Shown here one piece after another: positions 1 through 49,552 of a stretch of DNA of 49,552 nt. The DNA comes from a bacterium CG_4_9_14_3_um_filter_65_15 (lineage in GTDB: Bacteria; Krumholzibacteriota; Krumholzibacteriia; LZORAL124-64-63). Under the pieces are notes generated by a model. It did no database searches. It was not told the origin of the DNA and saw only the letters and a list, made by a program, of their open reading frames with translations. The position numbers were made by a program, and so were the translations under genes. The stretch's first letter is position 1, and each line of letters opens with the position of its first letter. The DNA lies in NCBI GenBank assembly GCA_002790835.1, contig PFVX01000063.1:1-49552 (forward strand), given 5' to 3'.

Positions 1-327
1 CGCGGATTCTAACACGGGGCAGGGGTTTTTACGAGGGAATCAATATTGGGTTTCATCTTGTCTTCCTTTCTGCCGAACTAGTAATCGACTATTCTATAAT
101 ATCGCGGCCAACGCGAATATACCGCCCATGCAATCCCATTTTCCGAATAAAGGCTATCGCCTGTAACCGCATTATGTCAACTACAGTTAGCGCAGAGGAG
201 GGTAAGTCCTCTGTGCAATGGATAGTGGCCGGACCCGGGATTCCGCGCAACGAACCGTCGGATTACCCTGGCCCACCAGAGTCGATCCGCCGACGCCCCC
301 ATGGGTCCGGATCCTATCGGCAAAGGA
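1..327. other. Left-edge stretch without a supported gene
   Basis: No convincing gene is seen here. The first 180 bases are more AT-rich than the rest of the window. A perfect TATAAT lies at 95-100 on the plus strand but no good -35 element precedes it. On the minus strand a 15-codon reading frame (start 56, stop 9-11; MKPNIDSL...) follows an AGGAAG-like ribosome site and could be a leader peptide or the start of a gene cut off by the window edge. A hairpin with arms at 190-199 and 207-216 (one G-T pair) has no T-run after it. Confidence 0.4.
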
Positions 328-355
328 AACGACCCCGGCCGAAACCGGGGTCGTT
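328..355 (-). terminator. Rho-independent terminator of the superoxide dismutase gene
   Basis: A perfect 11-bp inverted repeat (AACGACCCCGG at 328-338, CCGGGGTCGTT at 345-355) encloses a 6-nt loop. Read on the minus strand it is followed by TCCTTTG, a modest T-rich tail. It lies about 50 bases past the stop codon of the leftward superoxide dismutase gene, where a terminator is expected. Confidence 0.75.
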
Positions 356-401
356 ATTCGTCTCATCGTCTCTCGGCTTGCGACCGGTGGCCGCGACCGA
401 T

Positions 402-983
<582 letters not shown>

Positions 984-1051
984 GACTTACTCCTTGGCTA
1001 TGGTGAAGCGGCGGATCACGCCGACGATCGAATCCATATCAATGCCAGCCC

Positions 1052-1080
1052 AGAATAGGGACATATTTTGAAAACCGCAA
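1052..1080 (-). promoter_or_regulatory. Candidate promoter of sodB
   Basis: On the minus strand TTGCGG (1075-1080) and TATTCT (1052-1057) are separated by 17 bases, about 70 bases before the sodB start. The match to sigma-70 consensus is partial, so this is a candidate only. The spacing and the AT-rich context between the mscS-type stop codon and sodB are the support. Confidence 0.35.
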
Positions 1081-1091
1081 CGCATTCGCGT

Positions 1092-2030
1092 TTACGGCGC
1101 GGGAGGTCCGCCGGTCTCGGGTTTGCCCTCGGTGGGGTTGTCGTAGAATCGCGTGGTGGGGTAGGCGAAATCGATGTCCGGGCTCTCCGCGAAGGCCGTC
1201 AGGACGTCCTCCCAGATCCCCGTGGCCGAGCTGCGCCGTTTGCGCGGGTCGCAGATGTAGCGCAGGGTGAGCACCACGCCGGAATCCGCCACGCTGGTCC
1301 ACACGATGGGCGTCAGGTGCTGGAAGAAGATCATGTATTTGCGACTGGCGTGGCGCACCTGGCGGGCGGCCTTGTCGCTCTGGACGGCGCTGTGACGCTC
1401 GGCGATCTCCAGCAGGATCTCCTTGGCCCGCTTCCAGTCGCTCTCGAACGTCACCATCACCGGGACCTCGTTCCAGATGAACTCGAAGCCCGCCGTGAAG
1501 TTGGCCACCGCGTTCTTGAACACCCAGCCGTTGGGGATGTGGAGGATGCGGCCTGTGCTCTGGTCGGCGTCCACCCAGTTGCCGATCTCGATGAGCGAGA
1601 ACTGAAACAGCCGCTGGTCGATGACGTCGCCCTTGATCCCCCCGATCTCGATGCGGTCGCCCACCACGAAGGGTTTGCGCGAATTGATGAAGATCCAGCC
1701 CGCGAGATTGGACAGGGGATCCTGCAGGGCGATGGCCAGCCCCGCGCTCACGAAGCCCAGATAAGCCGTCCAGCCGGTGAACCCCCCGAACCAGATGATC
1801 ATCGTGGCGATGAAGATCAGGATTCCGGTGATGTAATTGAAGGTCTTGTGGACGATGTAGCGGCGTGAGACTTCATCGAGCCGGCGGTCCGCCACCGAAC
1901 GGAACACCCTCTGAACGCCGATGAACAGGACCCAGACTACCAGGGTTTTTGACAGCTTGGCCAGCACGCTCGGCGACAGACCCAGGTTGTCCTGGCTCCA
2001 CGTCATCACCGTCTGGATGAAATCATGCAT
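1092..2030 (-). CDS. MscS-family small-conductance mechanosensitive channel
   Basis: A 312-aa membrane protein of the MscS family, predicted to open under membrane tension and release osmolytes after hypo-osmotic shock. The pore helix region is visible as GFVSAGLAIALQDPLSNLAGW, followed by the beta-domain (RKPFVVGDRIEIGG, then VDADQSTGRILHIPNG). Three hydrophobic segments precede it. A longer reading frame exists, but the ATG at 2030 is preferred because a GGAAGGG ribosome site precedes it and because the longer version would run into the divergent transporter gene. The spacer to that gene is only 47 bases, so promoters probably overlap coding sequence. The C-terminal tail is short and proline-rich. 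Confidence 0.9.
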   Translation of the reverse strand: MHDFIQTVMTWSQDNLGLSPSVLAKLSKTLVVWVLFIGVQRVFRSVADRRLDEVSRRYIVHKTFNYITGILIFIATMIIWFGGFTGWTAYLGFVSAGLAIALQDPLSNLAGWIFINSRKPFVVGDRIEIGGIKGDVIDQRLFQFSLIEIGNWVDADQSTGRILHIPNGWVFKNAVANFTAGFEFIWNEVPVMVTFESDWKRAKEILLEIAERHSAVQSDKAARQVRHASRKYMIFFQHLTPIVWTSVADSGVVLTLRYICDPRKRRSSATGIWEDVLTAFAESPDIDFAYPTTRFYDNPTEGKPETGGPPAP

Positions 2031-2077
2031 GTCCAGCCCTTCCGTTCTGAACGATTGCCACCGGCGCAGGCCACTGT

Positions 2078-4348
2078 ATGATAGGCTGCAGGAAAATCCC
2101 ACTGCTTTCGACCCGCAAGGCGGCACCCTTGGCCCGCAAACTCGGCACCTTCACCGGAGTCTTCACGCCCACCATCCTGACGATCCTGGGCGTGATCATG
2201 TACCTGCGTTTCGGCTGGCTGGTGGGTCAGCTCGGCCTGAGCCGGGTGATCCCCATCGTGCTGCTGGCCAACGCGATCACCCTCATCACCTCGCTGTCGT
2301 TCTCGGCCGTAGCCACCAACAAGCCCATCGGCGGGGGCGGCGCCTACTTCATCATCTCGCGCAGCCTCGGCATGGAGGCGGGGGGCGCCATCGGCGTGCC
2401 GCTGTTCCTGTCCCAGGCCCTGTCGGTCACCCTCTACGCGTATGGTCTGGCCGAATCGCTGCGTTTCGTGCTGCCGGATCTGCCCCTTGCCCAGACCACG
2501 TACGGGGTGATCCTGGCCGTGGGCCTGCTGGCCTACTTCGGCGCGGAAAAGGCGCTGCGGGCGCAGATGCCGTTGCTGGTGCTGGTGGCCGCGTCGCTGG
2601 TGGCCCTGGCCGTCGGTGCGGTGATGCGTCCGGTAGGGAGCTCCTTGCAGACTCCCGTCGGGGAGATCGGATTCTGGGACGGGTTCGCGGTGTTCTTCCC
2701 TGCCGTCACCGGCGTCATGGCCGGCCTGGGCCTGTCCGGCGACCTGAGCAATCCCATGCGCTCCCTGCCGCGCGGCACCTTCGCCGCGGTGCTCACGGGC
2801 CTGGGCGTGTACCTCCTGGTGCCCTTCCTGCTGGCCCGCGGCGCATCGCCCGACGCCCTGCGCACCGACCCTTTGGTCTGGTCCCGCGTGGCCGCAGGCG
2901 GAGCGTATCTCGTGCTGCCCGGCCTGTGGGCTGCCATCTTCTCCTCGGCGGTGGGCTCGATCCTCGGCGCGCCGCGCACCCTGCAGGCCCTGGCCCGCGA
3001 CGGTCTCATGCCGCACTTCCTCGATCGCCACAATCGCGATGGCGAACCGGACCTGCTGCCCGCCCTGTTGATCTCGCTGATTCTGGCCCTGGGTGCCGTT
3101 TCGCTGGGCGACCTGAACACCGTGGCCGAAGTGGTCTCCATGTTCTTCTTGACCGTGTACGGCGCGGTGAACGTGGTGGCGGCCTTCGAGGCCCTCAGCG
3201 GCGACCCCAGCTGGCGACCCAGCATCCGGACCCCCTGGCTGGTGAACCTGGGCGGGGGCGTGGCCTGCCTGGCGGTGATGGTGCTGATCAACCCACTGGC
3301 CGGCCTGATCGCCCTGCTGGCCGAGCTGGTGCTCTTCCTGGGCCTGGCTCGTCGCGAGTTTTCCACCGGTTGGGGCGATGCCCGCCGCGGCCTGTACGAG
3401 AACCTCATCCGCTGGGCGCTGGTCCATCTCGACCGCCATCCCATGACCGCCCGCAGCTGGCGCCCGCACATTCTGGTCTTCGTCTCGGATCTGGGGCAGG
3501 AAATGGATCTGGTGCGGCTGGCCGACTGGTTCTGCCGTCACCGCGGCGTGGTCACGGTGTGCCGCTTGCTGGTGAACGAAGTCGTGGACAATCCCGAACT
3601 GATCGCCGGCCACGAGTCCATGCGCAACGAACTGCTGGAGGCCGGGCTGGCCGCCTTCCCCGAGATCGACCTGACCGACGATCTCGTGGACGGCATCGTG
3701 GACGTGGCCCAGGCCAACGGCATGGGCGGCATCACCAGCAACACCGTACTGCTGGGATGGCCCAGCGAGCCCAGCCTGCAGGTGGAATTCCTGCAGGCCC
3801 TGCGGCGGCTCGAACTGCTGAACAAGTCCATCATCCTGGCGCAGGTGCAGAACTCCCTGACGGCGCGCGCAGCATTCAGCGAGCCGCGCATCATGGTCTG
3901 GTGGGGCGGCCTGCAGCGCAACGGCGACCTCATGCTCCTTTTGACCTATCTGATGACCGGCAACCCCACCTGGCGCAACGCGCACATCCGCATCATGAGT
4001 CTGGCCTCCACCGAACTGATGAGGCAACAGACCGAACGCAACCTGAATAGCCTGCTGGGGGCCATTCGCATCCGGGCTGAAGTCGAGGTCCTGCTGCGCG
4101 ATCCCCGGGTGAAGGTCGCCGACGTGATCCGCGAACGCAGTCGCCAGGCGGAGTTGGTGGTCATGGGCCTGGCCACCCCCGAACCCGGCCAGGAAGCGGA
4201 ATACGCCGCCCGCATGGAAGCCCTCACCGAAGGCTTGCCCAACGTGCTGTTCGTCAAGAATGCCACGTGCTTCGTGGGGGAGCTGGTGTCGATGCCGGAT
4301 GAGGAGTCAGAGCCCGAAGAGGAATCCTCGCCCGATCATTCCAAGTGA
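2078..4348 (+). CDS. SLC12-like cation-chloride cotransporter (APC superfamily)
   Basis: A 756-aa polytopic membrane protein. The N-terminal core (about residues 20-435) is an amino acid permease-type fold with the SLC12 hallmark GVFTPTILTILGV in TM1 and the glycine-rich NKPIGGGGAYF segment. From about residue 460 to the end lies a soluble domain (HILVFVSDLG..., later VADVIRERSRQAELVVMGL) like the cytoplasmic C-terminal domain of cation-chloride cotransporters. Expected role: symport of Na/K with chloride, or of amino acids in some prokaryotic relatives; substrate cannot be read from sequence. The first ATG has a weak ribosome site; a TTG at 2129 preceded by AAGGCGG would give a start MARKLGTF..., which looks equally natural. 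It is divergent from an MscS channel, hinting at osmotic control. Confidence 0.88.
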   Translation: MIGCRKIPLLSTRKAAPLARKLGTFTGVFTPTILTILGVIMYLRFGWLVGQLGLSRVIPIVLLANAITLITSLSFSAVATNKPIGGGGAYFIISRSLGMEAGGAIGVPLFLSQALSVTLYAYGLAESLRFVLPDLPLAQTTYGVILAVGLLAYFGAEKALRAQMPLLVLVAASLVALAVGAVMRPVGSSLQTPVGEIGFWDGFAVFFPAVTGVMAGLGLSGDLSNPMRSLPRGTFAAVLTGLGVYLLVPFLLARGASPDALRTDPLVWSRVAAGGAYLVLPGLWAAIFSSAVGSILGAPRTLQALARDGLMPHFLDRHNRDGEPDLLPALLISLILALGAVSLGDLNTVAEVVSMFFLTVYGAVNVVAAFEALSGDPSWRPSIRTPWLVNLGGGVACLAVMVLINPLAGLIALLAELVLFLGLARREFSTGWGDARRGLYENLIRWALVHLDRHPMTARSWRPHILVFVSDLGQEMDLVRLADWFCRHRGVVTVCRLLVNEVVDNPELIAGHESMRNELLEAGLAAFPEIDLTDDLVDGIVDVAQANGMGGITSNTVLLGWPSEPSLQVEFLQALRRLELLNKSIILAQVQNSLTARAAFSEPRIMVWWGGLQRNGDLMLLLTYLMTGNPTWRNAHIRIMSLASTELMRQQTERNLNSLLGAIRIRAEVEVLLRDPRVKVADVIRERSRQAELVVMGLATPEPGQEAEYAARMEALTEGLPNVLFVKNATCFVGELVSMPDEESEPEEESSPDHSK

Positions 4349-4473
4349 AAAATATTGTTCGGTTTCGTCATGCCGACCGTCTTCCCTCCTAGAGGCCGGA
4401 TGCGCCTGTCGCCCACCCACCCGTTGCGGAAGATCCCGAGGCATCTTTGCGATGTCGACGCCCGGAGGTTTCG

Positions 4474-4890
4474 ATGAAGACCAAGCTGTTGTGTCTGGCC
4501 ATGTTAATTCTTCTGTCCCTGGTTGCCGCCGCCGGGACATCCGCGGCTGATCCCGACCCTTCATCGGCCTCCATGCGGCCTGTGGATTCCCCCACCAAAG
4601 CGGAAATCGCCGCCATCACCGAGTTGATCAAGGAACACCGGCAGAATCTTCGCGAACTCCTGACCCTGGCCGAATCCCTGGAGCCGTCCCCTGCCCGGGA
4701 CGACGTCCTGGCGAAGATCCAGGCGGCGAAATCCGGGATGGAAGTCCGCATGATCGAAGCCAGGATCCGCTATGCGACGGAAGCCGGCCAGTGGGAGCGC
4801 GTGAGCGCCTTGCAGGAAACGGCGAAGAAGTTGCGCGCACCCCATGCTTCTTACGTGACCGAACAGACCGAGGCGGAGGTGGAAAAATGA
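4474..4890 (+). CDS. Small exported helical protein of unknown function
   Basis: A 138-aa protein with a clear signal peptide (MKTKLLCLAMLILLSLVAAAG, cleavage near TSA-AD). The mature part is almost wholly helical and charged, with heptad-like stretches (EIAAITELIKEHRQNLRELL...) that could form a coiled coil. No family is recognised. The ATG at 4474 is chosen over an upstream frame extension because GGAGG sits six bases before it and the signal peptide starts there. Its stop codon overlaps the ATG of the next gene (ATGA), so it is translationally coupled to the large secreted HEYGH protein and may be its chaperone, inhibitor or partner; that role is inferred from coupling alone. Confidence 0.75.
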   Translation: MKTKLLCLAMLILLSLVAAAGTSAADPDPSSASMRPVDSPTKAEIAAITELIKEHRQNLRELLTLAESLEPSPARDDVLAKIQAAKSGMEVRMIEARIRYATEAGQWERVSALQETAKKLRAPHASYVTEQTEAEVEK

Positions 4891-7800
4891 ACACCACCTC
4901 ACGGCTCCAAAACCTCTGCGTGATGATCTTGCTCGGATTGGCCTTGTTGGCCGCTCCGGCGGGAGCCGGCGTGGACCACTCACCCCTCAAGCTCCGCCTG
5001 AAGCAACCGCCGCGGGCCGCCAAGGCCTGGGAATCCTTCCAGGATGTGTTCGTGGTCCTGGCCGGAGCCGATGTCAAGGTGACGGATATCGCCTTCACCG
5101 GCAAAGGCTGGCAGGCCCGACAATTCGCGGGACCCGGCGACATCTTCCTGACCAGGGGCCAGATCCTCGAGATCCCCTTCGCTGCGACGCCGACGGATCC
5201 CTCCCAGCCGTTGGGCATCAGCTACAAGGTCGAAGGGTACTCCTTCCATGCCACGGTGAACATCGGCGCCGACAAGCTCGCGGACCTGACGGCCCCGGCC
5301 CGGCTCGTGCCCGACAAGGGTTCCAAGGTCGTCGCCCGGGACCAACGTTGGCCCGAACGGACCTATGCGGAAATCGCGGAAAGCCAGAAGAACTGGGGAG
5401 AGAAACAGCTCTCCGACGATCCCAACAAAACTCCCGGTGACAAGGCCCGCACCATCACCGTGCGCGGCACCAACGGCTACTGGCGATACGAAAACCGGGG
5501 AACCCCGGCGGCCCGCCCCACCTGGGAGCCAAGTTCCCAGATCGCCGTCTATATCATGGATGAAGATACGGGCTTCGACGACGTGCTTGGCTTCGCGTAC
5601 GCCAACGCCGACGGAACATTCGAAATTTCCTTCACCTGGGACCCCTGCTACCTGTGCGAGGACAACCCGGACATCTACGTCGAGACCCTGGCCCTGGATG
5701 CCAACGTGGATGTCCAGACCACCTGGCTGGAATGGACCTACGGCTGGGACTCCTGGGTCGAGGACGACTTCACGGGTACCGAGCTCAATTTCGGCGGTTC
5801 CATGCCCGACAAGAACGTGCCCGCCGCCCATCTCTTCCAGATCTATCACCGCGCCGCGAACATCTTCGAAGATCAGGGATATGCGATGGAGCGCATCGAT
5901 ATCCAGTGGCCGGAAGACGACCCTCCGTCCTACTACAACCCCGTGTTCAACGAGATCCACATCGATAAGGGTTCCGAGTGGAACGAGGGCACGTACCTGC
6001 ACGAGTACGGCCATTTCTGGGACGACCTCTACTCCCTCAGCGGCTGGCCCGACTACGACAACGGGATCTGCAACGTGGGCGGCGAACCCAGCCATTGCCA
6101 ATGGTGCCAGGAAAACGACTCGCCCACCGTGGTCAGCGAAGCCTTTGCCACCTACGTCGCCTATCTCCTGGGAGACGAGCTCAACAATTTCCTGCCGAAG
6201 CCCGACGTCTTCCGGTACACCGAAAACCTCGGGGAGTGCTACGACAACCTTGGCCAGCCATGCCCCTGCGACCCCCTCATGACCGAAGGCTTCCAGACCG
6301 CATTCTGGGTCGATGTGGCCGATGACCTGAACGAGAACGACCAACGTGTCGACCCGCTCCACTCCGATGTCTTGACCCTGAGCGGCTGGACCCTGATGAG
6401 CATCGCCGACATGCAGGCCCCCCAGAGCGCTGCGGCCTACTACGCCGAGCTCGTGGCCCGGTATCCCCAGTACAAGGAAGAACTGTGGGAAACGGCCATG
6501 AACAACGGGCAGGACTACGATGACTTTCCGCCACCCAGGATTTCCGACCTGACCAGCGCCACCCACACCGTCAACATGCCCTCACCCGACCAAACGGTGG
6601 AACTGACCTGGAGTACACCCCAGGACGACGCCTCCGGCGTATCCGGCTATTCCTATGTGATTACCCAGTTCCCCGGCACCCCCCCGGCCTCGTCGTCCCC
6701 CACCATTGGGGACGTCAATTTCCTGAACACCCCGCCCATCCGCGCCGGAACCTGGTACATCAACATCGCCACCTTCGACCGGGCGGGAAACAAGTCCCAG
6801 AATTTTGCCACCTTCGGCCCGGTCGTCATCCGTGAACCTTACCCGGCCGACCTCCGTCCCCAGGGTTCCTCCAGCTGGGAACAACCCCTGGTGGTGTACC
6901 AGAGTTGGTATTCCGGCGGCCCCATGAACCTTTCCCCCAACCTCCTCGGCGGCCACGCCCTCAACACATATTTCGCCATGAGCTTCTACAACAACGGGGA
7001 ATCCGGTTTCAGTGAAGTGACCAACATGGACACGTCATTGGATGGTGTTATCATCGACACCCTGCCCATGCCGGGAATGTCCGATTTTTCCTACACCGCG
7101 CGGGTGAACTACGCCCAGCGGCCTATCGACGGCGGCCGTCACACCATCGGGATGGTTCTCGATTCCGGGGAAACCCTTCCGGAAACCGACGAGACCAACA
7201 ACACCTTCGGGGCCCAGTACACCTGGAGTCCGCCTGCCCTGACGACGGGAACCAGGATTACGGGAACGGCCCCGCCGGACCCCTTCGGCGGTATCGCCGA
7301 ATTCGGCGGGTGGTACTACAACGCCAAGGGCTACACTTTCGACAATTCCGCCAACTGGGAGGCCGTGTCCTGCACCGCCAACAACACCAACTATGACTAC
7401 GACCTCCGGCTTCACCAGCCACGCACTTCGAACACCACCGGTTTCGGTGAATATGAGGCCTACTCCCGGCGACCGGCCGGCGCGCTGGATGTCGTCCTGA
7501 TCAACCGGCATATGCTGGCGGCCCAAACCTGGAACGTCGGCGTCATCGGCGATCCGGTTCAAAACCCGGCAAGCTTTCCGAGCTTCACCCTCGACCGGGT
7601 GGCCAACCAGACCATCCTGCCCCTGGGATCCCATGCCTGGTCCTGGGCCAGTTCCGAGCGACTCTCGCTCAAGGAATTCCGGCTCTTCACCCTGGATTCC
7701 AACGACCTGACCCTCACCCTGACCACCAACGCACCCCAGAAGAAGGTCCACATGGGCTGGTTCGGCCCCGCCTTTTCCCGCGGGCCCCTGGACGAGGCCA

Positions 7801-9395
7801 CCCAGACCGTGACCACCGACGCGACGGGCACGGCCGTCATGCGCATGGACAACTTGGGATTGAACATGCTGGGGTATCATTGCCTCGCGATCTATCGCGA
7901 TCCCTCCGATGGCACCACCACCATGAATCTCGAGTTGACCATCGCCCAGACTCCACCGGATCTCATTCCCGTGGTGCCCGAGGTCTGGATCGCGCCCCTG
8001 GTGCCGAATCATCTCCAGATGGCCGCTGGTGTCATGCCCGACACCCTGTTCGGAAACACGTTCCTGACGGGCGGCACCTACCTGAACCAAGCCGTCACGA
8101 ACATCGGCGGGCTCGACGCCTTCGGCGTGCGGTCGCAGGTTTACCTCGACGGAAAACCGTTCACCCCGGAGGTCGACTGGGACCGGGTGAATGAGCTCCA
8201 GGTGGCCACCAACATCGGAACCCAGTTCCATTCCCTTCGCGGCGGCCGCCACACCCTCAGCCTGCACGTGGATCACGGGGACTCGGTGACCGAAGGCGAC
8301 GAGACCAACAATATCTATGGCGCCCAATGGGTGTGGTCTCCCCTCAACCTGACTTTCGGGAATACCACCTTCCGTCCGCTTGCCGTCGACCACCGGGGCG
8401 GGTTTGAAGACATCACCGCCATCGAGCCCGTATCCGACAACTGCGACGGTCTTCGCCTCCCCGCCCCGACCACCGAACAACCCGGCAACTGGCAACTCGT
8501 CGCCGCGATCGCCCCCGATTCCACTTTCCTGAATCTGCAGCTCCACGAGATCGCCGGCGGGGTGAAGGACGGATTCTCGATTACAACCCGGCTGCACAAC
8601 AGCAACTGGCTTCCCGGCGGAACCAGCTACATCCTCATCAACAATCGCCGCACCCCCAAGCGGGCCTTCGACGTCGGCATCGTCGGCGGCGTCGGGACTG
8701 GCGGTTATTACGCGGAGGCGGTGAATTCCACGGACCTGGGTTCAAATCCGACCGGATCCCAGGAAGCCCGCAAGATGGGGCCCATGGAAATCGCCCACAT
8801 CTACGAGATGGAACTCGAACCCGGCGCCTACACGGTGCAGGTCGCCAATTACGAGAAGAGTCTCAACTGGGGCTTGGCCGTCCATTGCGATTCCACCATT
8901 TACAACCCCATCTATCAACGACGCAGCGCCGCCACGATCGGGGCGGCCTGGACCAATCCTCCCGGTGTGGACGAGCAGGTGACTTTCACCGCCGATTTCA
9001 CCGCGAAATACTGCATCGTGGTGTTCCGGCCCGACAGCCGGGACATCCAGGATGGCGGATCCTATGTCCTCAGCATCCTGCATGGGTTGTCCGGCGTCGG
9101 GGATCCCCCGCGCATCGAACGCTCCGCGCTGACGGGGATCTACCCCAACCCGTTCAACCCGCAGACGACCATCGCCTTCGACCTCGTGAAATCCGGCCGA
9201 ACCCGCGTGGACGTCTATGATGTGCGCGGTCACCGGATCAAGAGCCTCTGGCAGGGGACCATGGAAGCCGGATCGCACCGGTTGCCCTGGAACGGGCGCG
9301 ACGATCGCGGCGCCAACGTGGCCAGCGGGGTCTATTTCGTGCGGCTGGTGGGGGATGGATTCAGCGATACGCGCCGGGCCGTGCTCGTCGAGTAG
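4887..9395 (+). CDS. Large secreted HExxH metallopeptidase-like protein with CARDB repeats and C-terminal sorting tail
   Basis: A 1,503-aa exported protein (signal peptide MNTTSRLQNLCVMILLGLALL..., start set by the ATGA overlap and a GGAGGT site). After a segment that looks like a transthyretin-type beta domain (YIMDEDTGFDDVLGF), HEYGH occurs at residues 372-376 with SEAFATY (Glu418) downstream, the layout of a gluzincin-like zinc peptidase. Following parts are an FN3-like module (about 551-648), two CARDB-like repeats (ETDETNN near residue 770, EGDETNN near 1140) and a terminal domain beginning IYPNPFNPQTTIAF and ending RAVLVE. Such tails serve as FlgD-like/sorting domains in FCB bacteria. 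Peptidase activity is likely but unproven; the rest of the protein looks like adhesive beta structure. Confidence 0.85.
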   Translation: MNTTSRLQNLCVMILLGLALLAAPAGAGVDHSPLKLRLKQPPRAAKAWESFQDVFVVLAGADVKVTDIAFTGKGWQARQFAGPGDIFLTRGQILEIPFAATPTDPSQPLGISYKVEGYSFHATVNIGADKLADLTAPARLVPDKGSKVVARDQRWPERTYAEIAESQKNWGEKQLSDDPNKTPGDKARTITVRGTNGYWRYENRGTPAARPTWEPSSQIAVYIMDEDTGFDDVLGFAYANADGTFEISFTWDPCYLCEDNPDIYVETLALDANVDVQTTWLEWTYGWDSWVEDDFTGTELNFGGSMPDKNVPAAHLFQIYHRAANIFEDQGYAMERIDIQWPEDDPPSYYNPVFNEIHIDKGSEWNEGTYLHEYGHFWDDLYSLSGWPDYDNGICNVGGEPSHCQWCQENDSPTVVSEAFATYVAYLLGDELNNFLPKPDVFRYTENLGECYDNLGQPCPCDPLMTEGFQTAFWVDVADDLNENDQRVDPLHSDVLTLSGWTLMSIADMQAPQSAAAYYAELVARYPQYKEELWETAMNNGQDYDDFPPPRISDLTSATHTVNMPSPDQTVELTWSTPQDDASGVSGYSYVITQFPGTPPASSSPTIGDVNFLNTPPIRAGTWYINIATFDRAGNKSQNFATFGPVVIREPYPADLRPQGSSSWEQPLVVYQSWYSGGPMNLSPNLLGGHALNTYFAMSFYNNGESGFSEVTNMDTSLDGVIIDTLPMPGMSDFSYTARVNYAQRPIDGGRHTIGMVLDSGETLPETDETNNTFGAQYTWSPPALTTGTRITGTAPPDPFGGIAEFGGWYYNAKGYTFDNSANWEAVSCTANNTNYDYDLRLHQPRTSNTTGFGEYEAYSRRPAGALDVVLINRHMLAAQTWNVGVIGDPVQNPASFPSFTLDRVANQTILPLGSHAWSWASSERLSLKEFRLFTLDSNDLTLTLTTNAPQKKVHMGWFGPAFSRGPLDEATQTVTTDATGTAVMRMDNLGLNMLGYHCLAIYRDPSDGTTTMNLELTIAQTPPDLIPVVPEVWIAPLVPNHLQMAAGVMPDTLFGNTFLTGGTYLNQAVTNIGGLDAFGVRSQVYLDGKPFTPEVDWDRVNELQVATNIGTQFHSLRGGRHTLSLHVDHGDSVTEGDETNNIYGAQWVWSPLNLTFGNTTFRPLAVDHRGGFEDITAIEPVSDNCDGLRLPAPTTEQPGNWQLVAAIAPDSTFLNLQLHEIAGGVKDGFSITTRLHNSNWLPGGTSYILINNRRTPKRAFDVGIVGGVGTGGYYAEAVNSTDLGSNPTGSQEARKMGPMEIAHIYEMELEPGAYTVQVANYEKSLNWGLAVHCDSTIYNPIYQRRSAATIGAAWTNPPGVDEQVTFTADFTAKYCIVVFRPDSRDIQDGGSYVLSILHGLSGVGDPPRIERSALTGIYPNPFNPQTTIAFDLVKSGRTRVDVYDVRGHRIKSLWQGTMEAGSHRLPWNGRDDRGANVASGVYFVRLVGDGFSDTRRAVLVE

Positions 9396-9446
9396 CCCAG
9401 CGGTTCGGTGTGCATTCTTCGGGGCGGTGTGATATCCTGATCTCCT

Positions 9447-12400
9447 ATGGCATCGCACCGCAGCAGGATTTCCGTTTGGATGGGGGTGGCCGCTCTGGCG
9501 GCGACCTTCTTTGCTCATTTCGTCCAGGCCGCACCGGCCGACCCCCTGTTTTCGGCCCTGAGGGATTCATTCAACGCCCAGGTGGCCGACCGACGCTACG
9601 ACGCCGCCGTCGCCTCATCGCGCCGGTTGGTGGCGGGACTTGACAGCCTCGCCGTCGAATCGACCGCTCCTTCGGACCTGGCTTCCGGTCTGGAAATGCT
9701 GGCGCGCAGCCTGCGCTTGTCGGGCAAGTCGCGGAGCGAGGAAACCCTGGCGATCGCCCGACGCGCCGAGGCCCTCTGCCGAAACCATCCGGAAATCGAC
9801 GCCGACGTCCGGGCCGGCTGTTTCAACACCCTGGGCTTGATTCACTTTCAGCGCTCCGAATCCGATCCCGCCCTGGCGCTGTTCCGGGAGGCGACGGAAA
9901 TCTGGCGGGAAGAACGCGGGAGCCAGGATCAGCGGGTAGCCACCGGGCTGAACAACCAGGGCCTCGTCCTCGAAGAGATCGGGCGGGATGTCGAGGCCAA
10001 GGAAGCGCTGGAGCAGGCGGCGGACATCTACCGGACGCGCCGAGATGAACCGTCCTACCGGGCCAAGCTGGCCCAGACCACCATGGCCCTGGCCAAGCTG
10101 GACATCAAGCTCGGCGACTACGACGAGGGCCTGCGGCGCGGGGAATCCTCGGTCGCCGTCTATCGGGAACAATTCGGGCCGGACGACGCGCGGGTCGGAT
10201 CCGCCCTCGCCGATCTCGGGGCCCTGGCGCGAACCACCGGTGAACTCGACCGGGCCCAGCAACTCTACGACAAGGCCATCGCAATCCTGGTTGCCGGTTA
10301 CGGACCCCGCCATCCGGAAGTGGGCCGGATCCTCAACAATCTCGGCAATGTCCACGCCGATCTGGGGAACATCGCCGCGGCCAGGGATTGTTTCGAACGC
10401 GCCCTGGCCATCACCGAAGAGCAGGAAGGGCCGGACTCCCCTCGCACGGGGGTCCGTTTGCTGAACCTGGGGTCGATCATGTTCGAGCTCGGGGACGGGC
10501 AGTTGGCGCTGGCCCACCTTCGCCGGGTGGAATCCATCTTCCAGTCCCGGCTCGGCCCGGACCATCTCTACATGGGATACGCCAGCGAGGAACTGGGTCA
10601 TGCCCTGGCCGCCCTGGAGGGACCGGAAGCGGGCATATCCCGGATCGAGGCCGCCCGCGCCATCTTTGAGGCCAAACTGGGGTCGGATCATCTCGCCGTG
10701 GCCGAAATCGACAACCAGTTGGGGGAATGGGCGACCGACCTGGGCAAGCTCGATGAGGCGGCCCGCCACCTGGACAAGGCCCGGGCCAGCGTGGATCGCA
10801 TCTTTCCCGCGGGGCACCCCCTGCTCCTCGAAATCCTGATCAACCAGGCACGGGTAGCCCGGCTGGGCAATGACGCCGGAGCTGCTCTGACCATTCTGGA
10901 AAATGCAGCGCCCCTGGGCCAAACCCTGCTGGGGTCCGACCACCCCGCCATGGCCCGGCTCAAGCGCGAAAGAGGGTTGGCCCAGCACCGACTCGGGCGC
11001 GATTCCGATGCCCTGAAATCCACCCTGGCCGCCGAAGAGATCAGCCGCCGGAATTTCATCCTGGCCGCCAGCGCCTTTGAGGAATCCCGGGCGCTCGTGC
11101 TGGCCGAACGCCGGCTGGTGGGGTTGGACGACGGCATCACGTACTGCCTTTCCTCCCCCTCGCAGGCGGGAAAAAGCGAAGACGTGGTCGCGCTGTGGGG
11201 GCAGATCATTCGCTCACGCGGCCTCGTCCAGGAAATCATGGCTCGCCGCCGGCGTGATTCCGGAGACCGCCTTCGTGGCGCCGTTACCGACCTGGCCGAC
11301 AGCCTGCGGCTGGCCGCCCGGGATCTGGCCCAGTTGGCCATCGCCGGACCCGGTGAGATGGATCCCGCAAGCTATTCCGTCGAACTGGACAGGGCGCGGG
11401 CCCGCTGGGACGACCTGGATCGCAGGCTGGGGGTGGTCTACCGCGACCACGTTTCCGACTCTTTCCTGCGGACCATCGACCTGGACGATGTGCGCGCAGG
11501 AATGCACGGCTCCGAGGCCCTCGTGTCCTACAAGATGTTCCGATCCGAGGGGCGGGAGAATGGGATGGTCGCAGTGGTCCTGGACTCCGCAACCGCTGCT
11601 CCGCGCCTCGTCGACCTGGGACCCGCTGCGGTCATTGAAGAGCGCGTTGCGGCGTGGTTGCGGGACCTGGCGGGATCGGCCGACTCACCGACCATCGGCG
11701 AGAAAACATACCGGGTCTCCGGCAGGGGTGTCGCCCACCTCGTCTGGGACTCCCTGGGCCTGGCGCCCGACCTGCAAAACGTGGTCGTCGTCCCCGACGG
11801 AGTTCTCAACCTGATCGATTTCCAGACCCTTCCGCGGGGGGAAGACGGCTACCTCATCGACGGCGCGACCCTGGTCAAACTGCTCGGTTCCGAACGAGAC
11901 CTGGTCAAGGGACAGGATTCTCCGCCGAGCAGATCCTTGCTCGTCATGGGCGGCGCCGACTTCGGCGCTCTCCCGCAGGAATATCCAGCCGTCCATCCCA
12001 CCCGGGCGGGACCGTTCGGAGCCCTCCGATTCACCGCCCTGCCGGGGTCGCGGCAGGAAGCCGAAACCGTCGCCGACCTGTGGCGCACGCTCGAGGCCGG
12101 CGAGGTGTTGTGCCTGACCGGTGCGCAGGCCAGCGAGGCCGCCTTCAAAATGAACGCGCCCCGGTTCGACATCGCCCACCTCGCCACCCACGGTTTCTTC
12201 CTGGATCGGACCGCCCCGCAGGGGTCTTCCACCACCCGGGGGGTGGGCCTGGTCGGGCCCGACACGGCGTCGGCGACCGTTTCCCACGAGCCCTTGAATC
12301 CCCTTCTCCTGGCCGGACTTGCCTTTGCCGGGGCCAACCGGGACCCCATCGGCGACAGCCCGGAAGACGGGATCCTGACCGCCTATGAAGTCGCCGCCAT

Positions 12401-12779
12401 GGATCTGGACCGGATGGCCCTGGCCGTCCTGTCGGCGTGTCGCAGCGGAGCGGGAACGATTCGTGACGGGGAAGGCATCATGGGGCTGCGCAGGGCCTTC
12501 GCCACGGCGGGAGTTCCCAACCTGCTGATGGCCCTGTATCCGGTTCGCGACGATGTGGCCTCGGCCTGGACGCGGCGATTCTACGCTTTCTTCCTGAACG
12601 ATCGGGGGGGGGTGCATGAAGCAACTCGCGCCGCTTCCCGGGAAATCCTGGCCGAGCGGAGGCGGAATCATCTTTCCGACCATCCTGCGTTCTGGTCGCC
12701 GTTCGTGGCCGTCGGACCCGGAGTTGTCGGAACCTCAGCGCGGGTTGGCCAGATCGATGCGCCTGACCCAGATCGCTGA
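9447..12779 (+). CDS. Exported TPR-CHAT domain protein (caspase-like)
   Basis: An 1,110-aa protein with an N-terminal signal peptide (about residues 1-28), a long series of tetratricopeptide repeats (about 40-540, for example LNNLGNVHADLGNIAAARDC), a helical linker and a C-terminal CHAT domain (about 780-1095). The CHAT dyad is intact: His915 in HLATHGFF and Cys998 in LSACRSG. CHAT proteins are caspase-family cysteine peptidases (separase relatives), often switched on through their TPR part. Export to the periplasm or surface is inferred from the signal peptide. The ribosome site is weak. Its 3' end overlaps by 45 bases the oppositely oriented Ser/Thr kinase gene, tying it physically to the sigma factor-kinase pair. 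Confidence 0.9.
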   Translation: MASHRSRISVWMGVAALAATFFAHFVQAAPADPLFSALRDSFNAQVADRRYDAAVASSRRLVAGLDSLAVESTAPSDLASGLEMLARSLRLSGKSRSEETLAIARRAEALCRNHPEIDADVRAGCFNTLGLIHFQRSESDPALALFREATEIWREERGSQDQRVATGLNNQGLVLEEIGRDVEAKEALEQAADIYRTRRDEPSYRAKLAQTTMALAKLDIKLGDYDEGLRRGESSVAVYREQFGPDDARVGSALADLGALARTTGELDRAQQLYDKAIAILVAGYGPRHPEVGRILNNLGNVHADLGNIAAARDCFERALAITEEQEGPDSPRTGVRLLNLGSIMFELGDGQLALAHLRRVESIFQSRLGPDHLYMGYASEELGHALAALEGPEAGISRIEAARAIFEAKLGSDHLAVAEIDNQLGEWATDLGKLDEAARHLDKARASVDRIFPAGHPLLLEILINQARVARLGNDAGAALTILENAAPLGQTLLGSDHPAMARLKRERGLAQHRLGRDSDALKSTLAAEEISRRNFILAASAFEESRALVLAERRLVGLDDGITYCLSSPSQAGKSEDVVALWGQIIRSRGLVQEIMARRRRDSGDRLRGAVTDLADSLRLAARDLAQLAIAGPGEMDPASYSVELDRARARWDDLDRRLGVVYRDHVSDSFLRTIDLDDVRAGMHGSEALVSYKMFRSEGRENGMVAVVLDSATAAPRLVDLGPAAVIEERVAAWLRDLAGSADSPTIGEKTYRVSGRGVAHLVWDSLGLAPDLQNVVVVPDGVLNLIDFQTLPRGEDGYLIDGATLVKLLGSERDLVKGQDSPPSRSLLVMGGADFGALPQEYPAVHPTRAGPFGALRFTALPGSRQEAETVADLWRTLEAGEVLCLTGAQASEAAFKMNAPRFDIAHLATHGFFLDRTAPQGSSTTRGVGLVGPDTASATVSHEPLNPLLLAGLAFAGANRDPIGDSPEDGILTAYEVAAMDLDRMALAVLSACRSGAGTIRDGEGIMGLRRAFATAGVPNLLMALYPVRDDVASAWTRRFYAFFLNDRGGVHEATRAASREILAERRRNHLSDHPAFWSPFVAVGPGVVGTSARVGQIDAPDPDR

Positions 12780-14432
12780 CCCCTTGGTTTTGCGGAACGC
12801 GGCCAGGGCGCGCTCGGCGCGGGCGATGCGACTGGAATCCGCACCGGCGGTCACCGTCGACGGATCGGGAGCGAGAATCCCCACGCCCCGGAGACGATCG
12901 GTCTGCGCGGATGGAATCCGGTAGGCGAACTGGACCTGATCTCCCTGGGCCGGCGGCGGAACATCGGCCAGAAACTCCTCCAGCAACGGCAGGGGATCCG
13001 GACTTCCCACCACCAGGAAATGCTCCTGCCCGCCCGCGCTGGAAACCGTCCAGGCATAGGGTTCCCCCTCGCGCCCGACCGGCAACCGCGTGGTCCCCGC
13101 GGGCAGGGGGCCGGCCTTGACCTTGTCCGACGAGGGATACAGCAGGAAGACGTTCCCCGTGTCGTCCTCATTGAGGACATAGATGTGCAGGGGCTGGTTC
13201 GCTTCGAGGTTCAGGAAGAGGCGATCCCCTGGACGCACCAGGGAGCCGGGGTCCAGCACACGGGGCGGGCTCGCCGAGGCGAGGTACATCGACGCCGTCG
13301 CGACGATGGGCAGGGGCGCCGGAGGCCGGATCACCTCCCGGTACAACAGGCCCGAGAGGATGAGCAAGACCAGGACGGGAACGAGGGCCTTGGCCAACAC
13401 CGCGGAAAATTCCGGCCGCTTGCCGGCCGAGCCGCGCTCAACCGGTTTTTTCGCATCCGACCAGTCGATCAGGGCCTGCAGGCATTCATCCGCCGACCGA
13501 TAGCGCCCGGCGGGGTCGAGGCAGGTCGCCCGCTCGACGATGCCCAGGAAGCCTTCATCCAGATCCGGACGTCGGCGGCGAAGAGGAGAAACGCTCCCTC
13601 CCGCAGCATGGGATCGCAGATCCTCCAGGCTGGCCCCGGTCAACGGGTAGGACCCGCTGACCATATGATCCAGCATCACACCCAGGCCGTAGATGTCTCC
13701 CGCCGCGGACGGTTGCCCGCCGCCCAGCACCACCGGATCACAATAGAGCGGCGTGCCCCGAGCGGGATAGCCGTCCCCTTCCCCCGGGTGGGGAACACCG
13801 ATGCCCAGATCCATCAGCAGGATGCGCCCGTCGTACTCGCACATCACGTTGGCCGGTTTGAGATCCCGGTGCAGGATGCCCGCCTGGTGAATGGCCACCA
13901 GGGCCCGGCAGATCTCGATTCCGATGGCGACGGCCTGGCGTTCACTGCGCAGCCCCTGCGTCGCCAGCACCCGGTCCAGGGTGTGGCCCGTGATGAGTTC
14001 CATCCAGAACCCGGCGCGTCCATCCTGGATATCGGCGCCATAGATGGTCACGATGTTCGGATGATCCAGGGCCGCCAGGCGCCGGGCCTCATCCAGGGCG
14101 GTCGGCCCCGCATCGTGCGCGGACCCGGCCAGGACCTTCAGGGCGACTTCCCGTTGCAGATGGGGGTCGAGAGCACGATAGACCACGCCGTCGGTGCCGC
14201 TGCCCAGGATTTCCAGCAGCTCGAGATGTCCCCAGCGCAGGGGTTCCTGCCCGGCATCGGTCCTCGCCAGGGGCATGTGGACCCGGCTGTAATATTCCGC
14301 GATTTTCGCGATGGAGGCCAAAGGGGTCGGGCTGTCGGAGCGGGCTGCGAGGTCGGAATCCGATTCCTCGGCCCGGAGCTTGTCCGCGATGCTCAGGCTC
14401 ATCTGCAGGAGATCGTGCGGTTGGTTACTCAT
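12735..14432 (-). CDS. Membrane Ser/Thr protein kinase with DUF4384-like C-terminal domain
   Basis: A 565-aa Hanks-type kinase. Visible motifs: glycine loop GSGTDGVV (77-84), Lys99 in VALKVL, HRDLKPAN (188-195) and DLG (208-210) in place of the usual DFG. A single transmembrane segment lies at about 347-364. The outer part (about 375-560) resembles DUF4384 (GDRLFLNLEANQPLHIYVLN), a beta domain often attached to kinases and CHAT proteins; it may sense an external signal. The start ATG overlaps the stop of the sigma factor gene by eight bases (ATGAGTAA), so the two are coupled. The last 45 bases lie over the 3' end of the CHAT gene. Kinase activity is expected because catalytic residues are present. 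Confidence 0.93.
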   Translation of the reverse strand: MSNQPHDLLQMSLSIADKLRAEESDSDLAARSDSPTPLASIAKIAEYYSRVHMPLARTDAGQEPLRWGHLELLEILGSGTDGVVYRALDPHLQREVALKVLAGSAHDAGPTALDEARRLAALDHPNIVTIYGADIQDGRAGFWMELITGHTLDRVLATQGLRSERQAVAIGIEICRALVAIHQAGILHRDLKPANVMCEYDGRILLMDLGIGVPHPGEGDGYPARGTPLYCDPVVLGGGQPSAAGDIYGLGVMLDHMVSGSYPLTGASLEDLRSHAAGGSVSPLRRRRPDLDEGFLGIVERATCLDPAGRYRSADECLQALIDWSDAKKPVERGSAGKRPEFSAVLAKALVPVLVLLILSGLLYREVIRPPAPLPIVATASMYLASASPPRVLDPGSLVRPGDRLFLNLEANQPLHIYVLNEDDTGNVFLLYPSSDKVKAGPLPAGTTRLPVGREGEPYAWTVSSAGGQEHFLVVGSPDPLPLLEEFLADVPPPAQGDQVQFAYRIPSAQTDRLRGVGILAPDPSTVTAGADSSRIARAERALAAFRKTKGSAIWVRRIDLANPR

Positions 14433-15024
14433 CGCCCATCACCTGGGCCAGCTTGGCCAGCGCCCTTCCGACCGCCATCCGGGCGGCATCCGGAGTTGGT
14501 TTGCCGAGGATCCCGGCCAGTTCGGCATAACCGATCCCCAGTTCGATCCGCCCCACCACCGCCGCCTGATCCCCTGTCGGCAGAGTGGACAGCGCGCGGT
14601 CGTATCGCTCCAGGGTGTCCCGACCGATGAGATCTTCCAGCGGGTTCGGCGCCCGGTCTCCCGGTTCCAACGCACCCGACTCCAGGGGCGCCATGAGGTC
14701 CGGGCGCCGCGCGACGTCCCGAATCCGGTTCAAGATGGCCGTGCGCAGGTAGACCGGGAAAGCCCCTTCGTTCACGGCCTGGATGCTGGAAAGGTTGTCC
14801 ATGGTGCGCAGCAGGCTGTCCTGGACCAGATCCTCGGTATCCAGAAGGCCGCGCGCGTGGCGGGGCAGACGCCCCCGCGCCCAGCGCATCATCCGCGGAA
14901 GCATGCGGGCGCACAATTCGTCGAGAGAAGCGGAATCGCCTTGCCGGGATCTTGCCACCAGTTCGTGGGTGGAAAGCAGATCCTGATTCGTGGGGTTGCC
15001 CGAACCGGGGTCCCTGCTGGTCAT
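14425..15024 (-). CDS. ECF-type RNA polymerase sigma factor
   Basis: A 199-aa sigma-70 family protein: region 2 with ARGLLDTEDLVQDSLLRTM (core binding and -10 recognition) and a C-terminal region 4 helix-turn-helix (IGYAELAGILGKPTPDAARM). No region 1 or 3 is present, as in extracytoplasmic-function factors of the group partnered with Ser/Thr kinases. The ATG at 15024 is preferred over an upstream extension because an AGGGA ribosome site precedes it and the extension is low-complexity. No anti-sigma factor is nearby; the coupled kinase gene is the likely regulator, by phosphorylation of the sigma factor, as known for other kinase-linked ECF groups. That link is inferred from gene order. Confidence 0.88.
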   Translation of the reverse strand: MTSRDPGSGNPTNQDLLSTHELVARSRQGDSASLDELCARMLPRMMRWARGRLPRHARGLLDTEDLVQDSLLRTMDNLSSIQAVNEGAFPVYLRTAILNRIRDVARRPDLMAPLESGALEPGDRAPNPLEDLIGRDTLERYDRALSTLPTGDQAAVVGRIELGIGYAELAGILGKPTPDAARMAVGRALAKLAQVMGDE

Positions 15025-15165
15025 CCTCGATCCCTGCCCACTCGACGGACCGCGCCAACGAACAACCGCCCCGCATGTAGCCCAATCCCCCACCGTCTAT
15101 TCTTAAGAGACGGGCCAGTGCGGAAAACCGAACAGGAATCCATCAACATCAGCTTTCCGCCCGGA

Positions 15166-16518
15166 TCACCCACGGAGGAACCGGGCCACCAGGTTTCCCA
15201 AAACCGTGCGGCGATAGGCCGCGGATGCGCGCACGTCGTCAATGGGCGTGATCTCATCGGCGGCCAGAGCGGCGGCCTCGTCGGCCAGATTCGGCGCGGA
15301 AATGGCGCGACCCTCCAGCCAGGCGGTGGTCCGGGGCAGCAGCGCGATGGTCGGGGCCACGCTGCCGGCGACCAGGCGCACGTCGCGCAAGCTCCCCTGT
15401 CCGTCGATGCGGGCGCACGCGGCCAGATTCACCCGCGCAATGGACTGGGCCCGTCGCGTGCCCGCCTTGAAAAAGGCCTGCCGCAGGTCAGGGGCCGGCG
15501 TGGGCAAATCCACCGCGGCGATCAACTCGTCGGGACGGCAGTCGCAGTCACGGTATCCGCGGTAGAACTCCGTCACCGGAACCCGGCGTTCGCCTTGGCG
15601 CGAGACCAGCACCACGACACCGGCCAAAGCCGCCAGCGCCGGCACCAGGTCCGCGCCCGGCGAGGCGTTGGCCAGGTTGCCGCCCACGGTGCCCATGTTC
15701 TGCACCGCCGGTGCGCCCACCAAGCGGGCGGCCTCAGCCATGGCGGGCCAGATCCGCGTAACATCCGGTGAGTCAATGAGGTCACTGTAGCTCGTCGCCG
15801 ATCCGATGCGGACCCCCGCCGCGGTGACCTCGATTCCCCGCAGTTCCTGCAGGCACGAGACATCAAGCACCCGGTCGGGCACGGGCAGGCCCGCGTTGAA
15901 GGCGGCCATCAGGTCGGTCCCGCCGGCCAGGATGGTGCACGGCCCTGCGGCCCGATCAGCCAAAGCCTGGTCGAGCCGGTCGGGGATGAGTACATGAACC
16001 GCATCGTCGGGCGCCGGGACCGGCAGACCGGATCCGTCGACCGGCGCCGGGGCGTCGACGACCGGGACGCCCGCGGCGAGCTGCACCGCCTCGATCACCC
16101 GACCGTATCCCGTGCAGCGGCACAGGTTGCCGGCCAGCCCTTCACGGATTTCTGTTTCGGTGGGCTGCGGCGACGCGTTCAGCAAAGCCCGCGAGGCCAT
16201 CAGCAACCCCGGCGTGCAGAACCCGCACTGGACCCCGCCCGTTTCCACGAACGCGGCCTGCAGCGGGTCGGGATGATCGCGATCGCCCAGTCCCTCGATG
16301 GTCACGATGCCGCGGCCGTGGGCCTGGAAGACCGGCATCTGGCAGGCGTTCATGAGGCGGCCGTCGACGTGCACGGCGCAGGCGCCGCACTCGCCCTCGC
16401 CGCAGCCTTCCTTGGTTCCGGTCAGGCCCAGATCCTCGCGCAGGACGTCCAGGAGGCGGCGCATGGGCCGCACGTCCAGCTCCCGCCGCTGGCCGTTGAC
16501 GGTGCAGACGATCTTCAC
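15166..16518 (-). CDS. Molybdenum hydroxylase 2Fe-2S/FAD fusion subunit
   Basis: A 450-aa electron-transfer subunit of a xanthine dehydrogenase family enzyme. Residues 1-155 hold two 2Fe-2S clusters: a plant-type site (EGCGEGECGAC...C) and a C-terminal site (CGFCTPG ... CRCTGYG). Residues about 175-450 form the FAD domain with ILAGGTDLM and NMGTVGGNLANASPGADL. In most three-subunit enzymes these parts are separate proteins; here they are fused, as in XdhA of two-subunit bacterial xanthine dehydrogenases. It starts with GTG, overlapping the previous stop by four bases (GTGA). It is the last gene of a five-gene leftward operon and pairs naturally with the molybdenum subunit just upstream. Confidence 0.93.
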   Translation of the reverse strand: MKIVCTVNGQRRELDVRPMRRLLDVLREDLGLTGTKEGCGEGECGACAVHVDGRLMNACQMPVFQAHGRGIVTIEGLGDRDHPDPLQAAFVETGGVQCGFCTPGLLMASRALLNASPQPTETEIREGLAGNLCRCTGYGRVIEAVQLAAGVPVVDAPAPVDGSGLPVPAPDDAVHVLIPDRLDQALADRAAGPCTILAGGTDLMAAFNAGLPVPDRVLDVSCLQELRGIEVTAAGVRIGSATSYSDLIDSPDVTRIWPAMAEAARLVGAPAVQNMGTVGGNLANASPGADLVPALAALAGVVVLVSRQGERRVPVTEFYRGYRDCDCRPDELIAAVDLPTPAPDLRQAFFKAGTRRAQSIARVNLAACARIDGQGSLRDVRLVAGSVAPTIALLPRTTAWLEGRAISAPNLADEAAALAADEITPIDDVRASAAYRRTVLGNLVARFLRG

Positions 16519-18743
16519 GGCTGCAACTCCTGCAGGTGCGCCAGCAGTCGGTCCGGCGTCATGGGGATGAAATCGGGCGCGGTGCCCAGGGCGTGTTCCA
16601 CCGCCGCGGCCAACGCCGGAGCGCCGCCGTTCATGGGCAGTTCGCCCAGACCCTTGGAGCCGTACGCGCCGCGGGGCGAAGGCTCCTCAGCCAGTTTCAC
16701 CGTGTACGCGGGCGCATCCAGACAGGTGGGGATGATGTAGGTGGCCAGACGGTCGTTGAGGTAGCGTCCGCCGTCGAGGCGGACCTCTTCCAGATAGGCC
16801 CAGGCCAGGCTCTGCAGCATGCCGCCTTCGATCTGGCCCACGCACAGCACCGGGTTGATGGCCTTGCCGATCTCCGCCACCACCGTCACACGTTCGGGGC
16901 GGATCTCCCAGGTGTCGGTGTCCACCGCCGTTTCCACCACCGTGGCCATCCAGGCGTAGCCCTGGTAGGCATCGCCGTGGTGGTGCTGCTGGTCCCAGCG
17001 GATGGACGAATCGGGTTCGTAGCGGCCCTCCCCCACCAGGGGTTCGCCCGCCGCCGCCCGTGCGGACCACGCCGCTCGGGCATCGGTACCGTGGGCATCG
17101 GTACCGTGGGTCAGCGCCTGTTCGGCGAGATCACCGCACGCCTGCACCAGGACTTTGCCCACCACCATGGTGGTGCGCGAGGCGACCGTCGGCCCGCTGT
17201 CGGGAACGGCGCCGGTATCTGGCTGGTGGTAATGCACCGCTTCGAGGGGCAGGCCCAGGGCCTCGGCGGCGATGGCCGGCAGGACGGTCTCGGCGCCCTG
17301 GCCCATCTCCACGCAGCTGCAAAGCACGGTGGCGGTGCCGTCGGCCTCGCCGCGCACGTGGACCACCGCATCGATCTTGTCCTCGCCGTCACCGGTGAAT
17401 CCCGCGCCGTGGTGAACCAGCGAAACGCCGATGCCCCGGCGCTCAGGGCCGGTTGCGGACGCGTTGGCCGCAGCGATCTCCTCGCGCCGATTTTCGTATC
17501 CTGACAGTTCGATGGCCCGTTCCAGCACCAGGGAGGCGGCCGTCCCGCCTTCCGGCAACACCTGGCCGTGGGGCAGGGCGTCGCCCGGCTTCAGGATGCT
17601 GCGCCGGCGCAGGGCGAGGGGATCTTCCCCCAGTTCGCGCGCGATGCGATCCATGTGGCGCTCGGCGGCGAAAATGCTCTGCGGCACGCCGAAGCCGCGA
17701 AACGCCCCGTTGGGCGGAGTGTTGGTCGCCACGGCCCGGCCGCGGATCCGCACCAGCGGGATGTCGTAGGAACCGGCGGCGTGCAGGATGGCCCGCGAAA
17801 GCACCACCGGACTGAGCGTCGTGAAGGCGCCCGCATCGAGCACCACGTCGATGTCAGCAGCCAACAGCCGGCCGCCGGGCGCCACGGCCGTGCGCTGGAT
17901 GGTGCGCGAAGGGTGCCGCTTGGTCGAGGCGATGATGTCCTCGTGGCGCCCATAGATCATGGCCACCTCGCGGCCGCTCGCCATGGCCAGCACCGCCGCC
18001 TGCAGGGCAATGACCGAGGGGTAATCCTCCTTGCCGCCGAAGGCGCCGCCGGTGGGCGCCTGGCGCACCACCAGCCGGTCGCGCTCCAGTCCCAGCGCCC
18101 GCGTCAGGGCGTTGAGCACGTAGAAGGGGCACTGCAGCGAACCCAGGATCTCCACGCCGCCGTCGGGACGCGGGGTGGCCGTCACGCCCTGGGGTTCGAG
18201 ATAGATGTGTTCCTGATACCCGGTGTGGTAGACGCCTTCGATGATCCGGCCCCGGGCCATGGCCGCCGTGAAGGCGTCCATGTCGTCGGGCGCGATGGTG
18301 TAGTCGGCGATGAGGTTGTCCTCACCCCAGATGACGCGATCCCCGCGCAGGGCGTGTTCGATGCTCAGCACCGCCGGCAATTCCTCGATGTCCGGCCGCA
18401 GGGCCGCCAGCGCCCCAGCCAGGGTCGCCGGGTCGGGCGCCGCCACCAGGGCCACGGCCTGGCCGACGAAGGCGACCTCGTCGACCGGGAGCAACGGCAG
18501 ATCCTCGCGGATCATGGCCACCGTATTGGGGCCGGACAAGTCGCCCGCGGTGATCACCACGACCTGCGACCAATCGAAACCGCCGTCGCGGACCAGTCCC
18601 CGCAACCGGCCGCGGGCCACCGGCGAACGCACCGCTCCGCCAAACCAGGCGCCGGGCCGCGGGATATCCGCGATGAATCGCGTGCGCCCGGTAACCTTGT
18701 CCCACGCGTCGCGGCGCGGCAGGGGTTTGCCGACGACCTTCAT
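16515..18743 (-). CDS. Molybdenum hydroxylase large subunit, second enzyme
   Basis: A 742-aa molybdopterin-binding subunit of the xanthine dehydrogenase family. Recognisable parts are an aldehyde oxidase a/b-hammerhead domain (about 1-105), the GGAFGGKED segment near the Mo cofactor, and the catalytic glutamate Glu701 in KGLGELPM near the C-terminus. It would hydroxylate a heterocycle or aldehyde using water; the substrate is not evident. Translation may begin at GTG 18746 or ATG 18743, both overlapping the previous stop (GTGATG); the ATG is reported. A short direct repeat near 17080-17110 encodes a duplicated GTDAHGTDA segment. Together with the fused iron-sulfur/FAD protein downstream it forms a complete enzyme. 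Confidence 0.92.
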   Translation of the reverse strand: MKVVGKPLPRRDAWDKVTGRTRFIADIPRPGAWFGGAVRSPVARGRLRGLVRDGGFDWSQVVVITAGDLSGPNTVAMIREDLPLLPVDEVAFVGQAVALVAAPDPATLAGALAALRPDIEELPAVLSIEHALRGDRVIWGEDNLIADYTIAPDDMDAFTAAMARGRIIEGVYHTGYQEHIYLEPQGVTATPRPDGGVEILGSLQCPFYVLNALTRALGLERDRLVVRQAPTGGAFGGKEDYPSVIALQAAVLAMASGREVAMIYGRHEDIIASTKRHPSRTIQRTAVAPGGRLLAADIDVVLDAGAFTTLSPVVLSRAILHAAGSYDIPLVRIRGRAVATNTPPNGAFRGFGVPQSIFAAERHMDRIARELGEDPLALRRRSILKPGDALPHGQVLPEGGTAASLVLERAIELSGYENRREEIAAANASATGPERRGIGVSLVHHGAGFTGDGEDKIDAVVHVRGEADGTATVLCSCVEMGQGAETVLPAIAAEALGLPLEAVHYHQPDTGAVPDSGPTVASRTTMVVGKVLVQACGDLAEQALTHGTDAHGTDARAAWSARAAAGEPLVGEGRYEPDSSIRWDQQHHHGDAYQGYAWMATVVETAVDTDTWEIRPERVTVVAEIGKAINPVLCVGQIEGGMLQSLAWAYLEEVRLDGGRYLNDRLATYIIPTCLDAPAYTVKLAEEPSPRGAYGSKGLGELPMNGGAPALAAAVEHALGTAPDFIPMTPDRLLAHLQELQP

Positions 18744-21052
18744 CACTTGGCCCGGCCTTCCCTCAGGGCCATCAGCACCTTCTCGGCCGTCAACGGCAGG
18801 TCGCGCACGCGCACCCCGACGGCGTTGAACACCGCGTTGGCGATGGCCGCGGGCGGGGTATCGATGCCGATCTCACCCACGGACTTGGCGCCGAAGGGAC
18901 CGCTGGGCTCGTGGCTGGCGGCCAGTTCCACCGTCAGCCGGGGGATGTCCTGGCGGGCCGGAATCCGGTAGGTCATCATGTCGCCCGTCAACAGCGTGCC
19001 GCGCTTGCCGTAGCGCACCTCTTCGGTCAGGGCCATGCCGATGCCCTGCGCCAGGCCGCCTTCGACCTGCACTCGCGCCAGGTTGGGGTTGATGGCCTGC
19101 CCGCAATCGACCACGGCCACGAAGTCGATCAGGTCGACCTTGCCGGTGCCCAGGTCCACCTCGACCTCCGCGAAGGCGGCCAGGTACGGCGGCGGCGACT
19201 TCTCGCACAGGTGACTGCCGGTGGTGCAGAGTTGTTTCTGGTTCTGGCTGTAGAGCAGCCGGGTGGACAGGTCCTCCAGGGAGATGGCGCCGTCGGGACC
19301 GCGCACCTCGGCGCCGTCGAACACCGCGTCTTTTTCCGCACAGCCCAGCATGGCCGCGCCCTCGGTGAGCAGGGCCGCCCGCATCTTCTGCGCAGCCGTG
19401 CGCACCGCGTGGCCCGACACGTAGGTCGTGCTCGAGGCGTAGGCGCCGGTGTCGAAGGGCGTGCGGTCGGTGTCCGATGAGTAGACCTTGATCAAATCCG
19501 TGGACACGCTCAGGGTCTCGGCGGCGATCTGGGCCAGGATGGTGTCGCTGCCGGTGCCCAGATCGGTGGCGCCGATCAGCAGGTTGAACGAGCCGAAGTC
19601 GTTGAGCTTCAGCGTGGCGGCGGCCATATCGATGCCGGGGATCCCCGACCCCTGCATGGCCAGGGCCATGCCCACGCCCCGCACCTTCTCCGGCCCGGCT
19701 TCACGGCGCGGGTATTTTTCGCCCCAGCCGATCAGCTCCATGCCGCGGTCGATGCACGCGGGCAGCTTGCAGCTGTCGATGGTCATGGCCACGCCCTCGG
19801 TGCCCTCGCCCATGATGGCGAAGATGGGCGAGGTCTCGCCCTCGGCGATCATGTTCATGCGCCGCAGTTCCACCGGATCCAGGTCCAGCTCATGGGCCAG
19901 TTCGGCCAGCGCCGATTCCAGCGCGTAGTTGCCCTGGATGGCCCCGTAGCCGCGGAAGGCCCCGCCGGGAACGCGGTTGGTGTAGACGGTCTTGCCGCCG
20001 AAACGCACCGCTTCGACCTTGTTGTAGAGCGGCAGGGTCTTGGCGCCCGCCACCATGAACACGGTCAGGGCGTGCTCGCCGTAGGCCCCGGTGTCCGACA
20101 GGGCCTGCATGTCGATGGCGCGCAGATGTCCGCCGCGATCGGCGGCCAGGGTGATGTCCATGCGCATGGGATGCCGCGTGTTGGTGGCCGCAAAGACCTC
20201 CCGCCGCGAGTACACCATGCGCGCAGCCTTGCCCGTTCGCCGGGTGACCAGGCCGCAGAGCAGTTCGCCGTGGATCATCTGCTTGCCGCCGAAGCCGCCG
20301 CCGATGCGCGGCTTGTTCACGCGGATCTCACCCACGGGCATTTCCAGGGCGCGGGCCATGATGCGGCGCACGTGCCAGGGGGTCTGGGTCGAGGTCAGGA
20401 CGTTGAGTCGCCCGTGCAGATCCAGCCAGGTGGCGCAGACCATGGGCTCGAGCGCAACGTGCTGCTGGGCCTGGGTGTAGTAGGTGCGGCGCAGCACGAC
20501 CTCGGCGTCCTGCACGACCTTGTCCACGTCGCCCACGTGCATGGCGTAGGCGCTGGCGATGTTGCGCGTCGGTTCGAAGCCGATGGGGAAGTTCTCGTGG
20601 ATCTCCGGTTCGGAGTGCAGCACCGTGGCGTGATCCTCGGCCTGCTCGAAATCCAGCACCGGCTCCAACACCTCGTAATCCACCACCAAGGCTGCGAGGG
20701 CGGCCACGGCCGCCGCCTCGCTATCGGCCGCCACCACCGCGACCTCGTCGCCCACGTGGCGCACGTATTCATCCAGGATGAAACGATCGCGCGGCGAGGG
20801 CTCGGGGTGCCCCTGGCCGGCGCGGGTCACCGCGACGCGCGGCACGTCGCGCCAGGTCAGCACGCAGGCCACACCGTCGATGGCCTCGGCGGCCGCGGTG
20901 TCGATGGACTTCAGGCGCGCGAACGCGTGGGGACTGCGCAGGGCGCGCACGACCAGGGCCGGGCGCGGCGCCAGGTCATCGGTGTATGCGGGGCGACCCA
21001 GGGCCAGGCCCACGCCGTCGATCTTGGGCAGGGATTTCCCGACCTCGTTCAT
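18743..21052 (-). CDS. Molybdenum hydroxylase large subunit, first enzyme
   Basis: A 769-aa molybdopterin subunit. It shows the hammerhead domain, GGGFGGKQMIHGE, the Mo-proximal segment NRVPGGAFRGYGA, and the catalytic Glu727 in AKSVGEIG. The strings NRVPGGAFRGYGAIQG and QQHVALEP are typical of XdhA-like and clostridial purine/nicotinate hydroxylases, but active-site residues that fix the substrate cannot be assigned with confidence. The ATG at 21052 overlaps the stop of the 2Fe-2S gene (ATGA); a much longer frame upstream is only the antisense-like shadow of that gene. It is about as distant from the second large subunit as two separate enzymes are, not a recent duplicate. Confidence 0.93.
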   Translation of the reverse strand: MNEVGKSLPKIDGVGLALGRPAYTDDLAPRPALVVRALRSPHAFARLKSIDTAAAEAIDGVACVLTWRDVPRVAVTRAGQGHPEPSPRDRFILDEYVRHVGDEVAVVAADSEAAAVAALAALVVDYEVLEPVLDFEQAEDHATVLHSEPEIHENFPIGFEPTRNIASAYAMHVGDVDKVVQDAEVVLRRTYYTQAQQHVALEPMVCATWLDLHGRLNVLTSTQTPWHVRRIMARALEMPVGEIRVNKPRIGGGFGGKQMIHGELLCGLVTRRTGKAARMVYSRREVFAATNTRHPMRMDITLAADRGGHLRAIDMQALSDTGAYGEHALTVFMVAGAKTLPLYNKVEAVRFGGKTVYTNRVPGGAFRGYGAIQGNYALESALAELAHELDLDPVELRRMNMIAEGETSPIFAIMGEGTEGVAMTIDSCKLPACIDRGMELIGWGEKYPRREAGPEKVRGVGMALAMQGSGIPGIDMAAATLKLNDFGSFNLLIGATDLGTGSDTILAQIAAETLSVSTDLIKVYSSDTDRTPFDTGAYASSTTYVSGHAVRTAAQKMRAALLTEGAAMLGCAEKDAVFDGAEVRGPDGAISLEDLSTRLLYSQNQKQLCTTGSHLCEKSPPPYLAAFAEVEVDLGTGKVDLIDFVAVVDCGQAINPNLARVQVEGGLAQGIGMALTEEVRYGKRGTLLTGDMMTYRIPARQDIPRLTVELAASHEPSGPFGAKSVGEIGIDTPPAAIANAVFNAVGVRVRDLPLTAEKVLMALREGRAK

Positions 21053-21501
21053 CGCCCACCCCCCAGGTACTTGCGCACCGCGCGCATCTGGCTCGTGTAG
21101 CCGCTGCAACGGCACATGTTTCCGGCCAGGTAGGACCGGATCTGCTCGTCGTCGGGTTGGTCCAACTCCTTCTCCATGGCCACCAGGGACATCACCAGGC
21201 CGGGGGTGCAGTACCCACACTGGTCGGCCCCTTCGGCGGCCATGGCCTCGCCGATGCGGCGGGCCTGATCCTGCACGCCCTCCACCGTCGTCACGGTGTG
21301 GCCGTCGACCCGCGCCGCCGGCACGGCGCACGACGGCACGGGCTTATTGTCCAGCAACACGGTGCACACCCCGCACGAGGCGGTGTCGCAGCCTTCCTTG
21401 GCCCCCACCAGACCATTGCGGCGCAGGGCCTGCAGCAGGGTCTCGGTCGGTTCGATCTCCCAGGTGACTTCGCGATCGTTGAGCGTGAAGACGATGGTCA
21501 T
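21049..21501 (-). CDS. Molybdenum hydroxylase 2Fe-2S subunit
   Basis: A 150-aa small subunit carrying two 2Fe-2S clusters: the ferredoxin-like site EGCDTASCGVC...C and the helical site CGYCTPG ... CRCSGY. It passes electrons from the molybdenum centre to FAD. Length and motif spacing are normal for stand-alone subunits (CoxS/XdhC type). The ATG at 21501 overlaps the stop of the FAD gene by four bases; the ribosome site lies inside that gene. It belongs to the first, three-protein enzyme of the operon. Confidence 0.95.
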   Translation of the reverse strand: MTIVFTLNDREVTWEIEPTETLLQALRRNGLVGAKEGCDTASCGVCTVLLDNKPVPSCAVPAARVDGHTVTTVEGVQDQARRIGEAMAAEGADQCGYCTPGLVMSLVAMEKELDQPDDEQIRSYLAGNMCRCSGYTSQMRAVRKYLGGGR

Positions 21502-22274
21502 GCCAGCACCTCCGCCGTCGCGCGGGCGACCAGGGTGCGGCACAGTTCGCGGCGGTAGTCCCCGCCGGCCCGCACGTCGTTACCGAATTCCAAAGTGGAG
21601 GCCGCGACCTCGGCGGCGCCGTCCGCGTCGCCGGCCAGCAGGGCGGCCTCGGCCTCGGGGCAACGCACGCCCCGGCCCGGCCGAGCCCCCACGACCACCC
21701 GCGCCTGGTCGCCGCAACGGGCCGCCGCAACGTTCAGCACCGCGTAGTCGTTGACCGTGCGGGTCATGTCCTGCCAGGACGCCCGCCACACCTGGTCGGG
21801 CAGGAAAACCGCCGTCAACAGGTCACAGGAATCGGGTTTGGTCGCCAGGAAATCGCCCAGGGGCATCCGCCCGGCGTGGTGCAGGGCGACCTCGGCATCG
21901 AGCGCCAGCAGGGCCGTGATCAGATTGGAAAATCCGTAACGGCCGAAGAGGGTTCCGCCCACGGTGGTGATGTTCCGCACCTGGACCCCCACGATGCGTT
22001 CGACGCAACGCACCAGGATCCCGTCGGCGTAGTCCTGCAACTCGGGCGCGGTCTCCAGCATGCGAAACGTGGCCATGGCCCCCAGTTCCAGGCCGTTGGG
22101 CGTGCGGCGCACGTAGTCCAGGCCCGCATCGTACAGGTCGACGGCCACGTCGATGCGCCGGGACCCGAGGCGCACGTAGGCGCCGCCGCCGATGATCACC
22201 GCTCGGCGGTGTTCGGCGAGCAGAGCCGCAGCTTCGGCGGCGGATCGCGGTTTCAGATAGAGCTGCTTGGTCAT
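21498..22274 (-). CDS. Molybdenum hydroxylase FAD-binding subunit
   Basis: A 258-aa medium subunit (CoxM/XdhB type). FAD-binding signatures are IIGGGAYVRLG near residue 30 and NITTVGGTLFGRYGFS near 100. It accepts electrons from the 2Fe-2S subunit and delivers them to an unknown acceptor. It is the first gene of the leftward operon and has GGAG eight bases before the ATG. Its start faces the histidine ammonia-lyase gene across a 215-bp spacer containing promoter-like and palindromic sequences. No cofactor maturation gene (XdhC-type, MobA) accompanies the operon within the window. Confidence 0.92.
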   Translation of the reverse strand: MTKQLYLKPRSAAEAAALLAEHRRAVIIGGGAYVRLGSRRIDVAVDLYDAGLDYVRRTPNGLELGAMATFRMLETAPELQDYADGILVRCVERIVGVQVRNITTVGGTLFGRYGFSNLITALLALDAEVALHHAGRMPLGDFLATKPDSCDLLTAVFLPDQVWRASWQDMTRTVNDYAVLNVAAARCGDQARVVVGARPGRGVRCPEAEAALLAGDADGAAEVAASTLEFGNDVRAGGDYRRELCRTLVARATAEVLA

Positions 22275-22325
22275 GGCTAATACTCCAGGAAAAGGCCCAC
22301 CCCGGGCAGGGGACCAGGGTAAATG

Positions 22326-22355
22326 ATTCTAATACATCATCCCTCATTAGGCCAA
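22326..22355 (-). promoter_or_regulatory. Candidate promoter of the molybdenum hydroxylase operon
   Basis: On the minus strand TTGGCC (22350-22355) and TAGAAT (22326-22331) are separated by 18 bases and end about 50 bases before the first gene of the operon. TAGAAT matches the -10 consensus at five of six positions and TTGGCC the -35 at four of six. The surrounding 40 bases are unusually AT-rich for this genome. Confidence 0.5.
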
Positions 22356-22364
22356 GGCCAAGCG

Positions 22365-22377
22365 TTGCCGGCGGCAA
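22365..22377. promoter_or_regulatory. Palindrome in divergent spacer, possible operator
   Basis: TTGCCGGCGGCAA is a 6-1-6 perfect palindrome placed just upstream of the -35 of the leftward operon promoter, in the spacer shared with the ammonia-lyase gene. It shares the TGCCGG core with a second inverted repeat about 75 bases away. This is what a dimeric regulator site would look like, but no regulator gene is adjacent, so the assignment is tentative. Confidence 0.3.
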
Positions 22378-22440
22378 ATGGTCCCGCCCCGATCATCACT
22401 CCCCTTGAACTCCCCTCCCCGCAGATACTACCTTTGACAC

Positions 22441-22460
22441 CTGCCGGCAGCGGACCGGCA
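22441..22460. promoter_or_regulatory. Inverted repeat before the ammonia-lyase gene, possible operator
   Basis: CTGCCGGCAG (22441-22450) is a perfect 10-bp palindrome; TGCCGG (22442-22447) is also repeated inverted as CCGGCA (22455-22460) after seven bases. The site lies 30 bases before the ammonia-lyase start, directly after a TTGACA (22434-22439) that lacks a good -10 partner. It may be an operator or a stem in the 5' leader of the mRNA. Confidence 0.3.
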
Positions 22461-22489
22461 CACCATTGGCCTTTGTAGGGGGCAACTCC

Positions 22490-24013
22490 ATGACCGTCGT
22501 GTTGAACGGATCCGGACTGACCATCGAGAAACTGGTTGCGGTGGCTCGCCGCGGGGAACAAGTCGACCTGGCGCCCGAGGCTCTGGAGCGCATCAAGGTC
22601 TGCCGCGCCATGGTCGAACGAAAAATCGCCGCCCACGAGACCATGTACGGGGTGAACACCGGGATCGGCGAACTCTGCAACGTGATCCTGGACGAGGACC
22701 AGACGCGCGACTTCCAGAAATACCTGATCTACAACCATTCCGCGGGCATCGGCGACCCCGCCCCCATCGAGTACGTGCGTGGAGCCATGTGCGGGCGCAT
22801 CAACGTGCACGCCCACGGCAACTCCGGATGCCGGCCCGTGATCACCCAGACCCTGATGGCCATGCTCAACAAGGGCGTCACCCCCTTCGTCTGCCAGAAG
22901 GGCTCGGTGGGCGCGTGCGGGGACCTGGCCCCCATGAGCCAGATCGCCCAGCTGATGATGGGCGAGGGCCGGGCCTACTTCAAAGGCGAGCTGCTGCCCG
23001 GCGCCGAGGCCTTCGACCGCGCCGGCATCGCCGTGCCCGGCCTCGAGGCCCGCGACGGCCTGGCCATCATCAACGGCTCGAACCTGTTGACGGCCATGAG
23101 CGCCATCCATCTCTACGACATGAACCGGCTGCTGAAGCAGGCCGAGATCACCTGCGCCATGTCCCTGGAATCCCTCCTGGCCAACATGGTCCCCTACACC
23201 ACCCAGATCCACGACCTGCGCGGATTCGCCGGCGCGGTGCGCAGCGCCACCGCCATCCGCAAGTGCATCGAAGGCAGCGACCTGGTGACCGGCCGTATGA
23301 CCACCAAGGTGCAGGACGCCTACTCCATGCGCTCCTCGCCCCAGGTCATCGGCGCCGCCCACGACGCGGTACGCTGGGCCCGCAGCCAGGTGGAGATCGA
23401 GCTGAACGGAGTGGGCGACAACCCCATCTTCCTGCCCGAGGAGAACAAGACCCTGACCGGCGCCAACTTCCAGGGTTCACCCGTCTGCCTGCCCATGGAC
23501 AGCGCCGGGGCCGCCCTGACCATGATCTGCGTCCTGAGCGAGCGTCGCCTGAATCGGCTGCTGAATCCCGCATTGAGCGTGGGCCTGCCCGCCTTCCTGA
23601 CCAAGGGCGCGGGCATGTTCAGCGGCATGATGCTCAGCCAGTACACCGCCGACTCGCTGATCGTCGAGCAGCGCATTCTGTCGGCCCCCGCGTCGGTGAT
23701 GTCCATCCCCGCGGCCGCCGACCAGGAGGATTTCGTGTCCATGGGCATGAATACCGCCATCAAGAACGCCCAGATCGTCGAGAATGCCTGCGGCGTGCTG
23801 GGCATCGAGATGATGGCGGCGGCCCAGGCTCTGGATTTCCGCGATTTCACCAAGGGCCGCGGCGTGACCAAAGCTCACGAAGTGGTGCGGCGGCACGTCG
23901 AATTCCTGGAAATCGACCGCCCTCTGCACAACGATCACACCGCCATGATGGAACTGGTGCGGTCGTGCGAGGTGCTGGAGGCCGTGGAAAAGGAAGTGGG
24001 ACCCCTGGAGTAG
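22490..24013 (+). CDS. Histidine ammonia-lyase family enzyme with Ala-Cys-Gly MIO triad
   Basis: A 507-aa MIO-dependent ammonia-lyase. Residue numbering follows Pseudomonas histidine ammonia-lyase closely: Tyr53 (YGVNTGIG), His83 (NHSAGIG), triad Ala142-Cys143-Gly144 in GSVGACGDLAP, QDAYSMR (275-281) and Glu413 in DQEDFVSMG. His83 and Glu413 favour histidine as substrate over Phe/Tyr, but this is family knowledge, not proof, and the residue after QED is Phe rather than the usual His. The cysteine in place of Ser143 is read directly from the codon TGC at 22916. The ATG at 22490 has AGGGGG eight bases upstream. No hutU, hutI or other histidine pathway gene is present; instead the gene is divergent from two molybdenum hydroxylases, which suggests a different route for its product. 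Confidence 0.9.
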   Translation: MTVVLNGSGLTIEKLVAVARRGEQVDLAPEALERIKVCRAMVERKIAAHETMYGVNTGIGELCNVILDEDQTRDFQKYLIYNHSAGIGDPAPIEYVRGAMCGRINVHAHGNSGCRPVITQTLMAMLNKGVTPFVCQKGSVGACGDLAPMSQIAQLMMGEGRAYFKGELLPGAEAFDRAGIAVPGLEARDGLAIINGSNLLTAMSAIHLYDMNRLLKQAEITCAMSLESLLANMVPYTTQIHDLRGFAGAVRSATAIRKCIEGSDLVTGRMTTKVQDAYSMRSSPQVIGAAHDAVRWARSQVEIELNGVGDNPIFLPEENKTLTGANFQGSPVCLPMDSAGAALTMICVLSERRLNRLLNPALSVGLPAFLTKGAGMFSGMMLSQYTADSLIVEQRILSAPASVMSIPAAADQEDFVSMGMNTAIKNAQIVENACGVLGIEMMAAAQALDFRDFTKGRGVTKAHEVVRRHVEFLEIDRPLHNDHTAMMELVRSCEVLEAVEKEVGPLE

Positions 24014-24040
24014 GTTCCTGCAAATTCGATCAAAATTGTG

Positions 24041-24068
24041 TTGACCGGCCCCTCAATTCGGATATGCT
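24041..24068 (+). promoter_or_regulatory. Promoter of the lipoprotein gene
   Basis: TTGACC (24041-24046) and TATGCT (24063-24068) are 16 bases apart and lie about 55 bases before the lipoprotein start. The -35 matches consensus at five of six positions and the -10 at four of six. The element starts 28 bases after the ammonia-lyase stop codon, so the lipoprotein is probably transcribed on its own. Confidence 0.5.
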
Positions 24069-24121
24069 GCGTCCAGTTAGCTTTGGGCGCATTGCCGACC
24101 CTTGGGGAAAGGTTTCCCATC

Positions 24122-24622
24122 ATGACGACACGCTCCATTCTGCTGTTGTTTAGCGGATTTCTGCTGTTGGCCGGCTGCAATTCGCAGGACCCGGTCTCGC
24201 TTGAACAGAAGTGGGCCAACAAGCTTGCAACATACCAGGGCCAGATCGACGAGGTCCGGGTCGAAACCGAAGGCGTCAAGGATTTCTCCGATATCTTCGG
24301 GCCCGGATCCCGTGAGGTCGAGGGCGACGGCACGTTCGTCGGCGACGGGGTGGGGACCGCCACCTTGACCGGCGTGGGGATCGTCACCGGAGAGGTCGAC
24401 GGGATCGTGCAGGTTCAGGGCACCCAGGACCTCGACATGTCCGGATTCGAGTTCATCGGTACCGACAACGGGTATGACCGCTACTCGGGCAACGGCTTCT
24501 TCACCGCCACCTCCGATGTCGGCCAGCGCATCGAGGTCATCGTCGAGGGTGATTGCTGGGTCATCGGCGCGGGTACGGGGATGGTCTTCTACTCGGGCGA
24601 GGGCTGGGCCTTCTGGTATTGA
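24122..24622 (+). CDS. Glycine-rich lipoprotein of unknown function
   Basis: A 166-aa protein with a lipoprotein signal: MTTRSILLLFSGFLLLAGC, where the lipobox LLAGC places the lipidated Cys at residue 19. The mature part is rich in Gly, Val, Thr and Asp with alternating short strands (GDGVGTATLTGVGIVTGEV), suggesting a repetitive beta fold, and ends in aromatic residues (WAFWY). No family is recognised. The ATG at 24122 fits the signal peptide and has a GGGGAAAGG ribosome site. A promoter-like element lies between it and the ammonia-lyase gene, so a functional link with that gene is uncertain. Confidence 0.75.
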   Translation: MTTRSILLLFSGFLLLAGCNSQDPVSLEQKWANKLATYQGQIDEVRVETEGVKDFSDIFGPGSREVEGDGTFVGDGVGTATLTGVGIVTGEVDGIVQVQGTQDLDMSGFEFIGTDNGYDRYSGNGFFTATSDVGQRIEVIVEGDCWVIGAGTGMVFYSGEGWAFWY

Positions 24623-24640
24623 CCCGAGCTCGATTTTCTC

Positions 24641-25066
24641 TCATCTGCGTTTCGGATCCGGGTCCAGGTCAACCGCCTGGACCCTTTCCTTATCCCCCTC
24701 CCGAGTGAACAGAAGGGTCGGCGCCTGACCACCCGGACTCTCCATCCGCATTTCCTCACCGCACATGATCACAAAGCGGTCCGGCACCCGGACCCGAGAA
24801 CCGGCGCGGCGAAGTCGAAGGGCATAAGTCGGGATCCTTGGCCAAAGCTGGTTGTCCTGGGGGCCATCGCCCAGGTCGAGATGAATTGCGGATCCCGGGG
24901 CGAGGCTGAGGCTGTCCATCAACGCCGAAAAACCATCATCCCCCGTTGGGGGTTTGACGGGGTGCGCCAGCAGCCAGGGGACCAGGATCACCAGACCGGC
25001 CAGCGCCAGGACCGCCCGGACCCCGATTCCATCCCGCAGGCGGGACAGGTCTTCCCAGGCCAGCAC
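24641..25066 (-). pseudogene. Fragment of a membrane protein (probable remnant)
   Basis: The frame encodes up to 141 aa: a hydrophobic segment (VRAVLALAGLVILVPWLL) followed by a soluble part (SAIHLDLGDG..., YALRLRRAGSRVRV) that resembles the periplasmic end of glycosyltransferase-like membrane proteins, a weak impression only. The only start is a GTG with no good ribosome site. The frame stays open upstream to about 25160 (GGGSPHAPFDGDPQCL) without a start codon, running into the neighbouring GEVED-type fragment in another frame. This suggests the 3' end of a broken gene. A genuine short membrane protein is possible. Confidence 0.4.
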
Positions 25067-25086
25067 GAAGGTCGGAACCCCGCCCT

Positions 25087-25480
25087 TCAGGTCGGTGATG
25101 TTGGAGACCAGGCACTGGGGGTCGCCGTCGAACGGAGCATGGGGCGAACCGCCGCCGGCGTATCCCCGATCCGGAGCAGGTCATCCTCGGTCTCGCCCGT
25201 ATCGAAATCCCCGGTCCCATCCCACAACGGGTTGAAGACCGCGTGTTCCTTGGCCATGATGCTGCCGCTGCAGATGCTCTGCCCGCCCCATTCCCCGTCC
25301 TGGTTCCAATCGAAGAGGACGTTGACCGCCTGCGGGACCGCGAGGGTGTTTTCCACCTCGATGTCGATATCGGTTCCCCACTGGATCGGTTCGCAGGCTT
25401 CACCCAACGACGTTGCCGGGGTCGGCCCGCACGGCGAGACATTAGATCGGGCCCGCTTGGGTTCGTGTTCGGCGTTTCAT
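25087..25480 (-). pseudogene. Frameshifted GEVED-domain protein remnant
   Basis: A very strong ribosome site (GGGAGGAG) precedes the ATG at 25480, but the frame MKRRTRTQAGPI stops after 12 codons at 25442-25444. In the +1 frame, coding continues without a start as ARSNVSPCG..., then WGTDIDIEVENTL, VNVLFDWNQDGEWGG and GETEDDLLRIGD. The last two motifs are typical of GEVED-type beta domains found in secreted proteins. The frame ends at 25087 inside unrelated-looking residues, while the next fragment continues in a different frame. At least two frame breaks therefore separate start, domain and tail. Either a decayed gene or an assembly error explains this. Confidence 0.5.
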
Positions 25481-25603
25481 AATCACTCCTCCCGTGGAGA
25501 TTCCGTCCTGGTCGCCGTCCCTGCGGGGGCCAAAGGCGGAAATGTTGACCACTTGTTACGGGAGAAGTTTTGTCTGGCTTTGAAAGCTTACACTCAACGC
25601 GAA

Positions 25604-26107
25604 TCAGGCGCCGGGATCGATCTCCTCGAACACCCCCGCGCTGCGGTTCTTGCGCGCATTGTCCCACCGGAAGCAGCGGCCGTTCATGGCGATATAGACG
25701 CCGTGGGGCAGGCTCTGCACAAAAGCCAGGGCGCTGCCCAGATTGAACAGGCCGTCGCTGCTGCCGAAGGCGTAGGGGATCATGGCCCCGGTCAGCACGA
25801 TGGTCTTGTCGGTGATTCTCGCGCCCAGCAGACGCGCGGTGGCCTCCATGGTGTCGGTGCCGTGAGTCACCAGGATCCGCTCGCGCGAGCACTTGCGGCA
25901 CTGGGTGGCGATGACCTCGCGGTCCTCGTCGTCCATCTCCAGGCTGTCGATCATCATCAGCGTGCGCACCTCGTAGGGCATCAGGCAGCGTCCCAGCTTC
26001 AGGACGTCGTGCAGGTGGGTGTCCTTGAAGTAGAGCGAACCGTCGCGCTCGTTGTACTCCTTGTCGAAGGTGCCGCCGGTGACGTAGATGCGGATGGGTT
26101 CGGTCAT
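25604..26107 (-). CDS. Single-domain asparaginase-like protein
   Basis: A 167-aa protein corresponding only to the N-terminal domain of type I/II L-asparaginases. Active-site motifs are present: TGGTFDK at residues 10-16, THGTDTM near residue 85 and TGAMIPY near 107. Full asparaginases are about 330 aa with a second domain needed for the tetramer; a short one-domain family with a similar ending (NARKNR..GVFEE) exists in many bacteria, so the length is probably natural. The substrate may be asparagine, glutamine or another amide. GGGAG lies six bases before the ATG, and the gene follows the ClC gene by 14 bases, so they share a transcript. Confidence 0.85.
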   Translation of the reverse strand: MTEPIRIYVTGGTFDKEYNERDGSLYFKDTHLHDVLKLGRCLMPYEVRTLMMIDSLEMDDEDREVIATQCRKCSRERILVTHGTDTMEATARLLGARITDKTIVLTGAMIPYAFGSSDGLFNLGSALAFVQSLPHGVYIAMNGRCFRWDNARKNRSAGVFEEIDPGA

Positions 26108-26121
26108 GGTCGGCTCCCGGA

Positions 26122-28167
26122 TCAGATCAGGTTTTGCAGCTTGTGGAGGCTGTCCGCCTCACCCATGGCCAGCATGATGTCCCCGCTGGAGAATACGTAG
26201 CGGGCGTCGGGACTGTGTCCGGGCTCGTCGGCCCGCTCGCCCGATCCTCCCCGGACCAGCAGCACCGTCACCCCGTACTGGTTGCGCAGTTCCAGATCCG
26301 CACAACTGTGCCCCACAAAGCACGAAGGAACCGGGATTTCCACCAGGGACATTCCCGCCGCTCCGGGCATGGGGGTAAAGCGCGCGGTGTCTTCGATGGA
26401 CGAGACCACGCTTGCTGCCATCTCGCGCTTGAACATTTCGACGTTGTAGCGCTCCAGGACGTCCTCGACCAGGAGGGTGCCCAGGAGACGGTCGCCTTCC
26501 ACCACCGGCACTTCGAAACGGTAGCGCCCCAATCGGCGCATCACCGTATCCAGGCTGTCGTCGGGCCTCACCGTGGGAAAGCCCTCGGTGTGCATCACAT
26601 CGTAGGCGATGATCACGCTGGTCAGGCCGCCCTGTCCCGACAGGAACGGCCTCAGATCGTCGAAGGTGATGACGCCCTCGAGCCGGTCATGCTCGCCGGT
26701 CACGAAAACGGCGCCCGTGCGGCCGGTGGTGAACTGGGCCATCAGGTCCAGCAGGGTCGTGCGGGCGTTGACGCACCCCTCGGCCTCACCCATCACGTCG
26801 CGGACCTTCAGGTGGCGCAGGACGTTCAGGCTGCGGCCATTGAACAGGTCCAGCCCCCGTCGCAACAGCTTGGCGGTGTAGATGGATTCGCGGCTCAACC
26901 GACCCGCCAGCATGGTGGCGATGACACAGGAGATCATCAGCGGCAGGATGATCTTGTAGTCGTTGGTCAGCTCGAAAATGATCATGAAGGCCGTCAGCGG
27001 CGCCCGGGTCGCCGCGGCTACCACCGCGCCGGCGCCCACCAGGGCGTAGGCCCCCGAAGTCGCGGTTGCAGCGGGCCACATGTTGTGGGCCAGGGTGCCG
27101 AGGGCGCCGCCGGTCATGGCGCCGATCATCAACGACGGGGCGAAGACGCCGCCGGATCCCCCCGAACCGATGGTCAGGGACACCGCCAGAATCTTGATGC
27201 CCACCAGGGCGACCAGGACGCCCAGCACGAATTGTTCGTGCAGGGCCATCTCGATGGCCTCGTATCCCACCCCCATGACCTCGGGAAAGCGCAGGGCCAT
27301 CACCCCGATGAGCAGACCGCCCAGGGCCGTGCGCAGGGGTTGGGGGATGAAACTCAGGGGTCCGTCGAAGAAATCCTCGGCGGCGTAAAGGGCCTTGATG
27401 AACAGCAGCGCCATCAGGCCGGCCACCAGGCCCAGCACGCCGTACAACAGCAGTTCCCAGGAACCCACGAGGGAGTAGCGGGGAATCAGGAACGCCGGGA
27501 TGTCTCCGAAGAAGTGGTGACTGACGACCGTGGCCGCGACCGACGAGATCACGATGGGCGTCAGTTGGGTGGGGGCGAAGTCGCCCAGGATCACCTCGGC
27601 GGCGAACAGGACGCCGGCGATGGGAGCGTTGAAGGTGGCCGCGATGCCCGCAGCCGCACCGCACCCCACCAGCGTGCGCAGGCGCCGCTCGCCCAGGTTG
27701 AGGAGCTGGCCGATGGACGAACCCAGGGCCGAGCCGATCTGCACGATGGGGCCCTCACGCCCCACCGATCCGCCGGTGCCGATGCAGATGCCCGAGGCGA
27801 GGAGCTTGGCCGGCAGCACCCGCATCCGGATCCGCCCGCCGCGGATCATCACCGCCTCCATGACCTCGGGCACACCGTGGCCCTTGGCCTCCCGCGCAAA
27901 GAAATGGATGATCAAACCGACGACCAGGCCGCCGGCCGCCGGCACCAGGACAACGACCCAGGCCGGATGCGCCCGGATGCCGTCCATGGACAAGGTGGGC
28001 AGGTGCCAGACCTGCGTCTGGACCAGGGTGATGAACTTGCGGAAACCCACGGCGCACAGCCCGCCCAGCAGGCCCACCACGACAGACAACAGGACCATCA
28101 CGGTGTGATAGGACTGGAGGAAGCGGAAGCGCAGACGTCGCAACGCGGATGATTGGCTCAGGCTCAT
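26122..28167 (-). CDS. ClC-family chloride channel/transporter with CBS and RCK_C domains
   Basis: A 681-aa protein: ClC membrane core (about 1-430) followed by two CBS domains (about 450-570) and a TrkA-C/RCK_C-like domain (about 600-681, IPVPSCFVGHSCADLELRNQYGVTVLLV). Pore motifs: KGHGVPE, GSVGREGP with gating Glu138, and GSGGSGGVFAPS. The position equivalent to the internal proton glutamate of the E. coli antiporter (Glu203) is Val192 (FAAEV), which in other ClCs goes with channel behaviour or altered proton coupling; the mode is not decided by sequence. CBS and RCK_C domains suggest nucleotide control. No strong ribosome site is visible. A 53-aa membrane protein gene lies upstream and the asparaginase downstream. 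Confidence 0.93.
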   Translation of the reverse strand: MSLSQSSALRRLRFRFLQSYHTVMVLLSVVVGLLGGLCAVGFRKFITLVQTQVWHLPTLSMDGIRAHPAWVVVLVPAAGGLVVGLIIHFFAREAKGHGVPEVMEAVMIRGGRIRMRVLPAKLLASGICIGTGGSVGREGPIVQIGSALGSSIGQLLNLGERRLRTLVGCGAAAGIAATFNAPIAGVLFAAEVILGDFAPTQLTPIVISSVAATVVSHHFFGDIPAFLIPRYSLVGSWELLLYGVLGLVAGLMALLFIKALYAAEDFFDGPLSFIPQPLRTALGGLLIGVMALRFPEVMGVGYEAIEMALHEQFVLGVLVALVGIKILAVSLTIGSGGSGGVFAPSLMIGAMTGGALGTLAHNMWPAATATSGAYALVGAGAVVAAATRAPLTAFMIIFELTNDYKIILPLMISCVIATMLAGRLSRESIYTAKLLRRGLDLFNGRSLNVLRHLKVRDVMGEAEGCVNARTTLLDLMAQFTTGRTGAVFVTGEHDRLEGVITFDDLRPFLSGQGGLTSVIIAYDVMHTEGFPTVRPDDSLDTVMRRLGRYRFEVPVVEGDRLLGTLLVEDVLERYNVEMFKREMAASVVSSIEDTARFTPMPGAAGMSLVEIPVPSCFVGHSCADLELRNQYGVTVLLVRGGSGERADEPGHSPDARYVFSSGDIMLAMGEADSLHKLQNLI

Positions 28168-28218
28168 GGCGGCGATTATCGGGCAAGGCTCGGCAGGGGT
28201 CCAGCCCGGAACCCGGGG

Positions 28219-28380
28219 TCAGGGCAACATTTCCCGCGCGAACTTGGCCCCGTAATAGAAGCCGAAACCCGCTCCGAGGGAGCTGAGCAGGAATGCCGTC
28301 ATCAGGCCCACCCGGGCTCCCAGCCACCAGCCCAGGGCGCTGCCCAGGCTCGATCCGATCAACGCCAGAAGGCGTGCCAT
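28219..28380 (-). CDS. 53-aa glycine-zipper membrane protein
   Basis: A small hydrophobic protein starting MARLLALIGSSLG with repeated small residues at four-residue spacing (GSSLGSALGWWLGARVG, then SLGAGFGFYYGAKF), giving two membrane helices that could pack tightly or oligomerise. Similar 50-60 aa proteins are widespread, without known function. The ATG at 28380 has GGAGA five bases upstream, which supports translation. It is 51 bases before the ClC gene on the same strand and may be its operon leader gene. Confidence 0.7.
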   Translation of the reverse strand: MARLLALIGSSLGSALGWWLGARVGLMTAFLLSSLGAGFGFYYGAKFAREMLP

Positions 28381-28483
28381 GGATATCTCCTCGGTATTTT
28401 CTGGTAACACGACAGTTATCCTGGGATATTTCGGCATCCTGGTCGCAAAACTTGACCCTTTGGGGATACTTTCAGGAGCACCT

Positions 28484-29416
28484 TTGACATTCCTCTCCGC
28501 CCACGACGGCGAACTCATGGCCCTGCTGGGGGCCCTGATCTTCGCGTGGACCAGCGTGTTCTTCACCATCGCCGGGCATCGGCTGGGCGTCACCACGGTG
28601 AACCTGCTGCGCCTGCCCATCGGCATGACCTGCCTGGCCCTGACCCATCTGGCGGCCACCGGGTCGCTGTGGCCGACCGGCCTGGCGCTGCCGGATGTCG
28701 TGTGGCTGGGGCTGAGCGGAATCGTGGGCTTGGCCGTCGGGGATTCGGCCCTGTTCAAATCGTTCACCCTCATCGGGCCACGACGCGGAATGACGATCAT
28801 GGCCCTGGCGCCCGTATTCACCACGGTGTTGGCCTGGAGCACGCTGGGGGAACACCTCGGCCCGTTGGCCTTGGCGGGCATCGCCGTGGTCATCGGTGGC
28901 GTGGTCATCGCCTCCCTCGGTCGTGACGGCGGCAAGAGCCGTTTCGCGAACCTGCCTCCCGGCCTGTTGCGCACGGGGCTGTTGCTCGCCCTGGTGGGGT
29001 CGCTGGGGCAGGGTCTGGGCAGCGTTTTCGCCAAGATGGGGATGGTCGGAACCCCCAGCACGGCCGGGGCCTCTCCCCTGGCCGGAACCCTGGTGCGCAT
29101 CACCTTCGCCACGGTGGCCTACTGGATCGTGGTGCTGCCCCGCCAGAATCTGGGTGCCATCGCCTGCGGGCTGCGGGACCGCCGCGGTGTGTCGGCCCTC
29201 GCCGTCGGCATCCTCATGGGTCCGTTCATCTCGGTGTGGATTTCCCTGGTGGCCATCGACCGCGCGCCCACGGGTATCGCCCAGGCCCTGCTGGGCACCG
29301 TCCCGGTATTCGTGGTCATTCCCGCCTGGGTCGTCTACCGGGACAAGCCCTCGGCCCTGAGCCTGTTGGGCATTTTCATCGCCGTGGCCGGCGGTTCGCT
29401 GCTCTTCCTGCGCTGA
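28484..29416 (+). CDS. EamA/DMT-superfamily permease
   Basis: A 310-aa protein of about ten membrane helices built from two EamA repeats, for example GDSALFKSFTLIGPRRGM in the first half and ISLVAIDRAPTGIAQALLGTVPV in the second. Members export amino acids or other metabolites; the substrate is unknown here. I place the start at TTG 28484 (TTG ACA TTC), because AGGAG precedes it by five bases; an ATG at 28517 would remove 11 residues. The frame extends further upstream but that part is hydrophilic-poor and has no ribosome site. It is divergent from the 53-aa protein gene and followed by the histidine kinase gene. Confidence 0.85.
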   Translation: MTFLSAHDGELMALLGALIFAWTSVFFTIAGHRLGVTTVNLLRLPIGMTCLALTHLAATGSLWPTGLALPDVVWLGLSGIVGLAVGDSALFKSFTLIGPRRGMTIMALAPVFTTVLAWSTLGEHLGPLALAGIAVVIGGVVIASLGRDGGKSRFANLPPGLLRTGLLLALVGSLGQGLGSVFAKMGMVGTPSTAGASPLAGTLVRITFATVAYWIVVLPRQNLGAIACGLRDRRGVSALAVGILMGPFISVWISLVAIDRAPTGIAQALLGTVPVFVVIPAWVVYRDKPSALSLLGIFIAVAGGSLLFLR

Positions 29417-29490
29417 AATTTTTCTTCAGGCACCCCGATTTCCACCGAATACAGGAATGCCTTAGGAATATTTTTCATTGAGGGAGAAAA

Positions 29491-30699
29491 ATGGGCGATC
29501 TATTGACCAAACTCGATGCACCGGCGAGCGGCAAACGCAGCAGCGCCGAGGATATCCTGTCCGACATGAACCATCTGGCGCAGGACCAGTTGCTGCTAGA
29601 TCTCCTGGACGCCATTCCCGTGATGACCGCCATCCTGGACACCAACCGGCAGGTCGTCTGCGCCAATCGCAAACTGATCGAAACCTTCGGTTCCGGTAAC
29701 ATCGAGGTTTTGCTGGGGTTGCGCCCCGGGGAACTCATGCGGTGCAGCCACGCCTGGGACAACCCATTGGGTTGCGGCACCGGGCCGAACTGCCGCTATT
29801 GCGGCGCCGCCGGCGCCATCCTGACGGCCCAGCGTAGCCACACCGATTCCCGGGAGTGCCGCATCGTCACCGAAAGCGGTGAAGCCTACGAGTTGAAGGT
29901 CTCGGCGACCCCGTTCGACCACGAAGGCGAAACCTTCACCATCCTGGCCATCGAGGACATCGCCGATCGCCGGCGCAGGGAGGTTCTGGAGCGCGCGTTC
30001 TTCCACGATGTGTTGAACACAGCGGGCAATATCCGCGGCGTGGTCAACCTGGCCAAGGATGCCGAGACCACCGAAGAGACCCGTGAACTGACCACCCTGG
30101 CCGGGGAACTCACCGATGGTCTCATCGAAGAGATCCAGGCTCACCGCGACATCCTGGGCGCGGAAAAATCCGACCTCGAATTGTCGCTCCACGACATGGG
30201 TGTGACCGGCTTCATGAAATCCCTCCTCGCGCGCACCCGCCATCTGGACTGCGCCATGGGCAAGAAAATCACTCTGGACCTCCCCGAAGTGGACCACGCC
30301 ATCCGCGCCGATAAGAATCTTCTGAACCGGGTTTTGGTCAACCTGGTCAAGAACGCCCTGGAGGCCTCCCAGCCCGGCCAGACGGTGACGGTCGGATTCC
30401 GGCACGTGGGCGACGTCACCAGTTTCCGGGTGCACAATTCCGGGAGTATGTCCGAGGAGGTTCGGCTGCAGATCTTCCAGCGCTCGTTCTCGACCAAGGG
30501 CCGGGGCCGGGGCCTGGGCACCTACAGCGCCAAACTGCTGACCGAGCGTTACCTGCAGGGTCGGATCGAATTCACTTCCAACGTGGATGCAGCGACGGCC
30601 TTCCATTTGACCATCCCCGACTTCCCCGATCCATATCACTTGACCAGGACCAGGGTCCGCACGCTTTCCACGCCGGCGCCGCGCAGCCGCGCCTGGTAG
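29491..30699 (+). CDS. Soluble PAS sensor histidine kinase with cysteine cluster
   Basis: A 402-aa kinase without membrane segments. A PAS domain (about 35-158) contains a cysteine set: Cys85, Cys95, Cys101 and Cys104 in MRCSHAW...GCGTGPNCRYCG, which could bind a metal or an iron-sulfur cluster, or sense redox state. The phospho-acceptor is His172 in FFHDVLNTAGN; the N box is NLLNRVLVNLVKNALEAS, and the G box GRGLGTYSAK. No response regulator is adjacent. A GAGGGAG site supports the ATG. The last 64 bases overlap the 3' end of the oppositely oriented secreted hydrolase gene, so the final 20 or so residues are probably a non-essential extension. Confidence 0.92.
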   Translation: MGDLLTKLDAPASGKRSSAEDILSDMNHLAQDQLLLDLLDAIPVMTAILDTNRQVVCANRKLIETFGSGNIEVLLGLRPGELMRCSHAWDNPLGCGTGPNCRYCGAAGAILTAQRSHTDSRECRIVTESGEAYELKVSATPFDHEGETFTILAIEDIADRRRREVLERAFFHDVLNTAGNIRGVVNLAKDAETTEETRELTTLAGELTDGLIEEIQAHRDILGAEKSDLELSLHDMGVTGFMKSLLARTRHLDCAMGKKITLDLPEVDHAIRADKNLLNRVLVNLVKNALEASQPGQTVTVGFRHVGDVTSFRVHNSGSMSEEVRLQIFQRSFSTKGRGRGLGTYSAKLLTERYLQGRIEFTSNVDAATAFHLTIPDFPDPYHLTRTRVRTLSTPAPRSRAW

Positions 30700-32759
30700 A
30701 CGCCGGCCGCCTGCGTCCCGCCGTCATCACCGCGACCGTCCCACGTCCATTGACGCGCACCGGCTTCGACCCGTTCGCCGTCGGCCAGGGTGGCCACCAA
30801 CCGGCCGCGCACATCGAAGATCTCCAGGCTGACCGTCGCCGACACCGTCAACTCGGCGCGCAGGGTCGTGCGCGGGTTGAAGGGGTTGGGATAGGGCGCC
30901 GCCAGGCTGAGCGCCGGCCCGCCCGCCACGGGCAGTTCTTCGATTCCCGACACGCCCTGCAATATCGCGTTCATGAACCACGGCTTGTTTTCCGGGGTGA
31001 TGAGGACGTGCTCCTGGTTTTCCGCCGGATAGTGGACCTCGTCGAATGGCGTCAGGCTCATCAGGTCGGGCGCGCCGGCGATGTCGAAGAACGGGTCGTC
31101 GGAATCCAGCGCCAGGGCGCTGACCACCGGAATGAAGCAGTGGTTGTCGTGCAGGGCGATGATATCCCCATAGTCCACGGCCGTCGTGTCCATCTGCGCC
31201 AGCGAGGATCGGTAGCCGCCCGGAGCCCCGTCCCACGGTGCGGTGGATTGCACGTGGATGTTGCGGCTCTGGTCCGGCAGGGGCCAGATCTTGTCGATGT
31301 GACCTTGGAAGATGCGCAGTTCGCCCGCGTCGGGCACGGCCCAGACGTTGCCGTCGATATCCACCAGGAAGCTGCGATAGGTGTAGTCCACGAGCTGGTC
31401 GCCGGGGGCAAAACCCTGGTCGACGCCTTGTCCGCTGCCGTTGACCACCGAAACCCGCCGGGGAACCGCCGGCCATCCACCCAGGGCATCGAGTTCACTC
31501 TGGAAGGCCGGGAAATCGGGCGCCGGGCCGGGGGGTGTGAGCGCCGGATTGGTGTGGTGGTAGAGCAGCATCTGCTTGGAGGCCGGTGAATCCAACGACG
31601 ACAGGAGCAACTGGGCATCCACCGACTGGTTGCGGAAAAAATCGAGCCACTCCTGCAGGCCCAGGGGAATGACCGCGCCCTTCTGGGGCGAATCGAAGGA
31701 GATCCACGTGCGCACCTGGTGCGCGATGCCCTGCTGCTCGGACCAAAGCAGGGCATAACGACTGACCAGCCCGCCCATGCTGGCGCCGATGAGGGTCATG
31801 GTGCGGTTGGGACCCACGGTCTGGCGCACCTGCTCCAGCAGCGCCGTCAGCACGAAGGCGTTGCGCTGGATGGGGTCGGTGGCTTCGGTGAAGTCGAGCA
31901 CCACCGCGTCCAGGCCCTGGGCACGCAGTTCCTCGATCATGTCCTGCTGGTTGAGCAGGTCGTACAGCACGGGCCAGTCCATGGTGTTGTCCAGGTCGAA
32001 ACCTTCGACCACCACCACGGGGTTGGTCAGGACGGTGTGCTGGTCCGAGAGATAGATGTAGGCCCGGCCGGAGCCGAGGGCTCCCCCATAGCTCTCGGTT
32101 GCCGTGATGGGCCAGGTTTCGGTGGGATCGGGGGTGACCAGCGCCTTGACCTGGATGGCTGTCGCCGCGTGCAGGGTGCGCCCGTCGCTCAGGTCCGCCT
32201 CCACCCGCACAACGGCTTTTCCGGTGTGCGCGTAGCCCGCCCTGACCGTGCGGCCGGGGCGAATGGTCCGCCAGCCCCCGCCGTCGCCGGGATCCAGGCG
32301 CAGGGCCTTGACGGTGGCCGGGCCGCGGTCCAGTTGCCGGCGCTCGTCCAGGGCGAACTCCACCGCGGCGCCGTCGTAGACGGCGGGTCGCAGGGCGGCC
32401 ACGGTGAAGATTTCCCCCGCGGCGAGGGTTCCGTCCTCGCGCATCCGGTCGTAGGTCGCGTGGATCAGGCCCAAGGGAACCAGGTGCCGATCATCCCGAT
32501 ACGCCTTCGGCTGCACGCCGCGAGGATCGGGCCACGCCGACGGGTTCTCGCTCGAGGCGCGCAATTCCCACAGGGCCTGGCGCCAGCGATGAATGCCCAC
32601 GGCAGGGGCCGCAGCCGATCCGTCCAGTTTGTCGAGATGCGCCATGGGCAGCGCCCGGTCGACCAGCAAACCGTGGGGCGAGGTCGGCGGCAGGGAAACC
32701 GAGAGGGCCGAGCCCGCGCCCAGAACCACCATCACCAGCAGGAACAGCAACTTTTTCAT
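30636..32759 (-). CDS. Secreted alpha/beta hydrolase with C-terminal YPNPFNP sorting tail
   Basis: A 707-aa exported protein (signal peptide MKKLLFLLVMVVLGAGSALS). The central region is an alpha/beta hydrolase, with the nucleophile elbow LIGASMGGLVSRYAL (Ser327, GxSxG) and an oxyanion region near VVVEGFDLDN. It resembles PGAP1/lipase-type esterases; the substrate is unknown. The C-terminal 85 residues start PYPNPFNPRTTLRAEL and end VRTLVLVK, the same type of tail as in the 1,503-aa HEYGH protein. The start at 32759 is set by the signal peptide; the ribosome site is weak. The 3' end overlaps the histidine kinase gene; the 5' end is divergent from corA. Confidence 0.88.
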   Translation of the reverse strand: MKKLLFLLVMVVLGAGSALSVSLPPTSPHGLLVDRALPMAHLDKLDGSAAAPAVGIHRWRQALWELRASSENPSAWPDPRGVQPKAYRDDRHLVPLGLIHATYDRMREDGTLAAGEIFTVAALRPAVYDGAAVEFALDERRQLDRGPATVKALRLDPGDGGGWRTIRPGRTVRAGYAHTGKAVVRVEADLSDGRTLHAATAIQVKALVTPDPTETWPITATESYGGALGSGRAYIYLSDQHTVLTNPVVVVEGFDLDNTMDWPVLYDLLNQQDMIEELRAQGLDAVVLDFTEATDPIQRNAFVLTALLEQVRQTVGPNRTMTLIGASMGGLVSRYALLWSEQQGIAHQVRTWISFDSPQKGAVIPLGLQEWLDFFRNQSVDAQLLLSSLDSPASKQMLLYHHTNPALTPPGPAPDFPAFQSELDALGGWPAVPRRVSVVNGSGQGVDQGFAPGDQLVDYTYRSFLVDIDGNVWAVPDAGELRIFQGHIDKIWPLPDQSRNIHVQSTAPWDGAPGGYRSSLAQMDTTAVDYGDIIALHDNHCFIPVVSALALDSDDPFFDIAGAPDLMSLTPFDEVHYPAENQEHVLITPENKPWFMNAILQGVSGIEELPVAGGPALSLAAPYPNPFNPRTTLRAELTVSATVSLEIFDVRGRLVATLADGERVEAGARQWTWDGRGDDGGTQAAGVYQARLRGAGVESVRTLVLVK

Positions 32760-32882
32760 GGCGGCATCTTTCGGAAGGAAACACGACGACAAGGATATTC
32801 TATCACATTCCCGGCAAAATCCCCTCAACTTGCCGCCACCACCCCACCATGCTAGTCTTCCGCCAACCAGAAAAGGAGAATC

Positions 32883-33947
32883 ATGAACAACCGCTACATG
32901 GCCCCGAGAAACGAACCCGCTCTCCCCCCCGGCACCCTCCAGTTCATGGGGCCGCCCAAGAGCGATGAGGTTGTGATTTCCGTCATCGATTTCGACGAGG
33001 ATTCCCTCACCGAAATCCAGGTCTCGGACGTCTCGGAATGCCTTCCCTTCAAGGAAACCCCGACCACGACCTGGATCAACATATCCGGCCTGCACAACCT
33101 CGACGCCCTCAAGACCATCGCCGACCACTTCGACATCCACCCCCTGGTCCAAGAGGACATCGTCAACACCCATCAACGGCCGAAGGTCGAGGATTTCGAA
33201 ACCTACATGTACGTCGTGGCCCGCATGCTTTCGTTCAGCGAGAACCCTTTCGTCATCCAATCCGAGCAGGTCAGCATCATTCTCGGGCCCAATTTCCTGA
33301 TCACCTTTCAGGAGCGGCCGGGGGATGTGTTCGAGGAAGTGCGCAAACGGCTGCGTCTCGGCCGGGGCCGGATCAGGGGCTGGGGTTCGGACTATCTGCT
33401 TTACGCCCTGACCGATGCGGTGGTCGACCACTACTTCCTGATCCTGGAACGCCTGGGGGAACTCCTCGAGGACATCGAGGAGGAGTTGCTGGAGTCGCCC
33501 GCCCCTTCCCAGCTTCACCTTGTCCACTCCTACAAGCGGGAGATGATCCTCATGCGGAAGGCGATCTGGCCCCTGAGGGAAGCGGTCAGCCGCCTGGAAA
33601 GGGATGAAACCCCCCTGATCCAGCATCGCATGGTTCCCTTTTTGCGGGATGTCTACGACCACACCATCCAGGTCGCCGATGCGGTGGACACCTTTCGGGA
33701 CATGCTTTCGGGCCTGGGGGATCTTTACCTTTCCAGCGTCAGCAACCGGATGAACGAGGTGATGAAGGTCCTGACCATCGCCGCGACCATCTTCGTCCCC
33801 TTGACCTTCCTGGCCGGCATCTACGGGATGAATTTCGACTATCTCCCGGAACTGCATTGGAAATGGTCTTACCCCATCTTCTGGGTCATTTCGATCACCC
33901 TGGTCGGCGTGATGCTCACGTTCTTCCGGCGAAGAAAATACCTGTAG
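32883..33947 (+). CDS. corA: CorA-family magnesium/cobalt transporter
   Basis: A 354-aa protein with the large cytoplasmic N-terminal domain (about 1-290, helices ending in SNRMNEVMKVLTIAATIF) and two C-terminal membrane helices joined by the diagnostic YGMNFDY loop (about residues 313-319), which selects hydrated Mg2+. It ends with the usual basic tail (FRRRKYL). AAGGAG lies five bases before the ATG. It is the first gene of an operon with a DUF432-like protein and an MscS channel, spaced by 18 and 1 bases. Clear family assignment; Mg2+ versus Co2+ or Zn2+ preference cannot be read. Confidence 0.95.
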   Translation: MNNRYMAPRNEPALPPGTLQFMGPPKSDEVVISVIDFDEDSLTEIQVSDVSECLPFKETPTTTWINISGLHNLDALKTIADHFDIHPLVQEDIVNTHQRPKVEDFETYMYVVARMLSFSENPFVIQSEQVSIILGPNFLITFQERPGDVFEEVRKRLRLGRGRIRGWGSDYLLYALTDAVVDHYFLILERLGELLEDIEEELLESPAPSQLHLVHSYKREMILMRKAIWPLREAVSRLERDETPLIQHRMVPFLRDVYDHTIQVADAVDTFRDMLSGLGDLYLSSVSNRMNEVMKVLTIAATIFVPLTFLAGIYGMNFDYLPELHWKWSYPIFWVISITLVGVMLTFFRRRKYL

Positions 33948-33965
33948 GAAAAGAGGGCTCCGTTC

Positions 33966-34784
33966 ATGTCAGATGCTTCTGCCGTCGACCAGACGTGGTT
34001 CGGGGATTTCTCCCTGTCGCTGGACAAAACCGCCTACTGGCAGATTGGACCTTCGGAAATCTGGCTGACCCGCTCCTCCCAGGAGTGGCGGTTCACCGGA
34101 CGCACGGGCACCAACCCCCTGAACATGACGCTCAAGCATCTGCCTGATGGAGGAGATCCCGAACCGGAAGAAAGCACGGTCGGTCCCCTGCGCCTGGGCT
34201 TCAAAAACGCCCCGGAGCGCCTCAGCCTCCTGCCCATGATGGCGGACCGGCCGTTCGTCGTGAAGCCGGCCACACCCTTCATGTTGCCGCCTGGCCAGGA
34301 AGTGACCCTCTACCTCAGTACGGTCCTTTGGCTTCAGGTCGCGGTGGGCGACCCGTCCCAGGAGTTCTTGCAGATGCCGTTGTTTTTGCCGTCGGACACC
34401 TGGTTCGGGGATTCGACCCTCGATGGGGAAATGTGCTATGCCCTGCAGACTTCGGCCCGGTTGCGGCTGGAGAACCTCCCCGTGCGGCCCCATCGTGCCG
34501 TTTCCGCCCTGACGGTCCGCAACAAAAGCCACGCGAATCTCGAGGTCGAAAAAGTCCTCTTCCCTGCGCCCCAAATGTCCCTTTTTGCCGGTGAGAGCGG
34601 TCACCTGTGGACCGAGTCCCTTACCCTGGTCCACACTTCCGAACACCATGACGCCCCCCTCATCCTCAAGGACTCGCCACCGAGTCAGGCCGGCCAGACC
34701 CGGAAGGTCGTCGGTCCGCGGCAGGCGGCCCCCCGCAGCATCCTGACCAGGGCTTTCTCCGAAATGCTCGGGGGAGGATATTGA
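33966..34784 (+). CDS. DUF432-like protein
   Basis: A 272-aa protein without signal peptide or membrane helices, mostly beta strands. Motifs such as DKTAYWQIGPSEIWL, QEWRF, FMLPPGQEVTLYLSTVLWL and SDTWFGDSTLDGEMCYAL suggest the DUF432 family; this is recognised from memory and is not certain. The function is unknown. The gene sits between corA and an MscS channel with a single base between its stop and the next ATG, so it is translated together with the channel and may be a cytoplasmic accessory or regulator of it. Basic C-terminal tail. Confidence 0.7.
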   Translation: MSDASAVDQTWFGDFSLSLDKTAYWQIGPSEIWLTRSSQEWRFTGRTGTNPLNMTLKHLPDGGDPEPEESTVGPLRLGFKNAPERLSLLPMMADRPFVVKPATPFMLPPGQEVTLYLSTVLWLQVAVGDPSQEFLQMPLFLPSDTWFGDSTLDGEMCYALQTSARLRLENLPVRPHRAVSALTVRNKSHANLEVEKVLFPAPQMSLFAGESGHLWTESLTLVHTSEHHDAPLILKDSPPSQAGQTRKVVGPRQAAPRSILTRAFSEMLGGGY

Positions 34785-34785
34785 T

Positions 34786-35652
34786 ATGATCCCGGCAATC
34801 CTCGACTTCGGACTGACCGACTACTTCACCGCCGAACGCCTTCTGCTTCTGGCCAAGGCCTTTGCCGTGTTCAGCGTGGGTTTGATCCTGGCTCGCGGCA
34901 TCTCGAACCTGATCGTCCGGGTCGTGCGGCGGCGCAGCTCACAACAGAACACCATGGTCATCCAGCGCCTGGTCTTCTACGCCCAGCTCAGTCTTGTCCT
35001 GATGGCGTGCCTGAACATCCTGGGTCTCGAGCTGAGAGTCCTGCTGGGAGCCGCCGGCGTCCTGACCGTCGCCATCGGCTTCGCCTCCCAGACCTCGGCC
35101 TCGAATCTCATCAGCGGCATCTTCCTCATCGTGGAACGGGCCTTCCAGGTCGGCGACATCATCCGGATCGGGGAAATAACCGGCGAGGTGCTGAGCATCG
35201 ATCTGCTGTCCGTCAAGCTGAGGACCTTCGACAACCTGTTGGTGCGCGTTCCCAACGAGGAGATCATCAAGACCAACGTCACCAACCTGACCCATTTCCC
35301 CATTCGGCGTTTCGACCTGCAGCTGGGGGTGGCCTACAAGGAAGACCTCGATCACGTCAAGAAGGTGCTCATGAAGGTGGCCGACGCCAACAACCTGTGC
35401 CTGATCGACCCCAAACCCCTGTTCATCATCAAGGGATTCGGGGCCTCCTCGCAGGACATCCAGTTTTCGACCTGGTCACAAAGGGAAAAGTGGCTGGATA
35501 TGCGCAATTCCATGATCGTCCAGGTCAAGCGGGCCCTGGATGAGGCGGGCATCGAGATTCCCTTCCCCCATATTTCGGTCTACTCGGGCAGCGTGACCGC
35601 ACCCTTCCCGGTCATGATGACCGCCGAAAAGGAAGCGCCCGAGCCTCAATAA
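34786..35652 (+). CDS. MscS-family small-conductance mechanosensitive channel
   Basis: A 288-aa channel with three N-terminal membrane helices; the pore helix is LLGAAGVLTVAIGFASQTSASNLISG and the beta domain starts FQVGDIIRIGEITGEV, with VPNEEIIKTNVTN later. This is a standard compact MscS. It lies directly after the DUF432-like gene in the corA operon. Its stop codon overlaps the stop region of the convergent tamB gene by seven bases. It differs clearly from the other MscS in the window, so the two are not recent copies. Confidence 0.95.
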   Translation: MIPAILDFGLTDYFTAERLLLLAKAFAVFSVGLILARGISNLIVRVVRRRSSQQNTMVIQRLVFYAQLSLVLMACLNILGLELRVLLGAAGVLTVAIGFASQTSASNLISGIFLIVERAFQVGDIIRIGEITGEVLSIDLLSVKLRTFDNLLVRVPNEEIIKTNVTNLTHFPIRRFDLQLGVAYKEDLDHVKKVLMKVADANNLCLIDPKPLFIIKGFGASSQDIQFSTWSQREKWLDMRNSMIVQVKRALDEAGIEIPFPHISVYSGSVTAPFPVMMTAEKEAPEPQ

Positions 35653-38600
35653 CGGCTTTGCCAGCGCAGTTCCAGGCCCGACGCCTCCTCGTGCCCGTAG
35701 GTCGATATCAGCCGCAGCAGCCGATTCAGGGTGTATTCCACCGTCATGTTGTAGGTCCCGCTCCGGACCAGGGACTGCTGATACTTGAGCAGCATCCGGG
35801 GGTTGAGGAACTTGCCGAGAATCAGGGCGTTGCCTCCCCGTCCAGGCCCTACGCGGATCTGGTCGAGACCGATTCTTCCCGACACGCTTTTCTCGATTCC
35901 CTGCGAGCCGAACACCATCACGAGATCCTGGATGTTCTGCATGAGCTGCTGAGTCGGTGTGGCCTGCTCGGTCAGGTTATCCTGTTGTTCGGGGTCCAGC
36001 TCGTTGACGGGGCGGCCGAAGACGAGAACCGCCATGATGTCCGGCGGAAGCATCGCGGGGTCCGACTCCAGGACGATGACCGGATTCAGGGCCGTTCCCG
36101 TGACCTTGATGCGAACGGTCGTCCCCTCCACCTGAGCCACCATCACCACGTCCAGCCGGGGGTCGACCGGGACCTTGCCCTCGAAATTCAACTCGCCCCG
36201 CTCGATATCGAAGACCCGGTTCAGCGCCCGCAGTTCACCGTCCAGCACGTAGATCTGTCCCCGCAGCACCGGGAACGGTTGTCCTGCCTCGTCCCACCCC
36301 CTGCGCACCTTGAAGTCTCCACCGAGTTCGGCCTGGAACCCGTAGCTCGAAACGTGGAAATTCCCGGGAACCAACACCTGGACATCCAGGTCCGGGAGAT
36401 AAGTCGACTGCGGCGATTCCTCGATCTCCGGCCCCGTCCACAGCGGCGGCCCAGCGGCTTGGAGGGAATCCTTCGCTGCGGCCAGTCCGGCATCCCAGAG
36501 AGCGGACGTGCCCGTGACGGAATGAAGGGTCCTCTGCATCTCCGGCAGCCGGTACAGCCCGCTGGATACGGTGATCTTGCCCTCCACCAGGGGGTCGATC
36601 ACCCGGCCGCCGATGCCCAGGCTCCCGTCCACCTCGGCCCGGGAGAGGTTGGGCAGCCCGATCTTCAGGCCCTTCGTGGAGATGATCCCCTTGACCTTGC
36701 GGTTGCCCGGATTGGGGGACGACGCGGTGTCGTCCGCGCCCGTGTCCGCCTCCACGTCGGCCCCCACCGTCACCGTCCCGTCCAGGGTGACTTCTCCCGG
36801 CAGGAACTGGCTCAGGTATCCCAGGGGAAGTTCCTGTTCGGGGATGTGGAGGCCCCCGGCCGACTGGTCCTGTGGCGCCCAGAACCCCGTGATCGAATCG
36901 AATCGCCCCGGCCAGAAGATCGTGCCGTGCAGCAGGTGGGTGTCGCCCACACTCAGGCCGAGCGAGGCCAGAAGGGCCGAGGTGTCCCGGCCGGCCAGGT
37001 GGAATCGGCCGTCCAGCCGCGCCGAAGGTTTTCCGTTCCGGGGAATCAGGCCCAATTCCGCCTGGCCCCGGAAGACCGGCACCGCCCCGCCTCCCGTCGC
37101 GACCTGGCGGGAGAGTTCCATCTCCCCCGCGAGGTCCAGATCGAGGCCTCCTCCGGCGGACCAGAAGGGGGAAGGAAAAACCGTATCCAGCCATTCCTGC
37201 GTCAGGGACAGATCCGCATCCGTCCGGGCGTCCACTCGCCCCTCCTGGGCTGTGAAATCCAGGTTGAACCGACCGAGGTCTCCCAGCATTTCCCAGTCTT
37301 TCAGGGCGAGATCGCTCGGCCGGGGTCCCCGGACCAGCGACATGGGACCGGCCGTGTGCATCGTCTTGCCGGTCGACGAAACGGCGAGGGTATCCAGTTG
37401 GATGGTCCGCAGGCTGTCCCCGACGGTCCGGCCCCGGACCATGCCCTCGGCTTGGGGCGCCCAGGCCATCAGGGCGAAGGCGCCTGCAGCGGACGTCGCG
37501 GGATTCCCGGCCTCTCCTTCCCAGTCCACCCGCAGGGAATCCACATCCACAGGCCCCAGGATCACGCCGCCCCGGAGGATCGTTCGGAGCGTGACTTCAC
37601 CGTGTTCGAACACCAGGTTGGTCCGGAAATCCGGTACCGCGAATTCTCCCGAGACCGCATGGCCCGCGATCCGGGCCCGGCCCCCGAGTTCCGCCCAGGG
37701 TCCCTCGACCCGCACCTCCGCATCGGCCCCCAGGTCAAGATCGGGCCGGACCCGCGCCAGGATTTCCGAATCCAACAAATGCGCCACCCCCTCCAGATCG
37801 ATCCCGGCGGTATCGACGAGGCCGGACGCCGTCACCTCGACCCCGTCCGCGGCGACCGCAAGGGTGTCCAGTCGCAGCGCCTTCAGGGCCGACATCCGGG
37901 GGTCGACTTCGAGGCGGCCGGCCAGCAGCCCCTTGTCCAGCCATGGCGTCCGCCGCAGGTCCAGACGCAGGTCCGCCACCAGGTCGCTCCAGGTTCCCTC
38001 CACCCCGGCGGTCAGGTCGGCGTTGACCCGCTGGAAGTCTCCGCTCGGGAAGTCCGCGGGCAGATCCCCGGCCCTGTCCGCCAGCCCGGGCAGCCCCCAG
38101 ACCGAATCGATATCGCAGGCGGCCACGAGAGATCCGGACATCCGCGGAGAGGAATCCGGCCCCTCCACGGCGCCGACCAGCCGCAGGTGGCCATCCACCT
38201 TCCCGGACAGGGAAGGCATGAAGAGCAAAGGCAATTCGAAATCCGCCAGGTCTGCGGCGAAGTTCCCCCGGATCATCCCGGCGTCCCAGGTTCCCCCAGC
38301 GGACAGGTTCGCCCGGCGCCACCGGAGATTCAGGGTGTCCAGACGCGCCGACCGCACGCCCGCCGGGGGATCCGTCCCCACCTGGAGCGATCCGGCCAGA
38401 TGGCCGACCCCGACGTCGTCCGTGGGGTCGAGGTCCAGAATCCCGTCCACCCGCATTTCCTGCGCCGTGCCGGCCGCTCGCACCTTGAGCCGTCCACCGA
38501 GGGAGCGGAACTCCGTGCCGGGCACCGGCTGCCTCATCCCGGCCGGGACCTCCGCCTGAAAGCGGATCGTGGCCTGCGCGTCGGCCGTTCCCCCCTGCAG

Positions 38601-39419
38601 GCTGCCCGCTGCGGCCAGATCCAGGGGACCGGCCCGGAGGATCAGGCTGTCCCGGGTGAAAACGAAGCGGGGCAAGAGGGCGGACAGGGAATCGAGGCGC
38701 ACGGTGCGGGTAGCGGGTTCATAGGCTCCCGCACCCTGAAGCGTTTCCAGCTCGAGGGACCAGACCGGGGGCGAGAAGGATTCCACGCGGCCCCGCATCC
38801 TTGTGATCACCGCGCTGGGCGCGGCGCCGGGTAGCAGGTCGGCACCGGCCTCGAAATCCCAGCCGTCGATCCGGGCGTTTCCCGGCAGGACCAGGCGTTC
38901 GGCGTGGACGGTCAGACGGTGGATTTTCAGCGCAGGCGCGCCCGGCAGACCGCCCGGCCTCAGGAAGGGGGTCTTCGCGGGGCGGGACGGCTCCCGGGTG
39001 CCGGAATCCGGAACCGCAAGGGCCGTCATGGTCCCGGGAATATCCCAACGTCGGATCCGGATCCGGGACTCTTCGATCTCCAGGTCGTGATGCCAGAGGG
39101 CCACGAGGTCGAACCGGCAGGAAAGGGAGTCCACCACGGCCAGAGTGTCCGTGCGGGCCGGGTTTTCCCGTTGCACGGTCCAGACCAGGTTCCGGCCCTC
39201 GAGCCGGTCCGGGTCCGGCCAGGACCATGTCCCCGTCACTTCCCCGGGGAATGCCTCCAAGGCCTTCCCTGTGGCAGCCTCCAGGATCCGGCCGCGGACA
39301 CCGGGCAGCAACAGACTGCCGGCCACAACCAGGAAGACCAGGGCAAGCGCCGCGACCAGACGCCCTGTCCACCTGAGCCCGGTTCCCGCCAGGATCCTCA
39401 TGCCTTGCCGGTTTACCAT
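35646..39419 (-). CDS. tamB: TamB-like translocation and assembly module protein
   Basis: A 1,257-aa protein with one N-terminal membrane anchor (LVAALALVFLVVAGSLLLPG) and a very long repetitive beta region, ending in the conserved TamB C-terminal domain (VYVLDGELRALNRVFDIERGELNF, then MAVLVFGRPVNELD and GRIGLDQIRVGPG). TamB bridges the periplasm and acts with TamA in outer-membrane protein insertion and in lipid transfer. The start at 39419 overlaps the TamA stop by seven bases (ATGGTAA); a second candidate ATG lies at 39401. Length is like that of E. coli TamB. Middle repeats are rich in DLDLxxxG patterns, as expected for the beta-taco fold. Confidence 0.92.
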   Translation of the reverse strand: MVNRQGMRILAGTGLRWTGRLVAALALVFLVVAGSLLLPGVRGRILEAATGKALEAFPGEVTGTWSWPDPDRLEGRNLVWTVQRENPARTDTLAVVDSLSCRFDLVALWHHDLEIEESRIRIRRWDIPGTMTALAVPDSGTREPSRPAKTPFLRPGGLPGAPALKIHRLTVHAERLVLPGNARIDGWDFEAGADLLPGAAPSAVITRMRGRVESFSPPVWSLELETLQGAGAYEPATRTVRLDSLSALLPRFVFTRDSLILRAGPLDLAAAGSLQGGTADAQATIRFQAEVPAGMRQPVPGTEFRSLGGRLKVRAAGTAQEMRVDGILDLDPTDDVGVGHLAGSLQVGTDPPAGVRSARLDTLNLRWRRANLSAGGTWDAGMIRGNFAADLADFELPLLFMPSLSGKVDGHLRLVGAVEGPDSSPRMSGSLVAACDIDSVWGLPGLADRAGDLPADFPSGDFQRVNADLTAGVEGTWSDLVADLRLDLRRTPWLDKGLLAGRLEVDPRMSALKALRLDTLAVAADGVEVTASGLVDTAGIDLEGVAHLLDSEILARVRPDLDLGADAEVRVEGPWAELGGRARIAGHAVSGEFAVPDFRTNLVFEHGEVTLRTILRGGVILGPVDVDSLRVDWEGEAGNPATSAAGAFALMAWAPQAEGMVRGRTVGDSLRTIQLDTLAVSSTGKTMHTAGPMSLVRGPRPSDLALKDWEMLGDLGRFNLDFTAQEGRVDARTDADLSLTQEWLDTVFPSPFWSAGGGLDLDLAGEMELSRQVATGGGAVPVFRGQAELGLIPRNGKPSARLDGRFHLAGRDTSALLASLGLSVGDTHLLHGTIFWPGRFDSITGFWAPQDQSAGGLHIPEQELPLGYLSQFLPGEVTLDGTVTVGADVEADTGADDTASSPNPGNRKVKGIISTKGLKIGLPNLSRAEVDGSLGIGGRVIDPLVEGKITVSSGLYRLPEMQRTLHSVTGTSALWDAGLAAAKDSLQAAGPPLWTGPEIEESPQSTYLPDLDVQVLVPGNFHVSSYGFQAELGGDFKVRRGWDEAGQPFPVLRGQIYVLDGELRALNRVFDIERGELNFEGKVPVDPRLDVVMVAQVEGTTVRIKVTGTALNPVIVLESDPAMLPPDIMAVLVFGRPVNELDPEQQDNLTEQATPTQQLMQNIQDLVMVFGSQGIEKSVSGRIGLDQIRVGPGRGGNALILGKFLNPRMLLKYQQSLVRSGTYNMTVEYTLNRLLRLISTYGHEEASGLELRWQSRY

Positions 39420-41320
39420 GGATAGCCCACCCCGAAATGCCACAGGTTCTTCGGCTCCCCGGGTATGACCTCGCCCAGGTTCTGGGCGTAGGCCGCCCGC
39501 AGGGGGCCCAGGGGCGTGTGAACATCGAGCCCGAATCCTACCGCCGTTCGCACGTCGCCCGGGCTGATGTCTCCGGGCTTTCGCCAGACCTGACCCGCAT
39601 CGACAAACAGGACCAGGTCCACGATCCGGTACGCCGGAATGCGGGCCTCGGTCCCCGCCAGAATCACCGCGTTCCCACCCAGAGGCAGGCCGGCCTCGTC
39701 GCGTGGTCCCAGTTCCCGCCGCCCGTACCCGCGCATGGTGCTGTACCCCCCCGCGTAGAATCGCCGGTTGGACAGCAGGACCTCCGCGCTCCCCAGGGGC
39801 GCGGCCAACCCCAACCGCACGCGCGAGGCCAGCACACCCCAGTCGTCCATGGACCGGTACAGGGAAAGATCGGCCTGCGCGGAGAGGTAGGGATACCCCA
39901 CGAAGCCCAGGGGCGGCGATCCGGTGGCCGCCAGCTTGGCAAAACCGCCGGACCGTGGATTGAGGGGGTTGTCCGCCCAGTCCCAGGAACGGTCGGCCCA
40001 GAGTTCCAGCAGCCGGCTATCCTGATCCCCGGCGCCCTCGTCCTCGCTGCTGAACGAGGTCAGCACGATACTCGAAAGGGACACTCCCGTATGGGCCATG
40101 TCCCGGCCCCGCGGCCGCAGGCTGCGGATCAGGTCCACTCGCCATTCCCGGGACTCGAAGCTGTCCTCCTTCTCCGTGATCCACTCCACCCCCGCGCGCG
40201 TCAGGGCCCGCGGCGATAGCCAGCCGATCCAGGTCAATCCGCCCCCCGCTTTCCAGAGGTGTTCCGCCGCCGCGCCATGGACCTCCAGGCCCCGGCCGCC
40301 GCCCAGCAGATTGCGGTGGTTCCAGCCGGTGCGGACCATCCAGGGATTGTCGGACCACGTTCCGACGCTCGCGTCGATCGAGCGCATCCGGGCGTTCTCC
40401 AGCTCCACCACCACCTTCACCTTACCTGGGGCGATCGAGTCGGGCGTGACCGTGACCTGCCGGAAAAGCCGTGAAGCCCTCAATTCGAAGGTTGCGTCCT
40501 CGAGCCGGCCGGCGGAATACCGCTCGCCGGGGGCGATGTTCACCAGCCGCCGCACCAGCGGCACCAGATCCGGACTGCATCCGCTGACCACCACCTCGCT
40601 GATGTCCGAGGGGATGCCGGGCGTGACCGTGAACGTGATCACCGCCCGCCCCAGGCTGTCCGGCGTCACGTCCGCGGCCACGCGGGCCTGGGCGAAGCCC
40701 CGGTTGCGCAGAAGGCGCAGGAGTTTCGCACGGGATTGCTCCAGCATGGGATCCAGGAAGCGCGTGCCCGGCAGGGGCAAGATTCCGGCGGAGGGAGCCG
40801 GCCTGGCCGGACCCGCCGGCCAACCCCTGAGGTTCACCGAATCGACGAGGACCGGGGGACCGGCTTCGATTCTCAGGACCAGGGAGAGACGTCGCTCCCG
40901 GAGCCGCAGGTCGGATTCCGGGAAGACCTCCGCGTCCGGATAGCCCTCGCGGGCCAGGTAGAGCCTGATCCTCGCCATGTCGTCGCGAAGCAGGCCCGAG
41001 CGGAACAGGGGCCGTTCCCTGCCGCGGAACAGGCGCCGTTTCCCGGTCAGCGCCAGTCCGTCCTTCAATCGGCCGTCGATACCGGGGGGCACCCCCTCCA
41101 GCCGGAATCCCGCGAGCTCCCAACCGTCATACCGGTCCCATCGCTGTTCCAAGGGTGTCTTGGCGAACGAAGGTCCTGCTCCCAGGGAACACAAAAGCAC
41201 CCCCGAGAGGCCCATGGCGACTGTGGCCGCCAGGAAAACCGCTCGGGGGTACTTGGTCAGAATAATCTTGGGCGGCACCAGCCTGTGAGGCCTCGGTGTG
41301 ATGTTATTCGCCTGCCGCAT
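39413..41320 (-). CDS. tamA: TamA/BamA-family outer membrane protein (Omp85)
   Basis: A 635-aa outer-membrane protein: signal-anchor region (about 22-53), POTRA domains (about 60-290, e.g. GFRLEGVPPG, VDSVNLRGWPAG, ISEVVVSGCSPDLV) and a C-terminal barrel (about 300-635) with GGYSTMRGYGRRELG, the conserved Omp85 (V/I)RG(F/Y) motif, and GVGYPW as the last strand. The ATG at 41320 follows an AGGCGG site. Direct coupling to tamB identifies it as the TamA partner rather than BamA. The mscL gene lies 34 bases upstream on the same strand. Confidence 0.92.
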   Translation of the reverse strand: MRQANNITPRPHRLVPPKIILTKYPRAVFLAATVAMGLSGVLLCSLGAGPSFAKTPLEQRWDRYDGWELAGFRLEGVPPGIDGRLKDGLALTGKRRLFRGRERPLFRSGLLRDDMARIRLYLAREGYPDAEVFPESDLRLRERRLSLVLRIEAGPPVLVDSVNLRGWPAGPARPAPSAGILPLPGTRFLDPMLEQSRAKLLRLLRNRGFAQARVAADVTPDSLGRAVITFTVTPGIPSDISEVVVSGCSPDLVPLVRRLVNIAPGERYSAGRLEDATFELRASRLFRQVTVTPDSIAPGKVKVVVELENARMRSIDASVGTWSDNPWMVRTGWNHRNLLGGGRGLEVHGAAAEHLWKAGGGLTWIGWLSPRALTRAGVEWITEKEDSFESREWRVDLIRSLRPRGRDMAHTGVSLSSIVLTSFSSEDEGAGDQDSRLLELWADRSWDWADNPLNPRSGGFAKLAATGSPPLGFVGYPYLSAQADLSLYRSMDDWGVLASRVRLGLAAPLGSAEVLLSNRRFYAGGYSTMRGYGRRELGPRDEAGLPLGGNAVILAGTEARIPAYRIVDLVLFVDAGQVWRKPGDISPGDVRTAVGFGLDVHTPLGPLRAAYAQNLGEVIPGEPKNLWHFGVGYPW

Positions 41321-41354
41321 CGAAACCGCCTGCCCTTACCGAAATATTCGACCC

Positions 41355-41810
41355 CTACGCCAGGTCGGACGTGCAGAATGCGCACCGCGTCGCCTCGAGG
41401 GCCACCTCGCTCAAGCACTTGGGGCACTTCTTGGTCGTCGGAGCCGCTGCGGGCGCGGGATCTTCCTTCTTCTTGGCGGCGTTCATGGCCTTGATCACCA
41501 TGAAGATCGCGAAGGCCACGATGAGGAAGCTGATGACGGTGTTGATGAACACGCCGTAATTCAGGGTCACCGCACCGGCGGTCTGGGCGTCGGCGAGCGT
41601 CGCGAAGGACGTGGCGCCCTCGGCTCCGGCCTTCAGGACGACGAACAGGTTGCTGAAATCCACCCCACCCAGCAGAAGCCCGATGGGCGGCATGATCACG
41701 TCGGCCACCAGCGACTTGATGATGGTACCGAACGCGGCGCCGATGACGATACCGACGGCCATATCCACCACGTTGCCGCGCATGGCGAATTCCTTGAATT
41801 CCTTGAACAT
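41355..41810 (-). CDS. mscL: Large-conductance mechanosensitive channel with C-terminal zinc ribbon
   Basis: A 151-aa MscL. The N-terminal helix and TM1 read [30 protein letters not shown]2 is [18 protein letters not shown]. After the usual charged linker an extension carries CPKC...CAFC, a zinc-ribbon pattern seen in a subset of MscL proteins. The ATG at 41810 is chosen because MFKEFKEF is the canonical MscL start and AGGGGAC precedes it; the frame open further upstream is leader sequence. A hairpin and a promoter-like element lie upstream. It probably heads the mscL-tamA-tamB transcript. Confidence 0.96.
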
Positions 41811-41828
41811 GGAGTCCCCTTTTTGTCC

Positions 41829-41847
41829 GGGAACGTTTTGCGTTCCC
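41829..41847 (-). repeat. Hairpin in the mscL 5' leader
   Basis: GGGAACG (41829-41835) and CGTTCCC (41841-41847) form a perfect 7-bp stem with a five-base loop, 19 bases before the mscL start codon and just before its ribosome site. It has no T-run, so it is more likely an mRNA-stabilising or translation-affecting stem than a terminator. Confidence 0.45.
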
Positions 41848-41889
41848 TCCCCTGGATACACGATGCCACTTGTTCCGGTGGAAGACTCC

Positions 41890-41917
41890 ATGATCCCTGG
41901 TATTTGGAGAATGTCAA
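41890..41917 (-). promoter_or_regulatory. Candidate mscL promoter
   Basis: On the minus strand a perfect TTGACA (41912-41917) is followed after 16 bases by GATCAT (41890-41895, four of six matches to the -10 consensus), about 80 bases before the mscL start. The perfect -35 is notable in this GC-rich genome. Confidence 0.5.
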
Positions 41918-42022
41918 GAATGACGGATATCCCCAGCCTGCGGCACGAGCCCCACATTCCCCTTGTGGTGACCGGGAGCCGAGGCGTTACATTGTGCCGG
42001 ACTTCAACCCGAAAGGTACAAC

Positions 42023-42829
42023 GTGGCAGGCAACCCCATCTTCCAGCGCCTGGATCTCTTGACCGGGCCCGCCGCCGTGGCGATCCTGCAGCGCAGCCGC
42101 GTGGCCGTGTTCGGCCTCGGTGGCGTGGGCAGCTGGGCCGCCGAGGCCCTGGTGCGCTCGGGCGTCGGCGATATGACCCTGGTTGACAACGACGTCATCT
42201 GCATCACCAACGTGAATCGTCAACTCCAGGCCACCACCCGCAACGTGGGCAAGGCCAAGGCCACGGAGCTGGCCGACCGCCTGGCCGACCTCAATCCGCG
42301 CTGCCGCCTGAACCCGGTCCAGAAGGTCTACGAACCGGATACCGCGGACTCCTTCGATCTGGGCGGCTTCGACTACGTCCTGGACTGCATCGACAGCATC
42401 AGCAACAAGATCGACCTGATCCTGCGCGCCCACGCCGCGGGCGCCACCCTGTTCGCCTCCATGGGCGCCGCCGGCAAGCTGGACCCCACCCGGATCAAGG
42501 TGGCTTCGATCTGGGATACCCAGGGGTGCCCCTTGGCGCGCATCGTGCGCCGCGGGCTGCGGGAGCGGGGGTTCGCCGGGGATTTCCCGGCCGTCTACTC
42601 GCCGGAGGTGATCCCACCGGCCGCGAGCACCAACGTGGCCTGCGGCACCCACAAGTGCTTCTGCCCCGAGTTCACCCCCACCGGCGGCGGCGAACACAAG
42701 GACTGGTGCGCCACCAAGAAGATCATCAACGGCTCGGCCGTGCACATCACCGCGACTTTCGGTATGTTCCTGGCCGGCCTCGTGCTCCAGGACGCCCGCG
42801 AACGCGCGGCCGGCCTCCCCATCGCGTGA
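42023..42829 (+). CDS. tcdA: tRNA threonylcarbamoyladenosine dehydratase
   Basis: A 268-aa E1-like enzyme that uses ATP to cyclise t6A at position 37 of tRNAs to ct6A. The nucleotide-binding loop is [19 protein letters not shown] (about 29-47), followed by [15 protein letters not shown], then DSISNKIDL and [15 protein letters not shown], the normal TcdA/CsdL order. A Cys-rich stretch ([11 protein letters not shown]) is an insertion relative to the compact forms I know. The start is GTG at 42023 with AAAGGT upstream. It is divergent from mscL and 18 bases before a small membrane protein gene. Confidence 0.92.
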
Positions 42830-42847
42830 CCCCGACAGGAGATCGTC

Positions 42848-43396
42848 ATGAATCCCTCCACCGAGAACACCGCCCTGCCCGACGGCTATGCCGCCACCAT
42901 GCGCACCCTGATCCGCTACGCCATCGTCATGGCCTTCGTCGGCCTGCTGGTCGGGGTCGCCTTCCAGGAGTCCGCCAAGAAGCTGCCCTTCAGCGAAGCC
43001 GGGGCGGGGCTCCACCTCGAGGCGATGCTTCCGCTGGCCCTGGTGCACGGCCACGTGTTCACTCTGGGCGTGCTGTTTCCCCTGGCCCTGGCCGGGGCCC
43101 TGGTCCTGGGTCTCAAGAGCGGCGGCCGGACCGTGGGCCCGCGCACCCAGGCATGGCTGACGCGGGGATTCCTGCCTTTTGCGGCCCTCACCGTCGCCCT
43201 GCAACTCTTCAAGGGCTACGCCATCCTGCTGGCAGTTCGCCACGGGAACCACGACATGGCCGCGGTGGACGCCGCCTTCATGGGTGGATCCCAAGCGCTG
43301 CGTGCTGCCGTCTACGGGGTCTTCCACACCGGCATGGGCGTCACCCTCGGCGTGTTCCTGGTGGGGTTGTGGCGGAGCCTGGCCAAGCGGGGTTGA
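42848..43396 (+). CDS. Four-helix membrane protein, DUF2871-like
   Basis: A 182-aa protein with four hydrophobic segments (near 25-42, 62-88, 105-125 and 155-175). The segment LVHGHVFTLGVLFPLAL in the second helix and FHTGMGVTLG in the fourth resemble DUF2871 and heme-copper-like histidine-bearing membrane proteins; His positions inside helices could bind a metal or heme, which is speculation. AGGAG precedes the ATG. It follows tcdA by 18 bases. It ends 5 bases before the convergent methyltransferase stop. Confidence 0.65.
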   Translation: MNPSTENTALPDGYAATMRTLIRYAIVMAFVGLLVGVAFQESAKKLPFSEAGAGLHLEAMLPLALVHGHVFTLGVLFPLALAGALVLGLKSGGRTVGPRTQAWLTRGFLPFAALTVALQLFKGYAILLAVRHGNHDMAAVDAAFMGGSQALRAAVYGVFHTGMGVTLGVFLVGLWRSLAKRG

Positions 43397-43401
43397 TCCC
43401 T

Positions 43402-44289
43402 TCAGCCCAGCGGGAAATGCACCAGCATGGCCGCCGGCAACCCGGGGTGGGTCATGAGGTCGGGATCCACGGCGTTGAGATAGCCGTTGATGCGATCCAG
43501 GTCGGCGGCACGACCGGCCAGGTGCGCGTAGTGACTCACCAGGGTGCCCAAAAACGCCGTGGGCATGGCCCCGTTGGGGCTGATGGTGAAGGTCAGCCCA
43601 CGGGCGGCGGCGTATTCCTCGATGACCGTCGTCTCCGGCAGCCCGCAGGCCAGATGTTCCCGGGCCCATCCGGCGTTAGTCAGGTCGATCACCGCCCGCA
43701 ACCTCTCCTCGTAACGGCCTCCGGGAATCCGGAAGGGGTTCAGCAACACCAGATGGCGCCGCGCCCGTTCACGCAGGGCATCCAGGAAACCGAATCGATC
43801 CTCAGGCTGCACGTGCTCCAGCACGTGGCACGCACACACGACATCCACACTCTCGGGCGAAAAGGGGAGCGCCTCTCCCCGCAAGCCGTTGGTCGCCGGT
43901 TCGGCCAGGCGGTAACTTGCCCGGGGCAGGTGCTGGGCCAGCAGACCGTCTCCTCCCCCCACGTCCAGAAGCTCAAAATCCTCGGAGCTGCAAATGCCGC
44001 GCAGGAAAGCGGCCAGGGTCGTCATGCGGTAGTGTCGGTTGTGATCCATCGCAGCCAGGGTGTCGCCCGTCATCCGGGTTCCGGCAAGCTTACGTTCCAG
44101 CTCGGAGCCCGCCCCACCCAGCGCGGCCGCCGTCCGGTAGCATGCCGCCGCCGGAACGTGCCGACCCCCCTCGAACCAGGCGTCACCCAGCCGCTCGTGG
44201 TTCTCCGGCGCAAGGGGTGCGCCCGCGACGGCCGTCATCGCCGCCCAAAATGAAGGTGCCGACCGAGGATCCACGAATTCCCCGTTCAA
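43402..44289 (-). CDS. Class I SAM-dependent methyltransferase
   Basis: A 295-aa protein with a TPR-like helical N-terminus (about 25-70) and a Rossmann methyltransferase domain: motif I LLDVGGGDGLLAQHL (about 105-119), acidic YRLAEPATN, motif post-II LPFSPESVDVVCACHVLEHV. The substrate is unknown. The ATG overlaps the stop of the HDOD gene by four bases (ATGA), so both are translated together. Confidence 0.85.
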   Translation of the reverse strand: MNGEFVDPRSAPSFWAAMTAVAGAPLAPENHERLGDAWFEGGRHVPAAACYRTAAALGGAGSELERKLAGTRMTGDTLAAMDHNRHYRMTTLAAFLRGICSSEDFELLDVGGGDGLLAQHLPRASYRLAEPATNGLRGEALPFSPESVDVVCACHVLEHVQPEDRFGFLDALRERARRHLVLLNPFRIPGGRYEERLRAVIDLTNAGWAREHLACGLPETTVIEEYAAARGLTFTISPNGAMPTAFLGTLVSHYAHLAGRAADLDRINGYLNAVDPDLMTHPGLPAAMLVHFPLG

Positions 44290-45176
44290 ATGGTTTGATG
44301 ATAGAGTTCTTCGATGTTCGTCAGCTCATGGCGAACATCCCAGACCAGGCTGTCCCAGGCTTCGGGGACCAGCCCGATGCGCTCCAGGGCGGGCAGATAC
44401 CGCTCCACGGGAGCATCCTTGCCCAGGTCCAGCTCCTTGCCGCGCCCCACCTGCCACAGATCGGACAGTTGTTCGGCAAGTCCCAGCAGGATCCCGCCGC
44501 CCCCGCATTGGGTGTTGGACGGATCGACGTGATGATCCCGAACCGCATCGGTGATGGCCTGCGGCAGGTTCCAAAGTTTCAGCATGTACTCGGCCAGCTC
44601 GGCGTGATCCAGGCCGATGGCTGCGTGCTCGGTTTCGAGGGAGACCTTCTCCCCGTTCGGATCGGGCAGGTAATCGTCGATGATGAGCTTGGCCACGTCA
44701 TGGAGCAGGCCGGAGACGAACGCCTCTTCCGGACGCAGGTCTCCCTGGGGGGCGGCGCTGGCGAAGACACGCGCCCCCAGACCCACCGCCATGCTGTGCA
44801 TCCAGAATCCGCCGCCGGGATTGTAGTCGTAGTGCGTCATGTCCTTGCGGGTCATGCCCTCGGTGCTGACGGAGTAGACGATGCGCTTGAGGGTGTCCAA
44901 CCCGATGAGCACCACCGCTTCGGCGATGGAAGGTACCGTGCGCGACCGGGCATACAGTCCGCTGTTGGCCACCTTGAGCACCCGGGCCGTCAGGGCCTGG
45001 TCCTTGCTGATGATGACCTCGAAATCCGCGGCGGTGAAAAATTCCTGGCGGGACAGGGCAAGGAACTCGTGCACCACCGTGCTCAGGCTGGGCAGTTTGT
45101 CGATGCGCTCCAGCACGTCGAAACGGACGTTGCGCCAGTTGCCGTCGGGATGGTCGGTTCGTCGTTCACCATTCAT
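44286..45176 (-). CDS. HDOD-domain signalling protein
   Basis: A 296-aa cytoplasmic protein. Typical HDOD features are LPSLSTVVHEFL (about 28-39), IISKDQALTARVLKVANSGLY (about 55-75), and the degenerate HD segment SGLLHDVAKLI with later HAELAEYMLKLWNLPQAITDAVRDHH. HDOD proteins relay signals in two-component, cyclic-di-GMP and other networks and usually lack phosphohydrolase activity; the second HH in this one is kept. AGAGGAC precedes the ATG at 45176. Coupled to the methyltransferase gene and 17 bases after the DUF2270 gene. Confidence 0.9.
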   Translation of the reverse strand: MNGERRTDHPDGNWRNVRFDVLERIDKLPSLSTVVHEFLALSRQEFFTAADFEVIISKDQALTARVLKVANSGLYARSRTVPSIAEAVVLIGLDTLKRIVYSVSTEGMTRKDMTHYDYNPGGGFWMHSMAVGLGARVFASAAPQGDLRPEEAFVSGLLHDVAKLIIDDYLPDPNGEKVSLETEHAAIGLDHAELAEYMLKLWNLPQAITDAVRDHHVDPSNTQCGGGGILLGLAEQLSDLWQVGRGKELDLGKDAPVERYLPALERIGLVPEAWDSLVWDVRHELTNIEELYHQTI

Positions 45177-45193
45177 GGCATCGTCCTCTTCAA

Positions 45194-45952
45194 TCAGACG
45201 TCCAGCCGCGGAACTTCCTCGCCCGATGTCTCCGGGTGAGGCCAGTAGGCGATCTCCGGGGCCATGACCTTGGGGGTGAAGATCATCAACCCCGTTAGAA
45301 ACATATAGATCAAACTCACCAGCAGATCCGGAAACCAGGCCGGCAGGGCCGGCACACCGGCCAGAAACTTGTCCGGGGCGGGGGGCCAGATCCGATGCCC
45401 CATGTAGGCAAACAGCAAGAACACGAAGATGAACAGGAAATTGCGGCCCAGCCGGGCGCGCAGGGCCTGCATCCGGGTCATGTGGAATTTGGGCTGCAGG
45501 AGATCTTCGGCCACCCTGGCCCCCCAGCTGTCCTGGGGGCTCACCTGGTCCCGGCGCAGGATCCCGCCGTAGAAATTCTCCTCGATCATGCGCACGCGGG
45601 CCCGCCACACGTCGAAGAAACGGAAGCGCCGCGCCTCGATGGCCAGGAACACCAGGCTGGCGAACATGCCCATGAGGATGCCCTCGGTGGCGTAGCCCGG
45701 GTTGTTGAGGCTGGCGGTCAGGATGGCCAAGGTCGAGATGATCGCCCAGTTGGTGGTGGTATCCAGTCGCGTGCGCCAGACCAGGGCACGGTGCATCTCC
45801 GCCCGGTAGAAGTGGGCCAGGGCGGTGATGTACTCCCCGCGCGTCAGCGGGGTGTTCTCGAACTGGGGCACCTGCTCCTCGTCCAGGGGCGGATAGTGGG
45901 GAGCCTCGTCCACGTGGTCGGGTTCGGGGTTCCGGTCCCGGTCGTCGTTCAT
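45194..45952 (-). CDS. DUF2270 integral membrane protein
   Basis: A 252-aa protein with an acidic, proline-rich N-terminus, then TRGEYITALAHFYRAEMHRALVWRTRLDTTTNWAI, a run I associate with DUF2270. Four membrane helices follow, in two pairs (about 68-100 and 170-225). The function of the family is unknown. It lies 3 bases after the exonuclease gene and just before the HDOD gene, all leftward. Confidence 0.8.
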   Translation of the reverse strand: MNDDRDRNPEPDHVDEAPHYPPLDEEQVPQFENTPLTRGEYITALAHFYRAEMHRALVWRTRLDTTTNWAIISTLAILTASLNNPGYATEGILMGMFASLVFLAIEARRFRFFDVWRARVRMIEENFYGGILRRDQVSPQDSWGARVAEDLLQPKFHMTRMQALRARLGRNFLFIFVFLLFAYMGHRIWPPAPDKFLAGVPALPAWFPDLLVSLIYMFLTGLMIFTPKVMAPEIAYWPHPETSGEEVPRLDV

Positions 45953-45955
45953 GAT

Positions 45956-46747
45956 CTATCCTTCCCGCTGGGGGAAGACGCCGTCCAGGGCCTCGCGCAG
46001 GATGCCCTTGAGATCCTCATCGAAGTCCTTGGTCAGCATCCACTCCAGGTAACTGCGGCCGTCCGGAACCTTGCAGATCTCCTGCAGGGTGCGCCCGTTG
46101 AACTTGCCGAAGGTGAGGACCGCATCGCCCCCGTCGCTCCAGATCAGCTTGCGCTTACGATCCAGGTACTTGCCCTCGTCCGGGTTGCAGAAACGGTGGA
46201 GCTCGTCGATCTCCCGCGGCAGATCGGCGTAGCGGCCGAGCTGGGCGTCGAGAACGTCCAGGGTGGCGTTCACGTCGGCCAGGGCATCGTGGGCTCCGGT
46301 CAGATCGGCGTCACAGTAGTATCGATACGCCGCGGTCAGGTTGCGCGGCTCCATGGTGTGGAAGATCCGCATGGCATCCAGATGGCGCACCCCGCGCAGT
46401 TCGAACAGGCCGCCGGCGCGTTTCAACTCGGCCTGCAGCAAGGGCAGGTCGAAGCGGATGGAATTGAACCCGGCCAGGTCCGCGTCCTTGAGCATCTCCT
46501 CGATCTCCGGCCGCAACTCGGCAAAGGTCGGCTTGTCGGCCACGTCGGCGTCGGTGATGCCGTGCACCGCGGTGGCCTGGGGCGGGATGGGTTGCCGGGG
46601 GTTGACCAGGGACGCGAGTGTGGCGCGGCGTCCGTCGGGGGCCAGGCGCACCAGGGCGATCTGGACGATGCGGTCGCGATCCACGTCGACCCCTGTGGTT
46701 TCCAGATCGAAGCCGACGAGGGGGCGCTCAAGCTTCAGGTTCTGCAT
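45956..46747 (-). CDS. DnaQ-like 3'-5' exonuclease
   Basis: A 263-aa DEDDh exonuclease. Exo I is FDLETTG (Asp14, Glu16), Exo II lies at LAGFNSIRFDLPLL (about 92-105), Exo III is GAHDALADVNATLDVL (His and Asp of the DEDDh type). The C-terminal part (about 190-263) carries GKFNGRTLQEICK ... YLEWMLTKDF, a small domain often attached to such nucleases. It degrades single-stranded DNA or acts in proofreading or RNA maturation; its exact role is not clear. Promoter probably in the 206-bp spacer shared with the amidase gene. Confidence 0.9.
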   Translation of the reverse strand: MQNLKLERPLVGFDLETTGVDVDRDRIVQIALVRLAPDGRRATLASLVNPRQPIPPQATAVHGITDADVADKPTFAELRPEIEEMLKDADLAGFNSIRFDLPLLQAELKRAGGLFELRGVRHLDAMRIFHTMEPRNLTAAYRYYCDADLTGAHDALADVNATLDVLDAQLGRYADLPREIDELHRFCNPDEGKYLDRKRKLIWSDGGDAVLTFGKFNGRTLQEICKVPDGRSYLEWMLTKDFDEDLKGILREALDGVFPQREG

Positions 46748-46838
46748 GGCTGGTCCTTTTGCCGGCGTGGGTTTCGTTGCTTCATTATGCCGTCCCCGGC
46801 CCCGCGAGGCAAGTCGTCAGAAACGCCTCCCCCTGAAA

Positions 46839-46863
46839 GCCGGGGATTTCCGGTTTCCCCGGC
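46839..46863. repeat. Hairpin in the exonuclease-amidase spacer
   Basis: GCCGGGGA (46839-46846) and TCCCCGGC (46856-46863) form a perfect 8-bp stem with a nine-base loop, in the divergent spacer between the leftward exonuclease and the rightward amidase genes. There is no T-run on either side. It may be an operator or a 5' leader stem. Confidence 0.35.
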
Positions 46864-46953
46864 GGCGATTTGGGGTTACTATCATCCTTACGCAGACGGA
46901 TCTGCACTTCAGCCCGATCCTCCCTCGGGCAGGCGACAGGAGACGCCTCCGGC

Positions 46954-48792
46954 ATGACCCGCAATGTCCTTATCTGGATTCTGGTCCTGGGTCTGCTTGC
47001 GCCCTGCAGCATGCTTGCGCCCGTCGTGCGCCCGGCTTTGGCGCAGGACTGGCAGACCCATGTGGTGCGCCGGGGCGAGAACCTGACCGTGATCGCCGAA
47101 AAGTACGGCGCCACGGTGCAGGATCTGCGCGATTGGAACGAGCTGCGCAGCGACGAGCTCGCCATCGGCCAGAGCCTGCGCATTCCCGAATCGGACAGCG
47201 AATGGTACCTGGTGCGGCGGGGCGACAGCTTGTCGGAGATCGCAGCGGCCCACGACATCTCCCTGACCTTCCTCCGCTCGCTCAACCACATGCAGGGCAA
47301 CACCATCTATCCGGGTCAACGGTTGCGGGTGCGGCCCTCGCCCCGGGACGAAGCGGTCCATGTTGTTCGTCCCGGCGACAGCCTTTCGCGCATCGCCGAG
47401 CAATACGGCGTGACCCTGCGCCACCTCAAGAACATCAACGACCTTTCCGGCAGTACCATCTACCCCGGACAGAAGCTGCGGCTGCGTGAGGCCGCGCCGT
47501 CCGTCCACATCGTCGAGCGCGGCGACGCCCTGTGGGAAATCGCCGAGGCCTACGGTCTATCCCTGAAGCATCTCAAGAACATCAACGGGCTGACCTCCGA
47601 CCGGATCTACCCCGGTCAGGAACTGCGCCTCAACGGGGCCACCGCCCCCCGCATCGCCACCTACGAGGTCAAGCGCGGGGACAACCTCAACGAGATCGCC
47701 CGCCTGCACCAGATGAGCCTGCGCGAACTGCGGCAGATCAACGGCATCACGGGCTCGCTGATCCGGCCGGGACAGGAACTGAAGGTGCGCCCCCTGCTGG
47801 GCGGCGCAGCCACGGCCGGCGAACCGGGCACGATCCTGGGCAACCTGGCCGACCTGGACCTGGACGCCCTTCTGCCCCGGGTGCCGGGGGTATCGCGCCT
47901 GCAGACCGGCAACGGACCCTACTATTACGAGGCCCCGCAGGCGTCGGCGCAGAAGAGCCGCGGGTATTTCGAGAAGGCGAAAATCTCCCCCGCACTGTGC
48001 TACAGTCACGGTCGCGAGCTGATGGATCGGTTCGACGCCGAGCTGGACAAGCAGCCGCCGCTGAGCCGGCGCCTGGCCGGCTGGACCATCGTGCTGGATC
48101 CGGGACACGGGGGCATCGACCCCGGGACCATCGTCAGCGCCAAGGACGCCGCGGGCCGGCGGTACTACGTGGTGGAGGATGAATACGTCTACGACCTGGC
48201 CCTGCGGGTCTACGCCCTGTTGCGGCTGCACGGCGCCGACGTGACCATGACCCTGCTGAGCCCCAACCACCTGCTGCGCCGCAACACGACCCAGGACCAG
48301 ACCTTCGTGCACGACCGCAGCGAGGTGTTCAACGACAAGGCCTGGAACCGGCACAACCGGGAGGACACCCACCCCATGGGCCGCCAGAAATACCTGGATG
48401 AGCGCAAGAACATCGCGGGGCGGGCCTACGCCGACGGCGACGCCCGACGCTCCGTGTTCCTGAGCTTCCACGCCGACAACGACCCCGAGTCCGGCGGCGT
48501 CTTCACGCTCTTCCATTACCAGGGCCGCCAGGGCACCGACACCGTCAGCCGCGCCTTCGCCCGCGGCATGCTGCCGGCCATGGGCGCCGGCGCCCGCACC
48601 CGCGGTCGCAACCTCGGCGTGCTGCGCGGCAATCCCGCCCACTACAAGTTGCTGGTGGAGATGCGCAACCTGGCCTTCGCCGATCACGTCTGGGCCATTC
48701 GCTACGGCGAGATCCGCCAGCGCGATGCCGAGAAGGTCGTCAAGGCCTTGCTGGAGGCCGTCGAAGGGTTGGATCCGGTGGCCAAGAGATAA
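46954..48792 (+). CDS. N-acetylmuramoyl-L-alanine amidase with five LysM repeats
   Basis: A 612-aa exported protein: signal peptide (MTRNVLIWILVLGLL..., about 1-31), five LysM repeats (about 33-285, each VxRGDxLxEIA...IYPGQxLR), a linker, then an Amidase_3 zinc domain from about residue 380. Zinc ligands: His385 in LDPGHGG, Glu in VEDEYVYDLALRV, His in SFHADND; catalytic Glu probably in LLVEMRNLAF. It cleaves the bond between MurNAc and the stem peptide, likely during cell division or remodelling. A long insertion between the second and third ligands (LRRNTTQDQTF ... GRQKYLDERKNIAG) makes the domain larger than E. coli AmiC. ATG at 46954 fits the signal peptide; AGGAG is eleven bases upstream. 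Confidence 0.93.
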   Translation: MTRNVLIWILVLGLLAPCSMLAPVVRPALAQDWQTHVVRRGENLTVIAEKYGATVQDLRDWNELRSDELAIGQSLRIPESDSEWYLVRRGDSLSEIAAAHDISLTFLRSLNHMQGNTIYPGQRLRVRPSPRDEAVHVVRPGDSLSRIAEQYGVTLRHLKNINDLSGSTIYPGQKLRLREAAPSVHIVERGDALWEIAEAYGLSLKHLKNINGLTSDRIYPGQELRLNGATAPRIATYEVKRGDNLNEIARLHQMSLRELRQINGITGSLIRPGQELKVRPLLGGAATAGEPGTILGNLADLDLDALLPRVPGVSRLQTGNGPYYYEAPQASAQKSRGYFEKAKISPALCYSHGRELMDRFDAELDKQPPLSRRLAGWTIVLDPGHGGIDPGTIVSAKDAAGRRYYVVEDEYVYDLALRVYALLRLHGADVTMTLLSPNHLLRRNTTQDQTFVHDRSEVFNDKAWNRHNREDTHPMGRQKYLDERKNIAGRAYADGDARRSVFLSFHADNDPESGGVFTLFHYQGRQGTDTVSRAFARGMLPAMGAGARTRGRNLGVLRGNPAHYKLLVEMRNLAFADHVWAIRYGEIRQRDAEKVVKALLEAVEGLDPVAKR

Positions 48793-48828
48793 GGTTCCGC
48801 GTCGACACCCCCAGAAAAGGAATACCCC

Positions 48829-49552
48829 ATGTCCTCAACGGCGAAGAAGTGGCTCCTCGGCTGCGGGTTGGGCTGCGGCATCCCCCTGTTGTTGGTGATC
48901 GCGGTCTCCCTGGTGAGTGGGCTCCGCATGATGAAGCCCCTCAACGAAGCCGTCGACGCCCAGAAGGAACTCATCGCCTCCTTTGGCACACGCGATGAAT
49001 GGGTTCCCCCCGTGGACGGTTTGACGCCCGACCGGTTGGAGCGGTTTCTTGCCGTGCGCGACTCCCTGAACCCCATTTGTGCGGATTTCACCAAAATCGC
49101 CGTCAAATTCCGCAACGTGGGCGAACTGGATTCCGGCGGCGAAAAGGCCGGCAAGCTGGAAGTCCTCAAGGCGGCGGGCGGAGTGACCGGCGCCGTCTTC
49201 AGCTTCGCCGGAAACATCGGGCGCTTCACCACGGCCCGCAATCGGGGGCTCCTGGCGGCGGAGATGGGGCTGGGTGAGTACATCTGGATCTACGTGCTGG
49301 CCTACAACAGCGACCTGGGCCACCCCCCGAACGTCGATTTCGACGACAAGGAGTCCGATAGCCGCTATGCGGCGCAGGAGCGCGATGTCATCCGCGGCCT
49401 GATGGCCCGGCACGCCGATGCCCTTGCTGAGGCCGATCGGGGTGAAGAGGCCGATCTGTGGCGAGCCGAGGCGGGGCGGCTGGAGAACAGCGATAGCGAC
49501 GGAGTCCCGTTCCCCGACGGCAGCCTTCCCCCAGAGATCGCCGACAAGCTGG
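48829..49552 (+). CDS. Membrane-anchored protein of unknown function, cut by window edge
   Basis: The frame starts at ATG 48829 after an AAAAGG site and stays open to the end of the window (241 codons, no stop). An N-terminal membrane segment (WLLGCGLGCGIPLLLVIAVSLVSGL) is followed by a soluble region with helices (RLERFLAVRDSLNP, RYAAQERDVIRGLMARHADAL). Three cysteine-glycine pairs sit before the helix. No family is recognised. It follows the amidase gene by 36 bases and is probably in the same transcript. Confidence 0.75.
   Translation, partial: MSSTAKKWLLGCGLGCGIPLLLVIAVSLVSGLRMMKPLNEAVDAQKELIASFGTRDEWVPPVDGLTPDRLERFLAVRDSLNPICADFTKIAVKFRNVGELDSGGEKAGKLEVLKAAGGVTGAVFSFAGNIGRFTTARNRGLLAAEMGLGEYIWIYVLAYNSDLGHPPNVDFDDKESDSRYAAQERDVIRGLMARHADALAEADRGEEADLWRAEAGRLENSDSDGVPFPDGSLPPEIADKL

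Follow-up and report, generated by a model that had tools for sequence, protein, structure and literature searches.

Caspases and separase are relatives of the CHAT proteases. In the type III-E CASP/Craspase system, the CHAT protein Csx29 cleaves the sigma inhibitor Csx30, and CASP-sigma is an ECF sigma factor (PMC10028731). Other protease-released anti-sigma factors are RseA/DegS and RsiW (named in PMC10028731). Some ECF sigma factors are instead linked to Ser/Thr kinases (STK): PknT and PknS phosphorylate the ECF43 sigmas EcfP and EcfK, respectively, and groups ECF59, 61, 62, 217 and 283 have also been proposed to be STK-activated (PMC13147305, PMC8999054). Caspase-like peptidase genes adjoin ECF sigma genes in the EACC2-caspase systems (ECF sigma, DUF1822 TPR genes; PMC8195603), and DUF4384 co-occurs with caspase homologues (orthocaspases) and with kinase domains within one protein (PMC7475262, PMC6426788). 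A literature search, carried out mostly outside subscription journals, returned no paper combining a CHAT domain, an ECF sigma factor and a threonine kinase.

The locus described here lies in the window, the stretch of 49,552 nucleotides that we analyzed, which is contig C49 of the 3.39 Mb genome of an uncultured bacterium, very likely of the phylum Krumholzibacteriota. Its features are the following:

9447..12779, + strand: TPR-CHAT cysteine-protease-like protein, apparently exported, 1110 aa (Pfam CHAT, TPR_12; dyad His915/Cys998)
9447..9536, + strand: signal-peptide-like N-terminus of the CHAT protein, residues 1-30 approximately (hydropathy)
12735..14432, - strand: transmembrane Hanks-type Ser/Thr kinase with C-terminal DUF4384 ectodomain, 565 aa (Pfam Pkinase, DUF4384)
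12738..13343, - strand: kinase ectodomain, residues 364-565, DUF4384 at 400-480 (predicted Ig-like beta-sandwich)
14425..15024, - strand: ECF sigma factor, 199 aa, region 2.2 LLDTEDLVQ with Thr63 (Pfam Sigma70_r2)
14425..14432, - strand: overlap of the sigma and kinase genes, 8 bp, ATGAGTAA (sequence)
12735..12779, no strand assigned: tail-to-tail overlap of the CHAT and kinase genes, 45 bp (sequence)

The initial annotation had read these genes as one signalling unit, and the three ORFs and both overlaps lie exactly where it had placed them. The sigma ORF runs from an ATG at 15024, adopted here as the start, to a stop at 14425; an in-frame GTG extension to 15093 is also present. The 8-bp overlap suggests translational coupling of sigma factor and kinase. 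The CHAT gene is convergent to this pair and outside their operon, starting shortly after a same-strand gene that ends at 9395.

Like type III-E CASP, the locus has a TPR-CHAT protein with a His/Cys dyad, linked via a regulator to an ECF sigma factor. However, Csx29 is intracellular and acts with Cas7-11 and target RNA, whereas the window CHAT looks exported, and the regulator here is a membrane kinase (in relatives, a membrane-bound anti-sigma-like protein with DUF4384) and not a soluble Csx30-like inhibitor. No CRISPR-like repeat array was found in positions 1-24000; seven neighbouring proteins gave no PADLOC match and ten others no CRISPR families by Pfam. Membership in type III-E CASP was rejected on these grounds, as was a known anti-phage system, since the PADLOC matches are limited to generic models for TPR and for kinases (PD-T4-6, mad6). 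As in STK-activated ECF systems, the ECF gene adjoins the gene of a Hanks-type kinase that spans the membrane and has an outer domain, the arrangement that defines an STK-linked ECF, and no anti-sigma gene intervenes; unlike them, the module includes a CHAT gene and DUF4384. Outer-side proteolysis that frees a sigma factor, as proposed below, would resemble RseA/DegS and RsiW, but the protease would be a caspase/separase-like CHAT and the regulator may be a kinase. The EACC2-caspase systems differ in having a caspase with EACC2 and other partners, with no kinase or anti-sigma DUF4384 regulator in the accessible part of their description (PMC8195603). Finally, in contrast to orthocaspases and kinase fusions, DUF4384 and the CHAT peptidase are here on separate proteins, joined by the sigma factor.

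The CHAT protein carries a TPR region (residues ~75-560; TPR_12, 2.4e-51) followed by a CHAT domain (~690-1090) that matches PF12770 at 9.3e-51, with 173.4 bits against a gathering score of 24. His915 and Cys998 are invariant in the CHAT alignment, and none of the 27 CHATs examined, distant ones included, has lost the dyad, in agreement with the annotated dyad. The annotation had also described a signal peptide; the N-terminus MASHRSRISVWMGVAALAATFFAHFVQAAPADP does resemble one, with a hydropathy peak from residue 14 (hydropathy only), and similar peaks occur in nearly all related CHATs with a readable start. An AF2 model (pLDDT 80.7) retrieved human separase as the first PDB fold match, with Csx29 (7y9x) also among the matches; their low TM-scores are attributable to the long superhelix.

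The kinase matches Pkinase at 2e-36 and has its catalytic residues in place (K99, E115, HRD 188-190 and D208 of DLG). A single hydrophobic segment at 345-363 is followed by a 202-aa C-terminal ectodomain, which matches DUF4384 (PF14326) at 2.9e-10, with 40.5 bits against a gathering cut-off of 27; the earlier placement of this domain outside the membrane thus agrees with the predicted topology. The ectodomain is predicted to form an Ig-like beta-sandwich (AF2, pLDDT 80.4, pTM 0.77). Its best PDB matches are RhoGDI-like Ig sandwiches (E 7.5e-3, TMq ~0.32), nothing was found at E <= 0.001 and Csx30 is absent from the best 50 matches, so the fold gives no hint of function.

The sigma factor matches Sigma70_r2 over cut-off (1.9e-6) and r4_2 under cut-off (7.5e-4), and its PDB profile matches are ECF sigma factors. 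Thr63, in region 2.2, is invariant in all 20 aligned window-type sigmas (18 from the phylum and 2 from Eisenbacteria), an invariance that shared descent within one sigma family could explain by itself. The D/E-T-x-D motif is kept in 19/20 of these sigmas, including the window (DTEDLVQ). ECF43 has QTTA with a phospho-Thr at this site and has lost the acidic DAED motif, whereas the window combines DTxD acids with an invariant Thr; membership in ECF43 was therefore rejected. STK-linked ECF groups besides ECF43 are described as keeping an acidic DAED-like motif, with Ser/Thr possible in or around it (PMC8999054, review), a description that the window region 2.2 fits. Since the acids are kept, unlike in ECF43, phosphorylation there might inhibit and not activate the sigma factor.

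An alignment profile of the window-type sigma (A1) was searched in 80 genomes of the phylum and found 20 loci in 11 of them. In 19 of the 20 a kinase gene follows the sigma gene, while at L206 the neighbouring kinase is divergent; 14 kinases of A1 loci match the profile of the DUF4384 ectodomain. A Pfam CHAT gene is adjacent in eight loci (window, L065, L192, L197, L199, L202, L203 and L205) from four genomes: the window's own, G004, G038 (two loci) and G044 (four loci). The order is CHAT-sigma-kinase in L065 (one genome), and sigma-kinase-CHAT operons are found in L192, L197, L199, L202, L203 and L205 (two genomes). At L193 the CHAT gene is ~5.4 kb away, L072, L194 and L196 have sigma and kinase-DUF4384 with no CHAT nearby, and a gap or contig end truncates L195 and L201. 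CHAT was adjacent to 8/12 kinases with DUF4384 and to 0/4 without it (Fisher p 0.077), in a count that omits L195 (where the TPR gene enters a 100-N scaffold gap) and one cut contig; this is suggestive only of a link between DUF4384 on the kinase and an adjacent CHAT. Beyond the phylum, sigma, kinase-DUF4384 and CHAT stand in a row on an Eisenbacteria contig (L113), another Eisenbacteria locus has sigma and kinase-DUF4384 with CHAT 4.2 kb distant (L084), and on a Pirellulaceae contig (L151) kinase-DUF4384 overlaps CHAT, with no ECF gene within 7 kb.

A second sigma type (A4) was found at 16 loci in 14 genomes of the phylum, and here the regulator is different. Operons of CHAT, sigma and a protein of ~280 aa with one transmembrane segment (TM) occur in L060-L064, L066, L067 and L208 (L040 is cut), and the order is sigma, one-TM protein, CHAT in L211-L213. 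The one-TM protein matches DUF4384 over cut-off in L061, L062 and L063 and below it in L060, L064 and L212. The zf-HC2 domain, a common anti-sigma zinc motif, has a weak match in L212 and a match over cut-off at the second CHAT locus of the window's own genome (L058, G000:C56). At L058 an ECF-like gene and the gene of a zf-HC2 one-TM protein diverge from CHAT, and the ectodomain of this one-TM protein is of a kind other than DUF4384. Position, topology and the DUF4384/zf-HC2 motifs lead us to infer that the one-TM proteins are anti-sigma-like. The kinase ectodomain is homologous to theirs (hhalign probability 97.7, E 2.3e-12), and the A4 sigmas have R-x-D-W at the position of Thr63. At L207 CHAT is reduced to an N-terminal piece of 196 aa, and the anti-sigma has 124 aa with neither TM nor ectodomain.

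In the CHAT tree the window CHAT falls in a 100/100 clade with L059 (at a contig end) and L060 (anti-sigma type), apart from the other kinase-type CHATs. Its closest relative with readable neighbours, L060, is thus of the anti-sigma type, which indicates that CHAT was kept while its regulator was swapped. On this tree the kinase label requires 5 changes, of which starred branches force at least 3; long branches and eight open forks limit a deeper reading. Judged from sequence, the module exists in two interchangeable versions, of which the window has the one with the kinase.

These associations are more frequent than expected by chance. DUF4384 was found 111 times in the 80 genomes and CHAT is present in 63/80 of them. 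Of the 23 DUF4384 genes that have an A1 or A4 sigma no more than 4 kb away, at least 16 have CHAT within 5 kb, compared with 1/88 of the other DUF4384 genes among the CHAT matches listed. Most DUF4384 genes away from a module sigma appear to be a single ~600-aa gene per genome, which served as internal control; the Fisher p (5e-13) is indicative only, because related loci are counted in it as if they were independent. At least 18 CHATs lie near the 36 sigma loci, where ~0.35 would be expected. In 78 further CHAT loci of other phyla, ECF density was 6.4 per 100 kb within 1 kb of CHAT and ~1 per 100 kb at 3-9 kb, and 15/21 ECF genes were within 3 kb of CHAT (binomial p 0.005), in a count whose sigma profile was built partly from matches in those same loci. 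The regulator ectodomain of some CHAT-sigma loci is not recognisably DUF4384 (L058, L089, L090, L095, L101): in L089 and L101 the one-TM protein encoded between sigma and CHAT has no recognisable DUF4384, and L090 has a different outer part. The annotation would have been undermined by an independent distribution of the CHAT gene and the sigma-kinase pair; strong linkage was found instead. Its idea of a single signalling unit holds in this sense, but the association is not obligatory, given L072, L194 and L196 and that, among the CHAT matches listed, 132/150 have neither sigma type nearby.

The comparison shows, at the level of gene content, that the genes of a predicted exported TPR-CHAT, a one-TM DUF4384 regulator and an ECF sigma factor stay together while their order varies. 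By predicted topology, CHAT and the DUF4384 ectodomain lie on one side of the membrane; in the cytoplasm the regulator carries either a Ser/Thr kinase or an anti-sigma-like domain. Very probably, then, the three genes form one functional module, conserved and recurring rearranged in related genomes. As a whole, the locus is best explained as an envelope-to-transcription signalling module with a chain from CHAT through kinase to sigma, to which we assign a probability of roughly 50%. A substrate or stress signal would be recognised by the TPR arm, upon which CHAT would cut the DUF4384 ectodomain or engage it in some other way. The event may alter the kinase, through dimerisation or release of inhibition, and the kinase would then phosphorylate the neighbouring sigma, most plausibly at the invariant Thr63, and so switch how the sigma binds RNA polymerase. 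Where the regulator is anti-sigma-like, this outer event would set the sigma factor free, by analogy with the regulated proteolysis of RseA or with Csx29/Csx30. The two steps, CHAT on the ectodomain and kinase on the sigma factor, are together about an even bet. The chain is favoured by the homologous DUF4384 ectodomains on kinases and anti-sigma-like proteins beside CHAT, by the intact dyads, intact kinase residues and invariant Thr63, and by the precedents of Csx29 and of PknS and PknT. Against it stand L072, L194 and L196, the CHAT-sigma loci whose regulator has no recognisable DUF4384, and the lack of a promoter motif common to the operons (see below).

As to the direction between CHAT and sensor, the linkage fits equally well a CHAT that acts on the sensor and a CHAT that is an output gene of the sigma factor. 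In the second case DUF4384 would sense an envelope signal alone, the kinase or anti-sigma would control the sigma factor, and this would turn on the adjacent CHAT gene, whose protease would act on other envelope proteins. ECF sigmas commonly control neighbouring genes, the window CHAT is in its own orientation, sigma-kinase-DUF4384 pairs exist without CHAT (L072, L194, L196), and the co-localisation counts are explained equally well. However, retention of the DUF4384 ectodomain while the cytoplasmic half changes does not follow from CHAT being an output, and no 7-mer or 4+4 dyad shared by the upstream regions of the operons (10 A4-type, 17 A1-type) exceeded shuffled sequences, in a crude and weak test with some start sites estimated. 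CHAT as an output is, on balance, rather unlikely.

A non-cutting CHAT that serves the DUF4384 ectodomain as a TPR scaffold or as a ligand receptor would suit the long TPR region, and TPR-CHAT is reported to regulate Cas7-11 by binding as well (PMC11089037); yet conservation of the dyad even in distant CHATs makes this improbable. Least credible is a chance neighbourhood, in which an STK-ECF pair happens to lie beside an unrelated CHAT gene. The convergent CHAT, outside the operon and close behind another gene of its own strand, would allow it, but the adjacency recurs in other orders and families, and the co-localisation counts led us to reject it.

Returning to the chain from CHAT to sigma, these modules may, tentatively, represent an undescribed envelope signalling family, in which an exported separase/caspase-like CHAT would be the input on DUF4384 and interchangeable kinase or anti-sigma outputs would lead to ECF sigmas. 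Csx29, which cleaves a sigma inhibitor, is the one known bacterial TPR-CHAT with a worked-out link to a sigma factor. If the proposal is true, the module would be a second case, apparently exported and CRISPR-free, which would suggest that CHAT control of sigmas is a general theme and that DUF4384 serves for docking or cleavage. The swap of kinase and anti-sigma around the same outer domain would be a natural experiment, with one input and two wirings of sigma control, in a module small enough for reconstruction in E. coli with a reporter.

The TPR-CHAT gene of the window is flanked by a gene for a large protein, on the same strand, that ends 51 bp upstream of the CHAT start. Behind the sigma gene lies a molybdenum hydroxylase subunit cluster, which consists of two similar sets.

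4791-9395, same strand as CHAT: large, secreted-looking protein of 1534 aa that contains CARDB and has a C-terminal domain of the T9SS-type/FlgD-Ig kind
15166-22274: molybdenum hydroxylase (xanthine/CO dehydrogenase type) subunit cluster
35646-41320: TamB-like gene adjoining an Omp85/POTRA gene

Another CHAT protein, predicted from its sequence to be exported and lipoprotein-like, is encoded on a different contig of the same genome (G000:C56; locus L058, 9737-14478). Its gene points away from those of an ECF-like sigma factor and a zf-HC2 protein with one transmembrane segment and an ectodomain of another type. Almost all genomes of the phylum also harbor a DUF4384 gene in a frame of about 600 aa, distant from CHAT and from the module sigmas (window-type and anti-sigma-linked); one example lies in the window's own genome (G000:C64:62033-62263).

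At the Krumholzibacteriota locus L065, an additional sigma-like gene (motif DTTAVVHE) adjoins a TPR-kinase gene (both within 15233-18468), about 3 kb past the CHAT-sigma-kinase trio on the same contig. At L207 (8902-10657), a phylum locus with an anti-sigma-linked sigma, only an N-terminal piece of the CHAT gene is left, the adjoining anti-sigma retains its cytoplasmic part alone, and the sigma gene is kept; the two shortenings may represent joint decay. Outside the phylum, a Chthoniobacterales contig (L087, 1310-7447) bears a single ORF of 2045 aa in which a TPR-CHAT region is fused to a kinase domain, so that one protein combines kinase and CHAT.
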